Assembly: GCA_021846275.1 (NCBI GenBank)
Contig: JAJZBZ010000005.1
Location: 1 to 64,000, forward strand
Reading direction: 5' to 3'
Origin: Acidobacteriota bacterium
GTDB lineage: Bacteria; Acidobacteriota; Terriglobia; Terriglobales; Acidobacteriaceae
DNA length: 64,000 nucleotides
This document shows positions 1 through 64,000 of the stretch, in pieces; positions within the stretch are counted from its first letter, which is position 1; the number at the start of each line of letters is the position of its first letter. The translations under genes were made by a program, and so were the position numbers. The notes under the pieces were generated by a model. The model worked only from the letters and a program-made list of their open reading frames with translations, searched no databases and was not told the DNA's origin.

Positions 1-247
1 CGATGGTTTTGAGTTAACAGCCTATTATTCAATTGTTTGAGAGGGTTTTTGACGGGTTACTGGTTTACTATTAACCCGGTTACCCCCCAGGGGGGGTGGT
101 ATTTATTTTCTTGCCAACGAACTTTTGGCGAAATGATTACTGGTTGGTAATTCTTTGCGCCCACCCGAAGCACTGCGCCGGGGCACTGCGCCGGGTGAGT
201 GAAGGACAGTATGGCACAGAGACGAATAATTGCATGCCACGGGATGA
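1..247. other. Non-coding edge of the window
   Basis: I see no convincing gene here. A short open frame on the plus strand has no recognisable content. There is a G/C homopolymer block around 84-99 and a short duplicated motif, gcgccggg, near 176-198. The stretch runs directly into the repeat cluster at 248. Confidence 0.4.
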
Positions 248-425
248 GTGGTCAGGGGTCAGTCGTCAGGGGTCAGGGATGGGCGGTGGAGGCTGACGGG
301 AAAGCAAAAACAAAAGCAGATTCCCTGCGGGAATGACAACAAGAAAAGCAAGGGCAACGGTGATGCTGGCGACTGATCCCTGACCCCTGACTCCTGACGA
401 CTGATCCCTGACGACTGATCCCTCA
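248..425. repeat. Heptamer array pair flanking a palindromic repeat
   Basis: Positions 248-288 hold degenerate GTCAGNN heptamers. Positions 366-425 hold the complementary CTGACNN form. Between them, about 314-355, lies the family B repeat with the palindromic core TTCCC-TGC-GGGAA. The two heptamer arms are inverted relative to each other and could fold into one long imperfect hairpin. The same elements recur from 34.6 to 52.9 kb. The cluster abuts the 3' end of the minus-strand regulator at 446. Confidence 0.8.
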
Positions 426-445
426 TGACAGGCTTCCTGCCGGGG

Positions 446-1561
446 TTAGTCGGTGAGAGGGGATTTGCCGGCCAGGAGGCGGTAGAGGGTGGAGCGGCTG
501 ATGCCGAGCTGGCGGGCGGCGCGGAGTTTGTTGCCGCGGTAGAGGTCGAGGGTGCGCTGGATGTGGCGCTGGATGACGGTGTCGAGGGAGAGATCGGCGG
601 GGTGGTCGTCGAGGGAGATGGCGGCGTTGGTGGTGATGGGCTGCGGCACGGGGCGCGTGACGGGCAGGTCGAAGCGATCGGCGGCGAGCTGGCCGTCGGT
701 GGTGGCAAGGATGGCGGATTCGAGCTGGCTGGAGAGTTCGCGGACGTTGCCGGGCCACCCGTGCTGGAGCAGGCGCGGCAAGGCTCCGGGAGCGAGCGCG
801 GCGGGCGGGCGGTGGTAGCGGCGGCAGATGCGGGCGATGAGGGCCTGGGTGAGCGCGGCGATGTCTTCGCGGTGGTCGCGCAGGGGCGGCAGCGAGAAAC
901 GGACGGCGCTGAGGCGGAAGGCAAGATCGGCGAGGTAGAGTCCCTGGGCGGCGAGATGGCGCAGAGAGGCGTGAGAGGCGACGAGGAGCTGGAAGCCGGG
1001 GATGGAGCGGTTGGGGGAATTTTGATCGGCGGGATTCCGGTCGGCAGGATTCCGGTCGGCAGGATTCCGGTCGGCAGGATTTCGGTCTTCGAGGGTTTTG
1101 AGGAGATGGAGCAGCAGCGCCTGGCCGGTGGGGCTGAGGTGGTCGGCTCGTTCCAGATAGAGTGAACCGCGCAGGGCGTCGGGTTCCGGGTCGGAGGCGA
1201 GCCACTGCGAGGCGTCGGCGCGGCGAAAGGGCTGAGCGGCGACCGAGGAGCGGTGGTGGAGGGTGAGTGCGAGGAGATGTTTGCCGGTGCCGGATTCGCC
1301 CTCGAAGCTGGCCAGGGGCGTGAGCGGGCCGACGGCCTGAAGCTGGAGCAGGAGGCGGCGCATGGTGCTGCCGATGGCGATGAATTCGGGTGGGGCGGCG
1401 AGTTCCGCGGATGAGGCCGGCGGCTGTTGGCCGGGAGTTTGCGTGCTGGCGGTTGGCGGGATGGGATCGGGCGTGGCGAGGCGGTAGCCGAGGGCGTAGG
1501 GTCGGGCGGACGGGATGGCGGCGGATTTGAGCATTGCGAGCGCCTCGGAACGACGGGCCAC
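446..1561 (-). CDS. Degenerate sigma-54-activator-like AAA+ regulator with Fis-type HTH
   Basis: The 371-residue protein has the architecture of a bacterial enhancer-binding protein without a receiver domain. A variable N-terminus is followed by an AAA+ core and a C-terminal Fis-like helix-turn-helix (KLRAARQLGISRSTLYRLL). Walker A is intact (GESGTGK, near residue 90). The GAFTGA loop that contacts sigma-54 in true activators is absent. The Walker B position reads LYLERADHL instead of an LFLDE-type motif. The arginine-finger segment is only partly kept (ADLAFRL), and the sensor region reads LLVASHASL. An in-frame NPADR tandem repeat interrupts the core where the insertion loop would be followed by sensor I. 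The start is GTG. It may be a DNA-binding regulator that no longer remodels sigma-54 holoenzyme. The family assignment is firm; the loss of activity is inferred. Confidence 0.8.
   Translation of the reverse strand: MARRSEALAMLKSAAIPSARPYALGYRLATPDPIPPTASTQTPGQQPPASSAELAAPPEFIAIGSTMRRLLLQLQAVGPLTPLASFEGESGTGKHLLALTLHHRSSVAAQPFRRADASQWLASDPEPDALRGSLYLERADHLSPTGQALLLHLLKTLEDRNPADRNPADRNPADRNPADQNSPNRSIPGFQLLVASHASLRHLAAQGLYLADLAFRLSAVRFSLPPLRDHREDIAALTQALIARICRRYHRPPAALAPGALPRLLQHGWPGNVRELSSQLESAILATTDGQLAADRFDLPVTRPVPQPITTNAAISLDDHPADLSLDTVIQRHIQRTLDLYRGNKLRAARQLGISRSTLYRLLAGKSPLTD
1024..1083. repeat. In-frame 15-bp tandem repeat (four units)
   Basis: Four near-perfect 15-bp units (ggtcggcaggattcc type) lie inside the AAA+ regulator gene and encode repeated NPADR pentapeptides. 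The length is a multiple of three, so copy-number change would keep the frame. Confidence 0.9.
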
Positions 1562-1721
1562 GAGTCGGGCAGAAGCGCGCAGGCGCGGGACTGGTCCGGC
1601 GGAATGAGCCTGTGGAGCTTATCGGCGGGTGAGGCGGGAAGTTGAGGCGGGAAATGGAGATGCGGGCGGGGAGTGGCGGTTTTGGATGGGAATGCGACGG
1701 GAGGCGCGGGTGAAAAACGGG

Positions 1722-1746
1722 AAAAGCCGCCGGATGGGCGGCTTTT
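1722..1746 (-). terminator. Rho-independent terminator after the ABC ATPase gene
   Basis: A perfect inverted repeat AAAAGCCGCC / GGCGGCTTTT surrounds a 5-nt loop. The A/T flanks give a T run on either strand. It lies 80 bp beyond the stop of the minus-strand ATPase gene and upstream of the regulator's start, so the likely role is ending the efflux operon. Confidence 0.75.
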
Positions 1747-1826
1747 CCGTTTGGGTAGGGCTGAGCGGGGAGGGTGAAAGCCGAGGGAATGCGGGGCTTG
1801 ATGGGTGCCACGCCGGAGCCGGATGG

Positions 1827-2573
1827 CTAACGGCGGTGGCGTTTGGAGGGTTCGTCGGAGGCGATTTCGCCGTCGCGGATGTGGACGACGCGATGGGCGT
1901 ATTCGGCGATGTCCGGCTCGTGGGTGACGAGGACGATGGTGTTTCCGCGGGCGTGGAGTTCGTCGAAGAGGGCCATGATTTCGATGCCGGTTTTGGAGTC
2001 GAGGTTTCCGGTTGGCTCGTCGGCGAGGATGATGGAGGGGCTGTTGATGAGGGCGCGTGCGATGGCGACGCGCTGGCGCTGTCCGCCGGAGAGTTCGTTG
2101 GGTTTGTGGTGCATGCGGGTGTCGAGGTTGACGGCGCGGAGTGCTTCCTTGGCGCGTTCGACGCGCTCGGCGGCGGGTGTGCCGTTGTAGATGAGCGGGA
2201 GTTCGACGTTGTGGAGGGCGCTGGCGCGGGCCAGCAGGTTGAAGGTCTGGAAGACGAAGCCGATTTCCTTGTTGCGGATGCGGGCCAGTTCGTCGTCGTC
2301 GAGCTGGCTGACGAGGTGGTTGTTGAGCCAGTACTCGCCCTTGGTGGGGGAATCGAGGCAGCCGATGATGTTCATGAAGGTGGATTTTCCGGAGCCGGAT
2401 GGACCCATGATGGCGACGTATTCGTTGCGGCGGATGTGCAGGGAGATGCCGCGCAGGGCGCTGACCTGCTGTTCGGAACCCATGTCGTAGGTCTTCCAGA
2501 GGTCTTTGACGGCGATCATGTGGTGAGCGGGCGCCTCGGCGGTGAGCGTCGCGGTCTGGCTTTGTTCATCCAT
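1827..2573 (-). CDS. ABC transporter ATP-binding protein (MacB/LolD type)
   Basis: This is a 248-residue nucleotide-binding subunit of the MacB/LolD class. Walker A GPSGSGKS is at 57-64, Q-loop FVFQTFNLL near 107-114, signature LSGGQ at 161-165, Walker B IILADEP at 181-187 and the H-loop in VTHEPD. All motifs are intact. The membrane-spanning permease is not next to it, so it must be supplied elsewhere. It lies downstream of the HlyD/MacA-like adaptor gene in the same direction, separated by about 160 bp. Together they suggest a tripartite efflux or lipoprotein/peptide export system. Residues 1-18 are a short non-conserved leader; a second methionine at 19 is a possible start. Confidence 0.93.
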
Positions 2574-2735
2574 GCGAGGGAATCCTTCTGGTGGTTGATG
2601 GCAATGGAGCGAAGTACGCGGCGCGGGCGGAGAATGTTCCGGCGGGCGGCTGGAGCGGGGAGGGTGCGGGATGGAGCGGCTTGTGGGCGGTCATGAATCC
2701 CCTCACAGGGGTTGAGTTTTGCCGTGCGACTCCTG

Positions 2736-4103
2736 TCAGGATGTGGGCAGAGCGGCGGCTGTCGTGTCGCGTTTGAGCAAGGCTCCGTTTTTGAGCGTTC
2801 GGAGGGTGGTGAAGGGTCCGGTGACCAACTCCTGGCCCTCGTTGAGTCCGCTGACGACCTCCATGTCGGTGGCTCCGGTGATGCCGGTCGAGACGGGGGT
2901 GAAGACGGCGCGGAGTTTGCCGTTGAAGTTTTTGACGACGAAGACGCCCTGAACGGGATCGGGCGTTTTGGCTCCGGGCACAGGCGGGATGGGCTTTCCG
3001 CTGGCGTCGAGCTTGCTGGGCGAGCGGTTGACGAGCGCCTGGATGGGCAGGGTGAGGATGTTGGATTTGTGGGCGGTGGTGATTTTGGCGGTCGTCGAAA
3101 AGCCGGGACGGAGTTCGTCGAGGTTGGGCTGGTTGGGGTCGAGGGTGACGATGACTTTGAAGTCCTTGGCCTCTTCGGTGCCGGTGGTGCTTTGCGAGGT
3201 GGCGACGCCGGTGGAGCGGAGCAGCGCCTGATCGCCGACGAGGGTGACCTTGCCGGTGAAGGTGCGGTTGGGCAGGGCATCGACGGTGATCTGAGCGGGC
3301 TGGCCGATGGCGACGTTGACGATGTCGGTTTCGTCCACCTTGACCTCGGCGGTGATGACGCTCATGTCGGCGAGGGTCATGAGGGTGGAGCCTTCGGCGT
3401 TCTGGATGCCGACGACGACGGTTTCGCCGAGGCGGACGGGAAGGTTGGTGACGATGCCGTCAAAGGGAGCGACGGAGACGGTTTTGTTGAGCGCGTCCTG
3501 GTCGAAGCGGAGGGTGGCGACGTTGTTGGTGACCTTGGCGCGTGCGGACTCGGTTTGCGCGTGGGCCTGGGCGAGCGCGGCCTTGTTCTGGTCGAGCGTG
3601 GCGACGGCCAGGTCGTAGGCGGCCTTTTTGGCGTCGTAATCCTGCCTGGCGATGAGCTGATCCTTGAAGAGCGCCTGGGCGCGCTGCCAGTCGAAGGTCT
3701 TCTGCTCAAGATCAGCCTGGGCGTGGACGATGTTGGCCTTGGCGGTGTTTTCGGCGGCGACGAAGGAGGCAACATCGGTTTTGGCGGAGGCGATGGCGGC
3801 CTGCTGCGCCTGGACGTTGGACTCGGGCTGGACGTTTTCCACGCGGGCGATGACTTCGCCGGTGTGGACGTGGTCGCCCTCCTTGACGTTCAGCTCGACG
3901 ATGCGGCCGAAGGCGGTGGCGCCGACGTTGACGTAGGTTTTGGGCTTGATCTGTCCGGTGCCGCTGATGATGGTGGAGAGATCCTGACGGGTGACCTTTG
4001 CGGTGAGCACCTTGGTGTAGCCGGATTCGGCCTTGACGACCATGAAGGTGACGAGGCCGGCAACCGCAAGAAGGGCAAGCACAATTCCGAAAATTTTTTT
4101 CAT
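2736..4103 (-). CDS. HlyD/MacA-family periplasmic adaptor protein
   Basis: This is a membrane-fusion protein of about 455 residues that links an inner-membrane exporter to an outer-membrane channel. It starts with an N-terminal signal-anchor (MKKIFGIVLALLAVAGLVTF). A biotinyl-lipoyl half follows (VELNVKEGDHVHTGEVIARV), then a long coiled-coil hairpin rich in Ala and Gln (residues about 85-190), the second lipoyl half (VSVAPFDGIVTNLPVRLGE), a beta-barrel domain and a membrane-proximal domain with a proline-rich insertion. I chose the ATG at 4103 because the signal-anchor begins there; an upstream in-frame ATG at 4148 adds 15 residues without obvious function. The ATPase gene follows it. Confidence 0.92.
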   Translation of the reverse strand: MKKIFGIVLALLAVAGLVTFMVVKAESGYTKVLTAKVTRQDLSTIISGTGQIKPKTYVNVGATAFGRIVELNVKEGDHVHTGEVIARVENVQPESNVQAQQAAIASAKTDVASFVAAENTAKANIVHAQADLEQKTFDWQRAQALFKDQLIARQDYDAKKAAYDLAVATLDQNKAALAQAHAQTESARAKVTNNVATLRFDQDALNKTVSVAPFDGIVTNLPVRLGETVVVGIQNAEGSTLMTLADMSVITAEVKVDETDIVNVAIGQPAQITVDALPNRTFTGKVTLVGDQALLRSTGVATSQSTTGTEEAKDFKVIVTLDPNQPNLDELRPGFSTTAKITTAHKSNILTLPIQALVNRSPSKLDASGKPIPPVPGAKTPDPVQGVFVVKNFNGKLRAVFTPVSTGITGATDMEVVSGLNEGQELVTGPFTTLRTLKNGALLKRDTTAAALPTS

Positions 4104-4312
4104 AGGCGCAGGAAACTGCTCTGGAATCTCCTGTTTCAGTGTACGCAATCTTTTGTCGGAGGGTTCCCGGATGCGAGGGACGAGCGCGAAGGAGTCGTAG
4201 AAGAGCCGCGGACGGGTGACGTTTTTCGCGCGGGAGGGTCAAAAAGCGGAGAAGCTTCTTGTCCGGCGCGGCGTGAGCCAATACAATGTAGGCTTGCAGG
4301 AGTAGTGGCCAG

Positions 4313-6139
4313 ATGGGCATGAACAGGGATGAAGCGATTCGGGGATTCCGGTTGGAAGCGCGGCAGGGAATGGCGGGCGCGGCGGCGTGCGGAGCCGCGT
4401 GGATGGGGCGCTTGCCGGGTCTGGCGCTGGTTCTGATGCTGGTTCTGATGCTGGCTGGTGGAGCGGCGGCGCTGGCGCAGCAGCAGCAGACGGCGGACAA
4501 CACTCCGCCGAGCAGCGATAACAGCGCGCAGAGCGGGCAGCAGACGAGCGACCCGCTGGACCGGCCGCTGAGCGACAAGGAAAAGTTTCGCATGCTGAAG
4601 CAGGAGCGGAACGAGCTGAGCGGCGCGTACAAGACGTGGCTGACGCAGGATGTGGCGTACATCATCACGCCGGAAGAGGAACGCGCGTTCAAGAGCCTGG
4701 GCAACGACGAAGAGCGGGACGCGTTCATGGAGCAGTTCTGGCAGCGGCGGAATCCGAATCCGGATTCGCCGGACAATGAGTTTCGCGAGGAGCACTATCG
4801 GCGGATTGCGTACGCGAACGAGCATTTTGCGGCGGGCAAGCCGGGATGGCGGACGGATCGCGGACGGATATACATTACGTGGGGTCCGCCGGATTCGATC
4901 GACGCGCATCCTTCGGGCGGGTCGTATCAGAGGCCGATGAGCGAGGGCGGCGGCGAGACGGAGACGTATCCGTTCGAGGTCTGGCACTATCGCTATCTGG
5001 CGGGCGTGGGCGACAACATCGATATTGAGTTTGTGGATTCGTGCCAGTGCGGCGATTACCACTTCACGCTGGACCGATCGGAGAAGGACGCGCTGCTGCA
5101 TGTTCCGGGCGCGGGGTTGACGCTCTACGAGGAGATGGGCCAGGCGAAGAAGGCGGATCGATTCAAGGGCGGAATGGAGAATCTGGGCAACGGGCCGCTG
5201 GGACAGGGCGACCAGTCGAAGGAGTTTGACCGCCTGGAGACGGCGGCGAAGCTGTTTGCACCGCCACCGATCAAGTTCCGAGACCTGGACTCGTTCATCT
5301 CCGAGCACAAGATTCTGACGGGGCCGATCTTTCCGTTTGACGTGCGGACGGATTATGTGCGCGTGACGCAGGATACGATGCTGGTGCCGATCACGCTGCA
5401 GATCAAGAACAAGGACGTGACCTTCGTGACCAAGGACGGAGTTTCGCACGGGGTGGTGGAGATCGAGGGACGGGTTTCGACGATCACCGATCACGCGGTG
5501 CAGACGTTTGAGGACACGGTGGAGATCACCCAGCCGGCGGAGCTGCTGAACGGGACGATGCAGCGGAGTTCGGTTTACTGGAAGGCGCTCCCGCTGGTGC
5601 CGGGGATGTATCGGCTGGACATTGCGATCAAGGACGTGAATAACAAGGATCATGTGGGCATCTATGCGCGGAGCCTGGTGGTGCCGCGATTTGACGACGA
5701 CAAGCTGGAGACCTCGTCGATGATCCTGGCCGACAAGATGGAGCAGGTGCCGTCGCAGTCGATTGGCACGGGGAACTTCATCATCGGCAACACGTTCATC
5801 CGACCGCGCGTGAGCACCAGCCCGGTGGCTCCGGTGAGCTTTACGCGGGGCCAGAGCCTGAACTGCTGGATGCAGGTCTACAATCTGGGAATCAACGACA
5901 AGACGAAGAGCAACGAAGCGACGGTGACCTACGAGATTCAGGACGGGGCGACGGACAAGGTGCTGCTGGCGACGAGCGAGCAGTCCAAGGACATGAGCGC
6001 GCACAGCGACCAGTTGACAATGGAGCGCTCGGTTCCGCTGGCCGGGTTGCAGCCTGGCAAGTACAAGATGACGATCATGGTGAACGACGCGATCAGCAAG
6101 CAGCAGGTGACGCGAAGCGTTCCCTTCGTCGTGCAGTAA
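4313..6139 (+). CDS. GWxTD domain-containing secreted protein
   Basis: The 608-residue protein has an N-terminal hydrophobic segment (LPGLALVLMLVLMLAGGAAALA) consistent with a Sec signal. A Gln/Ser-rich linker follows. The diagnostic GWRTDRGRIYITWGPPDSID stretch near residues 180-200 defines the GWxTD domain, a family of unknown function common in Acidobacteriota and Bacteroidota. The C-terminal half looks like beta-rich Ig-like modules (about residues 340-605). Upstream, 4302-4305 supplies a ribosome-binding site. It is divergent from the efflux operon and followed 60 bp on by another exported protein. Its location is probably periplasmic or cell surface; the molecular role is unknown. Confidence 0.85.
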   Translation: MGMNRDEAIRGFRLEARQGMAGAAACGAAWMGRLPGLALVLMLVLMLAGGAAALAQQQQTADNTPPSSDNSAQSGQQTSDPLDRPLSDKEKFRMLKQERNELSGAYKTWLTQDVAYIITPEEERAFKSLGNDEERDAFMEQFWQRRNPNPDSPDNEFREEHYRRIAYANEHFAAGKPGWRTDRGRIYITWGPPDSIDAHPSGGSYQRPMSEGGGETETYPFEVWHYRYLAGVGDNIDIEFVDSCQCGDYHFTLDRSEKDALLHVPGAGLTLYEEMGQAKKADRFKGGMENLGNGPLGQGDQSKEFDRLETAAKLFAPPPIKFRDLDSFISEHKILTGPIFPFDVRTDYVRVTQDTMLVPITLQIKNKDVTFVTKDGVSHGVVEIEGRVSTITDHAVQTFEDTVEITQPAELLNGTMQRSSVYWKALPLVPGMYRLDIAIKDVNNKDHVGIYARSLVVPRFDDDKLETSSMILADKMEQVPSQSIGTGNFIIGNTFIRPRVSTSPVAPVSFTRGQSLNCWMQVYNLGINDKTKSNEATVTYEIQDGATDKVLLATSEQSKDMSAHSDQLTMERSVPLAGLQPGKYKMTIMVNDAISKQQVTRSVPFVVQ

Positions 6140-6201
6140 CGGTCTCCTCACGGACAAGGCCAGGCGACGGATCTGGCCGCCGTACAATCGGGCGGTACAG
6201 T

Positions 6202-7983
6202 TTGGAGCATCAGGACGCATCCACGAAAACCAGAGAAGTGAAGCGTACTGTTCCCCAATTCGTTGTTGCGTTTGCTGTGGCCGCGGTTCTCTCGCTGGCG
6301 TCTCAGGATGCCGGGGCGTGGGCCGCGCCAGGCGCGTTGCGGTCGGCGAGCGGATCGGTGGCCGGGCGGGTGAGCAACGTGACCGGACAGCCGCAGATGG
6401 GTGCGCGGGTGGAACTGATGGGGCCGGGTGCGACGCTGGTGGCGCGGGCCTTCACGAACAGTCGGGGATACTACAGTTTTGAACGGGTGATGCCGGGCCG
6501 GTATGCGGTGCGGGCAGCGGCGGCGAGTTATCTGCCGGTGTTGAAGGAAAATCTTCGGGTGCGCAGCGCGACGATCGTGAACATGACTGTGCGCACGATT
6601 GACGACCTGATGCAGTGGACGCCGGAGCCGAGGCGGATTCGCGCCGACGGCGAGGACGACTGGGCGTGGACGCTGCGCTCGGCGGAGACGCGTCCGCTGC
6701 TGCGCTGGCAGGACGACGGGACGCCGGAGCTGGTGGAGAATGGCGCGGCGGAGACGACGGCGGCGGCGCAGCGGCGGCTGAGAGTGGCGATGGGCGCGGG
6801 TCGCGGGCGGTTCGCGCAGAGCGGCGAACAGGTGAACGTGGCGGCTGAGGACGAGATGAGCCACGGACGGACGGCGGTGATGGGTGCGCGGACAGGCACG
6901 TCCGCAGGCACGGCGGCGTGGATGGAGACGATGCTCGGCTTCCGGCAGGAGATGGGCGCGGGTCAGTTGGGCAGCCGGTCGGTGAACACGGTGCTGGCGA
7001 TGCGCAGCGATCCGATGGTGACGACGGGCGGGCAGGCGGGATTGCAGGAGATTGCGCTGCGCGGCTGGGAAAAGATGCAGCTGTTGCAGAGCCTGAATGC
7101 CGAGGCTGGATCGGATCAGGTCTTTCTGCGCATGGGCGACGGAAGCGCGATTGTGGAGGCGATGCCGTTTGCTTCGGTTGAGTTCAGTCGCGGTGCGGGG
7201 ACGCTGGAGTATCGGATGGCGACGGCGCTGCCGGAGGATGGCGGCGCGAGCAAGATTGAGCCGGAGGCGTGGCTGCCGGAGGCGAACGACGCGAATGGGC
7301 AGTTGGCAGTCGAGCACGGCCTGCATCAGGAGCTGGGCTGGCAGACGACGGCGGGACCGGCGCGGATGATGCTGGTGGTGTATGGGGACAGCATTGCGAA
7401 CCCGACGCTGGAGGCTGGCGGACAACTGGCGGGCAATGGCGGGATGGGCCAGTGGATGCTGATGGACGCGGGGAGCGGTGTGCTGCGCGGGGCCGGAATG
7501 GGCTACTCGACGACGGGCGTGGTGGCGCAGGTGGAGAGCAGTATGCCGGGTGGCAATCATGTGCGGCTGAGCTATGCGAGCGGCGACGCGCTGGTGATGC
7601 CGACGATGGCCGTGCCGATGGATATTGTGACGATCATGCGCGGGACGACGGCGCGCCGGGCGCAGATGTATTCGCTGGCGATGTCGGGCGAGATGGACCG
7701 GACGGGAACGCACTGGCGGGCGAGCTATCGCTGGCAGCCGGAGGCGACGGTGACCGAGGTTGCGCCGTTTGCGGTGGACGCGGCGGAGCCGTATCTGAAC
7801 CTGTATCTGCGGCAGCCGGTGGAGGGTCTGCACGACGGCGATGGCGGACGGGTGGCGGTGCTGGTGGACGTGCAGAACCTGCTGGCGCAGGGCTATCAGC
7901 CGTTTGTGACGCTGGATGGTTCGCGGCTGTTTTTTGCGCAGGCGCAGCGGGCGTTTTTCGCCGGGCTGCAGTTCAACTTCTGA
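6202..7983 (+). CDS. Secreted protein with carboxypeptidase-regulatory-like domain
   Basis: The protein has 593 residues. After a hydrophobic signal segment (QFVVAFAVAAVLSLASQDAGA) comes a carboxypeptidase-regulatory-like beta-sandwich (SGSVAGRVSNVTGQPQMGAR to NLRVRSATIVNMTV, about residues 50-130). The rest is a long Gly/Met/Ala-rich region with alternating beta strands that ends in F-N-F, typical of an outer-membrane beta barrel C-terminus. It may be a TonB-receptor-like barrel with a short extracellular repertoire. The longest frame begins at a TTG at 6202. A GTG at 6238 would place the signal peptide closer to the N-terminus and is an equally good start. Its function is unknown beyond outer-membrane localisation, which is inferred. 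Confidence 0.72.
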   Translation: MEHQDASTKTREVKRTVPQFVVAFAVAAVLSLASQDAGAWAAPGALRSASGSVAGRVSNVTGQPQMGARVELMGPGATLVARAFTNSRGYYSFERVMPGRYAVRAAAASYLPVLKENLRVRSATIVNMTVRTIDDLMQWTPEPRRIRADGEDDWAWTLRSAETRPLLRWQDDGTPELVENGAAETTAAAQRRLRVAMGAGRGRFAQSGEQVNVAAEDEMSHGRTAVMGARTGTSAGTAAWMETMLGFRQEMGAGQLGSRSVNTVLAMRSDPMVTTGGQAGLQEIALRGWEKMQLLQSLNAEAGSDQVFLRMGDGSAIVEAMPFASVEFSRGAGTLEYRMATALPEDGGASKIEPEAWLPEANDANGQLAVEHGLHQELGWQTTAGPARMMLVVYGDSIANPTLEAGGQLAGNGGMGQWMLMDAGSGVLRGAGMGYSTTGVVAQVESSMPGGNHVRLSYASGDALVMPTMAVPMDIVTIMRGTTARRAQMYSLAMSGEMDRTGTHWRASYRWQPEATVTEVAPFAVDAAEPYLNLYLRQPVEGLHDGDGGRVAVLVDVQNLLAQGYQPFVTLDGSRLFFAQAQRAFFAGLQFNF

Positions 7984-8090
7984 CGCGGTGCCCGGACGAC
8001 GCATTGTGATATTCTCGAAGTGGCAGCAGGCGGGAAGCACCGCGCGGGATGAGCGGGAGTTTCCAGGTCGCAGCCGAGCATCCTCCTCGT

Positions 8091-8166
8091 GGACCTGTAG
8101 CTCAACTGGCAGAGCATTCGACTCTTAATCGACAGGTTGTGGGTTCGATTCCCACCGGGTCCACCA
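8091..8166 (+). tRNA. tRNA-Lys (anticodon CTT)
   Basis: A full cloverleaf can be drawn. The acceptor GGACCTG pairs with CGGGTCC (one G-T). The D arm is GCTC/GAGC, the anticodon loop CTCTTAA carries CTT, and the T arm is GTGGG-TTCGATT-CCCAC. Discriminator A and an encoded CCA end at 8166. Base pair 27-43 is mismatched. It stands alone, 107 bp after the upstream gene, and the polysaccharide block begins 120 bp further on. Confidence 0.95.
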
Positions 8167-8289
8167 TTCGCATGCAATTCCGCAATTCATGACCGAGCAC
8201 ACCGCGCCGGGTCTGATTCCGCTTGTCTTTCAGCTTCCGTTTGCTGGAGCTTTTCGCCAATTCGCGGGGATTATTTCAACCAATCCCGT

Positions 8290-9378
8290 TCATGCGGGCG
8301 CGGAGAGCTTCGGCGGCCGAGGCATTTTCGGCAGCGCCGCCTGTAGGCAAAGCAGCACGTAAACGAAATAAAAGTAGCGCGGCTGCACGACGAGCGCAAT
8401 TCCCATGATGATGGATCCCAGAGCGGCGAAATACACCAGGTCTGACCGAAGCGTGAGGGTGCGCCTGGCAGCTATGACGACCAGCACAACGAGCGTTGCC
8501 AGGTTATTCGAGAACACGATATAGGAGTTAGCCAAATCGGAAGTGCTGTATGAGTTAACCCATTTGGAGACATTGAGCAGTTCTCCGAAAAAGTTCTCAG
8601 CCACCTTCGGGATCACGGCGATTCCATACAGATAATTCATCTCCAGCGTGTCCAGAAAAGCAGTTGTGTTTGAATTGCTGGCCTCCTCAAAGTGGGCTGC
8701 GAGAGTTTTCGATGCCGCAAGAGGAAGAAGGATGCTGAGCGTGATCAGCAGAAGGACAAGCGTGAAGCGTCGATTTTGACGCCATGGGTTCAGCCGGCTT
8801 TCCACGGCCATGTACAGAAGCAGGACGAGACATACTTCGAATCGATTGAAGAGGGCCAGCAACAGCGAGAGGATGAGTAACACGTAAAATCCATTGCGGC
8901 GCGCAAAAAGGAACAGGGAGAGGATCAGCAAGTCAATAATTTCCTTGTTCACTGACAACAGGCTGATGGTCGTTGTGGCATTGAGTAACAAGAATCCGAG
9001 CAGCGCCGCGAATGAACAGGGAAAGCTTCGTTTCAGGAGATAGAGGGAGAGAAAAAACATCGCATAATCGGCAATCACCATGTAGAAGGTGTTTTTCAGC
9101 AGGAATGCGAGTAAGACCGGCGCCCAAAGAGTATTGGGAAATGAAGCCAGGGCGGCGGATACGGCGGGATCGGGCGTGCCGTCCCGGATGACATCGGCCA
9201 TGTACATGTAAGTTGAGGAATCCGCCGCGATGTGCTGGTCCACGCGCCCGTCAAGCGAGGGAGCCACCCACTGGAAAAACAGGAAGAGCGAGAAAAGCAC
9301 ATAGATCGGCACCAGGATGGCCAGAACAACGGTCTGGATGCGAATGGGCCTGGCTAAAATTTTCACGGGATCAAGCAT
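8290..9378 (-). CDS. Polytopic membrane protein of a polysaccharide cluster (EpsG/Wzy-like?)
   Basis: The protein has about 362 residues and at least nine hydrophobic segments, with short charged loops such as VAPSLDGRVDQHIAADSSTY after the first helix. It has no signature I can name. Its size, topology and place next to a Wzx flippase and Wzz regulator fit an EpsG/Wzy-type polymerase or another polysaccharide membrane component. I chose ATG 9378 because it overlaps the flippase stop codon (ATGCTTGA), a sign of translational coupling. The open frame extends upstream to 9477 without a hydrophobic start. Third-position composition is more A/T-rich than in most neighbours, hinting at acquisition. 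Confidence 0.68.
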   Translation of the reverse strand: MLDPVKILARPIRIQTVVLAILVPIYVLFSLFLFFQWVAPSLDGRVDQHIAADSSTYMYMADVIRDGTPDPAVSAALASFPNTLWAPVLLAFLLKNTFYMVIADYAMFFLSLYLLKRSFPCSFAALLGFLLLNATTTISLLSVNKEIIDLLILSLFLFARRNGFYVLLILSLLLALFNRFEVCLVLLLYMAVESRLNPWRQNRRFTLVLLLITLSILLPLAASKTLAAHFEEASNSNTTAFLDTLEMNYLYGIAVIPKVAENFFGELLNVSKWVNSYSTSDLANSYIVFSNNLATLVVLVVIAARRTLTLRSDLVYFAALGSIIMGIALVVQPRYFYFVYVLLCLQAALPKMPRPPKLSAPA

Positions 9379-10993
9379 CACAACGGAACCCCCCGCGCGG
9401 CTTCGCCAGCCTTCGATTGAGGGATCGCATGGACCTGAGTAACAATTCGGCGATCTCAGTCCGTTCGCGCGCGTCAAAATTGAGTTTCCACAGCAATAAA
9501 AAGGTTAACAATTCGCCGCCGCAGATGAGGGCGGCGAGCGTGAGCTGGCCGGGAATGTGTTTCTCCAGGGACAATACGACGAAGAATGCGGGAGAGCAGC
9601 AGAGGACGGGTTTGAGGATGCCCGCGGCGATGAGTTTTCCGCGGGAAAAAAGGAGTTCATCGGTGCGCGGCATGCTATTGATGAAGTGGAGCAGGACACC
9701 GACGCATGCTCCGATCAGTGTTCCGAGCGCCACGCCCTCCGCGCCTAAATATGCGGCGCCAACAAGGCTGCAGATCAGGTTGACCACGCCCTCGCCAAGG
9801 GGCGAGACGAGCATGCGCTGTTGCTGACCGGCGGCAAAGCCCGCCGCTGCGTAGGGAAGCAGGGTGAGGCGAATCATCTGGGCCACAACCAGAAGCGTTG
9901 CCAGCGACAAAGTGTGCCGGGCATATTCCGGCCCAACCCAGACGCGCAGAAAGGCGCTCATTCCCAGAAGAAGAGGAAAAACGATCAGGCAGAGGATCGC
10001 GGTGGAATATCGGGTGGTCTTGAGAACGAACGCACCGAGCCTGTCCGGATCGGAGGTTGCGCTGATGCCAGCCGCGACTGGGATCAGGGTGTTCACGACG
10101 GCCGACTGCGGAACCGTGAGCATGGTGCTGACCGTGGCGGCGACCGCGTAGTAAGCGGCGGAATGAAAATCGAAGGCCGCCACGATGGGCATGTCCAGGC
10201 CGGTAATCAAAACGCCACCGAGTTGGGTGGCAAGGGAGGCAGAGCAGAAGCTGGCGAATTCCCGCAAAGCGTTGCGCGTGACGAGAGTCCACCGAACGAG
10301 GCCATGCAGACGGAGCCGCAACCACGCCTGAAGGAACATTGCGGCCTGGAGCAGATAACCGAATGCCATCCACAGCGCCATTACGGAAAGAGAGCGATGG
10401 TGATAAGCCGCCCAGGCGGCGCCGATCGCGCCGAGAATTCTTCCCACGCTGCCGGCAAGGGCGTTGACCTCGTTCCTTTGCAGGCCGAGAAACGCGCCTG
10501 CGAGCGTCGAGAATGGAAGGGACGCGGCGAGGGACAGGCCAAAGATGAGCAGGGCATGTTGCGCATCGGGTCGGATGGGTGAGGGAATGCCGGGGAAGAT
10601 ATGGTCCAGTTGCCAGGAGCCGATGGCCGCCAGGGCCGCGGTAATCACGGCGGCGGCGAGCATGATCACGCCGGAGCTGCTGAGCATCCGCCCCATGTAG
10701 TTGTCGTCGCCCAATCCGCGCGAACGGGCGACGAAACGGCTGATTGCCGACTGCATGCTTCCGTCAAAGAGGGTGACGTAGGTGCCAATCTGAAGGATGA
10801 GAACCCAGGTTGCGTAGGATGACTTATCCAGAACTCGAACCAGGATGGGCGGCAGAACAAAGACCGTGATCGACAAGGCGGCCATTTTCGCCAGATTGGC
10901 GACAGAGTTTTTTGCAACGATGGACAGGACCGGCGTTCGTCCATTCGGTAAGTCGCGACTCTCGGTCTTGTTGAATGCCACGGGAGATTCCAT
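9371..10993 (-). CDS. Wzx-like polysaccharide flippase (MATE/MVF superfamily)
   Basis: This 540-residue protein has 12-14 predicted membrane helices spread along its length. The N-terminal helix pair (LSIVAKNSVANLAKMAALSI, then VLPPILVRVLDKSSYATWVL) and the FDGSMQSAISRFVA segment match the polysaccharide-transporter/oligosaccharide-flippase family. Such proteins move undecaprenyl-linked oligosaccharide across the inner membrane. It overlaps the downstream membrane-protein gene by 8 bp, and the Wzz-like gene lies 122 bp upstream on the same strand, so the three probably form one unit for capsule, O-antigen or exopolysaccharide export. Confidence 0.88.
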   Translation of the reverse strand: MESPVAFNKTESRDLPNGRTPVLSIVAKNSVANLAKMAALSITVFVLPPILVRVLDKSSYATWVLILQIGTYVTLFDGSMQSAISRFVARSRGLGDDNYMGRMLSSSGVIMLAAAVITAALAAIGSWQLDHIFPGIPSPIRPDAQHALLIFGLSLAASLPFSTLAGAFLGLQRNEVNALAGSVGRILGAIGAAWAAYHHRSLSVMALWMAFGYLLQAAMFLQAWLRLRLHGLVRWTLVTRNALREFASFCSASLATQLGGVLITGLDMPIVAAFDFHSAAYYAVAATVSTMLTVPQSAVVNTLIPVAAGISATSDPDRLGAFVLKTTRYSTAILCLIVFPLLLGMSAFLRVWVGPEYARHTLSLATLLVVAQMIRLTLLPYAAAGFAAGQQQRMLVSPLGEGVVNLICSLVGAAYLGAEGVALGTLIGACVGVLLHFINSMPRTDELLFSRGKLIAAGILKPVLCCSPAFFVVLSLEKHIPGQLTLAALICGGELLTFLLLWKLNFDARERTEIAELLLRSMRSLNRRLAKPRGGFRCDA

Positions 10994-11115
10994 TTCTCGG
11001 TGCTACCCGCCATGTAACTCGATGGCCGCGCGCTGTGAGGGATCGCCGCTGAGGAGGTGGATGGCCCACACGGCTTCGCGCGGTGATCGGCATGGCCCAT
11101 TCCTGTTTTTTGACT

Positions 11116-12384
11116 TCAGCCTTTCCGAATCGACAAGGATTGACGAAGCGTGTTCAGCTTGGTGAAGGTTTCCCGATCGCTTTTCAATCGCTCCAGCGCG
11201 GCCAGGCAGAGTGAGCAGAGGATTCCGACGAATAGCCCCAGGACAGCAGCTCCAATCACAATCAGCGCGCGATGCGGTGAAGACTTTTTGTCGGGGATGG
11301 TGGCGGGGTCAACGACCTGGATCGTGGAGCCTTCCTTGGCTTCGTCAAGCTTGGCGAGTTCGAACTGCCGGGCGAGGATGTCGAAGATGGTCTCGTAGTA
11401 CTTCACGTCCCGGAGGCGGCGCACGTATTCGAGGCTGGCCGTCGTCATCTGGCCCTTGGGCACAATGATGCTGTCGGGGTTGTCGCCATTGCCGCCGAGC
11501 TTGGCAAGCTGATCGCGGAGGGTCGCCAGCTCCTGCTGCGCCTGAACCAGTTGTGCGTTCTCGCCGGTGACATAGGTTTCGATGGACTGAATCTGGACTT
11601 CCTTGGCTGCAATCTGCGCGCGGAGGTTGGCGGCGGATTCAACCAGGGCGCGCGCCTGACTGTCAAACGCGATGACTCCGGTCTTCCGCTCGGTCTGCTC
11701 GAGGGCGTTCTCGGCGTCGGCCAGTTTCAGGTTTGCCTGCTGCAACTGATTTTCAAAGAACAGTCGCCGCTGCTGCGCCTCCGTGATGGCGAGGTTCTGC
11801 GACAGTCCGCGGAAGGCGTCGATGTATCCGTTGGCCATTGCGGCGGCGCGTTTTGGATCGCGATCCTCGACGGAAATGTGAATCAGCCCGTCTTTGCCGC
11901 TGCCGTCCACGACGACGTGCTTCTCAAATGCGGTGCGAGTGTCGGAGAGATATTTCTTGTGGTACTCCTGCATCAGTCCGAAGCGCTGGATCATGGCGTC
12001 TTCGACGGATCGGCTTTTGAACATGGCGACAAACATGTCGTTGGGGTTTTTCAGCAGGCTGCCGCCGCCACCGGCCATCTGGGCAAGCCCGCCGAGGCTG
12101 CCAAGCTGGGCAGCCAGTTGCGCGCCGAGGGAGGAGTTCTGCTGTGGAGGCAGCAGGGTCACGGTCGCCTTGTATTCGACGGGAAGCAAAAATGCCAGAA
12201 TCAGAGCGGCCAGGATGAATCCGGCGGCAACCTGGACGATGAGACGCTTGCGCGCGGAGATCAGGATCAGTAAATCGAGCAGCGAAATCTCGTCGTGCTG
12301 GTCGCTTGCGCCCGCGAAGCTGGCACCGCCCGAGTCTGTCGTCCCCAGGCGATTCAAGTTGTCCTGCGATGCATGACTCGCCAT
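11116..12384 (-). CDS. Wzz/GumC-type chain-length determinant protein
   Basis: This 422-residue polysaccharide co-polymerase has a first membrane helix near residues 46-68 (LIVQVAAGFILAALILAFLL). The Wzz domain follows (VEYKATVTLLPP), with a Gly/Leu-rich insertion (about 90-112), a long periplasmic coiled coil (about 195-290) and a second helix near the C-terminus (ALIVIGAAVLGLFVGILCSL). A Pro-rich motif, VVDPATIPDKKSSPHR, precedes the last helix, as is typical of this family. It lacks a fused tyrosine kinase. It is the first gene of the minus-strand polysaccharide block and sets chain length of the exported polymer. Confidence 0.9.
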   Translation of the reverse strand: MASHASQDNLNRLGTTDSGGASFAGASDQHDEISLLDLLILISARKRLIVQVAAGFILAALILAFLLPVEYKATVTLLPPQQNSSLGAQLAAQLGSLGGLAQMAGGGGSLLKNPNDMFVAMFKSRSVEDAMIQRFGLMQEYHKKYLSDTRTAFEKHVVVDGSGKDGLIHISVEDRDPKRAAAMANGYIDAFRGLSQNLAITEAQQRRLFFENQLQQANLKLADAENALEQTERKTGVIAFDSQARALVESAANLRAQIAAKEVQIQSIETYVTGENAQLVQAQQELATLRDQLAKLGGNGDNPDSIIVPKGQMTTASLEYVRRLRDVKYYETIFDILARQFELAKLDEAKEGSTIQVVDPATIPDKKSSPHRALIVIGAAVLGLFVGILCSLCLAALERLKSDRETFTKLNTLRQSLSIRKG

Positions 12385-12887
12385 GGGTTCCTGTCACAAT
12401 CGAATAAGGCGCAGATACATGATACATCACACGGATTCTGGCCCCGGGGTGCGTGGCGGGGTGCGTGGCCGGGGTGCGTGGCCGGGTGCGTGGGGCGATT
12501 CGTTGAGGTGATTTGTGGAGGCGATGCGCGGGGGAATGATCGCGGGCCATTGACTGCCTTTTCATCCGGCTTGCTGATCCGGCTTGCTGATCCGGTTTGC
12601 CGGGATGGAAGGACGGGCGAGCGAGTCCGGTCGGCGCAGAGCCGCTTCATGGCAAGGCGCCCCGGTCTCCAGCCATTCGGCGGGTCGGCGATGGATTCAG
12701 CTATCTATAAGAAAGTAATAGGAATTCTCGACGAGGCAAGCTCAGAAAAAAGAGATTTCAAAATATGAGTGACAAATGCGCATATTTTATGAATCGTTTG
12801 TGCTATTATTTCGTCAGATACAGTGAACCGGCTCCCGGAGCGTCCGGCCAGCCGGGACTTTCAACGTATCTCAGGAGGATTTCGATC
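12385..12887. other. Divergent intergenic region with short tandem repeats
   Basis: This 503-bp gap separates the Wzz-like gene and Hsp20, so both promoters should lie here. About 12443-12495 there is a G-rich tandem of GGGTGCGTGGCCG units, and at about 12567-12599 a duplicated ATCCGGCTTGCTG motif. From 12700 to 12815 the sequence is clearly A/T-rich, as expected for the hsp20 promoter and leader, but I find no CIRCE element or clear sigma-32 promoter. No gene is supported. Confidence 0.5.
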
Positions 12888-13331
12888 ATGACCATCACCC
12901 GTTGGTACCCCATTCGTGAAGTCGCCGCGCTGCAGAATCGCGTGAACTCCCTGTTGCAGGACATTGCCGGCGCGGACAGCGAGTCGGTGACTGCGGCCAG
13001 CTTTGTGCCTGCCGTCGATGTTTACGAGGACAGCCAGAAGGTTGTGCTGAAGCTGGAGATTCCCGGCGTGCGCGAGGAGGATGTGGACATTCGCGTGGAG
13101 AATCAGAGCCTGTCGGTCCGTGGCGAGCGCAGGTTTGACGAGGCGGAAAAGCAGGAGAACTTCCACCGGATCGAGCGCCACTACGGCAGCTTCTATCGGT
13201 CGTTCTCGCTGCCGAACACGGTGGACACCGATGCGGTCCACGCGACCTACCACGCGGGCATTCTGAGGCTGGAGCTGAAAAAGAAGGCCTCGGCGCAGCC
13301 GAAGCAGATCAAAATCGGCACTGCCGCCTGA
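12888..13331 (+). CDS. Small heat-shock protein Hsp20
   Basis: This 147-residue alpha-crystallin-type chaperone has the domain spanning about residues 40-135. Characteristic stretches are PAVDVYEDSQKVVLKLEIPG, the SVRGERRF strand and the C-terminal GILRLELKK signature. It binds unfolding proteins in the cytoplasm without ATP. I chose ATG 12888 because AGGAGG sits at 12873-12878; the frame is open upstream but the extra residues do not look like Hsp20. ClpB, which resolubilises Hsp20-bound aggregates, is the next gene. A terminator separates them. Confidence 0.95.
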   Translation: MTITRWYPIREVAALQNRVNSLLQDIAGADSESVTAASFVPAVDVYEDSQKVVLKLEIPGVREEDVDIRVENQSLSVRGERRFDEAEKQENFHRIERHYGSFYRSFSLPNTVDTDAVHATYHAGILRLELKKKASAQPKQIKIGTAA

Positions 13332-13355
13332 TTGCGAACTCGCCGAAGACGCAGA

Positions 13356-13380
13356 GGCCAGCCAACCGCGCTGGCCTTTT
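13356..13380 (+). terminator. Rho-independent terminator after hsp20
   Basis: GGCCAGC and GCTGGCC form a 7-bp stem with a 7-nt loop and are followed by TTTT, 25 bp after the hsp20 stop. clpB therefore probably has its own promoter in the following 95 bp. Confidence 0.8.
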
Positions 13381-13475
13381 GCGCTTCCGGCGCAGTGGGT
13401 GCATTCTGAAATCCGGGAAGAATTTTTACATGGAAAAGCGTTGCGGCGCAGGCCGCGAAGCGAGGCGGAACGACG

Positions 13476-16103
13476 ATGGCCATTCGATGGGAAAAACTGA
13501 CGCAGAAGAGTCAGGAAGCTCTTCAGCAAGCCTCCGTTCAGGCGGCGGAATCGGGCAATCCGGAGGTCCAGCCGGTGCATCTGTTGCTGGCGCTGCTGGC
13601 CGACCGCGAGGGGATTATTTTGCCGCTGATGGAGCGGATGGGAGTGGCGCGGGAGCGCCTGGAGAGCGAGCTGAACGCGATGCAGGAGAAGCTGCCGCGC
13701 GTGGGCGGCGACGGCAGTCAGCCGGGGCTTTCGCGCGCGCTGAACAAGGCCGTGGAGCAGGCGTTTCGCGAGGCGGCGAACTTCAAGGACGAGTATCTTT
13801 CGACCGAGCACCTGCTGCTCGGCCTTGCGCATCAGAAGGGCGATGCGGCGACAGACCTGATGGTCTCGCTGGGTGCGACGCATGAGGCAATTCTGCGCGC
13901 GCTCACCGCCGTCCGCGGCAGCCAGCGCGTGACGGACCAGAATCCGGAGGGAAAATTTCAGGCGCTGGAAAAATATGCCAAAGACCTGACGGAACTGGCC
14001 CGCCGGGGCAGGCTGGACCCGGTGATTGGCCGCGACGAGGAGATTCGCCGCGTGATCCAGGTGCTCAGCCGGCGGACGAAGAACAATCCCGTGCTCATCG
14101 GCGAACCGGGCGTGGGCAAGACGGCGATTGTGGAGGGACTGGCGCGGCGGATCGTCTCCGGCGACGTGCCGGAGCTGCTGCGCGACAAGCGCGTGATCTC
14201 GCTCGACCTCGGCTCGATGCTTGCCGGGGCGAAGTTTCGCGGGGAGTTTGAGGACAGGCTGAAGGCCGTGCTGCGCGAGATCGAGGAGTCGAACGGGCAG
14301 ATCATCCTCTTCATCGACGAGCTGCACACGCTGGTGGGCGCGGGCGCGGCGGAGGGCGCGATTGACGCCAGCAACATGCTGAAGCCGGCGCTGGCGCGCG
14401 GCGAACTTCGCGCGATCGGAGCGACCACGCTCAACGAGTATCGCAAGTACATCGAGAAGGACGCGGCGCTGGAGCGTCGTTTTCAGATTGTGTTTGTCGG
14501 CGAGCCGAACGTCGAGGACACGGTGGCGATCCTGCGCGGCCTGCGCGAGCGGTACGAGGCGCATCACAATGTTCGCATCAAGGACTCGGCCATCGTTGCC
14601 GCGGCCACGCTGTCGCACCGCTACATCTCGGATCGATTTTTGCCGGACAAGGCGATTGATCTTGTCGATGAGGCCGCCGCGTCGCTTGCCGTGCAGATTG
14701 GCTCGGTGCCCACCGAGATCGACGAGCTGGAGCGCGAAGCCACCAACCTCGAAATTGAGCGCGCCGCGCTGCGCCGCGAAGAGGACGCGAACAGCCGTGC
14801 GCGTCTGGAGACGCTGGAGCGCGATCTGGCCGAACTGAAGGAGAAAATTGCCGCGCTGCGCGCACGCTGGGTCCAGGAGCGCGAGGCGATCACGCGGGTG
14901 AGCGACCTGAAGCGCCAGATTGAGGCATTGCGCTTCGAGGCCGAGGAGCAGACGCGCAAGGGGCAACTGGAACGCGCGGCGCAGATTCAGTATGGCGAGT
15001 TGCCGCGCCTGGCGTCGGAACTGAAGCGCCTGAGCGAGGCTCAGGAGACCAACGATGACACGGCGGCGCGCCTGCTCAAAGAAGAGGTGGACGAAGAGGA
15101 CATTGCGAAGATTGTGAGCAAGTGGACCGGGATTCCGGTGAGCAAGATGCTGGAAGGCGAGGTCAAAAAACTGGTTCAGATGGAGGAGCGTCTGCGCGAG
15201 CGCGTGGTGGGCCAGGATGCGGCGCTGACGACGGTGGCGAACGCCATCCGCCGCTCGCGCGCCGGGCTGAGCGATCCGCGACGACCGATTGGCAGCTTCC
15301 TGTTTCTGGGGCCGACCGGAGTGGGCAAGACCGAGACGGCGCGGGCGCTGGCCGAGTTTCTCTTCGACGACGAGCAGGCGATGGTGCGCATCGACATGAG
15401 CGAGTACATGGAAAAACACGCGGTGGCGCGGCTGATCGGCGCGCCGCCGGGCTACGTGGGCTATGACGAGGGCGGGCAGCTTACCGAGGCTGTGCGCCGA
15501 CGGCCATACTCGGTCGTGCTCTTCGACGAGGTGGAAAAGGCGCATCCTGATGTTTTTAACGTGCTGCTTCAGGTGATGGACGACGGGCGTCTGACGGACT
15601 CACGCGGACGCACGGTGGATTTTCGCAACACGGTGCTCATCATGACCTCGAATCTTGGCGCTGCGTTTCTGCATGCCGAGTCGCTGGCGACGGAGCAGGA
15701 GTTTGACCGCGCTCGCGAGCAGGTGCTGGGCGTGGTGCGCGAGCACTTCCGTCCGGAGTTTCTGAACCGCGTGGATGATCTGGTGGTCTTCCGCCCGCTT
15801 GGGCCGGCGCAGATGAGCCGGATACTTGAGCTGCGTCTGGACGAGCTGCGTCGGCTGCTGGAGCCGCGCGCCATCTCGCTGGAGCTGACCGAGCCGGCGC
15901 GCCAGTTGATCCTCATCAGCGGCTCGGATGCGGCCTATGGCGCGCGACCGCTGAAGCGCGCGCTGCAACGGATGGTTCAGGATCCGCTGGCCATCAAAAT
16001 CCTCAACGGCGAAGTCGAGCACGGGCAGCACGTCCGCATCGACGTTCACCGCGATGCAAGCGAGCTGTCGTTTGAGCCGATGCGTCCGCAGGCGATGGCC
16101 TGA
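13476..16103 (+). CDS. clpB: ATP-dependent disaggregase ClpB
   Basis: This 875-residue Hsp100 disaggregase is the normal family length. It has an N-terminal Clp repeat domain (1-150) and a first AAA+ module with Walker A GEPGVGKT at 209-216 and Walker [11 protein letters not shown] coiled-coil middle domain (about 405-525) is the feature that separates ClpB from ClpA/ClpC. The second AAA+ module has GPTGVGKT near 612-619, the pore-loop motif GYVGYDEGG and Walker [12 protein letters not shown]. It threads aggregated proteins with DnaK help. GAGGCGGA precedes the ATG. Both ATPase sites look intact. Confidence 0.98.
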
Positions 16104-16238
16104 CGCATTGCCTGCGTCAGACGATTCCATGCGGCGGGAGCGCGGCTCCGACCGCGCCACGCCCCTGCGCTTCTGCTGGTTGCGGGCAGCCTTTTGCCGA
16201 GGCTGTTCGCTGGAGATTTTCTTTGCATTCGATCTTCC

Positions 16239-16277
16239 GCCGCCGGTCAGGATTCCAGCCCGACCGGCGGCTTTTTT
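16239..16277 (+). terminator. Rho-independent terminator after clpB
   Basis: GCCGCCGGTC and GACCGGCGGC form a 10-bp stem around a 13-nt loop and are followed by six T. It lies 136 bp beyond the clpB stop and just before the 3' end of the convergent minus-strand gene. No T run exists in the other direction, so it serves the plus strand. Confidence 0.85.
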
Positions 16278-16286
16278 CGGCGCCGT

Positions 16287-16847
16287 TCAGTCCTCGGCCA
16301 GCACCAGCAGTCGATAGGCAACGAGCAGTTCCGTCAGCCGATCGAGCGCAGCCGGAACCTTTCGCGCCAGCACACGCAGGCTCAGCCCCATCAGGTCGGC
16401 AGCCTCCTGGTAGGTGTACTCCTGGAGCACGACGCGCTCCAGCAGCAGCCGGTCGGCGCCGTTCAACCGCTTGAGGCATCGCTCAACATCGAGCACAAAG
16501 ATGACGGCGTCCTCAAAGGTCTTCACCCTGCGGCTCGACACCCAGCCCCGGCCCACGGATTTCTCCAGCAGCTCGGGCGAGCGGCCCACCTGGATCGACG
16601 CATGCAGATATTGCCGCAGCATTCGCTCGGTGTGCTTGCGATAGAAGGCCCAGGTCGCCAGCGATTCGTCGATCCGACGCCGCGGCTCAGCCCGCTGCGC
16701 TTCGCCCGGACGAGTCTGCGCCTGGCCGGCCACGCCGACGGAGGCAACCGACTTTCGCTCCCTCACCAGCGTCGGCGCCACGTAGCGCGAGATTGGTCGC
16801 GCGCTTGCCTGCAACGGATGCGGCAGCATCTGCGGAATTGCGCTCAT
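16287..16847 (-). CDS. Sigma-70 region-4-like HTH protein of unknown function
   Basis: The protein has 186 residues. The C-terminal 60 residues (RLNGADRLLLERVVLQEYTY, then QEAADLMGLSLRVLARKV) resemble region 4 of sigma factors: a helix that counts processed residues, then an HTH. No region 2 is visible, so it is not a complete sigma factor. The N-terminal 55 residues are basic and disordered; residues 60-110 are helical. Its ATG overlaps the stop of the upstream zinc-ribbon gene (ATGA), and GGAGGTG provides a strong ribosome-binding site. It may be a DNA-binding or RNA-polymerase-associated regulator. Codons on this strand are G-ending, unlike other minus-strand genes here. Confidence 0.65.
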   Translation of the reverse strand: MSAIPQMLPHPLQASARPISRYVAPTLVRERKSVASVGVAGQAQTRPGEAQRAEPRRRIDESLATWAFYRKHTERMLRQYLHASIQVGRSPELLEKSVGRGWVSSRRVKTFEDAVIFVLDVERCLKRLNGADRLLLERVVLQEYTYQEAADLMGLSLRVLARKVPAALDRLTELLVAYRLLVLAED

Positions 16848-17056
16848 CGGGCACCTCCGACAGCTTCCGCGACTGCCAGCAGCCTGGGCAGTGCCAGCTT
16901 GCGTGGTCGTCCTCGACGCGCTCTTGTCTGGGGCAAGGGGAAATCGCGCAGCCGTCTGGTGCAGCTTGCGCAGTAGGCATTACCGTTTTCGTTTTGAGTG
17001 CGATACCAAAGGCACCCGCATACCTCGCATACTTTGAGTTGTACGCGCAAATTCAT
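16844..17056 (-). CDS. Small zinc-ribbon protein with AT-hook-like tail
   Basis: The predicted product has 70 residues. Two CxxC knuckles (CEVCGCLWY and CASC, 19 residues apart) make a zinc ribbon near residues 10-32. A basic RRGRPRK stretch near 47-53 resembles an AT-hook. I chose ATG 17056 because GGAGATA lies 7 nt upstream. Its last codon overlaps the start of the region-4-like gene, so the two are translationally coupled and probably work together on DNA or RNA polymerase. Function is not known. Confidence 0.6.
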   Translation of the reverse strand: MNLRVQLKVCEVCGCLWYRTQNENGNAYCASCTRRLRDFPLPQTRARRGRPRKLALPRLLAVAEAVGGAR

Positions 17057-17576
17057 GACGGTATCTCCAGGCAACGAGAAACACCTGCTTCTGGCGGTTG
17101 TTGGCCGCCAAAGTGACAGGTAAATGGAACGCACCGAAACCACGCAGGCCTCTTTCGTCCTGCTGGGGGATGTTGCGGCGCATTCGGGCATAAAAAGTCA
17201 TGCTCATGGCGCACAGATACTGGAAGCTCGCGCTCGGCCTGGTGTGACGCGCATCGAGCGGCGCGTCTCCCCGGAGACAGAAAACAGGTGCGTCGCAGCC
17301 GGGTCGCATCGACTCCATTCGGGTCGATCGCGCCATTAGCATTGGCTTTTCGCAGCAGGTCCGCACGCGCCTGATTTCCTGTCTCCAGCAGAGTTTGAGA
17401 AAGTGAAGATACCCTACGGGTCTTTCGCTGCTCCGTCAATCAAAATTGTTAGAAACTGGATGCGCACTCCGCTCACAGTTGGACAAAAGCGAAAAAATGG
17501 GGAGATGATCCGAGAGAAGCTTTTCTACAAGAAATGCTGTCTGCCTCGGGGATATTGCTGGCAGTGAATTTTCCAC
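17057..17576. other. Divergent intergenic region, no gene identified
   Basis: This 520-bp region lies between the zinc-ribbon cassette (minus) and the XRE-type regulator (plus) and should hold both promoters. Open frames exist on the minus strand, but none has coding character or a ribosome-binding site. Its location makes it a likely operator region for the XRE-type regulator. Confidence 0.4.
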
Positions 17577-18299
17577 ATGAACTTTTCGCAACTGCAGGAG
17601 CGGGTTCGATCCGAGTTGCTGCGACGAATCAGCCGAGGGACGCTGAGTGTTTCACTGCTCGCAAAACAGACGGGTGTCGGCCAACCCCATCTCTCGAACT
17701 TTTTACATGGCCGCCGCCAGCTCTCGCTCACGACGCTGGACAAAATCCTGCGCGCGCAGAATCTGGAGATCGCCGACCTGCTGCCGTCGGCGCGCGGGGC
17801 GGGCCGCGCACTGCTGACCGAACAGATCGGCGAAGTCGGCCAGGTGCCGCTCGTCAGCCAGGCCGTCGCCCTCGCCGAACCCTACATGCGCGCCACCAGC
17901 GTCCAGCGCATCCTCGAATTTCCCGCTGAAACCCTTCGCAGCATGCGCCCGCGATGCACGGCGTCGCGTCGGCAGTGGGAGCGCTTTGTCGCCGTCCAAC
18001 TCTCCGCCGCGGATGTTTTTGGCATGGAGCCAGTGCTGTTTCCCAGCGCGATTGTCGTTCTCGACCGCCATTACAACTCTCTCGCGCCCTATCGCGGCGC
18101 GACCTCCGCGCAGCCTCATCTCTACGCCGTGCGCAATCACCAGCACCTGTCCATACGCTACGTCGATTTTCTGGCCAGCCGGCTCATCCTGCGCACCCAC
18201 AAGCCCGAAATCCCAGCCGAAGTTATTGAGCCACTCGGCGAAGAGTCACCGAACGATCTGCTCATCGGCCGCGTCGCGCTCATCCTGAACGAACCCTGA
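17577..18299 (+). CDS. XRE-type HTH regulator with protease-dead S24-like domain
   Basis: This 240-residue protein has an N-terminal lambda-repressor-like HTH at about residues 17-65 (SVSLLAKQTGVGQPHLSNFL). The C-terminal half resembles the LexA/S24 fold (FPSAIVVLDRHYN, LYAVRNHQHLSIRYVDFLAS, GRVALIL). The position that holds the nucleophilic serine in a typical DSMEP motif reads FGMEP. The position of the catalytic lysine (VKRL in LexA relatives) reads SIRYV. It therefore probably binds DNA and dimerises without self-cleavage. Neighbours are the divergent zinc-ribbon cassette and, convergently, the E1 gene. Confidence 0.7.
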   Translation: MNFSQLQERVRSELLRRISRGTLSVSLLAKQTGVGQPHLSNFLHGRRQLSLTTLDKILRAQNLEIADLLPSARGAGRALLTEQIGEVGQVPLVSQAVALAEPYMRATSVQRILEFPAETLRSMRPRCTASRRQWERFVAVQLSAADVFGMEPVLFPSAIVVLDRHYNSLAPYRGATSAQPHLYAVRNHQHLSIRYVDFLASRLILRTHKPEIPAEVIEPLGEESPNDLLIGRVALILNEP

Positions 18300-18326
18300 C
18301 GCGCGAGGTGTGCGGATCGATGGCTC

Positions 18327-18376
18327 TGGAGGAATCAGGGGTCAGTTGTCAGGGGTCAGTCGTCAGGGGTCAGTTG
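18327..18376 (+). repeat. Heptamer array (GTCAGNN)
   Basis: About seven degenerate GTCAGGG/GTCAGTC/GTCAGTT heptamers follow the XRE regulator stop by 28 bp. Only the plus-orientation arm is present here. This is the same family that marks gene ends from 34.6 to 52.9 kb. Confidence 0.8.
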
Positions 18377-18466
18377 CGCCGCCTGATCTGCGTTTGCCGG
18401 AGTCGTTGCGGCGGCGATCGACGGCGGAGGATGCCGGATCCAATCGTCGGAAGCCGCTTGCAATGG

Positions 18467-20713
18467 TCAATATTGCTTGAGCGCAATCATCGCCTGGAGC
18501 AGATCCTCCGGCTGCGGGAGGATTGCGTCTTCGAGCACGGGCTGGTAGGCGACGAAGGTATCGAGGGCGGCCACGCGCCTGACGGGCGCGTCGAGGTGGT
18601 CAAAGAGTTCGTCGGCGATGCGCGCGGCGATCTCCGCGCCGTAGCCCCAGCTCTTCATGTCCTCGTAGGCGACGAGGACGCGATTGGTGCGGCGAACGCT
18701 GGCCGCGATTGCCTCCCAGTCGTAGGGGCTGAGCGTGCGCAGATCGAGAATTTCTGCGTCGATGCCGTGGTCGATGGCGGCGCGCTGCGCGGCCTGGAGC
18801 GCGCGCGGCACGAGCGCGCCGTAGGTGACGATGGTGAGGTCGGAGCCGGCGCGGACGGTGGCGGCTTTGCCGAAGGGGATCATGTAATCGGCACCGGGAT
18901 AGGCGGCGCGTCCGTAGGTTTCGCGATAGAGCCGCTTGTGTTCAAGGAAGAGCACAGGATCGTCGCAGCGAATGGCGGTGCGCAGCAGGCCGTTGGCGTC
19001 GAGGGCATTGGATGGGAAGACGACGCGCAGGCCGGGAATGTGGGTGAAGATGGATTCGCCGCTCTGGGAGTGGTAGATCGAGCCACCGGTGAGATAGCCG
19101 CCGATGGGGCAGCGGATCACCACCGGCGCGCGGAAGGTTCCGTTGGAGCGCCAGCGCATGAGCGCCAGTTCGTTGCGCATCTGGTGGAAGGCGGGCCAGA
19201 TGTAGTCGAAGAACTGAATTTCGACGACCGGCTTCAGTCCTCGGACGGCGTAGCCGACGGCGCGACCGACGATATTGGCCTCGGCGAGCGGCGAGTTGAA
19301 GACGCGCTCATCGCCAAACTCGGTCTGCAACCCGGCGGTTAGTTTGAAGACGCCGCCCTTGCCCTTGGTCTCCTTGAGCGCGTCGGCGCGGGTGGCGTCG
19401 GCCACGTCCTCGCCATAGACAAGAATGCGGGGATCGCGGCGCATTTCGTCGCGCAGGCAGGCGTTGATGAGGTCGGCCATGGTCCGTTCCGCTGCGTCGT
19501 CGGGATTGACGCGCGGAGCGGTGGCCAGTTGTGGAGCGGTGGGATCGAAATCCTCGGAGTAAACATGGCGCTGGATCGAGGAGACGGGCGGAATGGCCGC
19601 TTCGACGGCGCGCTGCGCGGCGGCGGCAACGTCGGCGTCGATCTGCTGCTCCATTGCGTTCAGCTCCGATTCGCTGAGGATGCCTTCGCGCAACAGGCGC
19701 ATTTGCAGCTTGTGCACGGGATCGCGCAGGGCGTCGGCCTCGCGCTCCTCGCGCGTGCGATAGAGTTTGTCGTCGTCCGACAGCGAGTGCGAATAGATGC
19801 GCACGCAGTGGCCGTGGACGAGCGCGGGTCCGCGGCGCTGGCGACAGTGCTCGACGGCGCGCCGCATGGCGGCGAAGATTGGCTCCGGCTCGGTGGCGTC
19901 GCACTCTTCCACGAGAAAATTGGGAAAGCTGCGCACGAGGCGCGAGATGCTGCCGCCAGGCGTATTCACCTCGACGGGAACGGAGATGGCGTAGCCGTTG
20001 TCTTCGACCAGAAAAATCACCGGCAGCCTGAGATTGGAGGCGCTGTTGAGCGCCTCCCAGAACTCGCCCTGCGATGTGGATCCGTCGCCAATGGAGGTGA
20101 GCACGACCTCGTCCTGCTGGAAGCGCACCGGATGAAAGGCGCGATAATCCGTGACCGAAGAGGCTCGCGCCTCTGGATGCCGCGCCAGATACAATCCCGC
20201 TTCCGCGCAGCCAACGCCGTGCAGAATCTGCGTCGCGGTCGAGGATGAGGTGCTGATGAGGTTCAGCGCAGGCGCGCCCCAGTGAGCGGGCATCTGGCGG
20301 CCGCCGCTGGCGATGTCGGCCTCGGCGCCGACGGCCTGGAGGAACATCTGCTCCGCGGTGACGCCGAGTGCGAGACAGAGCGCACGATCGCGATAGTAGG
20401 GAACGACCCAGTCATGGCCGGGGCGGAGCGCGCGCGCCGCCGCCACCTGAAGCGCCTCATGACCGGCGGCTGAAATCTGAAAATAGGTTTTCTGCTGGCG
20501 CTTGAGCAGGATCTCGCGGTCATCGATGCTTCGCGAGGTGTACATGAGGCGATAGAACTGGACCAGTTCGGCCGGACTGATCGAGTCAGGACTGGTCGAG
20601 TCAGGGCTGATCGCATCGGGCAGCGATTCGCCGACTGGCGCGGCAGTCACACGACCGGATGTCGCGCGCATCGATTCAGCCTGTGACTCAATCTGCGGAA
20701 CTGTTTTTTGCAT
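18467..20713 (-). CDS. Fused alpha/beta E1 component of a 2-oxoacid dehydrogenase complex
   Basis: This thiamine-diphosphate enzyme has about 748 residues, with E1 alpha (about 45-385) and E1 beta (about 400-748) in one chain. The ThDP motif is GDGSTSQG near 209 and ends with EDNGYAIS near 237. The alpha part also has [12 protein letters not shown]. The beta part has [26 protein letters not shown] and [15 protein letters not shown], typical of pyruvate/branched-chain E1 beta. The sequence is closest in style to 2-oxoisovalerate dehydrogenase. No E2 or E3 gene is nearby, so partners must be elsewhere. ATG 20713 follows GGGGAGG; the open frame starts 14 codons earlier. Residues 35-48 carry small SPDS repeats. 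Confidence 0.9.
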
Positions 20714-20856
20714 CGCGCGCCCTCCCCGGAAACAGACTCGGCCAAACCCGGCCATTCAGCATCGCCGCCGGGCTTGTTTGTGAAGACGCCGACGGCCCAA
20801 CAGATTGTACCAACCCGACGCCCGGCTGAAAAACCCCCTGTGCATCCAATGAAGTA

Positions 20857-20885
20857 TTGACGATTGAATTGCTGGCGTGTTTTAT
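20857..20885 (+). promoter_or_regulatory. Candidate sigma-70 promoter for hppA
   Basis: TTGACG, a 17-bp spacer and TTTTAT form a good vegetative promoter about 143 bp upstream of the pyrophosphatase start. The rest of the 314-bp gap between the divergent E1 and hppA genes shows no other element. Confidence 0.4.
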
Positions 20886-21027
20886 TCGTCATGCTCACAG
20901 GATTTTTCTGGAACGGCTGACGGATGAGCAGAAAGTCAGCCGAAACCGGGCGGGAATCCACCGCGATTTCCGCTGAACGCACGGAGCTGAATGCAGCCCG
21001 GCACACTTACCGATGGAGGAACCACGA

Positions 21028-23343
21028 ATGCCGCTTTCTTTTTTGCCGAGCGCCATCTGCGCTGCTCGATTCCCTTTCCCGCAGCATCTGCTCGCCGCTG
21101 CCGATCTGCCGGTCGCGCCTGTCTCTCATGCGGTCTCCAGCGCCGACGCGATCTGGCTGTGGATCGCGCTTGGAGTGGGCTGCGTGTCGCTGATTGCGGC
21201 CCTGCTGTTTGCGCGTTCGGTGATTGGCGCGGACACGGGGACGGCGGCCATGCAGGAGATTGCGATGGCGATTCGCGAGGGAGCGGAAGCGTTTCTCTCG
21301 CGCCAGTACAAGGCGATCGCGGTGATGGCGATGGTGCTGGCGGTGGTGCTTTACGCGGGTTACTCGATCTATCCGCCGACGGCTCCGCTGGCGCTGAAGG
21401 TGGTTTTCAGCTTTCTGATGGGCGCGGCGTGTTCGGGCATCTCGGGGTTTACGGGGATGTTTGTCTCGATTCGCGCGAACCTGCGCACGGCGGCCGCTGC
21501 GCGGACGAGCCTGGGTCGGGCGCTGCAACTGGCGCTGCATGGCGGCGCGGTGACGGGACTGATCGTGGTTGGTCTTGCTCTGCTCGGCATCAGCACGCTG
21601 TTTCTGCTTTTTGGAGGATTGCAGCAGCCGGACGCGGTTCCCTACCAGCTTGTCGGCTTCGGCTTTGGCGCTTCGCTGGTGGCGCTGTTTGCGCAGCTTG
21701 GCGGCGGGATTTATACCAAGGCCGCGGATGTGGGTGCGGACCTGGTGGGCAAGGTGGAGGCCGGCATTCCGGAGGATGATCCGCGCAACCCGGCGGTGAT
21801 TGCCGATCTGGTGGGCGATAACGTGGGCGATTGCGCGGGTCGCGGCGCGGACATCTTCGAGTCCAGCGCGGCGGAGAGCGTGGGCGCGATGATCCTGGGC
21901 GCGACGCTGTATCCGGTGCTGGGAGTGAAGGGGATTCTGTTTCCGCTGATCGTGCACGCGATCAACATTGTGGCCTCGATGCTGGGCATCAGCCTGGTGC
22001 GCGGCAAGGATGGCGAGGATCCGATGCACGCGCTGAATCGCGGCTTCTATGCGACGAGCCTGCTGGCCCTCTGCGGCTTCGCGCTGGCGGTGCATTTTCT
22101 GCTTCAGGATCGCTGGTGGCTGTTGGCCGCCGGCGTCGTTGGCATCGCGACCTCGTTTGTGTTTGTGTCGATCACGGAGTACTACACGGAGACGCGGTTC
22201 CGTCCGGTGCGGTCGATTGCCGAGGCCTGCGTGACGGGGCCGGCGACGAACATCATCACGGGCCTCGCCGTCGGCATGGAGACGCCGGCCATTCCCGTTG
22301 TCGTCATCAGCGCGGCGCTGCTGCTGAGCTACTACTGCGGCGTGCGCGGCCTGGAAGACGCATCGGGCATCTCGCAGTATGCGCGCGGCATCTTCGGCAC
22401 GGCGATTGCGACGATGGGCATGCTGTCGAGCGCGGCCTACATTCTGGCGATGGATACCTTCGGGCCGATTACGGATAACGCGGGCGGGATTGCCGAGATG
22501 AGCGAACAGCCGCACGAGGTGCGCGAACGCACCGACAGCCTGGACGCGGCGGGAAACACGACCAAGGCGCTGACCAAGGGCTACGCCATCGGATCGGCTT
22601 CCCTGGCCGCGTTTCTGCTGTTTTCGGCGTATCTGGAGACGGTGCATGACATTGTGCGCCATCGCCTGGAGACGGCCGGATTCGCGCTCCCTGCGGGATG
22701 GAGTTTTTCCAGCGTGAATCTGGCGAGTGTGCCGGTGTTTGTGGGCGCGCTGCTGGGCGCGATGCTCACGTATCTGTTCTCGTCGATGGCGATTCGCGCC
22801 GTGGGTCGCGCGGCGGAGATGGTGATTCAGGATGTGCGCGCACAGTTCCGCGAAAATCCCGGCATCATGGAGGGCACGAGCCGCCCGGATTATGGCCGCT
22901 GCGTTCACATTGTGACCGGCGCGGCGCTGCGGGAGATGATCCTGCCGGGCGCGCTGGCGGTGCTGATGCCCGTCGCCATCGGGATGGTCTTCCGTCATCT
23001 GAGCGTTCACTTCCACCTGGTGAGCAGCAGCGATCTGCCGGATTCGATGCGCTCGATTGTCAATCTCTCCGGCGCTGAATCCGTGGCCGCATTTCTGATG
23101 GTGGGCACGATCAGCGGCATCCTGCTGGCCATGCTGATGAACAACGGCGGCGGCGCGTGGGACAACGCGAAGAAGCTGATCGAAACGGGCATGTACGGCG
23201 GCAAAGGCTCGGACGCGCACAAGGCCGCAGTGGTTGGCGATACGGTGGGCGATCCATTCAAGGACACGGCCGGACCGAGCCTGCATGTGCTCATCAAGCT
23301 GCTGGCGACGGTGACGCTGGTGCTTGCGCCGCTGTTTGTCTGA
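21028..23343 (+). CDS. hppA: Membrane-bound proton-translocating pyrophosphatase
   Basis: This 771-residue ion pump hydrolyses pyrophosphate and moves ions out of the cytoplasm. About 15-16 membrane helices are present. The substrate-binding segments are intact: DVGADLVGKVEAG with EDDPRNPAVIADLVGDNVGD, and the C-terminal GDTVGDPFKDTAGPS. The stretch GNTTKALTKGYAIGSA carries lysine at the position that separates potassium-independent proton pumps (K) from potassium-dependent ones (A), so this looks like a K-independent H+-PPase. GGAGGA lies 7 nt upstream of ATG 21028; an earlier ATG at 21013 is inside that site and less likely. Confidence 0.96.
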   Translation: MPLSFLPSAICAARFPFPQHLLAAADLPVAPVSHAVSSADAIWLWIALGVGCVSLIAALLFARSVIGADTGTAAMQEIAMAIREGAEAFLSRQYKAIAVMAMVLAVVLYAGYSIYPPTAPLALKVVFSFLMGAACSGISGFTGMFVSIRANLRTAAAARTSLGRALQLALHGGAVTGLIVVGLALLGISTLFLLFGGLQQPDAVPYQLVGFGFGASLVALFAQLGGGIYTKAADVGADLVGKVEAGIPEDDPRNPAVIADLVGDNVGDCAGRGADIFESSAAESVGAMILGATLYPVLGVKGILFPLIVHAINIVASMLGISLVRGKDGEDPMHALNRGFYATSLLALCGFALAVHFLLQDRWWLLAAGVVGIATSFVFVSITEYYTETRFRPVRSIAEACVTGPATNIITGLAVGMETPAIPVVVISAALLLSYYCGVRGLEDASGISQYARGIFGTAIATMGMLSSAAYILAMDTFGPITDNAGGIAEMSEQPHEVRERTDSLDAAGNTTKALTKGYAIGSASLAAFLLFSAYLETVHDIVRHRLETAGFALPAGWSFSSVNLASVPVFVGALLGAMLTYLFSSMAIRAVGRAAEMVIQDVRAQFRENPGIMEGTSRPDYGRCVHIVTGAALREMILPGALAVLMPVAIGMVFRHLSVHFHLVSSSDLPDSMRSIVNLSGAESVAAFLMVGTISGILLAMLMNNGGGAWDNAKKLIETGMYGGKGSDAHKAAVVGDTVGDPFKDTAGPSLHVLIKLLATVTLVLAPLFV

Positions 23344-23737
23344 GGGCGCAGGAAGTGGTCATGGGGCGGTGGTCGGGAGGGAGCAGCCACTGCCCGGTAT
23401 TTCCGCCCCGCCGTGGAAACGGAGAGTTTTATCAGATGCTCCCTGGCGGCGCGGTAACATCCGACTCCGGGTAGGGCGGGTTCATCCGCCCGTCAAACAC
23501 GTAGTCCGTGCTCACGCAGGGGCCTGTGGCATTGTTTCGGTTTGCCCCAACTGGCTATATTCATGGCTCCGATGCCGCTAACGGGAAATGCCGCGGACGG
23601 ATTCGCTACACATTTCTCCACATGGCGCATTGCATCCGTATTCACGATGAAGTCGGGTTGCAAGGGATCAGGCACCGCATCCACGGATTGCTCCAGGCTC
23701 AATTCGGAGTCGTCGGGAATCCGTGTTACAGGCCGAG
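23344..23737. other. Intergenic region, convergent genes
   Basis: This 394-bp gap lies between the ends of hppA and the minus-strand glycosyltransferase. A short inverted repeat GGGCGG/CCGCCC at about 23477-23494 could be a weak terminator, but it lacks a T run. No gene is supported; open frames here run partly antisense to the glycosyltransferase. Confidence 0.4.
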
Positions 23738-24613
23738 TCAGGAGATGCCATCCCGAATGATCGACGAAGCTCCATTTTGGCCACTTATTTCCCACTCGGA
23801 AATTGTTGCCGTACGCTGATTGAGCCGCGCGCGCCCAGGATCGCTGAACCATCCCCACTTATTGAAATACCGAATCGCAGAGGTCAGATGAAGACGCAGA
23901 AGCCTGATATTTCGGTACGATCCTTTTGCATACCCATGATGCACGGCAACGTCGGGAAAATAAACCGTTCGGTACTTTTCTCCAATGCGGCGGCATAAGT
24001 CGAAATCTTCCAGATAGAGGAAATATCGCTCGTCAAACGCGCCTATCTCCTGCAGAGCAGATGTTCGCACAAGCATAAAGCATCCTGAGAGCGAAGGTAC
24101 TTCGCGTATAACTGTCAGGTCCATATCCCGCATTTCGTATGCATTCATGCGCGCACGGAAGACAGACTTACCAAACCTGCCAAGGAATCGCCTGAGAAAA
24201 AGATCAAACGGCGTGGGCAGTCGCTTGCACAGCCGCTGCTGCGATCCGTCGGGATAAAGGATACTTGGCATCACCAGGCCGACATCCGGATGCTGGTCCA
24301 TGAAGCCAACCAGCTCGCTTAAGACGCCGTTTTCCATCTGAATGTCGGGATTGATAAACAAGTGATAGCGACCGAGCGGCGCCAGTTCTCGCAGCGCAAG
24401 ATTGTGGGCGGCTCCGAAGCCGAGATTTCTTCCCGGGTCCAGGCAGTGGGCGCCCAGAGAATGTGCAAATCGGCATGCCTCCCGGGCGCCACCGTTATCG
24501 ATGGTGGCCCACCTGGAAATCATCGGATCTTTCGCCAGCGCGGCGAAAAGACTGGCGATCTCATCCTGGTGATGGTTGTAGAGAACAACGCTGACGGTCA
24601 CTTGTCCGGACAC
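23738..24613 (-). CDS. Family 2 glycosyltransferase (rhamnosyltransferase-like)
   Basis: This 291-residue GT-A enzyme begins at the nucleotide-binding strand VTVSVVLYNHHQDEIASLFA. The segment LGFGAAHNLAL is followed by a DXD-equivalent in HLFINPDIQM near residue 85-95. The acceptor-side motif SGCFMLVRTSALQEIGAFDE, then FLYLEDFDLCRRI (catalytic ED near 200), is typical of WcaA/rhamnosyltransferase-type GT2. It transfers an activated sugar to a lipid-linked glycan. It stands alone, 11 kb from the other polysaccharide genes, with a more A/T-rich composition, so transfer is possible. Confidence 0.9.
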   Translation of the reverse strand: MSGQVTVSVVLYNHHQDEIASLFAALAKDPMISRWATIDNGGAREACRFAHSLGAHCLDPGRNLGFGAAHNLALRELAPLGRYHLFINPDIQMENGVLSELVGFMDQHPDVGLVMPSILYPDGSQQRLCKRLPTPFDLFLRRFLGRFGKSVFRARMNAYEMRDMDLTVIREVPSLSGCFMLVRTSALQEIGAFDERYFLYLEDFDLCRRIGEKYRTVYFPDVAVHHGYAKGSYRNIRLLRLHLTSAIRYFNKWGWFSDPGRARLNQRTATISEWEISGQNGASSIIRDGIS

Positions 24614-25390
24614 GACCAGACTCCTGTTATGGCAGGCTGATCAAATACCGCAGAGAAGAATCGCACTCGAAATTGAGTGCGAATGACCAGTATCCGGGAG
24701 GTCTTCCTGGGCGATACGATGCCACGCACCAGGCAAAACTCCAATTTCAACCCGCAGCCTGATTCTATCGCGAGCGGTTCGTAAACCAAAAGAGACCGGA
24801 AGAAGGCAGGCCACTTGACGGACTCCGCGAAGAGGGGAACCTGAATACGCGCCGGCGTGGTTTGTGAGAAATGGGGTCATTTATGCCTGGCGGGTCATCT
24901 GATACGACGAGGTGACTCATCCTGCGTGTGGCGCGGCGCATGATCAATCAGACTGTCGCCGCCGACGGGCAGGTTCACATCTTCTGCGACAACTCCGCTG
25001 CGCAGAAGCTTTGCATCCTTGGAGAGGTCACGCGCGCTCAGGCCCCGCTTGAGAGAGGAGCAACTGCGCGGCGGAGTCCACCGGAAGGACTGCGACCGAA
25101 GCGATGGCGACTCCGAGTACACCGAGTGTGATTCTGCTGTAAGTCGAGCAGGTTGCGCATACTGGCCACGCAAACGGAACAAAGAACAGCGGCAAACGAT
25201 GCATGTCAAGGACGACACTTCTCCGAATCGCACTGAAGCTGTTGATTCCATAGCCGTTTAAAATTTTCTGAAAAGTGGCATGGAATTTTTCCGAATTCGC
25301 TAAGCTTAAAACATTCGCGAGGAATGGACATGCGGGGCAGCCGATCGTCGGCTGCCTCACTTTTTTGCAGCTCAAATCAAAATACATTCG
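24614..25390. other. Long low-GC intergenic region, possible gene remnant
   Basis: These 777 bp have lower GC than the neighbours. Two minus-strand frames between about 24900 and 25210 give short protein-like pieces: a hydrophobic LGVLGVAIASVAVLPVDSA in one frame and KLLRSGVVAEDVNLPVGGDS in another. They could be a frameshifted small secreted protein. I cannot assign a function and would not call a gene. Confidence 0.3.
25336..25366 (+). terminator. Strong stem-loop with T run and no clear upstream gene
   Basis: GGCAGCCGA and TCGGCTGCC form a 9-bp stem with a 3-nt loop, followed by TCAC and six T. No plus-strand gene lies upstream for over 700 bp, so it either ends a small RNA or is an attenuator ahead of the small gene whose start is 25 bp downstream. 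Confidence 0.6.
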
Positions 25391-25753
25391 GTGTCGGAAA
25401 TCGACGAGTGGATGGGCCAGACAGAAGAGGAAGTCAGCAAAGAAGTATCGAAAACAGTGGAGCCGAAGGGGAAGGATGGCAAGCAGATTCCAATCGACCT
25501 TCCTGCTCCTGCACCGAACAAGGGCGTGATGCGGTGGTTATCCAGGAAATCTCTGGATGTTCTCCGAAGGAACTCCGAGGCCATATTTGACGCGATCACG
25601 GACGGCGTAGTGGACAAGTGCCATCTGCCGAGCGCGAAGTTACTGATCGAGATGGCGCTCTGGAACGATGAACTCATCGAAATCAGCCACCTGGAGAAAG
25701 AAAAAAAGGATGAGGTTGAGAGCTTCAGCTCCTACCTCTGGCGGAACGAATAA
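25391..25753 (+). CDS. Small protein of unknown function
   Basis: The product has 120 residues. The N-terminal 45 are acidic, then Pro-rich. Residues about 45-100 are likely helical (GVMRWLSRKSLDVLRRNSEA). The C-terminus is Lys/Glu-rich. No motif is recognised. It starts at GTG with a poor ribosome-binding site; an in-frame ATG at 25412 is possible. A terminator-like hairpin ends 25 bp upstream and the giant tail-spike-like gene starts 260 bp downstream on the same strand. Coding character is reasonable, but function is unknown. Confidence 0.55.
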   Translation: MSEIDEWMGQTEEEVSKEVSKTVEPKGKDGKQIPIDLPAPAPNKGVMRWLSRKSLDVLRRNSEAIFDAITDGVVDKCHLPSAKLLIEMALWNDELIEISHLEKEKKDEVESFSSYLWRNE

Positions 25754-26014
25754 GCGCCTCGGACAGGCGTTGTGGGAAACATCGAAGATGCCGGAATGCG
25801 TGGAACGCCGGCTGCCTGGCCCGGGATAAGGGCGGGAAAATGTAGATTCCACCATGCGGCCCTGCCATCGCGGCTCTTCACGAGTTGCCGGTGGCGGGCC
25901 GCATTTCTGCGCGGTGACGCAGGCAAAAACAAGTTTTCGGAGACTCGGACAGAGATGAGCGGAACTGCGGCGAACAGAATACGGCAGACAGAAAACCACG
26001 GAAGGAATGTTGCG

Positions 26015-29000
26015 ATGAACAATGGGTTGTGTGTCGAAAAACGAGCGGGAATCGGCAGGATTTTCCTGCTTCTTGTGCTGCTTGCCGCAACTGCCGGTCT
26101 CGCTGGCCGTGCGCAGTCCGTCACAACGACCACGGTCCAGGGCACGGTCTATGACGCCAGCGGCGCGCCAGCCTCCGGCACGCTGCTCATCAGTTGGCCA
26201 TCGTTCACCACGGCCGCCGGTCAGGCTGTCACGGCGGACACCACGACCGTCACCATCGGAGCCGATGGTTTCGTCAGCGTCAATCTCGCGCCCAACCTCG
26301 GCGCAACCCCGGCAGGCTTGTATTACACCGTCGTCTATCAACTCTCTGACGGCACGGTGAACACGGAATACTGGGTCGTGCCCGCAACCACCACGGCGAC
26401 CATCGCCTCGGTCCAGGCGCAGGTGCTGCCGGCGGCACAGGCCGTGCAGGCAGTCACCGAAGCCTATGTGAACCAGCAGATCGCCGCACTCGGCACCAGC
26501 CAGCTTTCGCCCTCTGGCGGCACGCTCACCGGACCGCTCACGCTGAGCGGCGATCCCACCACGCCGCTGATGGCCGCCGACAAGCATTACGTCGACGAGA
26601 GCTTTGCGCAGGCCGTTCCGCTGGCCGGCGGCACCATGACCGGAGCGCTCGGCACGCCCGGCGTCAACGGCATCGCGTCCCCTGTGAATGGCAGCGCGCA
26701 GACCAATCTTCAAACCACCGTCACCGCGGCTGGATCGACCGGCGCGATGATCGTTCCGCCCACTTACTCCGGCACGGATACATTCACGAATACGAGCGGC
26801 ATTCGCGTGGACGACTGGCGCACCGGCGGCGCGCAGCAGCACGCGCGCAATGTGAAGGAGTTTGGCGCAGTCTGCGACGGCGCGACGGATGACACGGCCG
26901 CGCTCCAGGCGGCCATCAACTACGCGCAGGCCCACCACGTCGGCCTCACACTGCCCTCGGGCATCTGCAAAACTCACCAGCTCACCTGGCATCTGGAGTC
27001 GATCGCGGGCCAGGGCGTGCAGAATTCCGCGCTGATGGGATTTCCGGGCGACGATGTTTTGACCACGGTCACCGACTCGCCGACTCTTTTCAGCAACACT
27101 CACCTGCATGACTTCACCATCTATGTCGATCAGAGCGTCGATGTCTCCTGCTCGCCGGCCGAGGGTCGCGCCGCCGCGGGATCGTGCGGCGTCAATCGCC
27201 CCATCGAGCCGGGCAGCATTTTTTCGCCCGGCGGCAATGGACTCACCGCGACCGTCGGAAGCGGTCCGGGATGGTCGATTGGCAACTGCGCCATCGCCAT
27301 GCCGGCTGCGACCGGCGCGGGCGGCAACGGACTGAAAAATGCCGTGATTGAAAACATCGCCATCGCCACAGTGGGCACTGATCCGCTGGGCAGCTATCCC
27401 AGCGCCAGTTCGACGCATACCTGCGGCCTGTATCTGCAGCAGTGGCCCACCGGCTCGCAGTTTCGCAATCTCGCCATCGCGGGCGTGGGCACGGGCATTG
27501 CCATGCCCGCGCTGCCAGCGGCGACTCCGGCTGGATTGAATGCGGACAACAATCTCTGGATCAATCTTGCGCTCAATGTTGTGCACGGCTTTGTTGCCGC
27601 GGAGGGCGCGAACAACGTCATCGACGGCTTGAACGCGCGCGCGTGGAACTCGGCTGCCACGGGCGAGGCGCCGACCGGACTGGTGCTGGATTTTGCAGGC
27701 GTAGAGCGGGGATGGACGGTTCGCAATCCGGAGATTCTGCCGGAGTGGGTCGCCGTTCAGCCGCAGTTGACGGTGACGGCAATATCCGGCGCAGTGACCG
27801 CGGTGAGCGTGGGGCCGGAGCATGGGCTTGGCTTTGATCCGTATGGACCGACGGTTCCGCTGGTCTTCAGCGGAAGCTGCACGGCGTCGGCCAATGTGGC
27901 CGTCAATGCGGATGGATCGCTGGGCGCGGTCACGATCACTTCGGCTGGATTTGGCTGTTCTTCCACGACGACGGCGACCGTGAATGTGGCCGGGACGTGG
28001 ATGACATCGAAGCCGGTGAACCTGATCTCCGGACAGAAGATGATTGCCCTCGGCGGATCGCTGCTGATCGGCAATGGCGGTTACACGGTCTGGAATGCGG
28101 CTTCGTCGGAGACGCACGAGACGGCGATTCAGGGCGGTGGAACGCTGGTTGCTTCGACGACGCCGTATCCGGCGCTGTTGATCGGGCCAAGCGCGGAGTT
28201 GAGCGGCGCGGCCAATGGGTACAGCGGCTCGTCGAATCGCTTTCAGCAGTTGGGTCTGAGCAGTCCCGCGGAGCTGGCTGACTCCGGGCTGGGCAATGTG
28301 ACCGAGCAGTCCAGTGGGGCAAGCGAACACTCGGTGGAGACGGCGCGTCTGGAGGAAGGACGCGCGACGGCGGACTTCGCGCTGCTGGGCGGCGGCGCTG
28401 CGAATCAGGCATTCAGCAGCCTGAACGATCTGTTTTTTACGGCGGAAGACCTGGTGGCGGCGGCGGGCGAAAGTGTGGGCACGGGCAGCCAGTCGGGGAA
28501 GGATTCGACTGCGCCGGTGACGGGATCGTATGTGCGCGCGGTGGGTGGAGCGTGGGACACGAGCGGCAACTGGAGCCTGCGCAATGCGGGCGGAACGCTT
28601 CTGCTGGGCCAGGGATTTCCCGCCGGGACGGGAACGTGGGTGATTGCGGCCAAAGCGGACGTGGCGGCGACGCAGGAGCTGAAGCTGAGCGGGACAACGG
28701 GTGCGCAGAGCTGCGCGTTTGCCGATCAGACGGTGAGCCTGACGACGAGCTGGCAGATTTTTCGGATTCCTTACAACACGGTGACCGGCATTTCCGCCTG
28801 TGACAGCGCGACGGCGGGCAATGCCGTGAGCGCGCAGGGAATGCCGCCAAGCACATCGACGAATGTGGAGACGGCGTGGATGGCCTTCACGCCGGCCTTT
28901 CAGCAGTTGCTGGTGGCCAATGCGCCGACCGTGCCGGAGCAGGCGGCGAACAAGGCCTATGTGGACCAGGCCGTGGCCAGCCAGATTGCCAGCGGCAGCG

Positions 29001-32000
29001 GCGAGCTGCCATTGGCTGGCGGCACGATGACCGGCACGCTGAATGCTCCGGTGATCGACGGGACGACGAACTGCGCGCTTTCGCCGAGCGTGAGCGGCTG
29101 CGTGGGCGGAGCCACGTCGGCGCTGATTCCTCCGGGAACAACGGGGACGTACGCGCAGAATGCGACGATGAAAGCGACGGCGCAGTGCGTCTATGATCCG
29201 GCGCTGAATGGCGCGGTGACGTCGGTGGTTCCCGGTCAGCTTGGCCTGGGCTACACGGTGGCTCCGCTGGTGACGGTGAGCGGCGGTGGTGGCAGCGGAT
29301 TGCAGGTGACATCGAATCTGAGCAACGGGCAGGTGGTCAGCTACACGGTTTCGAGTGGAGGATCGGGGTATACGAGCTGTCCGACGATTTCGGTTGCGGC
29401 TCCGCCGGCGGCTTCGCAGCCCGTGCCGGTGCTGGATCAGCGGCGCGGAGTGACGAGCTATTCGGCGGATATTCGCGTGGATGATTTTGGCTGCGCGGGC
29501 GACGGAGTGACCGACGATACCGAGTGCTTCAACAATGCGATTGAGTTTGCGACGGGAAATGGCGCGCATGCGGGGTCGATCTCGCTGACGCAGGGCAAGA
29601 CGTACTTCATCGGCACGATTACCGGGTACATGCAGACGGCGTGGGACGACGGCACGGCGCCGAGCACGGATACCTGCGGCGGGGTTCCGTGCACGAATCT
29701 GGCACCGGAGACGCCGGGGTATCTGGGCTATGCGATTCGCATCCCAAGCGGGCAATCGACGCCGCTGACGATCTTTGGCAACGGTGCGACGATCACATCG
29801 AGTTTTTTTGGCACTGCCGTGTCGGCGACGCAGTACACGATGGCCGCGCCGTACTTTGCGATCTTTGGATCGGATGTGGGGATTTCGTCGTGGAATCTGT
29901 ATGACCTGAACATCACGCGCGCGTTCATTGGCGCGACGGCGGCTTCGGCCGCGTACTGGCAGTGGGATCGGGTGACGATGAATGGAGTGGGAATGGCCGT
30001 GCTGCTGGGGTCATCACAGTTCGACCAGTTCGACAACCTGAATCTGCAGGGGATGATGTCGGGGCTGATTATCGGCGGATGGTGGAAGACGCGCGCGCCG
30101 AACACGAGCACAGAGGGCGCGGCGGTGTTGAATGACTATAACCTCGGCGATGAGACGAGTGTGGACGGGATTCTTTTTTACGGCTCCAACTGGCCGACGC
30201 AGGCACAATCGCAGGCGGCGCAGAATGCGCTGGATACATGGTTCAACACGTACTTTTTTCATGTGCAGGACAACCAGACACGGCTGACGGACCAGAACAA
30301 GGCTCCGGCGGGAGGGGTGACGGATTCGCTGTGGCGCGGCGTGTATCACGTGATGCTGGCCACCTATTCGCGTTATTACCGTTCCGTGAATGACGTGCTT
30401 GTGCGCAATGCGACTGTGAAGTTTATCCAGAACTATCCGATCGTTGCGACGGCGGCGACGGGATGGACGATCGACACGATCAGTACGGAGAACGTGGGTT
30501 GGTGCGATGCAAACAGCAGCTTTGGAGCGTATGGTTCGTCGAGTTGCCCGAATCCGTATGACAGCGTGAACAACGAGCTGGCGGGCGCGGTGCTGCTCTA
30601 CGACTTCCAGAACGTGACGGCGCGCAACATCGGCGTGGGCGGCTCGCCGATTGCGGACTCGATTGCGGAGCCGCCGCAGGTGAGCGCGGCGCAGCAGTTG
30701 AGCGATTTTCGAACGTATCTGACGAATGTGGAGAGCGGAGCCGCGTCGGCGATTGTGCCGCTGACGCAGCCGGTGACGACGACGCGGTTTCGCATCGGCC
30801 CTTCGACGGGAACAGCGATGCCGGGCGAGGTCAATTTTGACTCCGGAGAGCTGTGCCTGCAGGGGGTGATTGGCGGGTATGGGGATGAATGGTGCCTGCG
30901 CGCGGCCGACGGGCTGAATGAGAGTGCGAACCAGCCGCCGCGCTACTTTGTGCTGGAGAATGACGGATACAGCGGGTTGCAGGGGCAGACGGCGGTGCAG
31001 ATGCCGGGGTTGCGCGTGCGTTCTGGGTTGATCAGCGCTTCGGATGCGACGCTGCCGGTGACGGATTTTGCCGAGCAGGCGTTTGCGATTGCGGGTGGAA
31101 CGGTGAGTCCGCAGAGCTGCGCGACGGTGCCGGGCATTGCACTGGCGAATGCGGCGGCGACGGACGGAATTCTGTTTGTGGCTCCGCCGACAAGCGCGAA
31201 CGGGTTGCAGTTGAGCGGAGCGGTGACGGCGGCGGGAACGATGGCGCTGACGGCCTGCAATCCGACGACGGCTGTGGCGAGTTATCCGGCGGGGACGTAT
31301 CGGGCGTTTCTGCTGGCCGGCGCGGTGCCGACGGCGACACCGGCGACGACGGGCGGGACGGTGACGGCGACGGCATCGCTGACCGAGAGCGAGGGCGATC
31401 TGGTGGTGGGCGGTGCGAACGGGAATCCGACGCGGCTGCCGGGGAACAGTTCGACGACACCGGCGCTGCTGGTGGACGTGGGCAATGGCACGGGCGCGTT
31501 TGTGCCGACGTGGGAGTCGGCTCCGCAGCTTGCCGGGGGAAATCTGACGGGGCTGAATGCGAGCAACATTACGACGGGCACGCTGGCGCTGGCCGAAGGC
31601 GGAACCGGCGCGACGACCGGAGCGCAGGCGCTGGCGAATCTGGGCGGCGCGAATCTGGCGGCGGCGGTGACTGCCTTCAGCGGAGCGCTGACGGCGAAGA
31701 CGCTGGGCGGGCTGACGCAGACCGATCAGGAGAGTGGAGCGAACTTTGGAGCGCAGCTTGCGGCCTGCGTGGCGGGGCTGCCGGCGACGGGCGGAATCTG
31801 CGACGCGAGGAATTACAGGGGATCGCAGACGATCAGCGCGGCGGTGACGATTGGAGTCTCGAATACGCGCGTGGACCTGCCGTGCGCGACGATCACGATG
31901 ACGGCTCCGATTGTGATTCCGGCGGGAGTGCGCGACGTGAAACTGCATGGCTGCGCGCTGCGCGGAGGAACGACGGCGAGCGGAGCGACGGGCGGCACGG

Positions 32001-34648
32001 TGCTCGAGTACAACGGCACGGGCGCGGCGATTCAGGTGGGCGACTCGACCTACGCTCAGGACACGATGGGCTTCGCGATGGACGATGTGCTGGTGAATAC
32101 AACTGGCTCGTCGAGCGCGGGAACGGAAGCGTTGGTGGCGTGGCGGGTGCAGGAGATGGATCTCGAAAGCGACTACTACCTGGGGAATGCGAACCAGACG
32201 GCGCTGCAACTGGATGGAACGGGGAATTACACGGGAGGAACGTTCTTTGACCAGGACATCAACGGGTTCGAGGTTGCGGTGAACGCGGTGGGGCATCAGG
32301 TGGCGAACGCGGCGACGACGGACTGGGTGAATGCGAGCACGTTTCTGCGGCTGCATGTGGATTGTCCGACGGCGAGCGGGAGCGCGATTGCGGGAACGAT
32401 TGGCATCAACCTGGTGCAGGGCGACGGGAATACGTTCACGGGCGGAGACGTGGAGAACTGCGCGACGGCGGTGCATCTGGGGCTGAATGCACAGAACAAT
32501 ACGCTGGTGGGCGTGAGGAATGAAGGCTCGACGACGCAGGTGGAGGCGGATGCGGGAAGCCAGTTCAATAGCTGGATGACGGGCGGAACGATGTTTACCG
32601 GAGCGCTGGTGGACAACGGAAGCCGGAACAGCTTCTGGGATGCGTTTCACCGGGCCTTCAACGGCGTGAACGGGGACTGGTACGCGAGCCAGAAGGATGC
32701 GACGGTGACGAATCACTATCGGCTGGGGATTGGCGCGGGCAATGTGCGCGGGCTGGAGTGGGAGAGCCAGGTGGACAATGGCACGTCGGCGACGCAGTAC
32801 AACTGGCTGTGGGGGCTGACGGATGGGACGAGCGGCGAGTCGAACTGGATTTTTCAGGATCTGATCAACGGCGTGATCCGGCTGCAGATGGAGGAGCAGA
32901 ACGCGGCGGGCAACAATTCGACGGCGATCAACGGCACGGGAACGGGCAATGTCTGTTTTCAGTGCAGTGGAAACGCGGGCACCGGCGGCGTGGCGTTCTC
33001 CAGTGGTGGCGCGACGCCGACGACGGTGGCGACGGTGGACGGGAGCGGGAATGCGGATTTCCTGGGGACGCTGACGGTGGGCGGAACGACGACATTCACC
33101 GGATCGACGACGGTGAGGAACGCGGCGAATGCGGAGATCGACCAGACGCTGGAAGCCGGCGCGACGGCGACGCAGAAGGAGAGCTACCTCTACAAGGACT
33201 ACACGGGGGCCAGCCAGTGGTACATGGTGAAGGACGGGTCGAACAACTGGGAGCTGAACTCGGCGATTGACGGGCTGGATCACATCAAGGCGTATCAGAA
33301 CGGAGATGAGTATCTGGACGCGGCGGGTACGGGCGCGGTGCGGTTCAATCTGGAGGCGAATGCGGGCACGGGCGGAGTGGTGTTCTACTCCGGGGGCGCG
33401 ACGCCGACGGAGGTGGCAAAGATTGACGGGAGCGGGAACCTGACGGTGTCAAGCTGCACGGGCTGCGGCGCGACGAGCGGCGGCGCGGGAACGGTGGCGA
33501 GCGGAACGGCGGGGCAGATTGCCTACTACGCGACGACGGGCACGACAGTGAGCGGCCTCGCGACGACGGGCACGGGCAGCGCGGTGCTGGCGACGAGTCC
33601 GTCGGTGGCGGCCCCGACGCTGACGGGGACGACGACGGCGACGGGGAATGTGAATGTGACGAACGCGGCGGATGCGGCGGATACGCTGACAATCCAGCCG
33701 GGCGCGACGACGGAGCAGAACGGGGTGGTGGAGTGGAACAGCTACACCGGCGCGGCGGAGTGGACGTGGAAGAAGGACTCAAGCAATACGCTGCGGATGA
33801 GCGATGCGGCGAACAGCCTGGATCGAATCGTTGCGTATCAGAACGGGCAGACGGCGATCAATGCGGGCGCGGGCGCGAACGCGGTGGTGATCAACAACGG
33901 GAGCGGCAGCGGCACGGGCGGGCTGATCGTGTATGAGGGAGGGTCGAACGCGAACGCGGCGGCGATGTCGGTGACGAATGCGGGGAACGAGGCGCTGGCG
34001 GGGACGCTGTCGGCGAACGGACTGACGACGAACAACGGGGTGACGATTCAACATGGCGGCGTGATTCTGAACAACGCGGGCAGGGCGGTGCTGGCCACGC
34101 AGACGGCGGCGACGGCGACGGCCTGCGCTGTTGCGGGCGCTATTCAGATGCAGGGCAACTACTGGAATGGCAGCGCGAGCGCGGCGGATGCGATTACGAT
34201 GCAGCCAGCGTGCGCGCCGGGAACAAATGGGGCCGAGACGCTGAACATCACCAACAGCGGTTCGACGGGGGCGTTGACGGTGGCCGTGGCGGGCGGGTTG
34301 ACGGGGCAGAGCATTGCCGGCAGCGGCGGGATGACGCTGGCCGTGGGCGCGGCGGCGGGATCGGGCGCGACGATTGGCTGCGCAAGCGGGCACGTCTGCG
34401 ACAGCGTGAGCGGGACGCTGACGGTGACAACCGGCACGGCGACTGCGACCGGAACGCTGGCGACGCTGACGTTTCCGACGGCGCACACGAACAGCGCCAA
34501 CTGCATGGTGAAGGTGACGCTGAGCGGGACGGGCGCGGTGAACGCGATCGAGTGGGCCGAGACGACGACCGGGGTGACGCTGACGGCGGATGCGGCGCTG
34601 GCGGCGGCGACAGGGTATTCGGTGCGGTACTGGTGCGGCGGACAGTGA
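26015..34648 (+). CDS. Giant secreted protein with phage tail-fibre and pectin-lyase-like domains
   Basis: The protein has 2,877 residues and begins with a Sec signal (RIFLLLVLLAATAGLAGRA). A beta domain (QGTVYDASGAPASGTLLISW) follows. Tail-fibre-type motifs come next: PLAGGTMTGAL near 200 and again near 1000, with ADKHYVDESFA and ANKAYVDQAVA segments. Parallel beta-helix domains of the pectate-lyase-3/tail-spike type begin with VKEFGAVCDGATDDTAAL (near 279) and RVDDFGCAGDGVTDD (near 1154); a third likely one lies near 1905. The C-terminal part has two related modules (KDGSNNWELNSAIDGLDHI and KDSSNTLRMSDAANSLDRI). I chose ATG 26015 because GGAAGGAA precedes it and the signal peptide starts there. 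Codon style changes near 27.7 kb. It may be a surface polysaccharide depolymerase or adhesin, or the spike of the adjacent virion module. Confidence 0.85.
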   Translation: MNNGLCVEKRAGIGRIFLLLVLLAATAGLAGRAQSVTTTTVQGTVYDASGAPASGTLLISWPSFTTAAGQAVTADTTTVTIGADGFVSVNLAPNLGATPAGLYYTVVYQLSDGTVNTEYWVVPATTTATIASVQAQVLPAAQAVQAVTEAYVNQQIAALGTSQLSPSGGTLTGPLTLSGDPTTPLMAADKHYVDESFAQAVPLAGGTMTGALGTPGVNGIASPVNGSAQTNLQTTVTAAGSTGAMIVPPTYSGTDTFTNTSGIRVDDWRTGGAQQHARNVKEFGAVCDGATDDTAALQAAINYAQAHHVGLTLPSGICKTHQLTWHLESIAGQGVQNSALMGFPGDDVLTTVTDSPTLFSNTHLHDFTIYVDQSVDVSCSPAEGRAAAGSCGVNRPIEPGSIFSPGGNGLTATVGSGPGWSIGNCAIAMPAATGAGGNGLKNAVIENIAIATVGTDPLGSYPSASSTHTCGLYLQQWPTGSQFRNLAIAGVGTGIAMPALPAATPAGLNADNNLWINLALNVVHGFVAAEGANNVIDGLNARAWNSAATGEAPTGLVLDFAGVERGWTVRNPEILPEWVAVQPQLTVTAISGAVTAVSVGPEHGLGFDPYGPTVPLVFSGSCTASANVAVNADGSLGAVTITSAGFGCSSTTTATVNVAGTWMTSKPVNLISGQKMIALGGSLLIGNGGYTVWNAASSETHETAIQGGGTLVASTTPYPALLIGPSAELSGAANGYSGSSNRFQQLGLSSPAELADSGLGNVTEQSSGASEHSVETARLEEGRATADFALLGGGAANQAFSSLNDLFFTAEDLVAAAGESVGTGSQSGKDSTAPVTGSYVRAVGGAWDTSGNWSLRNAGGTLLLGQGFPAGTGTWVIAAKADVAATQELKLSGTTGAQSCAFADQTVSLTTSWQIFRIPYNTVTGISACDSATAGNAVSAQGMPPSTSTNVETAWMAFTPAFQQLLVANAPTVPEQAANKAYVDQAVASQIASGSGELPLAGGTMTGTLNAPVIDGTTNCALSPSVSGCVGGATSALIPPGTTGTYAQNATMKATAQCVYDPALNGAVTSVVPGQLGLGYTVAPLVTVSGGGGSGLQVTSNLSNGQVVSYTVSSGGSGYTSCPTISVAAPPAASQPVPVLDQRRGVTSYSADIRVDDFGCAGDGVTDDTECFNNAIEFATGNGAHAGSISLTQGKTYFIGTITGYMQTAWDDGTAPSTDTCGGVPCTNLAPETPGYLGYAIRIPSGQSTPLTIFGNGATITSSFFGTAVSATQYTMAAPYFAIFGSDVGISSWNLYDLNITRAFIGATAASAAYWQWDRVTMNGVGMAVLLGSSQFDQFDNLNLQGMMSGLIIGGWWKTRAPNTSTEGAAVLNDYNLGDETSVDGILFYGSNWPTQAQSQAAQNALDTWFNTYFFHVQDNQTRLTDQNKAPAGGVTDSLWRGVYHVMLATYSRYYRSVNDVLVRNATVKFIQNYPIVATAATGWTIDTISTENVGWCDANSSFGAYGSSSCPNPYDSVNNELAGAVLLYDFQNVTARNIGVGGSPIADSIAEPPQVSAAQQLSDFRTYLTNVESGAASAIVPLTQPVTTTRFRIGPSTGTAMPGEVNFDSGELCLQGVIGGYGDEWCLRAADGLNESANQPPRYFVLENDGYSGLQGQTAVQMPGLRVRSGLISASDATLPVTDFAEQAFAIAGGTVSPQSCATVPGIALANAAATDGILFVAPPTSANGLQLSGAVTAAGTMALTACNPTTAVASYPAGTYRAFLLAGAVPTATPATTGGTVTATASLTESEGDLVVGGANGNPTRLPGNSSTTPALLVDVGNGTGAFVPTWESAPQLAGGNLTGLNASNITTGTLALAEGGTGATTGAQALANLGGANLAAAVTAFSGALTAKTLGGLTQTDQESGANFGAQLAACVAGLPATGGICDARNYRGSQTISAAVTIGVSNTRVDLPCATITMTAPIVIPAGVRDVKLHGCALRGGTTASGATGGTVLEYNGTGAAIQVGDSTYAQDTMGFAMDDVLVNTTGSSSAGTEALVAWRVQEMDLESDYYLGNANQTALQLDGTGNYTGGTFFDQDINGFEVAVNAVGHQVANAATTDWVNASTFLRLHVDCPTASGSAIAGTIGINLVQGDGNTFTGGDVENCATAVHLGLNAQNNTLVGVRNEGSTTQVEADAGSQFNSWMTGGTMFTGALVDNGSRNSFWDAFHRAFNGVNGDWYASQKDATVTNHYRLGIGAGNVRGLEWESQVDNGTSATQYNWLWGLTDGTSGESNWIFQDLINGVIRLQMEEQNAAGNNSTAINGTGTGNVCFQCSGNAGTGGVAFSSGGATPTTVATVDGSGNADFLGTLTVGGTTTFTGSTTVRNAANAEIDQTLEAGATATQKESYLYKDYTGASQWYMVKDGSNNWELNSAIDGLDHIKAYQNGDEYLDAAGTGAVRFNLEANAGTGGVVFYSGGATPTEVAKIDGSGNLTVSSCTGCGATSGGAGTVASGTAGQIAYYATTGTTVSGLATTGTGSAVLATSPSVAAPTLTGTTTATGNVNVTNAADAADTLTIQPGATTEQNGVVEWNSYTGAAEWTWKKDSSNTLRMSDAANSLDRIVAYQNGQTAINAGAGANAVVINNGSGSGTGGLIVYEGGSNANAAAMSVTNAGNEALAGTLSANGLTTNNGVTIQHGGVILNNAGRAVLATQTAATATACAVAGAIQMQGNYWNGSASAADAITMQPACAPGTNGAETLNITNSGSTGALTVAVAGGLTGQSIAGSGGMTLAVGAAAGSGATIGCASGHVCDSVSGTLTVTTGTATATGTLATLTFPTAHTNSANCMVKVTLSGTGAVNAIEWAETTTGVTLTADAALAAATGYSVRYWCGGQ

Positions 34649-34649
34649 A

Positions 34650-34713
34650 TCAGTGGTCAGGGATCAGTGGTCAGGGATCAGTTCTTTGCTGACGACTGAC
34701 TGCTGACGACCTG
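34650..34713. repeat. Inverted heptamer arrays after the giant gene
   Basis: GTCAGGG/ATCAGTG heptamers begin 2 bp after the stop codon of the giant gene and are followed by the complementary CTGACGA form after about 8 bp. The two arms can form an imperfect hairpin. Confidence 0.8.
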
Positions 34714-34882
34714 GGCCGAAGGCGACGGCGGGAGCGGGAACGCGGAGCGGGCGGCCGCGGGACAACCAAACGCAGGATAAACAGGGGATGCGCGAGGCGA
34801 CCCGGGCAGGCGGGAGGCTGAGACGTGGCGGAACGTCTATGGCCGATGGGGTGGTGGCTTTTGCGCAGAGGGCGGGCGGGCG

Positions 34883-36487
34883 ATGAAAGGCGGGACAGGG
34901 ACGCGAGGCGGACAGCAGGCGAGGACGAGCGGAGTGACGGCGGAGACGAAACGGCTGGAGGCGAAACGGTGGCAGCGCGAGGAGCGTGACAGGAGGGAAC
35001 TGGAGCGGTTTGGCGAGCATCTGGATGAGGCGCATCCGCTGCTGGACGGGCGGACGCCGCTGGTGTTTCTGGCCGAGAAGATGCTGAAGGTGAGGGGCAG
35101 GGATGGCCGGTTGCACAGGCTGAGTCCGAATGCGGCGCAGAGGGCGTTTGAGGCCGAGCGCGGAGCGGCGAACATTGTGCTGAAGGCCAGGCAGATGGGG
35201 ATGACGACATGGGTTGCAGGGCGGTTTCTGCTGAAGACGGTGACGAGGCCGGGGACGCTGACGCTGCTGGTGGCGCATACGCAGGATGCTGCGGAGGAGA
35301 TTCTGCGGATTGTGCATCGGTTTGTGGAGCATCTGCCGCCGTGTCTGACGCGGGGAGTGCTGGTGACGGACAGGCAGAATGTGAGGCAGATCGCGTTTCC
35401 GAAGATGGACGCGGAGTTTCGCGTGGTGAGCGCGGCGGACAGGAATGCGGGACGCGGGATGACGGTGCAGAATCTGCATTGCTCGGAGGTTTCGCGATGG
35501 CCGGGCGATGGAGCCGAGACGCTGGCCGGGTTGCGGGCATGCCTGGCGCCGAGGGGGTCGGAGCTGGTGATGGAATCGACGCCGAACGGGGCGAGCGGAT
35601 GCTTCTATGACGAGTGGATGCGGGCGCCGGAGACGGGCGTGGTGCGGCATTTTTTTCCGTGGTGGATGGAGGCCGGGTATCGGGCTGAGGAGGTGGACGA
35701 GGATTCGGTGACGGACGAGGAGATGGAGCTGATGTTCGATCACGGTCTGGATCTGGGGCAGCTGGGATATCGGAGGCGGATGCTGGCGGAGCAGGGCGCG
35801 CTGGCGCGGCAGGAGTTTGCCGAAGACGCGGAGCGGTGTTTTCTGGTTTCCGGCGAAATGTACTTTGACCGCGAGGCGGTGGAGCGGCGGCTGGCCGAGC
35901 TGGGCGAGCCGACGGAGCGGGAACGGAATGGCAGGCTGGAGTTGTATCTGCCGCCGGTGATGGGAAGGCGATATGTGGTGGCTGTCGATCCGGCGGGCGG
36001 CGGCGCGGATGGGGATTACTCGGCGATCGAGGTGATTGACCTGGAGAGCGGGATCCAGTGCGCGGAGTTTGCGGCGCATGTGGGCGGGATCGAGCTGGCG
36101 CAGCAGGTGGCATCGCTGGCGCGGCGGTATAACGAGGCTCCGGTGGTGGTGGAGCGGAATAATCATGGGGCGGCGGTGATTGTGGCGCTGGGCGAGAGCG
36201 TGGGCTATCACGAGCTGTGGACGGCGCGGGATGGGCAGCCGGGATGGCTGACGACGACGCTGACGCGGCCGGCGATTCTGGCGCGGATGGCGGCGGTGGT
36301 GATGGAGAGTCCGGAGTGTTTGCGGAGCCGGGGGCTGCTGATGGAGTGCCGGAGCTTTGTGCGGCTGGCGAATGGTAATGTGGGCGCGCGCGGCGGGACG
36401 CATGATGATCGCGTGATGGCGATGGCGATTGCGCTGGCGGCGCGGGAGCAGATGTTGGGTGGGCGATCGGGGAAACGGGGACGGTAA
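34883..36487 (+). CDS. Phage terminase large subunit
   Basis: This 534-residue DNA-packaging motor has an N-terminal ATPase with the adenine/Walker A-like segment NIVLKARQMGMTTWVAGRF (near residues 93-112). The coupling motif STPNG lies in VMESTPNGASGCFYDEW. The C-terminal RNase-H-like nuclease has acidic residues in YVVAVDPAGGGADGDYSAIE (near 358), VVVERNNHG (near 415) and HDDRVMAMAIAL (near 510). All key acidic positions are present, so both ATPase and nuclease look intact. It is the first gene of the virion module. No small terminase is evident next to it. Confidence 0.93.
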   Translation: MKGGTGTRGGQQARTSGVTAETKRLEAKRWQREERDRRELERFGEHLDEAHPLLDGRTPLVFLAEKMLKVRGRDGRLHRLSPNAAQRAFEAERGAANIVLKARQMGMTTWVAGRFLLKTVTRPGTLTLLVAHTQDAAEEILRIVHRFVEHLPPCLTRGVLVTDRQNVRQIAFPKMDAEFRVVSAADRNAGRGMTVQNLHCSEVSRWPGDGAETLAGLRACLAPRGSELVMESTPNGASGCFYDEWMRAPETGVVRHFFPWWMEAGYRAEEVDEDSVTDEEMELMFDHGLDLGQLGYRRRMLAEQGALARQEFAEDAERCFLVSGEMYFDREAVERRLAELGEPTERERNGRLELYLPPVMGRRYVVAVDPAGGGADGDYSAIEVIDLESGIQCAEFAAHVGGIELAQQVASLARRYNEAPVVVERNNHGAAVIVALGESVGYHELWTARDGQPGWLTTTLTRPAILARMAAVVMESPECLRSRGLLMECRSFVRLANGNVGARGGTHDDRVMAMAIALAAREQMLGGRSGKRGR

Positions 36488-36490
36488 GCA

Positions 36491-36581
36491 GCAGGGGTCA
36501 GGGATCAGTCGTCAGGGATCAGGGATCAGGGGTCAGGGGATCGTTGTGGCTGACGACTGACGACTGACCACTGACGACTAT
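36491..36581. repeat. Inverted heptamer arrays after terminase
   Basis: About seven GTCAGNN-type units start 4-6 bp after the terL stop. After a 10-bp centre come five CTGACNA-type units. The arrangement is a near-perfect example of the two-armed form. Confidence 0.85.
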
Positions 36582-36636
36582 TTCGTTGGGGCGGGTAGAA
36601 TCCGGAGTAGCGCGGCGAGTGATGGAGTGAGCGCGC

Positions 36637-37458
36637 TTGACGGGGGACGAGCGGACTTTGGCGGTTCAGGCGGTGCAGCAGATTCGGCGGATGCGAGGCG
36701 GAGCGCAGGGGCAGTTGATGCTTGGCTCCGATGGGCGGCTGTATGTGGTGAAGTTTCGCAACAATCCTCAGCATGAGCGGGTGTTGGCGAATGAGATGCT
36801 GGCGACGCGGCTGGCGGCTTCGGCGGGATTGTCGGTGCCGGAGACGGAGGTGGTGGAGGTTTCGGCGTGGCTGGTGGAACACTCGCCGGAGCTGACGGTG
36901 GACCTGGGACGGCGGCGGGAGCCGTGCGCGTCGGGTCTGAACTTTGGAGCGCGGTATGTGGGCGGGCTGATGCCGGGGCAGGTGGTCGATTATCTGCCGG
37001 AGGAGCAGTTGGGCGAGGTGAGGAATCTTGGCGAGTTTGCCGGGATGCTGGCGCTGGACAAGTGGACGGGGAATGCGAACGGTCGGCAGGCGGTGTTTAC
37101 GCGCTCGGCGCGGGAGCGGCGGTATACGGCGGTGTTTATCGACCAGGGATTTTGCTTTCACGCCGGGGAGTGGAAGTTTGAGGATGCGCCGCTGCGCGGG
37201 GTGTATCCCAGGAATGCGGTGTATGCGCGGGTGACGGGATGGGAGAGTTTTGAGCCGTGGCTGAGCCGGATGGAGGCGATGGCTGTGGAGCAGATATGGC
37301 AGACTGCCGAGACGATTCCGCCGGAGTGGTATGGCGGGGATGTGGGCGAGATGGAACGGCTGGTGGAAGCGCTGGACCGGCGGCGGGTGAGGATTCGGGA
37401 ACTGGTGGAGGAATTTGGAAAAACGGAACGAAGGCCGTTTGGAGGATGGAAAAAGTGA
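36637..37458 (+). CDS. HipA-like kinase domain protein
   Basis: The protein has 273 residues. YVVKFRNNPQHERVLANEML (near residues 37-56) fits the ATP-binding lobe lysine and following helix of the HipA-like (HipA_2) kinase family. The catalytic-lobe segment ALDKWTGNANGRQAVF (near 138-153) and VFIDQGFCF follow. Where HipA-type kinases usually have Asp in the NxD-type catalytic loop this reads NAN, so activity is uncertain. The start is TTG. A DUF3037 gene follows after 85 bp, and the two families often occur together. The pair is inserted between terminase and portal, a position used for phage cargo genes. Confidence 0.72.
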   Translation: MTGDERTLAVQAVQQIRRMRGGAQGQLMLGSDGRLYVVKFRNNPQHERVLANEMLATRLAASAGLSVPETEVVEVSAWLVEHSPELTVDLGRRREPCASGLNFGARYVGGLMPGQVVDYLPEEQLGEVRNLGEFAGMLALDKWTGNANGRQAVFTRSARERRYTAVFIDQGFCFHAGEWKFEDAPLRGVYPRNAVYARVTGWESFEPWLSRMEAMAVEQIWQTAETIPPEWYGGDVGEMERLVEALDRRRVRIRELVEEFGKTERRPFGGWKK

Positions 37459-37542
37459 AAGGGTGGCGGTGAGGACGGGGGTAGGATAAGGGTTGGAGCG
37501 TGCTTTGGGAGGTATTTCGGAGACAGGCTCTGGTCGAGTGGA

Positions 37543-38454
37543 ATGACGATGAATGGCCGTATGGAGTGCGAATTTTCCCTGCTGCGGTATGTGCCGGACC
37601 CGGTGCGCAATGAGTTTGTGCATATCGGGGTACTGCTGCGCGCGGCGAGTGGGGCGAGTGCTGTTGGCCCGCGGCGCGTGATCGGGGTGAAGTTTACGGC
37701 GGACTGGCGTCGGGTGCGGTGTCTCGATCCGGAGGCGGATACGGAGATGCTGGAGGCGCTCGAAGCCGAACTGCGACGACGGTTTTTGGCGGAGTCGGAA
37801 TCCGCGACGGAGGGGAATCTGATGCACGTGCTGGAGGATTCGTTTTCCAACTGCGTGCAGATGAGCGAGTCGCGTGGGTATCTGGCCGAGAGTGTCGAGG
37901 CCGGGATTGAGGAGCTGATGCGGCTCTATGTGGAGCCGCAGCGGCGCGAGCGGTTGAGCCGGGCCAGCGGCCGGGCGGCGATTCAGGGCGCGATGCGCGG
38001 GGAGTTTGAGCGTGTGGGCGTGTGGGATCTGATGCGGAAGCGGATTCCGGCCTCGCAGTATACGCGGCCGGGCGATCCGCTGCGGCTGGATTGCGGCTAT
38101 CGCGCGGGCGCGAACGGGAGCAGCCTGGTGAGGATCTTTCACGCGGTGAGCCTGGAGCATCTGGGCGGCGCGGGCGGCGGGATGGGTGTGGAGATGGCCA
38201 AGGTGCTGGCGTTTTCCGCCGCTGGCCTGCGGGCAGGAGTGGAGCGCGTCGAACACGCGGCGCTGGAGCTGACGGCGGTGGTCGAGCCGTGGACGAAGTT
38301 TGCCGCGCGGAAGGCGCAGGACGAGGATTTCGCCGATCGCGAAGGCGCGTATCGGTTTGCCGTGGAGACGATGGAGGAGCATGCGATTCGCGTGCGCACG
38401 ACGACGGAGCTGGCGGCCCTGGCGGAGACGGCGCGCGTGGAGTTGAGGGTGTGA
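37543..38454 (+). CDS. DUF3037 domain protein
   Basis: This 303-residue protein has the DUF3037 family start (MECEFSLLRYVPDPVRNEFV, then HIGVLLRA). The rest is mixed alpha/beta, with VGVWDLMRKRIPASQYTRPG and a Gly-rich AGGGMGVEMAK stretch. Its function is unknown; the family is commonly encoded beside HipA-like kinases, as here. No membrane segment or signal is visible. A heptamer array begins at its stop codon and a strong terminator follows, so the HipA-like/DUF3037 pair may be a transcription unit of its own inside the virion module. Confidence 0.78.
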   Translation: MTMNGRMECEFSLLRYVPDPVRNEFVHIGVLLRAASGASAVGPRRVIGVKFTADWRRVRCLDPEADTEMLEALEAELRRRFLAESESATEGNLMHVLEDSFSNCVQMSESRGYLAESVEAGIEELMRLYVEPQRRERLSRASGRAAIQGAMRGEFERVGVWDLMRKRIPASQYTRPGDPLRLDCGYRAGANGSSLVRIFHAVSLEHLGGAGGGMGVEMAKVLAFSAAGLRAGVERVEHAALELTAVVEPWTKFAARKAQDEDFADREGAYRFAVETMEEHAIRVRTTTELAALAETARVELRV

Positions 38455-38672
38455 CAGGGGTCAGTCGTCAGGGGTCGGTGGTCAGGGGTTAGTGGTCAGT
38501 CGTCAGGCTTGATGGTGAATGGCTGCTGACAACCGATTCCTGACGACTTGCTGCTGACAGGCAGATTGGGAATGACAACAGGAAAGGCAACAGCAACGGT
38601 TAAGGCAACAGCGCAGGCGAGGGTCAAGGCAGTGGTGTTACTGATCCCTGACGACTGACTGCTGACAACTTG
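38455..38672. repeat. Compound heptamer arrays with partial family B element
   Basis: GTCAGNN units begin right after the DUF3037 stop. Complementary CTGACNN units occupy about 38522-38557. A decayed family B element (GGGAATGACAACAGGAAAGGCAAC type) lies near 38572-38600, and a second CTGACNN array ends near 38670. Confidence 0.8.
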
Positions 38673-38682
38673 TAGCGTACGG

Positions 38683-38721
38683 AGCGGGCTTGGACATGGC
38701 GTCCAGGCCCGCTTTGTTTTT
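38683..38721 (+). terminator. Rho-independent terminator inside the virion module
   Basis: AGCGGGC-TTGGAC and GTCCAG-GCCCGCT form a long stem with a short loop, followed by TTGTTTTT. It separates the HipA-like/DUF3037 pair from the portal gene, which starts 64 bp later. Confidence 0.8.
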
Positions 38722-38784
38722 GGCGGCAGGCAGTGAAGCAATGAGCAACGGCGCGCGCAGTGCGCGGGAAGGGATGGAAAAGAC

Positions 38785-40086
38785 GTGAAGGCAACGGAGC
38801 AACTGCGGGCGATGTGGGAGGGATGGTTTGGTTCGGATGGGCGCGCGAGCGGCGGACGTGGAGCGCAGAAGCGGAGGGACGATGGGCTGGCCGAGCGGCG
38901 GACGATTGCCATGCCGACGATTGTCTCGCCATACGGATACGGCGCGGGGACGACATCGGCGATGCCGAAGCCGACGCAGATGAATCTGCGCCGGTTTGCC
39001 GAGACGCCGGTGGTGCGGCGCGCGATGAACGTGATCAAGGATCGGATTGTGGCGATGGACTGGCAGGTTCGCGTGCGGCGCGGAGCCAGCGAAGAGGAGA
39101 TTGGGCATGCGCGGCGGAAGGTGAGGGCGCTGCGAAGGATGCTGGAAGAGCCGAATGAGTCGGATAGTTTTCGCACGCTGCTGGAGCAGGTGATTGAGGA
39201 CGCGCTGACGGGCGGCTATGGGGCGATCGAGATGGAGCGCACGGACGATCCACACCGGCCGGCGATGTTGTGGGCGGTGGATGGATCGACGATTCGAGTG
39301 AATGCGAAGTGGAGCGGGGATGTGGAGGAGCCGCGCTACGAGCAGGTGCCGATGGGGCGCTCCGTGCAGGAGGCGATTCAACTGCGGGATGACCAGTTGC
39401 TGTATCTGCGGATGAATCCGAGGAGTTTTACGCCGTTTGGGCTGGGTCCGCTGGAGGTGGCGTTTGAGACGGTGAATGAGCTGCTGAGCGCGCATCGGTT
39501 TGCGGGCAAGCTGGCGGCGAATACGGTGGTGCAGTATGCGCTGTGGCTGAACGAGGCGACGCCGAGCCAGCATGAGCGGATCATTCGCTGGTGGCAGGAC
39601 GAGATTGAAGGCACGGGGCGCGTGCCGCTGATCTCAACCGAGCAGAAGCCGGAGGTACTGCGGTTTGCGCAGGGCACGGATGCGGATATGCGGTTGCAGT
39701 GGCAGACGTTTCTGATCCGGCTGATTGCCGATGCCTTCGGGCTGCCGCCACTGCTGCTGGGCCTCGAAGCGGATGTGAATCGGTCGACGGCGGCGGAGCT
39801 GACGGATGAGGCGTTTCGGTCGGCGATTGCGCCGCTGGCGCGGCGGGTGGAAGAGCATATCACGCGCGACATCTTCGGCAAATGCGTGGGCTGGCGCGAG
39901 TTTGAGTTCATCTTCAACGACCTGAGCGCGGCGGATGCGCAGACGGAGCTGGCGATGCAGGTGCAACTGTTGCAGGCCGGTGTGTTGACGGTGAATGAGG
40001 TGAGGGCGATGCGCGGGCTGAGTCCGCTGGAGCCGGGCGGGAAGGCTCCGCTGGCGGCCTCTGGATGCGGGCGCGACGACGGGTAG
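38785..40086 (+). CDS. Phage portal protein (HK97-like)
   Basis: This 433-residue portal subunit would form the 12-mer ring through which DNA enters the capsid. Typical segments are RFAETPVVRRAMNVIKDRIV, the loop PFGLGPLEVAFETVNELL (near 213), and DAFGLPPLLLGLEADVNRST (near 316). The C-terminus is helical and ends with NEVRAMRGLSPLEPGG. It starts at GTG 38785 after GGGATGGAA. The order terminase, portal, protease, capsid matches HK97-type tailed phages. Confidence 0.9.
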   Translation: MKATEQLRAMWEGWFGSDGRASGGRGAQKRRDDGLAERRTIAMPTIVSPYGYGAGTTSAMPKPTQMNLRRFAETPVVRRAMNVIKDRIVAMDWQVRVRRGASEEEIGHARRKVRALRRMLEEPNESDSFRTLLEQVIEDALTGGYGAIEMERTDDPHRPAMLWAVDGSTIRVNAKWSGDVEEPRYEQVPMGRSVQEAIQLRDDQLLYLRMNPRSFTPFGLGPLEVAFETVNELLSAHRFAGKLAANTVVQYALWLNEATPSQHERIIRWWQDEIEGTGRVPLISTEQKPEVLRFAQGTDADMRLQWQTFLIRLIADAFGLPPLLLGLEADVNRSTAAELTDEAFRSAIAPLARRVEEHITRDIFGKCVGWREFEFIFNDLSAADAQTELAMQVQLLQAGVLTVNEVRAMRGLSPLEPGGKAPLAASGCGRDDG

Positions 40087-40094
40087 TGGCGCGG

Positions 40095-40187
40095 AGTCAG
40101 GGGTCAGTTGTCAGGGATCAGTTGTCGGGGGTCAGTCGTCAGGGGGTCGCGGCGGTGCAATGCTGACGACTGATCCCTGACGACTTG
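40095..40187. repeat. Inverted heptamer arrays after portal
   Basis: GTCAGNN units begin about 10 bp after the portal stop, with complementary CTGACGA/CTGATCC units at about 40163-40185. The pattern matches the other gene-end arrays. Confidence 0.8.
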
Positions 40188-40221
40188 TTTGTGGGTGGTG
40201 AATCGGGACGGGGGAGGGTGA

Positions 40222-40722
40222 ATGCGACTGGATGCGATGTCAGTGAAGATTCCACCGGTGAAGGGGCATCCGAATCGGGTGCCGTTCGAGGGTGTGTTGA
40301 CGGTGGTGGATGTGGCGAGCGACAAGGCTCCGGCGGGCGCGCGCGGGCACAGGGTGGTGTTGACGCGCGTGGCGGCGGAGGCGGCGCTGCCGAGCCTGCT
40401 GGGGATGGCGGTGGATTACCGGCCGGGATGGGACGGGCACGATGCGAAGCGGAAGATCGGCGTGATTACGGATGCCGATTTCAGCGGGCGAAAGCTGGTG
40501 GTGAAGGGCTACCTGTATGCGCGGGATTTTCCGGAGGTGATGGAGTCGATGCGTCGGGCGAAGAGCGGCACGATGGGCATGAGCTATGAGCTGGCTGACG
40601 CGCAGGTGGCGGATATGCGCGCCGAAGTCTGGCGGCTGACGCGGGCGACGTTTACGGGCGCGGCGATTCTGCTGCGCGACAAGGCGGCGTACATGGAGAC
40701 GAGCTTCCGGCTGGCAAGCTGA
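40222..40722 (+). CDS. Prohead protease candidate
   Basis: The 166-residue protein fits an HK97-family maturation protease by position (between portal and capsid) and motifs. A beta domain (VLTVVDVASDKAP) precedes a histidine in GWDGHDAKRKIG (near 73) and the serine motif GTMGMSYELADA (near 118), followed by a C-terminal VWRLTRATFTGAAIL strand region. The His/Ser pair would be catalytic. It is compact, close to the minimal family size. A strong GGGGAGGG site precedes ATG 40222. Confidence 0.75.
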   Translation: MRLDAMSVKIPPVKGHPNRVPFEGVLTVVDVASDKAPAGARGHRVVLTRVAAEAALPSLLGMAVDYRPGWDGHDAKRKIGVITDADFSGRKLVVKGYLYARDFPEVMESMRRAKSGTMGMSYELADAQVADMRAEVWRLTRATFTGAAILLRDKAAYMETSFRLAS

Positions 40723-40788
40723 AAATTCCGCAAAGCCGGGCGGAGACAACATGGGAACCAGAACAAGGAAGGAACGAAAGGAGCAACG

Positions 40789-41199
40789 ATGAACAACGAA
40801 ATGATGGCGGAACGGCTGGAAGCAGCCGCAGCGGCGCTGGAGACGGGGCTGAACCGGATCGAGGAACGGCAACGGACGCTGACCGGCGCGCTGGAGCGCA
40901 TCTCGGCGACGGTGGATGGCGACGAGGCGATGGCCGATCGACTGTCGGCTGCCGAACACGAGATCGAGCGGCTGCGCGGGGAGCTGGCGCGCATTGAGGC
41001 TTCGACGGGCATACGCACGCCGCAGCCGCTGAAGTCGCTGCGGCAGACACTGCCGAATTCGACGGTGGAGATGCTGACGAAGAATGCGCTGTCGGACTCA
41101 GCCGTGGACCTGCAGAAGCTGGACGCGGCGATGAAAGGACTGAGCCTGGAGCAGCGCATTGCGGTGAAGAGCCAGTTGCGCCGCGCCGGTTCGCTGTAG
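40789..41199 (+). CDS. Coiled-coil scaffold candidate upstream of capsid
   Basis: The product has 136 residues. Residues about 1-70 form a heptad-rich coiled coil (LEAAAAALETGLNRIEERQR), and the C-terminal half is helical with no known motif. The gene lies between prohead protease and major capsid, with AAGGAGC before its ATG, so a scaffold or separate delta-domain role is likely. The capsid protein itself lacks a long N-terminal coiled coil, which supports this. Assignment is by position and structure only. Confidence 0.6.
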   Translation: MNNEMMAERLEAAAAALETGLNRIEERQRTLTGALERISATVDGDEAMADRLSAAEHEIERLRGELARIEASTGIRTPQPLKSLRQTLPNSTVEMLTKNALSDSAVDLQKLDAAMKGLSLEQRIAVKSQLRRAGSL

Positions 41200-41212
41200 G
41201 CGCTGCGCGCAG

Positions 41213-41284
41213 GGGACAGTGGTCAGGGATCAGTCGTCAGGGGTCGGTTGTTACTGACGACTGACGGCTTTGCAGTGACAGACA
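41213..41284. repeat. Inverted heptamer arrays before capsid gene
   Basis: GTCAGNN units start about 14 bp after the scaffold-candidate stop, followed by CTGACGA units at 41254-41270. The capsid gene starts 59 bp downstream. Confidence 0.75.
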
Positions 41285-41342
41285 GGATGGACGCGTGAAG
41301 GCGCGTCCCTAACCAGGCCCGGGATCGGGCGGAAAGAGCGTT

Positions 41343-42311
41343 ATGAACATCAGTTTTGCAGACATTCATGCGGCGGCCGATTACATCGGACCTGGAGCAA
41401 TTGAAATTCCCATGTACCAGACGGAGATTTTTGACATTTGTCAGAGATCGAATCCGTTTGGTCAGCGGATCAAGCAGGTTCCGGCGACGGGCCATCCGTC
41501 GCGGTTCTTCCAGGAGACGGCGATTCCGAGCGCGGGGACGGCGTCGTTTGTGAATCCGCGGGCGATTACGCCGACGGTGGTGAGTCCGACGCGCATCGAG
41601 ATGGCGGTGCCGCTGAAGGCGCTGGTGGCGCAGATGAACTACAACCTGTTCGACGTGGAGCTGGGCAATATGCAGCAGCAGTTCGCGTACCTGCAGGCGA
41701 AGGATCTGGCCGACACGGTGAGCGGATTGATGGTGGCTCACGATGTGGCGCTGTGGAACGGCAACGACACCAGCCTGTCGGCTCCGACGACGACCCAGTA
41801 CATGGGCGTGACGGCGCAGATCGTGGCAGGCGGCAATACGACGACGGTCTCGACGACGGAGTCGATTGTGAACGGGCTGAAGACGACGGTGGCGCAGATG
41901 GTGTCCAACAGCAACTATCGCGTGAGGCCGACGGCGATCTATGCCAATCCGGTGCTGCTGGACCTGATCGACCAGGAGATGAAGACGGAGTTCAACGTGG
42001 TGTTGCGGACGGATCACATTATCGGCGGCGTGACGGTGAAGATGCTGTCGACACAGGCGGGCGACCTGCCGCTGATTCCGGACTGGAGCCTCGGATATAC
42101 GGGCACTCCGGGTTCGGGCACGGCGGTGCTGCCGGCCTACATTGTGACCGAAGACCTGATCGAGTACCACTGGCTGGGCGATCCGGCTCCACGCATCTTC
42201 GAGCTGGGATTGCCGAATTCGCTCACGCTCCAGTACGTCGCCGTGAAATTCGGTGCCGTGGTGGTCAAGGGCGCAAACTTCGCTCACTACCAGGTGCTCA
42301 TCGACCGGTAA
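41343..42311 (+). CDS. Major capsid protein candidate
   Basis: This 322-residue protein is the best major capsid candidate. It has a mostly beta HK97-like layout with an N-arm, an E-loop region (VPATGHPSRFFQETAIPSAG, near 45-65) and a long helix (YNLFDVELGNMQQQFAYLQA, then KDLADTVSGLMVAHDVALWNG, near 100-140). The ending AVKFGAVVVKGANFAHYQVL is typical of phage coat proteins that bind particle surfaces. It follows the protease and scaffold genes and is followed directly by connector genes. No sequence motif defines capsid proteins, so this rests on fold pattern and order. A structured repeat array starts immediately after its stop. Confidence 0.75.
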   Translation: MNISFADIHAAADYIGPGAIEIPMYQTEIFDICQRSNPFGQRIKQVPATGHPSRFFQETAIPSAGTASFVNPRAITPTVVSPTRIEMAVPLKALVAQMNYNLFDVELGNMQQQFAYLQAKDLADTVSGLMVAHDVALWNGNDTSLSAPTTTQYMGVTAQIVAGGNTTTVSTTESIVNGLKTTVAQMVSNSNYRVRPTAIYANPVLLDLIDQEMKTEFNVVLRTDHIIGGVTVKMLSTQAGDLPLIPDWSLGYTGTPGSGTAVLPAYIVTEDLIEYHWLGDPAPRIFELGLPNSLTLQYVAVKFGAVVVKGANFAHYQVLIDR

Positions 42312-42588
42312 GCATTGCATGCAGCAGCCACTGCGTGGGGCAGCCGCGCGCGTTGCGCGCCACGAAGGATTGTGGCGCTCGCGATGCTCGCGGCATTGCA
42401 TGCAGCAGCCGCGACCTTCGGTCGCCATGGACTTTCGTGGCGCTTCCGTTGGTCGGCATTGCATGCAGCAGCCGCGACCTTCGGTCGCCACGGACTTTCG
42501 TGGTGCTCCCGTTGGTCGGCATTGCATGCAGCAGCCGCGACCTTCGGTCGCCATGGACTTTCGTGGCGCTTCCGTTGGTCGCGTGCTG
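42312..42588 (+). repeat. Tandem array of structured family C repeat
   Basis: Four units begin with GCATTGCATGC. The first (42312-42392) is an 81-bp variant. Units 2-4 (42393, 42456, 42519) are 63 bp each and almost identical. The array begins at the base after the capsid stop codon. Each unit contains the hairpin GCGACC-TTC-GGTCGC; the first has GCGCGC-GTT-GCGCGC instead. There are no spacers, so it is not CRISPR. Confidence 0.92.
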
Positions 42589-42629
42589 GCTGCGGTGGTG
42601 GTTGATGGGAAAACACGTGGGCCATGAAG

Positions 42630-42734
42630 GGGTCAGTCGTCAGGGGTCAGGGGTCAGCGGACAGGGGATCAGCGATGCGATTGCCGGGAGCTGACAACTG
42701 ATTCCTGATCCCTGACGACTGACGCTGACAACTG
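42630..42734. repeat. Inverted heptamer arrays before connector gene
   Basis: GTCAGNN units at 42630-42670 and CTGACNN units at 42691-42734 flank an unrelated 20-bp centre. The connector gene starts 41 bp later. Confidence 0.8.
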
Positions 42735-42774
42735 GTGCTTGTGAGCGAAATGCGGGAGCGGAAAGGACTGAGGG

Positions 42775-43398
42775 ATGGCGTATCTGTTGCCTACGGATTA
42801 CACGAATTTTGGATTGCCGGCGGGGACGAGTGCGGATTGGGTGACGGCGGCGACGGCGCTGATCAACTCGTACTGTCGCAGGCCGGACATCAACATTACG
42901 CAGTACACGGAGCGTTCGCGGATTGTGAGCGGTTCGCAGACGGTGATGCTGAGTTATCTGCCGCTGGCGCCGCTGGCGCCGGCGACGAGTCCACTGGTGT
43001 CGATGCAGGGCAAGTATGCGTGGCCGCGCAGGGGCGATCTTCCTGTTGTCCCGCTGCTGGATGCGGCGCTTGCGTTTTCGCTGCCCGGGGAGTGGTCGAC
43101 GATTGATCCGACGACGGTGGATTTTGACCCGAATACGGGGATATTGACGCTGCCGTGGAACCTGATGGGTCTGCCGTACAACGAGGTTGAGGTGACGTAT
43201 ACGGCGGGGCTGGCGGTGATTGGCAACGACATCATGACGGCGTGCGCGCAGATTGTGAAGAATGCGCAGGCGCAGCCTTCGCTGAATGTGCAGCGGTCGC
43301 GGGTGGACACGATGTGGTTGCAGTACTTCGGAACGACGCTGATTGACCAGACGGTGCAGGCGCTGTTGCAGCCCTACATCGCGACCAGGCTGGGGTGA
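42775..43398 (+). CDS. Head-tail connector protein candidate
   Basis: The product has 207 residues. It begins with YLLPTDYTNFGLPAGTSADW followed by a helix (VTAATALINSYCRRPDIN), a pattern seen in gp6-like head-tail connectors that dock under the portal. A beta domain with repeated TVDFDPNTGILTL follows and the C-terminus is helical. The gene follows the capsid and overlaps the next gene by 4 bp (GTGA), so they are coupled. Confidence 0.68.
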   Translation: MAYLLPTDYTNFGLPAGTSADWVTAATALINSYCRRPDINITQYTERSRIVSGSQTVMLSYLPLAPLAPATSPLVSMQGKYAWPRRGDLPVVPLLDAALAFSLPGEWSTIDPTTVDFDPNTGILTLPWNLMGLPYNEVEVTYTAGLAVIGNDIMTACAQIVKNAQAQPSLNVQRSRVDTMWLQYFGTTLIDQTVQALLQPYIATRLG

Positions 43399-43403
43399 CG
43401 ACG

Positions 43404-43838
43404 ATGAGCGACACGGCATCACGAGAGGGGACGGCGATACCGCAGATGCTGACGGACGCGATTCTGCGGACGGTGGCGGGAACGACGGCGTATTTGCAGG
43501 TGACGGGTGTGAATCCGGACACCGAGCAGAGCGAAGTGGGACTGGTGGCGAACAACTTCCAGCAGGTGGCGATTTCGCCGGTGATGATGCGGAAGCTGCC
43601 GCCGACGTGGCAGGAAGGGAATATGTCGCGCTGGGAGATGATGCTGTCGGCGACGAGCGTGCAGGCGCAGGTGGCGTCGATGAATCTCAGTTCGGCGCAG
43701 AGCCTGTTTGCGATGACGCTATCGGTTTCGATGGCCGGGCAGAGCTACCTGATCGAGTCGATTGGCGAGAACGAGGCGATGGGGACGGTGTATCTGTATC
43801 GGCTGCTGGTGCGGGAGGCTGGCGCGGAAGCGCTGTGA
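43404..43838 (+). CDS. Small virion protein of unknown role
   Basis: The product has 144 residues from ATG 43404 (GTG 43395, which overlaps the upstream stop, would add three). It is alpha/beta with an Ala/Thr-rich first helix and strands such as TAYLQVTGVNPDTEQSEVGL, without a known motif. It lies between a connector and other small head/tail genes, so a head-completion or neck role is likely from position. A perfect 12-bp inverted repeat overlaps its stop. Confidence 0.55.
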   Translation: MSDTASREGTAIPQMLTDAILRTVAGTTAYLQVTGVNPDTEQSEVGLVANNFQQVAISPVMMRKLPPTWQEGNMSRWEMMLSATSVQAQVASMNLSSAQSLFAMTLSVSMAGQSYLIESIGENEAMGTVYLYRLLVREAGAEAL

Positions 43839-43867
43839 GCAAGGCGGCGCGTGAGCGCCGCCTTGCT
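43838..43867 (+). other. Perfect 12-bp stem-loop at a gene end
   Basis: AGCAAGGCGGCG and CGCCGCCTTGCT pair perfectly around the loop CGTGAG. The stem begins in the stop codon of the small virion gene. No T run follows, so this is more likely an mRNA 3'-end stabiliser or processing site than an intrinsic terminator. Confidence 0.8.
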
Positions 43868-43964
43868 CAGGGGTCAGTTGTCAGGGGTCAGGGATCAGGT
43901 CTGTTTTGTTGCTGACGACTGACTACTGACTACGGACGGCTGACTACGGACTACGGACGACTGA
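43868..43964. repeat. Inverted heptamer arrays before a virion gene
   Basis: GTCAGNN units follow the stem-loop directly (43869-43898). CTGACTA/CTGACGG and related CGGACTA units fill 43911-43964. The latter show drift of the heptamer from CTGACNN to CGGACNN. Confidence 0.8.
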
Positions 43965-43990
43965 GATGAGAGAGGCTGGGGAGTGGGACG

Positions 43991-44503
43991 ATGCAGAATG
44001 CGAAGGATTCGTTTTATATCGCGATGCGGACGCGGTTGCAGGCGATCAATCCGCAGCGAACGATTTTGCTGCGGTCGGCGGTGAGGCCGGGGATATTGGT
44101 GGAAGAGGCCGAGGCTCCGTTTGCGCAGCCGCCGACGGGGACGGCGTATCCGCTGATGCCGACGGATGTGTTTGTGTTGCGGTGGATGGCGCTGGCGGTG
44201 GATATGGACCAGTCTCTGCCGCTGATTGCGGCCGAGTGCGAGGTGATGTATTCGACGCTGGGGACGCAGACGTTTGGCGGGTTGGATCGCGGTCGTGCGA
44301 TGACGGAGATGGACCTGGAGCTGATGGAGATGATGTCGCCGTTTCAGACGCCGAAGTTCAACTACGCCGTCTCGCCGCCGCAGCAGATGCTGACGCAGGT
44401 GTTCTGGGATGAGCCGGTGTATACGGCGATGGTGGTGCAGCGGGACAGGCTGATGCGGTCGGCGCGAGTGATGGTGTACAGCTACCAGGAAGCGGGTGAG
44501 TGA
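43991..44503 (+). CDS. Virion protein candidate (tail completion)
   Basis: The product has 170 residues. The opening MQNAKDSFYIAMRTRLQAIN, then a central beta region (GTAYPLMPTDVFVLRWMALA), resembles minor tail/closure proteins by length and place, but no motif is recognised. It overlaps the following gene by 4 bp (GTGA), so the pair is translationally coupled. Confidence 0.55.
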   Translation: MQNAKDSFYIAMRTRLQAINPQRTILLRSAVRPGILVEEAEAPFAQPPTGTAYPLMPTDVFVLRWMALAVDMDQSLPLIAAECEVMYSTLGTQTFGGLDRGRAMTEMDLELMEMMSPFQTPKFNYAVSPPQQMLTQVFWDEPVYTAMVVQRDRLMRSARVMVYSYQEAGE

Positions 44504-44505
44504 GG

Positions 44506-45534
44506 ATGGCGACAGCGAGCACGTATTGGGCGGCGGCGCCGGTGGTGCGGCGGGTGCGGGCGTACTTCGCGCCAGTGAATCGGACGGCAGGGACACCGAT
44601 GCTGTTCGACGCGTCGGAGCAGGGGGCGTTCAATCTGAACGCTCCTCCGGCGCCGTGGATTTCGCTGGGGTGGATACGGGATTTTGTGAGGAAGCCGATG
44701 GGCAAGCTGGTGCCGGTGGTGACGGGGATGCCGCCGACGGTGCTGGAGCAGAGCTGGGAGCTGCTGGATGCGCAGGTTTCGTTTCAGTTTCTGAGCTGGA
44801 CGAAGCTGACGATGGCGCTGGCGGCGGCGAGCCAGCATATGAACCTGCTGCTGCCGATGTCGGGCGCGACGGCCTCACCGGATGGAGCGACGGCGGTGCC
44901 GGCGGTGACCGTGGAGCCGGGCGGGACGGCGACGTTTCTGCCGATGGCGCAGGCGGATGCGGCGACGTTTACGGCGGGTCAGATGGTGGCCGTCGATGTC
45001 GATTACACGGGGCAGACGGGGTTTGTGGGTTCGGGGGTGAGCGGGTCGTATGTGAAGACGGCGCTGACGGATGTGAACTACATTCGGCGGGTGACGTATA
45101 ACGTGGCGCGGATTGAAGAGGTGACGACGGCGGGGCTGCAACTGGCGGAGCCGCTGATTGCCGGAGCACCGGCGACGGGGATGAAGGCGCAGGCGCTGCT
45201 GGGGTTTGTGGATCGCGAGGGCGGAACGTTCTTTCCGGAGTGGTCGGGATTGTTTGTGCTGGAGGGCAGCCAGGGCGAGCGGATTTTTTATTTCTACCCG
45301 AGGTTGCAGCCTGTGGTGGGATCGACGGAGAAGCCGCTGGTGCCGTCAAAGCCGACACCGCTGGAGGTGGAGGAGCGGTTGAAGCCGGTGGTGGTGACGC
45401 CGAAGTACCAGGGGACGCTGGAACAGATGCCGCTGACGGCGCTGTGCCGGGCGCTGCCGATTACGGATCCGCTGGATGGGGAGCTGGTGCTTTGCTACAG
45501 GAGCTTTTTGCCGGCGGGGAATGCGCTGATTTGA
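44506..45534 (+). CDS. Tail tube/virion structural protein candidate
   Basis: The product has 342 residues from ATG 44506 (GTG 44500 overlaps the previous stop and is an alternative). It is beta-rich with long non-repetitive strands (FNLNAPPAPWISLGWIRDFV, VTVEPGGTATFLPMAQADAA). It also has repeated VDREGGTFFPEWSGLFVLEG-like segments and a Pro-rich hinge KPTPLEVEERLKPVVV. The pattern suits a tail tube or other structural protein. No family can be named. Confidence 0.55.
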   Translation: MATASTYWAAAPVVRRVRAYFAPVNRTAGTPMLFDASEQGAFNLNAPPAPWISLGWIRDFVRKPMGKLVPVVTGMPPTVLEQSWELLDAQVSFQFLSWTKLTMALAAASQHMNLLLPMSGATASPDGATAVPAVTVEPGGTATFLPMAQADAATFTAGQMVAVDVDYTGQTGFVGSGVSGSYVKTALTDVNYIRRVTYNVARIEEVTTAGLQLAEPLIAGAPATGMKAQALLGFVDREGGTFFPEWSGLFVLEGSQGERIFYFYPRLQPVVGSTEKPLVPSKPTPLEVEERLKPVVVTPKYQGTLEQMPLTALCRALPITDPLDGELVLCYRSFLPAGNALI

Positions 45535-45935
45535 GTCGTCAGGGGTCAGGGGTCAGGGGTCAGTGGTCAGAGGTCAGGGGTCAGTCGTGTCGTCGCTGAT
45601 GACCCGAGGACTTGTTTCTGACGGCTGACGGCTGAAAAGCAGATTCCCTGCGGGAATGACAACCAAGAAAAGCATTGCATGCGGCAGCCGCGCGCTTTGC
45701 GCGCCACGGACGGTTGTGGCACTCCCGCTGGTCGCGGGTGGGCGCTTGCTGAGGCTGATGGGAACAGCAGATTCCCTTCGGGAATGACAACAGGAAAAGC
45801 AACGGCAAACACAACAGCAAAGGCAAAAACTACGGAAAAGCCAAGGCAAGTGCAAGGTCTTTGCTGACGACTGACGACTGGTGACTGACGACTGGTGACT
45901 GACGGCTGGTGACTGACGGCTGGTGACTGATGGAA
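45535..45935. repeat. Composite repeat cluster (families A, B, C)
   Basis: Heptamer units start right after the stop at 45534 and run to about 45630. Family B with TTCCC-TGC-GGGAA is at about 45640-45672. A family C unit (GCATTGCATGC, hairpin GCGCGC-TTT-GCGCGC) begins at 45674. A second family B element with TTCCC-TTC-GGGAA is at about 45767-45800. An AGCAAC/GGCAAA-rich tail follows, then CTGACNN units to about 45935. Confidence 0.9.
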
Positions 45936-45964
45936 CGCGAGATGGGGTGGAGGAGCGCGCGGCG

Positions 45965-48331
45965 ATGAAGGTGATGATCAACAATGTGGATTATTCGGCG
46001 GCGCTGGATAGTGTGCATCCGATGACGCTGGAGCGGAAGCTGAACGAGCCGACGGTGTGTCAGCTTTGGGTGACGCTGGGGCGCGCGAGCACGTTGCCGA
46101 CGCCCGCGCGGAATCAGCCGGTGTTGATTGAGGGGGATGACGGGACGTTGTATTTCACGGGGTATCTGGCGGTGGCTCCGCTGCCGGAGTTTGCCGGAGT
46201 GGGGACGGCGGGACCGATTTATCGCTGGGCGCTGCAGGCGGTGAGCGATGAGATGGTGCTGAATATGCAGCCGATGACGCCGAGCGCTGGGCTGACGGGA
46301 GTGACGGCGGGCGAGGCGATGCAGACGCTGGCGGCCCATGCGGGCGTGACGGGACTGGGCGCGGCGATTCCGCTGAGCGTGAGCGGGCTGGGAGTGGCGT
46401 CGATGGCGCTGCCGGTGGGGAATTTTGTGCCGGATCCGGGATCGAACTGGAGCCAGGCGGCGGGTCTGGTGGCGGCGCAGGCGCGGGCGAGCTATCGCGC
46501 GGTGGGCGGGCAGATTACCGCGCAGCCGGTGGGGACGACGGTGCATGAGTTGAACGAGACGAATGGGACGCTGGTGCTGAGCAACCTGACGATGACGGCG
46601 ACGGTGGAGCGGGCGCTGGCCAACGACGTGACGGTGTGTGGCGGAAGCGAGCCGTGGGCGTATGTGACGGAGTATCTGCTTGGCGATGGGGTGACGAAGA
46701 CGTTTCAGTTGAACGAAGACCCGTTTTTCGAGACGACGGCGGAAGAGAAGATTATCAACAACGAGCTGTTCAACGAGCCGGCGATCAATGTGCAGAACTG
46801 GATGTTCACGGGCGCGGAGGAGTATTTTTCGCTGACGGGAGCGGGGTTGACGATCAATGGCGGAACGGGTGTGGACGGACAGGCGGCGCTGGTGTGGCGG
46901 GATGCGGTGGAGGCGGGTGGATCGCTGTATCTGGAGCTGATCGGGGTGACGCTTTCGCCGGGGAGCACGGGGATTGTGGGCGGGTTGTATGGGAATGGGG
47001 TGAATCAGGCGGGTTGCATTGCGGGGTTTCTGGTGGAGTCGGCGCAGGGAACGGGCGCGGTGTCCCTGGTGCCGCTGGTGAACGGAGTGGTGGCGGGGCC
47101 GGCGTATGCGGTGCAGACGGGGACGCAGTATACGCTGCGGGCGCGGGTGTGGTGTCCGCTGACGGAGCGTGTGACGCAGGTGTATCGGGTGGTGGGCGAC
47201 GCGGGCGCGATGAGCTTTGGCGGCGAGGATCAGATTGCCGGAGCGTCGATTGTGCTGGAGCTGGTGCCGGTGGTGAATGGGATTGCGGGAACGCCGGTGC
47301 CGCTGTATGACGGGTCGGTGGAGTATGCGCCGGGGAGCTATCAGGTGTGCGTGGCCAATAGCTGGAATCTGATTGGTTCGGTGCGCAGCGTGTACATGAC
47401 GAATCTGGGATCGGGCTGGGTGAGGAGCATGCCGCCGGGCGAGCAGATGGCGACGCGGAGGACGGGAACGATTGCCGAGGGCGGCGAATGCCACCTGCTG
47501 CGGACGGGGACAATTACGTTTTATACGGGGTATATTCCGGTGCTGGGCGAGTTGATTCAGGTTCAGTATCGGACGGTGGGGACGGCGGTGGGAAGGTGGG
47601 TGAACGAGGCGAGCCAGGCGGCGATGGAGGCGGTGGGAATGCCGGCGACGGCGCAGTGGATCGGGAGCGTGACGAATCCGAAGGCGAGGTCGAGCGCGGA
47701 TTGCCGGAACGCGGCAGAGGCGCTGGGAACGGCGGCGTCGAGCGTGAGCGCGGCGTGGGCGGGGACGTACAAGGTGGCCAGCGCGAACTGGGCGACGGGG
47801 CTGACGAGCGATGTGTGGCCTGGCGACGAGATGCTGCTGACGGCGCCGAGCGCGAACCTGAACGAGCAGGTGGCGGTGAGGACGGTGAAGCTGACGTACA
47901 AGCCGGGGACGCCGGACGTGATGAACTACGAGATCAGCTTTGCCAATGACTGGGCGAATGACCTGGCGGTGAAGACGTCGAAGACGGTACCGGTGACGGC
48001 GTGGCTGCCGGCGCTGATTGCGCCGACGTATCTGGCGGATGTGACGACGCTCCAGGTGACGACGATCGGAGCGGCGGAGCTGACGGTGAATGCGGGAGTG
48101 ACGCCGCCGACGGGAGGCGGGTTCGAGGTGAGGCGCAGGGACTTCAGCTTTCAGGCGGGAACGGATGCGGACCTGGTGATCCGCTCGACGGTGCCGGTGT
48201 TTCAGATTCCACGCGAGACGGAGGCGGATGCGTTTTATATACGGATGTATGACGGATCGACGCCGCCGAATTATTCGGAGCACTCGGTGGCGCTGTATGT
48301 GAATCTGCCGCTGGCGGCACAGGCGGTTTGA
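45965..48331 (+). CDS. Large tail/baseplate protein candidate
   Basis: The product has about 788 residues from ATG 45965, chosen because GGAGGAG sits 9 nt upstream; the open frame begins 14 codons earlier. The N-terminus (MKVMINNVDYSAALDSVHPM) and the following beta barrel with FTGYLAVAPLPE resemble baseplate hub domains. The central part has a carbohydrate-binding-like beta sandwich (residues about 285-480, with GVTLSPGSTGIVGGLYGN). The C-terminus has fibronectin-like strands (LQVTTIGAAELTVNAG). It is the largest virion-module gene apart from the giant protein. No tape-measure features (long coiled coil) are present. Confidence 0.6.
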   Translation: MKVMINNVDYSAALDSVHPMTLERKLNEPTVCQLWVTLGRASTLPTPARNQPVLIEGDDGTLYFTGYLAVAPLPEFAGVGTAGPIYRWALQAVSDEMVLNMQPMTPSAGLTGVTAGEAMQTLAAHAGVTGLGAAIPLSVSGLGVASMALPVGNFVPDPGSNWSQAAGLVAAQARASYRAVGGQITAQPVGTTVHELNETNGTLVLSNLTMTATVERALANDVTVCGGSEPWAYVTEYLLGDGVTKTFQLNEDPFFETTAEEKIINNELFNEPAINVQNWMFTGAEEYFSLTGAGLTINGGTGVDGQAALVWRDAVEAGGSLYLELIGVTLSPGSTGIVGGLYGNGVNQAGCIAGFLVESAQGTGAVSLVPLVNGVVAGPAYAVQTGTQYTLRARVWCPLTERVTQVYRVVGDAGAMSFGGEDQIAGASIVLELVPVVNGIAGTPVPLYDGSVEYAPGSYQVCVANSWNLIGSVRSVYMTNLGSGWVRSMPPGEQMATRRTGTIAEGGECHLLRTGTITFYTGYIPVLGELIQVQYRTVGTAVGRWVNEASQAAMEAVGMPATAQWIGSVTNPKARSSADCRNAAEALGTAASSVSAAWAGTYKVASANWATGLTSDVWPGDEMLLTAPSANLNEQVAVRTVKLTYKPGTPDVMNYEISFANDWANDLAVKTSKTVPVTAWLPALIAPTYLADVTTLQVTTIGAAELTVNAGVTPPTGGGFEVRRRDFSFQAGTDADLVIRSTVPVFQIPRETEADAFYIRMYDGSTPPNYSEHSVALYVNLPLAAQAV

Positions 48332-48353
48332 GGCGGAGCGAAGGAGCGACGGG

Positions 48354-48581
48354 ATGCGGATGATGAATGAGTTTGAGGCGCAGGTGCTGAGCGACCTGAG
48401 CGTGCTGAAGGCGCAGATGGTGGGACTGGTGGGCGATGGCAGCTCGGGACGGATCTGCGAGCTGGAGCGGCGGATGGAACGACACGAACAAAACTGGCAG
48501 CGGGCGCGGGGGTTCATGGCGGCGATGAGCGTGCTGATGGCGGTGGTGGAAGTGGCGATTGAGACCTGGCGGCGGCACTGA
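48354..48581 (+). CDS. Small XhlA-like membrane protein
   Basis: The product has 75 residues. The N-terminal 45 form a coiled coil (DLSVLKAQMVGL, ELERRMERHEQNW). One membrane helix follows (GFMAAMSVLMAVVEVAI, about 53-69) with a short basic tail. This layout matches XhlA/holin-accessory proteins that close phage tail operons. No endolysin gene is adjacent. Repeat DNA begins 3 bp after its stop. Confidence 0.6.
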   Translation: MRMMNEFEAQVLSDLSVLKAQMVGLVGDGSSGRICELERRMERHEQNWQRARGFMAAMSVLMAVVEVAIETWRRH

Positions 48582-48583
48582 GG

Positions 48584-49035
48584 CATTGCATGCGGCAGAC
48601 GCGACCTTCGGTCGCCACGGACTTTTGTGGCGCTCCCGCTGGTCGCGGGTGGGATTGGGCTGAGGACGACGGGAAAGCAAAAACATCAGCAAAGGCAGCG
48701 TTGGCGCTGGCATCTGTTTTCCCACCCAAGCGAATCCTGGATGGGGCCCCCGAAGTGGTGGAGGACGACGGGAAAAAGCAAAAGCAAGGGCTTTACTGAC
48801 GACTGACGGCTGACAACTGACGGCTGAAAAGCAGATTCCCTGCGGGAATGACAGCAAGAAAAGCAACGACAAAAGCATTGGCTGCGGCAAGAGCAACGGA
48901 TGCGCTTTTGCTGATTACTGACTACGGACTACTGACCACGGACTACTGACGGCTGACGGCTGACGACGGACGACGGACGGCTGAAAAGCAGATTCCCTGT
49001 GGGAATGACAACAGGAAAAGCAACGACAAAAGCGA
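48584..49035. repeat. Composite repeat cluster (C-D-A-B-A-B)
   Basis: A family C unit starts at 48584 with the hairpin GCGACC-TTC-GGTCGC. A family D unit (CCCACCCAAGCG, variant CCTGGATGGGGC) is at about 48721-48755. CTGACNN units lie at about 48798-48827. Family B (TTCCC-TGC-GGGAA) is at about 48829-48870, further heptamers at about 48908-48985, and a second family B copy (TTCCC-TGT-GGGAA) at about 48985-49030. Confidence 0.9.
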
Positions 49036-49142
49036 GAGTAGCCACAACGTCTGCATTGTGGCGGGATGGTGTGGGCTTTACAGGCGGCGGCTGGTGCGCG
49101 GAGAATGGTGGTGGAAGCAAAGACTGATTGGGGATGACTGCC

Positions 49143-49325
49143 ATGCCGCTTTCCGGTGAAGCGATTCGCCTGATGAACTACATCGACGATGTGTCGGTGA
49201 CACTGCGCCGGATTCTCTCCGGCGTTGCGACGCTGGATGAGGATGAGCGGGAGTTGGTTTCCAGCCACCTGTTGCAGGCGCGGCCCAGTTCGCAGGATGT
49301 GCTGGACGCGCTGAAGCCGCGCTGA
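49143..49325 (+). CDS. Small protein of unknown function
   Basis: The product has 60 residues from ATG 49143 (frame open from 49128). It is probably all helical and acidic: MPLSGEAIRLMNYIDDVSVT, then RRILSGVATLDEDERELVSS. No motif is recognised. It lies 17 bp upstream of the dehydrogenase-domain gene on the same strand and is probably co-transcribed with it. Confidence 0.5.
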   Translation: MPLSGEAIRLMNYIDDVSVTLRRILSGVATLDEDERELVSSHLLQARPSSQDVLDALKPR

Positions 49326-49341
49326 AGCCGCGGATCGACCG

Positions 49342-49902
49342 ATGAACTCATCGATGACGACGGTTGCCATCATCGGGGCTGGCCCGCTGGGGCGGAGCCT
49401 GGCGCTGCGCGCTGCGCGCGCCGGATTGCGGGTGGCGCTGGAGGACGTGATGCCGGCCAACCTGCGGCATGCGCAGGAGGCGATGCGGACGAGCCTGGGC
49501 GAGGCGCTGGCGAGCGAGCGGGCGGCACCGCGTGTGGAGTTCGCTTCGACGGTGGAAGAGGCGGTGCGCGAGGCGGAGATTGCCATTGATTGCGTGCCGG
49601 ATGAGCTGGAGTCGAAGCTGGAGATTTTCAGCCTGCTGGACAGGATGGCTCCGCCACGCACGATACTGATGACGCCGCTGATGGCGGTGTCGATCGCCGA
49701 TCTGGCGAGCTGCACGTATCGCGCGGAGCGCTGCGTGGCGATTGCGATGAATGCGAAGGAACTGACGACGCTGCCGGAGACAGGCGCGGTGATTCCGCTG
49801 GTGCGCACGGAGAAGACGCTGGCCGAGGTGGAAGCGGCGGTTGCAGCATTCTGGCGCGGGATGGGATGCGGTGTCGCGTTCTCGACGGACTACGGACGCT
49901 GA
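49342..49902 (+). CDS. 3-hydroxyacyl-CoA dehydrogenase NAD-binding domain protein, short
   Basis: This 186-residue protein is a lone Rossmann domain. The dinucleotide-binding motif is VAIIGAGPLGRSLALRAARA at the N-terminus (GxGxxG), followed by the acid that binds the ribose (LEDVMP) and the segment IAIDCVPDELESKLEIFSLL typical of this family. The C-terminal helical dimerisation domain that completes the catalytic site is missing, and the protein ends soon after. It may be a truncated relic or a stand-alone NAD-binding regulator. The neighbouring genes do not suggest fatty-acid oxidation. Confidence 0.75.
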   Translation: MNSSMTTVAIIGAGPLGRSLALRAARAGLRVALEDVMPANLRHAQEAMRTSLGEALASERAAPRVEFASTVEEAVREAEIAIDCVPDELESKLEIFSLLDRMAPPRTILMTPLMAVSIADLASCTYRAERCVAIAMNAKELTTLPETGAVIPLVRTEKTLAEVEAAVAAFWRGMGCGVAFSTDYGR

Positions 49903-50028
49903 TCCTGCGGGCCGCTCAAGCAGTTTCACAATAGGTGTACCCAGCGAGACTGGAACTTCGCGCAGCTTTTTCTCAAGAAAAGCTGCACCTCACGATGTCG
50001 GATCGGGCATTGGAATCGCGATTCTGCT

Positions 50029-50244
50029 TTAACGGGATTCGCGCAGAGAGCGTCCGTCGGGGTCGAGGCCGATGGGGATGCCGCGCTCGTCGAGGCCGGC
50101 GGCGAGCGGGATGCGACGATATCTGCGCACGGATTTGCGGCGCGGCCTGCCGATGAATTCATCAAGACGGAAAAAACCCGCGACCATGACAGCCAGTAAC
50201 GGCGCGGCGATAAGCATTGCGGTCAGATTCGAACTGGTTTCCAT
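50029..50244 (-). CDS. Small single-helix membrane protein
   Basis: The product has 71 residues. A membrane helix spans about residues 8-25 (TAMLIAAPLLAVMVAGFF). A basic cytoplasmic stretch (GRPRRKSVRRYRRIP) and a short acidic tail with DERGIPIGLDPDGR follow. AGGGGG lies 5-10 nt upstream of ATG 50244. It is convergent with the dehydrogenase-domain gene. No family function is known. Confidence 0.6.
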   Translation of the reverse strand: METSSNLTAMLIAAPLLAVMVAGFFRLDEFIGRPRRKSVRRYRRIPLAAGLDERGIPIGLDPDGRSLRESR

Positions 50245-50331
50245 CGTGTCCCCCTGCGGCGGCTTCAGAGGAAGCAACGCACAAGAAGGTCATCGACGGA
50301 CCATTGACGAACTTCAATGACCAAAGTAATG

Positions 50332-50700
50332 CATTGCATGCAGCGGACGCGCGCTTTGCGCGCCACGACCATTTGTGGCCGCTTCCGTTGGTCGCGGGTG
50401 GGCGCTTGTTGCGTACGACAGGAAAGACAGAAGCAGATTCCCTGCGGGAATGACAATAAAAAAGCATTGCATGCAGCGGACGCGCGCTTTGCGCGCCACG
50501 GACGGTTGTTACCGCTCCCGCTGGTCGCGGGTGGGATTGGCTGAGGACGACGCTGTTTTCCCACCCAAGCGGAGCTTGGATGGGGCACCCGGCTGCTGAC
50601 CACTGACGGCTGACTACTGACGGCTTGGAAGCAGATTCGCTGCGGGAATGAGCATTGCATGCAGCGGACGCGCGCTTTGCGCGCCGCAGGTGGTTGCGGG
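50332..50700. repeat. Composite repeat cluster (C-B-C-D-A-B-C)
   Basis: Family C units start at 50332, 50465 and 50652. Family B copies lie at about 50432-50460 and 50628-50650. A family D unit (CCCACCCAAGCGGAGCTTGG) is at about 50560-50590, and CTGACNN heptamers at about 50593-50626. The last C unit is truncated and runs into the stop codon of comM. Confidence 0.92.
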
Positions 50701-52260
50701 TCAGGCCCAGTAGCTGCGGTCGAGGGTGCGGTACTGGATGGCTTCGGCGAGGTGGGGGACGGCGAGTGTTTCCGAGGCTTCGAGGTCGGCGATGGTGCGG
50801 GCGACTTTGAGGATGCGGTCATGAGCGCGCGCGCTGAGGCCCTGCTGCTGCATGGCGCGTTCGAGCAGGCGTTCGGCGTCGGGGCCGAGTTCGCAGTGGG
50901 CGCGGATCTGGCGCGTGGACATCTGTGCGTTGGAGAAGATTTTGTCCTTGCCGCGATGGAAGCGCTGACGCTGGAGTTCGCGCGCGGCCATGACGCGGTC
51001 GCGAATATGGGCCGAGCCTTCGGCTGCTGCTGCACCGCGGAGTTCCTTGTACTGGACGGCGGGGACTTCGATGTGGATGTCGATGCGATCGAGCAGCGGG
51101 CCGGAGACTTTGGAGACGTAGCGCTGGATCATGGGCGGGGTACACATGCACTCGCGGGATTTGTCGTTGAAGTAGCCGCAGGGGCAGGGATTCATGGCGG
51201 CGGCGAGCATGAAGCGCGCGGGAAAGGTGAGCGACATGCTGGCGCGTGCGATGGTGACGGTGTGCTCTTCGAGCGGCTGGCGGAGGACTTCGAGGACGTT
51301 GCGGGGAAACTCGGGGAGTTCGTCGAGAAAGAGCAGTCCGTTGTGGGCGAGCGAGACTTCGCCGGGACGCGGGACGGCTCCGCCGCCGATGAGGCCGGCG
51401 TCGGAGATGGTGTGGTGAGGCGAGCGGAACGGGCGGTGTGCGACGAGGCCGGCGGCGGAGTCGAGAACGCCGGCGACGGAGTGGATTTTGGTGGTTTCCA
51501 GCGCCTCTTCAAAGGTGAGCGGAGCCAGGATGGACGGCAGGCGGCGGGCGAGCATGGTTTTGCCGGAGCCGGGCGGGCCGATCATGAGGATGTTGTGGCC
51601 ACCGGCGGCGGCAACCTCCAGCGCGCGCTTGGCGGTCTGCTGGCCGCGCACGTCGCTGAAGTCGGCGGGAAAGTGTTGCAGCTCGGCCAGGAGCGCGTCA
51701 GTGGCGACCTGGAACGGCTCGCGCTGGACGTGGCCGAGGAGCGTCGAGTTGAGCAGATCGACGACATCAGCGAGGGTGGTGACCGGGAAGATTTTGACGC
51801 CCTCGACGACAGCGGCCTCGGGCGCGTTGACGGCGGGAACGAGCAGGTGGGGAATGCCGCGCTCGCGGGCGAGAATGGCCACCGAAAGAATGCCGGGGAC
51901 GGGACGCAGCGCGCCGTCGAGGCCGAGTTCGCCGACGAGCAGATAGGAGCCGAGGTCTTTGATGTTGAGGATGCCGAAGGCGCTGAGGATGCCGATGGCG
52001 ATGGGAAGATCGAAGCCGGCGCCTTCTTTTTTCAGGTCAGCGGGCGCGAGGTTGATGGTGATGTGCGTGGGCGGCACCTGGTAGCCGGAGTTCTTCATCG
52101 CCGAGCGCACGCGGTCTCGACTCTCGCGCACGGCAGCATCGGGCAGGCCAACGGTGTGGAAACGATCCTCCTCAAGGGCGATTCCGCTGAGATCAACCTC
52201 AACATCGATGAGATTGGCATCGATGCCGTAGACGGCAGCACTGAGAACTTTGGCAAGCAT
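50701..52260 (-). CDS. comM: YifB/ComM family magnesium-chelatase-like AAA+ ATPase
   Basis: This 519-residue protein has an N-terminal Lon-like fold (1-190), followed by an AAA+ magnesium-chelatase-type module with Walker A GPPGSGKT at 228-235, Walker [12 protein letters not shown] (near 311) and the Cys-rich insert [17 protein letters not shown] (near 362) typical of this family. A C-terminal lid ([20 protein letters not shown]) ends it. ComM is a helicase that extends branch migration during natural transformation. It is complete. Repeats flank both ends. It is on the same strand as the trmD cluster but separated by 656 bp of repeat DNA. Confidence 0.95.
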
Positions 52261-52301
52261 AAGCGGTTAACGCCGAGTGTAGCATCCATTGCACGGAGAA
52301 G

Positions 52302-52866
52302 GCATTGCATGCAGGCATTGCATGCAGCAGCCGCGCGCTTTGCGCGCCACGGACGGTTGTTACCGCTCCCGTTGGTCGCGTGTGGGATTGGCTGAGGACG
52401 ACGCTGTTTTCCCACCCAAGCGGAGCTTGGATGGGGCACCCGAAATGGTGGAGGGTGACAGGAAAAGCAAAGGCAAGGAATTTACTGACCACTGACGGCT
52501 GACTACTGACGGCTGAGAAGCAGATTCCCTTCGGGAATGACAACAAAAGGCATTGCATGCAGCAGCCGCGCGCTCTGCGCGCCACGGACGGTTGTTACCG
52601 CTCCCGTTGGTCGCGTGTGGGCGCTTGCTGAGGACGACGGGAAAGCAAAACATCAGCAAAGGCAGCGATGGCGCTGGCATCTGTTTTTCCCACCCAAGCG
52701 GAGCTTGGATGGGGCACCCGGCTGCTGACCACTGACGGCTGACTACTGATGGCTGAAAAGCAGATTCCCTTCGGGAATGACAACAAAAGAGCAAAGGCAA
52801 AAACAACAGCAAAGGCAGGAGCGAGTGCAGGGCCTTCACTGACGACTGACTACTGACGACTGAGCA
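52302..52866. repeat. Composite repeat cluster, two rounds of C-D-A-B
   Basis: Family C starts at 52302 (an 11-bp partial) and 52313, D at about 52408-52442, heptamers at about 52484-52516, and B (TTCCC-TTC-GGGAA) at about 52518-52548. A second C unit begins at 52550, D at about 52688-52722, heptamers at about 52724-52753 and B at about 52756-52790. A spacer and a last heptamer array to 52866 follow. The order C-D-A-B occurs twice in the same orientation. It fills the comM-trmD gap. Confidence 0.93.
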
Positions 52867-52916
52867 GCAGATGCCTCTGCGGGATGTGGCGAAGGACGCC
52901 GATGCAGGCCAGTGGG

Positions 52917-53798
52917 TCAGGACTGGCGCAGGCGGACGAGCGTTTGCCGGTCTTCCTCGCTCAGGGTGGCGGCTTCCAACAGGTCTGGACGGTTGCGAAG
53001 CGTCGTGGCCAGTTGCTGCTCTCTGCGCCAGCGGCGGATGGCTTGGTGGTCGCCGCTCAGGAGCGCCTGGGGAACGTGGAGGCCGCGAAATTCGGCGGGG
53101 CGCGTGAAGTGGGGATAGTCGAGGAGGCCGCCGGAGCCGTGCTGACTGCGCGGAACCTGACTGCGCTGGACAGGATTGTGCAAACCACCTTCCGTGTCGT
53201 TTTCAGCCAACAAATCCATCGTCGAATCTTCCAGCCCGAAGCTCTCATACGCGGCTGAGGCAGCGTTGCCCAGCACGCCGGGAATCAGGCGCACAACTGC
53301 ATCCGCAACCACGGCCGCAGGCAGTTCGCCGCCGCTGAGGACGTAGTCGCCGATGGAGAGTTCGCGGTCGCAGTAGAGCTGGCGGATGCGGTCGTCGATG
53401 CCCTCGTAGCGTCCGCAGAGCAGCACAATGCGCTCCAGCCCCGCAAGCTCCCGCGCAACGGTCTGCGTGAAACGCTCCCCTTGCGCAGCCAGCAGAATCA
53501 CCGACTCGCGGCTCTGCGGGTCGCGCTGGCTCGCCGGCAAAACTCCCAGCGAGTCAAGCGCCTCAGCCAGCGGCTCCGGCTTCAGAACCATCCCCTCGCC
53601 GCCGCCAAACGGGCGATCATCCACCGTCCGATGCGCGTCATGCGTAAACTCGCGCAGATCGTGGACGCGAAGCTCCACAAGGCCGCGCGCAGCGGCACGG
53701 GCAACCACACCGTGGCTCAGGAATCCGTCAAAGAATCCCGGAAAAATGCTCACGATATCGATGCGCTGTCGATGCGCCGACGGATGAATCTCAGCCAT
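52917..53798 (-). CDS. trmD: tRNA (guanine-N1)-methyltransferase TrmD
   Basis: This 293-residue SPOUT methyltransferase makes m1G37 in tRNAs. Motifs: IDIVSIFPGFFDGFLSHGVV at the N-terminus, DDRPFGGGEGMVLKPEPL (near 67), LCGRYEGIDDRI and SIGDYVLSGGELPA with the deep trefoil knot. The C-terminal domain contains an unusual insertion (about 205-228, with GGLHNPVQRSQVPRSQHGSG) and then the usual LLDYPHFTRP. The family is usually about 240-255 residues. Its ATG (53798) overlaps rimM's stop by 8 bp (ATGGCTGA). The codon style here is G-ending, unlike other minus-strand genes. Confidence 0.95.
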   Translation of the reverse strand: MAEIHPSAHRQRIDIVSIFPGFFDGFLSHGVVARAAARGLVELRVHDLREFTHDAHRTVDDRPFGGGEGMVLKPEPLAEALDSLGVLPASQRDPQSRESVILLAAQGERFTQTVARELAGLERIVLLCGRYEGIDDRIRQLYCDRELSIGDYVLSGGELPAAVVADAVVRLIPGVLGNAASAAYESFGLEDSTMDLLAENDTEGGLHNPVQRSQVPRSQHGSGGLLDYPHFTRPAEFRGLHVPQALLSGDHQAIRRWRREQQLATTLRNRPDLLEAATLSEEDRQTLVRLRQS

Positions 53799-54453
53799 GA
53801 TCCGCCTCCGCATCCCGCGGTGCGCTTGACCGCGCGTTCACATCAAGCAGGCCCTCCGGCAACGTCATCTCGATTTGCCGCGCGGCAAGATTTACGTTAC
53901 GCAGATAGCTTTTGGCAAGCGGGATCAGAAGCTCCTCATCGGAGGCCGGGCGACCGGGCGCCGAATCACGCGCAACAGAACGCACAACCAGCAAAGCCAC
54001 AGGCCCCGCGGTGCGATCCACGTCTTCGATGACCCCGATCCTTCGAGCACTGGCACCATCACCCACCTCGTAGACAGTGCAGCCGATGAGGTCGCCGATG
54101 TACCAGGCGTCGGCTTCGAGCGCGGCGCGTTCGGCGCGGGGGATGGCGACGATGAGTCCGCGCAGGGCTTCGGCGTCGGAGATGGAGTCGGTGCCGGCGA
54201 AATGGAGGATGACGGAGCCTTTGTGCATCCAGAAGCGGGCGAGTTCGACGGGGCGCGGAGCGGGATCGGGCTGGGTGGGGTGGACGAGCCAGAGGTGGCG
54301 GCGTTCGGAGAATTTTTCCGGGAAGTCGGTGAGGACGGTGGCGAGGACTTCGCCTTTGCGTCCCTGGGAGCGGCGAATTTCGGCCAGCCAAGTCCAGCCA
54401 GAGTGCGAGTCCTGCTGCTGCCGGTCGTGCGGCGATTGCTGCGGGTCAGTCAT
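53791..54453 (-). CDS. rimM: 16S rRNA processing protein RimM
   Basis: This 220-residue 30S assembly factor binds S19. The N-terminal barrel has EIRRSQGRKGEVLATVLTDF and the C-terminal PRC-barrel-like part contains WYIGDLIGCTVYEV and ELLIPLAKSYLRNVNL. ATG 54453 was chosen; the frame is open for 21 more codons with no family similarity. The position between khpA and trmD is the conserved rpsP-rimM-trmD cluster. Third-position style switches within the gene near 54060, from C-ending to mixed/G-ending. Confidence 0.93.
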   Translation of the reverse strand: MTDPQQSPHDRQQQDSHSGWTWLAEIRRSQGRKGEVLATVLTDFPEKFSERRHLWLVHPTQPDPAPRPVELARFWMHKGSVILHFAGTDSISDAEALRGLIVAIPRAERAALEADAWYIGDLIGCTVYEVGDGASARRIGVIEDVDRTAGPVALLVVRSVARDSAPGRPASDEELLIPLAKSYLRNVNLAARQIEMTLPEGLLDVNARSSAPRDAEADHG

Positions 54454-54573
54454 GGGTGAGCACCTGTCGAGTTTGCCGGCGGAGGAGCGGACGGAGCGGC
54501 CAGAATGGCTCAGCAAGGTTGACTGTGCGGCGCAGAGAGCGCGAGCGAGTGTCGGCGGTCGCGCGCCGACGAC

Positions 54574-54840
54574 TCAGTCGTCGCCCTCTTCCAGAATCTC
54601 CAGCGTGAAGCGGTGGTGCAGTTTCATGCTGACGGCGGCGAGGATGGTGCGCATGGAGCGCGCGGTGCGTCCCTGCTTGCCGATGACTTTTCCGACATCG
54701 CTGGGAGCGACGCGCAGGCGCACGGAGGTGCTCTCTTCGAGGTCCACACATTCCACTTCGACTGCCTCTGGCGCGTCGACGAGTGCCCGAGCCATCTCAA
54801 GCACGAGATCCTCGACTTCAGTTGTATCGATCTGATTCAT
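54574..54840 (-). CDS. khpA: KH-domain RNA-binding protein KhpA
   Basis: This 88-residue type II KH protein has an N-terminal helix (EDLVLEMARALVDAPEAVEV), then VRLRVAPSDVGKVIGKQGRT with the GKQG (GxxG) loop near residues 54-57. It binds structured RNA, acts with KhpB and often lies between rpsP and rimM, as here. It is complete, with an acidic end. Confidence 0.95.
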   Translation of the reverse strand: MNQIDTTEVEDLVLEMARALVDAPEAVEVECVDLEESTSVRLRVAPSDVGKVIGKQGRTARSMRTILAAVSMKLHHRFTLEILEEGDD

Positions 54841-55068
54841 TCACGTGCCCCATCTTCCAGGTCTTGCGTTGTGGCGGTTGCACGGCTCCGGTGTTGTCCT
54901 GTCACGTGTTTCGTGAATGCCGGCGCGCCGTGAACCGGAGAGCATCTGCGCGCGAAACCCAGAGTCTGTAGAACCGTTCGCACGATAGTATCAATCCGCG
55001 CGAAGTTGCGCCAGTGGCGGGAAGATTCATGAAACGGATCTCCAGTTCACAGGCGATTGCGGGGGAAA

Positions 55069-55311
55069 TCAGGCAGCGACGGGAGCGGGGGATTTGCCGA
55101 CCAGCTTGGCGACGCGATCCGACATCTGAGCGCCGACGCCGATCCAGTACTGGATGCGCTCGTGCTCGAGCTTGACGGCCGCGGGGGTGCGGCGCGGATC
55201 GTAGGTGCCGACGACCTCGATGGAGCGGCCGTTGCGGGCGCGATCCTTTTCGATGACGACGATGCGGTAAAAGGGCTTCCTGGTGGCGCCAACGCGCGCC
55301 AGACGAATCAT
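55069..55311 (-). CDS. rpsP: 30S ribosomal protein S16
   Basis: This 80-residue S16 starts MIRLARVGATRKPFYRIVVI, the usual N-terminus, and contains GRSIEVVGTYDPRRTP. I chose ATG 55311 because the family begins with MIRL. A GTG six bases earlier is closer to AAGGA and could also be used. It is the first gene of the khpA-rimM-trmD set. The 228-bp gap to khpA suggests some regulation of read-through, but no terminator is clear. Confidence 0.96.
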   Translation of the reverse strand: MIRLARVGATRKPFYRIVVIEKDRARNGRSIEVVGTYDPRRTPAAVKLEHERIQYWIGVGAQMSDRVAKLVGKSPAPVAA

Positions 55312-55546
55312 AACCACGGGTGTTTTCCTTTCCAACTTTGCGCCGGGCGTAATTTGCCGAGGCTGCTATCGAGCGTCCGATCTCTTCGGGAAACGCATCG
55401 AGCGATGAGCAAGACGGATGGGCCACGGGGCCGCGTCTGCGCATACCCAAATAGTATCTCTGAAAATGGGGGTTGAGGGCAACTGCGGGGGATGGGCGGC
55501 TGCATGAGGGTCGTTTGGGAACGGCGCTGGCGGCTAGAATTGCCAG

Positions 55547-56512
55547 ATGAGGGGATGGCCGTGGAATCCGCTGGCTTCGGTGCGCGTGCTCGACGGCGGG
55601 CTGGCGACGGAGCTTGAGTTTCTGGGCGCGGACCTGAGCGGTCCGCTGTGGTCGGCGCATGTGCTGGAGCGGCAGCCGGAGCTGGTGGCGCGGGTGCACC
55701 GGGCGTATCTGGAGGCTGGCGCGGAGTGCATTGCGACGGCGAGCTATCAGGTTTCGCGGCGCGGGTATGCGGAACTGGGCCTCAAGGCTGCGCGGGCGGA
55801 TCGGGCGCTGCTGCGGGCGGTGGAGATTGCGGTGGGCGAGCGCGATGCGGCGGAGGCTGGCGGCGGACGGCGGGCGCTGGTGGCCGCTTCGCTGGGTCCG
55901 CTGGGCGCGGCGCTGCACAACGGGGCGGAGTATCACGGCAACTACGATTGCGGCTTCGACGAACTGGTGCGGTTTCATCGGGAGCGGATTGAAGTTCTGA
56001 CGGCGGGCGCGGATTTGCCGACTGCGGATTTGCTGGCGTTTGAGACGATTCCTTCGCTGGATGAGGCGCGGGCGATTGTGGCCGCTTTGGCAAACGCTCC
56101 AGAGGTTTCAGTCTGGATCAGCTTCACCTGCCGGGATGGCGAGCATGTGGCGCATGGCGAGCGGCTGCGGGATTGCGTTGCCGCAGTCGCCGCCGCGCCG
56201 CAGGTGGCGGGCGTGGGCGTGAACTGCGTTCCGCCGGGGAGGGTGACGGCGCTGCTGGGCGAGCTACGCGCGGGGGTTGATCTTGCTGCGCGCTGCGAGC
56301 CGAGCGCCGGGCGCGAGATGGCGCTGCTTGCCTATCCCAACTCCGGCGAAGCGTGGGACGCGGAGGCGCGACGATGGACGGGCGTGACGGATGCGGGCGA
56401 GTTTGGGGTGATGGCCGGGGAGTGGTTTGCGGCGGGCGCACAGATGGTGGGCGGATGCTGCCGGACGCGGCCGGAGCATGTGCGAGCGATTGCGGCGGCG
56501 GCGCGGCAGTGA
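55547..56512 (+). CDS. mmuM: Homocysteine S-methyltransferase
   Basis: The 321-residue Zn-dependent methyltransferase has RVLDGGLATELEFLGADLSG at the N-terminus and GVNCVPP (near 225) plus GGCCRTRPEHV (near 302-306), which give the three zinc-binding cysteines. It moves a methyl from S-methylmethionine or a similar donor to homocysteine, forming methionine. The barrel is complete. It is divergent from rpsP, convergent with the acyl-CoA dehydrogenase and in no operon. Confidence 0.9.
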   Translation: MRGWPWNPLASVRVLDGGLATELEFLGADLSGPLWSAHVLERQPELVARVHRAYLEAGAECIATASYQVSRRGYAELGLKAARADRALLRAVEIAVGERDAAEAGGGRRALVAASLGPLGAALHNGAEYHGNYDCGFDELVRFHRERIEVLTAGADLPTADLLAFETIPSLDEARAIVAALANAPEVSVWISFTCRDGEHVAHGERLRDCVAAVAAAPQVAGVGVNCVPPGRVTALLGELRAGVDLAARCEPSAGREMALLAYPNSGEAWDAEARRWTGVTDAGEFGVMAGEWFAAGAQMVGGCCRTRPEHVRAIAAAARQ

Positions 56513-56538
56513 AGTCGGTTGCCGGGGCGGGCGCGAGT

Positions 56539-57708
56539 TCAGGGCGTGACGGGGTCGGTGAGCAACTGGCGCGCGATGGTCATGAGCTGCATGTTTGAGG
56601 TGCCCTCGTAGATTTTGCCGATCTTGGAGTCGCGGAAGAATTTTTCCGCCGGGTAGTCGCGGACGAATCCGTTGCCGCCGAAGATTTCCACGGCGCGGCT
56701 GGCGACGTTTTCGGCGACCTGGGAGACGAAGTATTTGGTCATCGCCGCTTCGGTGACGAAGGGCAGACCGGCGTCCTTGCGGCGGGCGGCGTTGTAGACC
56801 ATGAGGCGCGCGGCCTCGATCTGCGTGGCCATCTCTGCGAGTTCAAACTGTACAGCCTGGAAATCGACGATGGCGCGACCGAACTGGCGGCGCTGCTGGG
56901 CGTAGCGGGCGGCGTGTTTCCAGGCTCCGGTGGCGAGGCCGAGCAGTTGCGCGCCGATGCCGATGCGGCCTTCGTTGAGGACTTCGATGGCGATTTTGTA
57001 GCCTTTGCCCTCGTCGCCGAGCAGCGCGTCGGTGGGGATTTCGCAGTCGTCGAGGAGGAGTTCGCAGGTGCTGCTGGCGCAGATGCCGAGCTTGTGTTCG
57101 GCGCGGCCGACGGTGAGTCCCGGCGTCTGGCGCGGCACGAGAAACGCCGTGATCCCGCGATAACCGGCGGCGGGATCAAGATTGGCAAAAACAAGAAACA
57201 CCCCGGCCTCGCGCGCGTTGCTGATCCAGAGCTTGCGCCCGCGCAGCCTGTATCCGGTGGCCATTCGCTCGGCGCGCGTTTCCATCGCAAACGCATCCGA
57301 CCCGGAGCCGGCCTCGCTGAGCGCGTAGCTGCAGAGCATGCCGTCGGCGAGCTGCGGCAGCCAGCGCTCGTGCTGCGATTCGGTGCCCCAGCGCAGGAGC
57401 GCGTTCACGCTGAGCGTGTTCTGGATGTCGACGATGAGGGCGACGGCGGGATCGACTTCGGCGAGCGCTTCGACGGCGAGAATGGACTCGAAAAAACTCC
57501 CCGCCGCGCCGCCGAAGCGCTCCGGAACTTCGATGGCGAGCAGGCCGAGTTGGGCGAGCTTTTCGATGAGGCCGGGCGCGTATTGCGCAGCCTCTTCCAT
57601 GGAGCGGACGAGCGGCGCGACCGTCTCGGCGGCGAAGCGGCGGACGGTGGATTGGAGCAGTTGTTCTTCCTCGCTCAACACGGTGAGCGGCGCGGCGGCG
57701 TGGGTCAT
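56539..57708 (-). CDS. Acyl-CoA dehydrogenase
   Basis: This 389-residue FAD enzyme of fatty-acid beta-oxidation is full length. Motifs: ALSEAGSGSDAFAMETRAER (near 133), LWISNAREAG, RRQFGRAIVDFQAVQFELAE (near 271) and the C-terminal catalytic Glu in IYEGTSNMQLMTIARQLL (near 366). Its chain-length preference cannot be set from sequence alone. It ends 26 bp from the mmuM stop (convergent). aspS lies 124 bp away on the same strand and may share a promoter region. Confidence 0.95.
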   Translation of the reverse strand: MTHAAAPLTVLSEEEQLLQSTVRRFAAETVAPLVRSMEEAAQYAPGLIEKLAQLGLLAIEVPERFGGAAGSFFESILAVEALAEVDPAVALIVDIQNTLSVNALLRWGTESQHERWLPQLADGMLCSYALSEAGSGSDAFAMETRAERMATGYRLRGRKLWISNAREAGVFLVFANLDPAAGYRGITAFLVPRQTPGLTVGRAEHKLGICASSTCELLLDDCEIPTDALLGDEGKGYKIAIEVLNEGRIGIGAQLLGLATGAWKHAARYAQQRRQFGRAIVDFQAVQFELAEMATQIEAARLMVYNAARRKDAGLPFVTEAAMTKYFVSQVAENVASRAVEIFGGNGFVRDYPAEKFFRDSKIGKIYEGTSNMQLMTIARQLLTDPVTP

Positions 57709-57832
57709 GGGAGATCGGCTCCGGGAACGGATGAGTAACGATTCAGGCTAGCAGAGCGAAGCGGACGGCGAACAGGGAATGGTTCACGACTCGCTGGATT
57801 TCACGAGCCGCGTTGATCGGTTGGAAACGCGT

Positions 57833-59707
57833 TCAGCTCTTCAGCGCCACGCGCAGGTGAAGCTCCTTCATCTGCTGCTCGCTCACAGGCGTCGGTGCCT
57901 CCACCATCACGTCAATCGCGCGCGCCGTCTTTGGAAACGCAATGACCTCGCGCAGGCTGGGCGCGCCGGCCAGAAGCATGGCGATGCGGTCAAGGCCCAG
58001 CGCGATGCCCCCGTGCGGCGGTGTGCCGTATTCGAGCGCGTCGAGGAAGAATCCGAAGCGCGTGCGGGCCTCGTCGGGCGTGATGCCGAGCGAGTCGAAT
58101 ATCTGCCGCTGGACATCCTGGCGGTGGATGCGGATGGAGCCGGAGCCGAGTTCGAGGCCGTTCATGGCGAGGTCGTAGCAGCGGGCGCGCACCGTGGCTG
58201 GATCGGTGAAGAGGCGCTCAATGTCGGCATCGTGAGGCGAGGTGAAGGGATGGTGGGCGGGCATCCATTTTCCGGTTTCGGCGTCGTGCTCGAACATGGG
58301 AAAATCGGTGACCCAGATGGGCTGGAATGCGGCGGCTCCGTCAAGGATTTTTCCGCTCGCGGGGTCGGCGGTCGAGACGACGGCCTGGGTCGCGGCGAAG
58401 GCTCCGTGACGGTCGGCGTACTTCTTTGCCAGCTCGACGCGGAAGGCTCCGGCGGCGGCGTAGATGGCGATCTCGCGCTCGGAAAGACGGCCGGGAATCT
58501 TTGTGTCCGAGGCCTTGATGGGGTGGGCCGGATCCCCGGCCACGAGGACGACAAAATCCTCTTCGGCAGCGCCGGTGAGTTCGCGTAGAGCGGTGACGAT
58601 GTGGGGAAAGCCTTTTTCAAGGCGCTTGAGATCGTCGATGAACTTTGCGCCTTTTTTCGCATCGAAGAGCGGGTGGTTGTCCTCGCGTTCCTTGCGGCTG
58701 AGCGCGCCGACGGCGGGGATGCGAAGGGCGACGACGGGCAGGTCGGCGTCGAGCTGGAGCGCGGCCATGTCGGCGTCGGTGAAGGCGGGACGGAGGTCGG
58801 TCAATCCGGGCAGGCGCAGGTCGGGTTTGTCGACGCCGAAGCGGCGCATGGACTCGTCCCAGCGAATGCGCGGGAAGGGCGTGGGCAGCGCAACGCCAGC
58901 TGCGGCAAAGGCTGCGGAGAGAAATTCTTCGACGACGGCGAAGACATCTTCCTCGCGCGGGAAGCTCATTTCGAGATCGACCTGGGTGAATTCAAGCTGG
59001 CGGTCGGCGCGGAGGTCCTCGTCGCGGAAGCAGCGGGCGATCTGGAAGTAGCGGTCGAAGCCGGAGATCATGAGGATCTGTTTGAAGATTTGCGGCGACT
59101 GCGGGAGGGCGTAGAATTCGCCGGGGTGGACGCGGCTGGGGACGAGGAAATCGCGCGCGCCCTCGGGCGTGGATTTGGTGAGGATCGGCGTTTCGATTTC
59201 GAGAAAGCCGAGATCGGACAGGCTCTGGCGGATGGCGAGCGTGATGCGATGGCGGAGCCAGAAGTTTCGCTGCATCTCGGCGCGGCGCAGATCGACGTAG
59301 CGATATTTGAGGCGGACCTCTTCGTTGGCGATGGCTTCTTCTGCGGGCGAGAATGGAGCGAGCTTCGCGTCGTTGAGCACGAGCAGTTCGGAGGCGACGA
59401 TTTCGATTTCGCCAGTGGGCATTTTGGGATTGATGGCGGCCTGGTCGCGGAGACGTACACGGCCGATGGCGGCGACGACGTACTCGGTGCGGACGGCTTC
59501 GGCTTTGGCGTGGCCTGCGGGCGTGAGGTCGCGGTCGAGCACGATCTGCGCGATGCCGCTGCGGTCGCGGAGGTCGAGGAAGATGAGATTGCCGTGGTCG
59601 CGACGGCGGTTGACCCAGCCCATGAGGATGACGTGTTGGTCGGCGTGCGCGACGCGCAGTTCGCCGCAGCGATGTGTCCGCTTCCGTTCTCCGAGAAAGT
59701 CAAGCAC
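57833..59707 (-). CDS. aspS: Aspartyl-tRNA synthetase
   Basis: This 624-residue class IIb synthetase is the normal bacterial length. It has an N-terminal OB anticodon domain ([20 protein letters not shown]), class II motifs with [11 protein letters not shown], and [20 protein letters not shown] (motif 2). The GAD-type insertion spans the middle. Motif 3 is [15 protein letters not shown] near the C-terminus. It starts at GTG 59707, 8 bp after the hisS stop, an arrangement common in bacteria. It is intact. Confidence 0.96.
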
Positions 59708-59715
59708 GGTGATGA

Positions 59716-61059
59716 TTACCCTTCTTTGATGTTTGGTCGAGCGCGGCCGGCCAGGAGGTGAGCGGCGAGCGCGTCGCGCGAAATTTTGGTTTGTTGGCCA
59801 GTGGAGAAATTCTTGACGGTCAGGATGCCGGATTGCAGTTCGTCTTCGCCGAGCAGGACGATGTGTCGAGCAAGCTTGTCGGCGATCTCCATGGATTTGC
59901 GGACGCGGAAGCTGCCGTCGCCGAGTTCGATGCGGAGGCCGTTGTCCACAGTGTCGGCACCGGGCAAAAGAGCGCGGCGTAGCTCGCGGGCAAGCGCGAG
60001 CGCGGCGGGGTTTTGCGCGTCGCCGATGGGCGCGATGAAGGCGTCGGCGCGGGTAGGGAGCGATTTCTGCTGCGCTTCGAGGGTGAGGATGAGGCGGTCC
60101 TGGCCGATGGCGAATCCGATGCCGGGGGCGCGCGGCCCGCCGAGCGATTCGCTGAGTCCGTCGTAGCGTCCGCCGCCGAGCAGCGCATTCTGTGCGCCGA
60201 GTCCGCCGTGGGTGAATTCAAAGGTGGTTCGCGTGTAGTAGTCGAGGCCGCGCACGAGGCGGTGGTCGAGCGTGTAGGGGACGGCGGCGGCATCGAGCGC
60301 GGCGCAGACGGCGTTGAAGTGAGCACGGCTGGATTCATCGAGCGAGTCGGCGATGCGCGGCAGGGTTTCGATGAGGGGTTGATCGCCGGGCACCTTGCAG
60401 TCAAGCACGCGCAGGGGGTTGGTGACGGCGCGGCGCTGGCAGTCGGCGCACAACTGGCCGACGACGGGCGCGAGAGCGTCGCGCAGGCGAGCGAGGTAGA
60501 CGGGGCGATCGGCGGCCGAGCCGACGGAGTTCAGGCGCAGCGTCCAGCCGGTGATGCCGAGCGAGTCGAGCAGCGATGCGAGCATTTCGAGGATCTCGGC
60601 GTCGCGCAGCGGGGATTCGGAGCCGGAGTGGGGTGGCCCGATGACTTCGGCGCCGATCTGGAAGAACTGGCGGTAGCGGCCCTTTTGCGGTCGCTCGCGA
60701 CGGAACTGCGGGCCGATGTAAAAGAGCTTGTGCAACTGGCCGGTTTCGCCGAGCTGGTGTTCGATGTAGGCGCGGACGACGCCGGCGGTGTTTTCCGGGC
60801 GCAGGGTGAGGCTTTGGTTTTTTTCCGACTGCGCGCGGGCGCGATCCTCCCAGGTGTACATTTCCTTGGCGACGATGTCGGTTTCCTCACCGACGCCGCG
60901 AGCGAAGAGCGCGGTTTCCTCGAAGATGGGCGTGCGGATTTCGCCGAAGTGCTAACGCGCGAAGATCTCGCGGGCAATGGTCTCGACGCGGCTCCAGAGC
61001 GCAGTTTCGGGCGGGAGCAGGTCGCGCGTGCCGCGCACAGCTTTGACGGGGGTGGTCAC
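59716..61059 (-). pseudogene. hisS: Histidyl-tRNA synthetase with in-frame amber codon
   Basis: The reading frame runs from GTG 61059 to the stop at 59716, 447 codons, and matches HisRS end to end. It begins with VKAVRGTRDLLPPETALWSR. Codon 36 is TAG (plus strand 60952-60954) where relatives normally have Tyr before the GFGEIRTPIFE region; the frame continues with HFGEIRTPIFEETALFARGV. Motif 2 (LTLRPENTAGVVRAY) and motif 3 ([13 protein letters not shown]) are intact, as is [12 protein letters not shown]. If real, translation would need readthrough or internal start at Met 60861, which would lose motif 1. Since hisS is essential, possibilities are another copy, suppression, or a base-call error. 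The neighbour order hisS-aspS is normal. Confidence 0.85.
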
Positions 61060-61239
61060 AGTATCAGTCTAAATGTTCCGGGCAGCGGTCGACGAGGATG
61101 GGCGAGGCGGGACGCACAGGCAGCGGGGAATGCGCGGGGATTGCGCGCATGAACGGGAGGTGAAGCGGAAGCGCGGATTGCTTTCTTTGTGGAGGACGCG
61201 CAGTCTGATAGCGTGGGAAGCGTTCCTGCGGGAGGCGGA

Positions 61240-62715
61240 TTGCTGCGACGAGAGATCTTTCAGGACTGCTGCCGCGTGGCGGCTGTGGTGGCTGGCGCGG
61301 GGCTGTTCGCGGGGGCGCAGACGCTGCACACGCGACCGAAGGTGCCGGTGCCGCCGCCGCATATTCCACCGGCACAGCAGGTGATGGCTGCGCCAGTTCC
61401 GCCTGCGGAGATTGCAAAGGGAACGCATCTGAGCGTGGAGGCGACGCGGATTTATCCGATGAAGCTGGGCACGAAGATCGAGGCGCGGCTGCTGGCTCCG
61501 GTGTATGTGAACAACAAGCTGGTGCTGCCGGTGAATACGCTGCTGAGCGGCAGGGTGACGACGCTTGCGCCGGATCATTCGGCGCGGGTTTGGGCGAAGC
61601 TGAATGGGGATTTCACGCCGATCGACAAGCCGGTGGTGAGCTTTGACGCGGTGGAAACGAGTGGTGGCGCGGTGAGGATTGACGCGGGCGCGGCGCAGGC
61701 GGGGCTGCCGATGGTGAACCTGCAGGCAAGCGCGACAAACAAGCGGCACGCACTGCTGGCGAAGCTGTGGGATGGAGCGAAGCAGCGGATTGTGGACACG
61801 AAAAATTTCTTCACTTCGCCGGGACTGGGCAATCGGCTGAAGGTGGCGCTCTACGATCAGCTTCCGTATCACCCGCAGCAGATCAATGACAAAACTTCGT
61901 GGAGTTTTGCGCTGAGCGATGCGCTGATGGTGAAAACGCTGGAGGCGTCGGGCAAGCCGACGATCTACGCTCCGCCGCAGCACAAGGCGAAGAAGACGAA
62001 AGCGGCAAAGAAGGCGAAGGTTGCAGCGAAGCCGACGACGCCCGCGGAGACGACTCCGCACTGGCTGATTCACGCCGAACTGGAGACACCGCTGAACTCG
62101 CGCACGGCGAAGGCGGGCGATCCGATTCAGGCGCGGGTTGTCGCGCCAGTCTATGACGCGAAGCATGCGTTGACGATTCCGCAGGGAGCGACGCTGGTGG
62201 GGCGCGTGACGAAGACCAAGGCAGCGCGCTCATTTGGACGCAATGGGAATCTGCGCTTCAGCTTTCAGCAGTTGAAGTTGCCGGCAAAGCCCGCGCAAAA
62301 CGTTCAAGGCTCGGTGACGGGCGCGATGGCCTCCGGCGGGAAGACGATGTCGATGGACGCCGAGGGGAATGTTTCACAGAAGAACAACGGCGGCGTGCTG
62401 GCTCCGATTGCACTGGGAATTCTGGCCGGTCGCGCGCTGGACACGGATGGAAACATGACGGCGCAGACGGGCGTGGCGTCGAATGGATTTGGAGCGGCGG
62501 GGCGCGTCGCCGGGATCATGGCGGGATCGCGTGCGCTGGCGGCGGGGATTGGGTTTTACGCCGTGGGCCTGAACATCAGCTCAACGTGGCTGCGACACGG
62601 CCACGAGGTGGATTTTCCGCAGGGCACGCGGATTGACATTGACACGGCACCGCTGAACGAGCCGATTCTGAAGCCGCAGACGGCGACGGCAGCCACGGCG
62701 GCAGCCGCTCACTGA
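61240..62715 (+). CDS. Secreted protein with two TrbI/VirB10-like beta domains
   Basis: The product has about 491 residues from TTG 61240, chosen because GGGAGGCGG precedes it; the frame is open from 61189. A signal segment (VAAVVAGAGLFAGAQ) precedes a Pro-rich stretch. Two similar domains follow: residues about 60-185 (LSVEATRIYPMKLGTKIEAR) and 285-380 (HAELETPLNSRTAKAGDPIQ). Both read as the GTxLxxxLxTxLxS/GDPIxARVxxPVY pattern of TrbI/VirB10-like barrels. A Lys/Ala linker (KAKKTKAAKKAKVAAK) joins them. A Gly/Ala-rich tail has a likely membrane segment. Its function is unknown. The 3' end overlaps the convergent GT4 gene by 7 bp. Confidence 0.65.
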   Translation: MLRREIFQDCCRVAAVVAGAGLFAGAQTLHTRPKVPVPPPHIPPAQQVMAAPVPPAEIAKGTHLSVEATRIYPMKLGTKIEARLLAPVYVNNKLVLPVNTLLSGRVTTLAPDHSARVWAKLNGDFTPIDKPVVSFDAVETSGGAVRIDAGAAQAGLPMVNLQASATNKRHALLAKLWDGAKQRIVDTKNFFTSPGLGNRLKVALYDQLPYHPQQINDKTSWSFALSDALMVKTLEASGKPTIYAPPQHKAKKTKAAKKAKVAAKPTTPAETTPHWLIHAELETPLNSRTAKAGDPIQARVVAPVYDAKHALTIPQGATLVGRVTKTKAARSFGRNGNLRFSFQQLKLPAKPAQNVQGSVTGAMASGGKTMSMDAEGNVSQKNNGGVLAPIALGILAGRALDTDGNMTAQTGVASNGFGAAGRVAGIMAGSRALAAGIGFYAVGLNISSTWLRHGHEVDFPQGTRIDIDTAPLNEPILKPQTATAATAAAAH

Positions 62716-63947
62716 GTTCCAAGTGTGGCGCGCACGGCGGCGGTGACGCGCCGCTGATAGGCGGACCAGGACAACCGTTCTGCGCCTTCGAGCGCGGCGT
62801 CGCTCATAGCTTTGAGGCGCTCGCGATCGCGATGCAGGACGAGCAATTTCTCGGCGATGGCCTGTGGTGCGCGGATGGGCACAAGGAAGCTGTCCGTGCC
62901 GTCGCGGAGGATGTCTTCGCCGCCAGAGTTGGGCGTGGTGATGAGGGGCAGCCCTTGCGAGAGCGCTTCACCAAGTACCAGCGCCAGCCCCTCGAAAAGC
63001 GAGGGAAAGACAAAGACATCGTGCGCGCGCATCCGGGCCAGAACCTCGTCATGAGCGAGCGAAGGGAGCCAGCGATGACGGGCGCAGGCGGCGTTGAGCG
63101 AGGCGCAGGCGTCGGTGGGTTTGCGTCCGATGAGGGTGAGCGTCGCAGCGCTGCCGAGCGATTCGACGGCTTCGAGCAGGTCGGCGACGCCTTTGCGCTG
63201 CGAGAGTCCGCCGACAAAAAGCACGCGCAGCGGCAGCGAGCCGTCTGTCAACGGTCGCGGCGCGGCAATCTTCGAGGGCACTCCGAAGGGCGCGACGATG
63301 ATCTGTCCGGTGGAGCCGGGAAATTGATCCAACGTGCGGCGGACGAAGCTGCTGGGAACGAGGACGGTGTCGGCGAGCGAGAGTTCCTCGTCCTTGCGCG
63401 CGCATTTTTCGGCGCTGTCGGTGAGGGCTTTCAGAGTGTCGGCCCATTCCGGTCGGCGAGCGGCCTCTTCAGAGGCGATGGCGCGGCTGGCGCGCCAGTA
63501 GCCGATGGGCAGGTCGTAGATGCGGCGGAGGCCTCGCTCACGCGCCGCTCGAAACTGCTCCAGCGCGCCGTCCTCATAGGCGTAAACAGCGCGCAGGGCG
63601 GGGAAATCGGCGAGATGACGGGCAACGTGCCGGTCGAGATCGCGATAAACGGCGTCGGTGGAAAAGGCGCGGCGTTCGCCGGTGGTGAGGTGTTTTTTTC
63701 CGGCGCGCAGGAGGAGATTGCGCACCAGTTCGCGCGCGGGGCGGGTGTGAATTTTTTGATCGGGAAGCTGGACGCGGGCGCGACGCTCAAGCGTCCTGCG
63801 CAGGCTGGCGGGAACAAGCCGCGACCAGGGTGAATCAGGGTTCCAGTGGATGCAGGTGAAGCAGGCTGCGAGCAACTGCTCCTGGTCCAGCGCGGCGGCC
63901 ACGGCGGCCATGTTGGCGTTGCCGGTGGGATGGCTGAGCAGGACCAC
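62709..63947 (-). CDS. Family 4 glycosyltransferase
   Basis: This 412-residue GT-B enzyme has VLFVGGLSQRKGVADLLEAV (near 238) opening the C-terminal Rossmann domain. FVFPSLFEGLALVLGEALSQG (near 308), with EGLALVLGEA, forms the donor-binding motif of GT4 enzymes. An N-terminal acceptor half precedes it. Start is GTG 63947, 3 bp after the guaA stop, so the genes are likely co-transcribed, although no link to purine synthesis is known. The sugar and acceptor are unknown. Confidence 0.9.
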   Translation of the reverse strand: MVLLSHPTGNANMAAVAAALDQEQLLAACFTCIHWNPDSPWSRLVPASLRRTLERRARVQLPDQKIHTRPARELVRNLLLRAGKKHLTTGERRAFSTDAVYRDLDRHVARHLADFPALRAVYAYEDGALEQFRAARERGLRRIYDLPIGYWRASRAIASEEAARRPEWADTLKALTDSAEKCARKDEELSLADTVLVPSSFVRRTLDQFPGSTGQIIVAPFGVPSKIAAPRPLTDGSLPLRVLFVGGLSQRKGVADLLEAVESLGSAATLTLIGRKPTDACASLNAACARHRWLPSLAHDEVLARMRAHDVFVFPSLFEGLALVLGEALSQGLPLITTPNSGGEDILRDGTDSFLVPIRAPQAIAEKLLVLHRDRERLKAMSDAALEGAERLSWSAYQRRVTAAVRATLGTQ

Positions 63948-63950
63948 CGG

Positions 63951-64000
63951 CTACTCCCACTCGATGGTGCCGGGCGGCTTGGAGGTGATGTCGTAGACGA
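63951..64000 (-). CDS. guaA: GMP synthase, C-terminal end
   Basis: The last 15 codons and stop of a minus-strand gene give VYDITSKPPGTIEWE followed by TAG, the conserved C-terminus of glutamine-hydrolysing GMP synthase. The rest lies beyond the window edge. Three bases separate it from the GT4 gene start. Confidence 0.9.
   Translation of the reverse strand, partial: VYDITSKPPGTIEWE

Follow-up and report, generated by a model that had tools for sequence, protein, structure and literature searches.

A vertically inherited virion gene locus in Acidobacteriaceae, candidate for a domesticated particle resembling a gene transfer agent

A run of intact virion genes with no recognisable integrase raises the question of whether it is a phage, the remains of one, or a particle that the host keeps for itself. 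Such a run is found in the window analysed here, which covers the initial 64 kb of contig C7 in an Acidobacteriaceae genome of 3.34 Mb. The original prediction, made from the letters of the window, offered a domesticated particle, a decayed prophage or a satellite. A gene transfer agent (GTA), as defined in PMC9662315, has caudoviricete-derived proteins that form caudovirion-like particles, which encapsidate mostly random host DNA. In the same definition, its genome is fully endogenized, its own genes are incompletely packaged owing to a small head, inheritance is mostly vertical with host co-diversification, and the packaged DNA reaches other cells. The locus itself is already in print. Eichorst 2018 (PMC5900883) grouped regions of T. 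gabretensis, Terriglobus, and Koribacter as prophage "Cluster 153", which was called a potentially new viral group and likely active; the section on the cluster omits vertical inheritance. The T. gabretensis S55 region of that cluster (contig 10, 700-740 kb, Figure 3B of that paper) contains the module described below, with the capsid gene at ~725,157 (L125). No GTA claim for Acidobacteria was found among the open-licence PMC papers listed. Here, the locus is read as vertically inherited and kept by the host.

Gene content of the virion module

The original prediction described intact, co-oriented virion frames at 34883-48581, and the ORF list of the window bears this out: the main frames of this interval are unbroken and all lie on the forward strand (Table 1). 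The gene naming stood in part. TerL, portal, and head-tail adaptor are backed by profile matches and the tail tube by its fold, and the capsid is named by position and conservation, with no clear family. The module content had to be redrawn. The HipA-like and DUF3037 genes inside it are not virion genes, and the spike frame before terL, which had been overlooked, belongs to the module.

Table 1. Regulator and module genes in the window
Feature	Coordinates	Strand	Basis or remark
Sigma-70 region-4-like protein, 186 aa, putative activator	16287..16847	-	Divergent from Cro/CI-type gene; Sigma70_r4_2
Cro/CI-type HTH regulator, 240 aa, putative repressor	17577..18299	+	HTH_26; C-terminus weakly S24/LexA-like
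Spike/adhesin-like protein, pectate-lyase-like domains, 2958-aa frame	25772..34648	+	PF12708; position before terL
Terminase large subunit (TerL)	34883..36487	+	phrog_2, E 6.8e-30
HipA-like kinase	36637..37458	+	PF20613, E 6.2e-11; PDC-M66A, E 2.4e-9
DUF3037 protein	37543..38454	+	PF11236, E 2.3e-18; PDC-M66B, E 6.7e-6
Portal, HK97 type	38785..40086	+	PF04860, E 1.7e-54
Probable prohead protease	40222..40722	+	Invariant H73/S121; between portal and capsid
Short protein, probable scaffold	40789..41199	+	Precedes capsid; weak matches only; 47/51 loci
Probable major capsid protein	41343..42311	+	Position, conservation
Head-tail adaptor	42775..43398	+	phrog_442, E 2.2e-15
Neck protein g10	43395..43838	+	45/51 loci; no family match in Pfam or PHROG
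Neck/tail-completion protein g11	43991..44503	+	49/51 loci; no family match in Pfam or PHROG
Tail tube protein	44500..45534	+	Predicted fold
Large protein g13, 802 aa, probable tail hub/tip	45923..48331	+	Directly after tail tube
Small protein with a coiled coil and a single membrane segment; by eye, holin/XhlA-like	48354..48581	+	Directly after g13

Motifs of TerL that we take to be those of the ATPase and the nuclease are preserved across 20 genomes; in some genomes of the family, TerL is split or carries a stop inside the match. The portal also matches TIGR01537 (E 3.7e-18, below the cut-off of that model). H73 and S121 of the protease candidate, presumably the protease motif, are invariant in 20 aligned rows, and the Pfam scan of this protein gave no match. 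The capsid candidate is the most conserved gene of the module (67-85% identity, 15 relatives). Its best PHROG match is phrog_264, "major head protein" (E 0.005, 1/16 members), and an AF2 prediction from 25 rows reached a pLDDT of only 34. Because the family match is unclear and the structure prediction poor, the capsid label rests on position and conservation.

The tail tube was modelled by AF2 with a pLDDT of 73 and a pTM of 0.71. The top Foldseek match of the model is 9n71, a phage tail tube (E 5.6e-10), and phage tail proteins fill the top rows of VIA-align, with Z up to 11.8. PDB profile searches with the capsid, protease, and hub candidates yielded nothing usable, and that with the tail tube yielded two chance-level rows. 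The hub candidate g13 is 57-59% identical across five congeners, and none of its 25 members searched had a PHROG match. The small protein after it had no match in the Pfam scan. The absence of a tape measure noted in the original prediction was confirmed: g13 directly succeeds the tail tube gene, and no gene of tape-measure size lies between the two in the window or in relatives. A tape measure, an endolysin, and a small terminase were not recognised within the locus. These may be encoded elsewhere, or the particle may be non-functional.

The spike frame matches PF12708 (E 3.4e-9) and, below cut-off, End_N_terminal (E 0.0015), and the gene sits before terL in 20/20 loci. Its probable ATG is at 26015, and the N-terminus is hydrophobic and signal-peptide-like in the window and in several relatives. 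Such a start is odd for a virion part that is built in the cytoplasm. Judged by this N-terminus, the protein might instead be a secreted adhesin or receptor.

The HipA-like and DUF3037 proteins match the candidate defence pair PADLOC PDC-M66A/B, and each is found in 50 of the 51 distinct loci considered below. In G128 and G148, the pair adjoins purE without virion genes.

The gaps between module genes at 42307-42615, 43865-43978, and 45527-45930, and the gap at 48578-49033, contain short-repeat families, with 63-nt spaced units and CTGACGACTGAC-type runs. They look like strain-level intergenic repeats, not attachment sites.

Distribution, chromosomal site, and inheritance

Relatives of TerL occur in 112/200 Acidobacteriaceae genomes, covering 51/79 genera. 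In a draw from the order, the capsid profile matched at least 179/298 genomes (at least 161 of the 251 high-quality ones) and at least 46/70 genera; all the order-draw matches listed are Acidobacteriaceae, and stop codons were seen in none of the capsid rows among the matches listed. A draw from the phylum gave the capsid in 35/396 genomes, every one Acidobacteriaceae. The portal had two matches beyond the family, at 25-26% identity, compared with at least 51% within it. The best 80 of 193 loci are all titled Acidobacteriaceae or Acidobacteria. Genera named in these titles include Terracidiphilus, Acidobacterium, Acidipila, Paracidobacterium, Bryocella, Granulicella, Edaphobacter, Silvibacterium, and Terriglobus. 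As a rule, a genome has one locus. The original prediction would have been refuted by a module confined to this strain, and a family-wide occurrence was found instead.

Synteny, which the original prediction proposed to examine, is well preserved. Gene order, for the genes that were found, is collinear in 20/20 genomes chosen from the best TerL matches. L058 is without the HipA-like, DUF3037, and g10 genes, and neither g10 nor g11 was matched in L055. Where terL, portal, and g13 could all be seen, which was the case in 51 distinct loci, the remaining module genes are each present in 45 to 51. The common chromosomal site adjoins purE-purK. Among 71 distinct loci with enough sequence, counted after removal of duplicates, purE lies no more than 2.5 kb downstream of g13 in 49, and 7 of the 22 loci without a near purE carry sucB, the next gene, instead. 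In the genome of the window itself, purE is on a different contig, and the adjacency is lost. The small coiled-coil gene directly follows g13 in 64 of the 71 loci. It was not found after g13 in L048, L049, L051, L052, L056, L135, L139, and L149, where the same spot is occupied by a protein of 93 aa that is unrelated to it and may be another holin. A permuted order, in which the genes for protease through tail tube come ahead of those for spike through portal, was seen in L142, L153, L155, L064/L312, L065, and L066/L311.

Genomes that lack the capsid were examined at the same site. Of these, 14/15 matched purE; with the G316 fragment left out, 13 sites remained, and relics of the module were found at the purE site in 7/13. 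The C-terminal end of g13 and the small gene remain in G151, a congener; the small gene remains in G095, G227, and G222; the HipA-like and DUF3037 genes remain in G128 and G148; and one or both regulators remain in G227, G222, and G220. Since relics were left behind, the absence is secondary, at least in these lineages.

Host and module phylogenies were compared in 20 genomes, with the single gene rpoB as the host tree and seven proteins as the module tree. G102 was excluded, having no rpoB match, and rpoB of G101 is split and partial. The two trees have 13/17 splits in common, against a mean of 0.25 and a maximum of 3 in 2000 label shuffles. Patristic distances are correlated with a Mantel r of 0.885 (0/2000 permutations); these p values and the bootstrap supports take related genomes as independent. 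All rpoB splits with bootstrap of at least 95 are present in the module tree. One well-supported module group, of G047, G066, and G117, is absent from the rpoB tree. Nei-Gojobori dN/dS, likewise named as a check in the original prediction, was computed for nine pairs, in some of which dS is saturated; it spans 0.006-0.43 over the whole gene set, and the capsid stays at 0.006-0.10. By these ratios, every module gene tested is under purifying selection.

The regulator pair

No repressor had been seen in the original prediction. This has to be corrected, as a Cro/CI-type gene and a divergent sigma-70-region-4-like gene lie upstream of the spike gene (Table 1). The former matches HTH_26 at E 1.6e-7 and the latter Sigma70_r4_2 at E 6.9e-5, below the Pfam cut-off. 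Relatives of the HTH regulator are present in at least 153/200 genomes of the family and those of the sigma-like gene (sigma4) in 147/200. Of the 112 genomes with TerL, 106 have sigma4 and 100 the HTH gene. The association of sigma4 with TerL has an odds ratio of 20 and a p of 7e-15, a value that is too small because the genomes are related. Distances were taken in 70 of the 100 genomes that have both HTH gene and terL, each with the two on one contig; in 65 of these 70 cases, the HTH gene is 3-18 kb upstream of terL, and in 60 of the 65 it is on the opposite strand. In relatives, the pair usually adjoins the module upstream. In the window, it is rearranged to 16.3-18.3 kb, at least 7 kb before the spike gene. 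In the permuted loci, where the protease gene leads the virion genes, the sigma-like gene lies upstream of it and so once more precedes the first of them. As a regulator is also present in 58 genomes in which TerL was not matched, the regulators may have other targets.

The C-terminal half of the Cro/CI-type regulator was aligned over its length with S24 domains of LexA from the same family by hhalign (E 3e-4, probability 40%); two unrelated proteins used as controls gave 0.2% and 0.45% (range 0.2-0.5%). For the regulator, a profile search of the PDB found HTH domains alone, and the S24 reading thus rests on hhalign and on inspection by eye. In all 16 rows of alignment A2, the residue just ahead of the MxP motif is not Ser and an Arg stands at the place of the Lys, with the Ser-Lys/MxP motif placed where we assume it to be. 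Because the S24-like half is without the usual Ser and Lys, we infer that the regulator would not be cleaved in the SOS response.

Intergenic 12-mers between the two regulator genes are common to up to 7/19 related loci, where shuffled sequences gave 3 at most. The candidate operator motif has 4 sites in the window against a shuffle mean of 2.2, which is no enrichment. An operator between the regulators is therefore not claimed, the loci being related and the motif unenriched in the window.

Known systems and alternative explanations

The intact gene set, the purE site, the co-divergence with the host, the purifying selection, and the relics left in place argue that the module is very probably a domesticated virion locus maintained by its Acidobacteriaceae hosts. 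Among the readings of the original prediction, this one is thus favoured by synteny, dN/dS, and host co-divergence. The locus probably works like a GTA, that is, as a particle that would move DNA between cells. In the scheme that we propose, a few cells would relieve the Cro/CI-type repression, and the sigma-region-4-like protein would switch the cluster on. The terminase would then load the heads with host DNA; a small terminase that could steer it towards the locus's own DNA was not recognised. The holin-like protein, together with host enzymes, would lyse the cell. The particle would deliver its DNA to kin, which it would bind via the variable spike; its tail may be very short or measured differently, as the locus has no recognised tape measure.

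Two of the six defining features of GTAs are seen in this locus: an endogenized genome (purE as neighbour, no integrase in the locus among the matches listed) and vertical inheritance (splits shared with rpoB, Mantel correlation). Of the proteins, TerL, portal, adaptor, and tail tube are similar to those of caudoviricetes. With this count, the locus is not filed as a GTA. A tailocin was ruled out, TerL, portal, and capsid all being conserved. Like the module, RcGTA (alphaproteobacterial type I, Rhodogtaviriformidae) is described in PMC9662315 as an endogenized, vertically inherited head-tail cluster of caudoviricete origin that co-diverges with its hosts and is often annotated as a prophage. 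By description, the module is set apart from RcGTA by its phylum, a capsid without a Pfam match, the HipA-like and DUF3037 genes inside it, and a cluster with neither tape measure nor endolysin. FpGTA of Faecalibacterium (PMC12946183) is likewise GTA-like outside Alphaproteobacteria and without replication genes, and is reported there as genus-wide. Particles of FpGTA have been seen by microscopy. According to the same source, FpGTA is probably podovirus-like and has two operons with the lysis genes in the second; the module instead encodes a tail tube. Whether the Acidobacteriaceae hold an independently evolved GTA lineage in most of their genera, marked by an uncleavable Cro/CI-type repressor, a sigma-like activator, a tail tube without tape measure, and a candidate defence pair in the operon, is about an even chance.

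A DNA-packing particle kept by the host to kill competitors, with no gene transfer, is an unlikely alternative that would be expected to show identical gene content. Its model is PBSX of Bacillus subtilis, described in PMC12946183 as a defective particle that packs host DNA, injects none, and acts as a tailocin; its likeness to the module is one of description, and the same paper considers behaviour like that of PBSX for FpGTA. The variable spike would suit strain-specific killing, and the candidate defence pair within the cluster also speaks for this alternative. However, the packaging genes, the capsid foremost, are the most constrained of the module, and killing by tails has no need of them; no immunity gene was recognised. 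Considerably less probable is a family of ordinary prophages with an integration site near purE, whose integrase and early genes were lost or went unrecognised. The original prediction found no integrase in the 64 kb, and this stands for tyrosine integrases, the only PF00589 match of the contig being at 224.7 kb. Integrases inside the locus or beside its virion genes were also absent among the matches listed for 16 related genomes. Of 50,697 phage records, none matched the capsid, and the 20 matches listed for TerL in these records are at 24-29% identity. A prophage is further at odds with a host-congruent tree and with a common site that holds relics. In its favour are the published account of Cluster 153 as likely active (PMC5900883) and 21 relatives of the portal in IMG/VR, mostly on short contigs, one of which also has the regulator pair.

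A functionless remnant of a decayed prophage, conserved by chance, would explain why tape measure, endolysin, and small terminase are missing, and also the broken TerL or deletions of some relatives. It is highly improbable with a dN/dS well below 1 for all genes, no capsid stops among the matches listed, and a presence in at least 46/70 genera. Least probable is a satellite that borrows the parts of a helper phage. Unlike satellites that are without most virion genes, the module encodes a capsid, a portal, and a terminase of its own, and it is inherited vertically; what it has in common with a satellite is that integrase and replication genes are missing.

If the domesticated, GTA-like reading is true, cultured hosts with names (Terracidiphilus gabretensis, Acidipila rosea, Bryocella elongata, and others) would allow a direct test of gene transfer by particles among soil bacteria. 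Published "active prophages" and contigs of viral collections can then be host genes. Finding GTAs without similarity to known ones is named as a problem in PMC11841831, and site, tree, relic, and selection tests together offer a way to find them. In the Sphagnum virome of PMC12142844, a shared contig is reported to match an Acidobacteriaceae genome.
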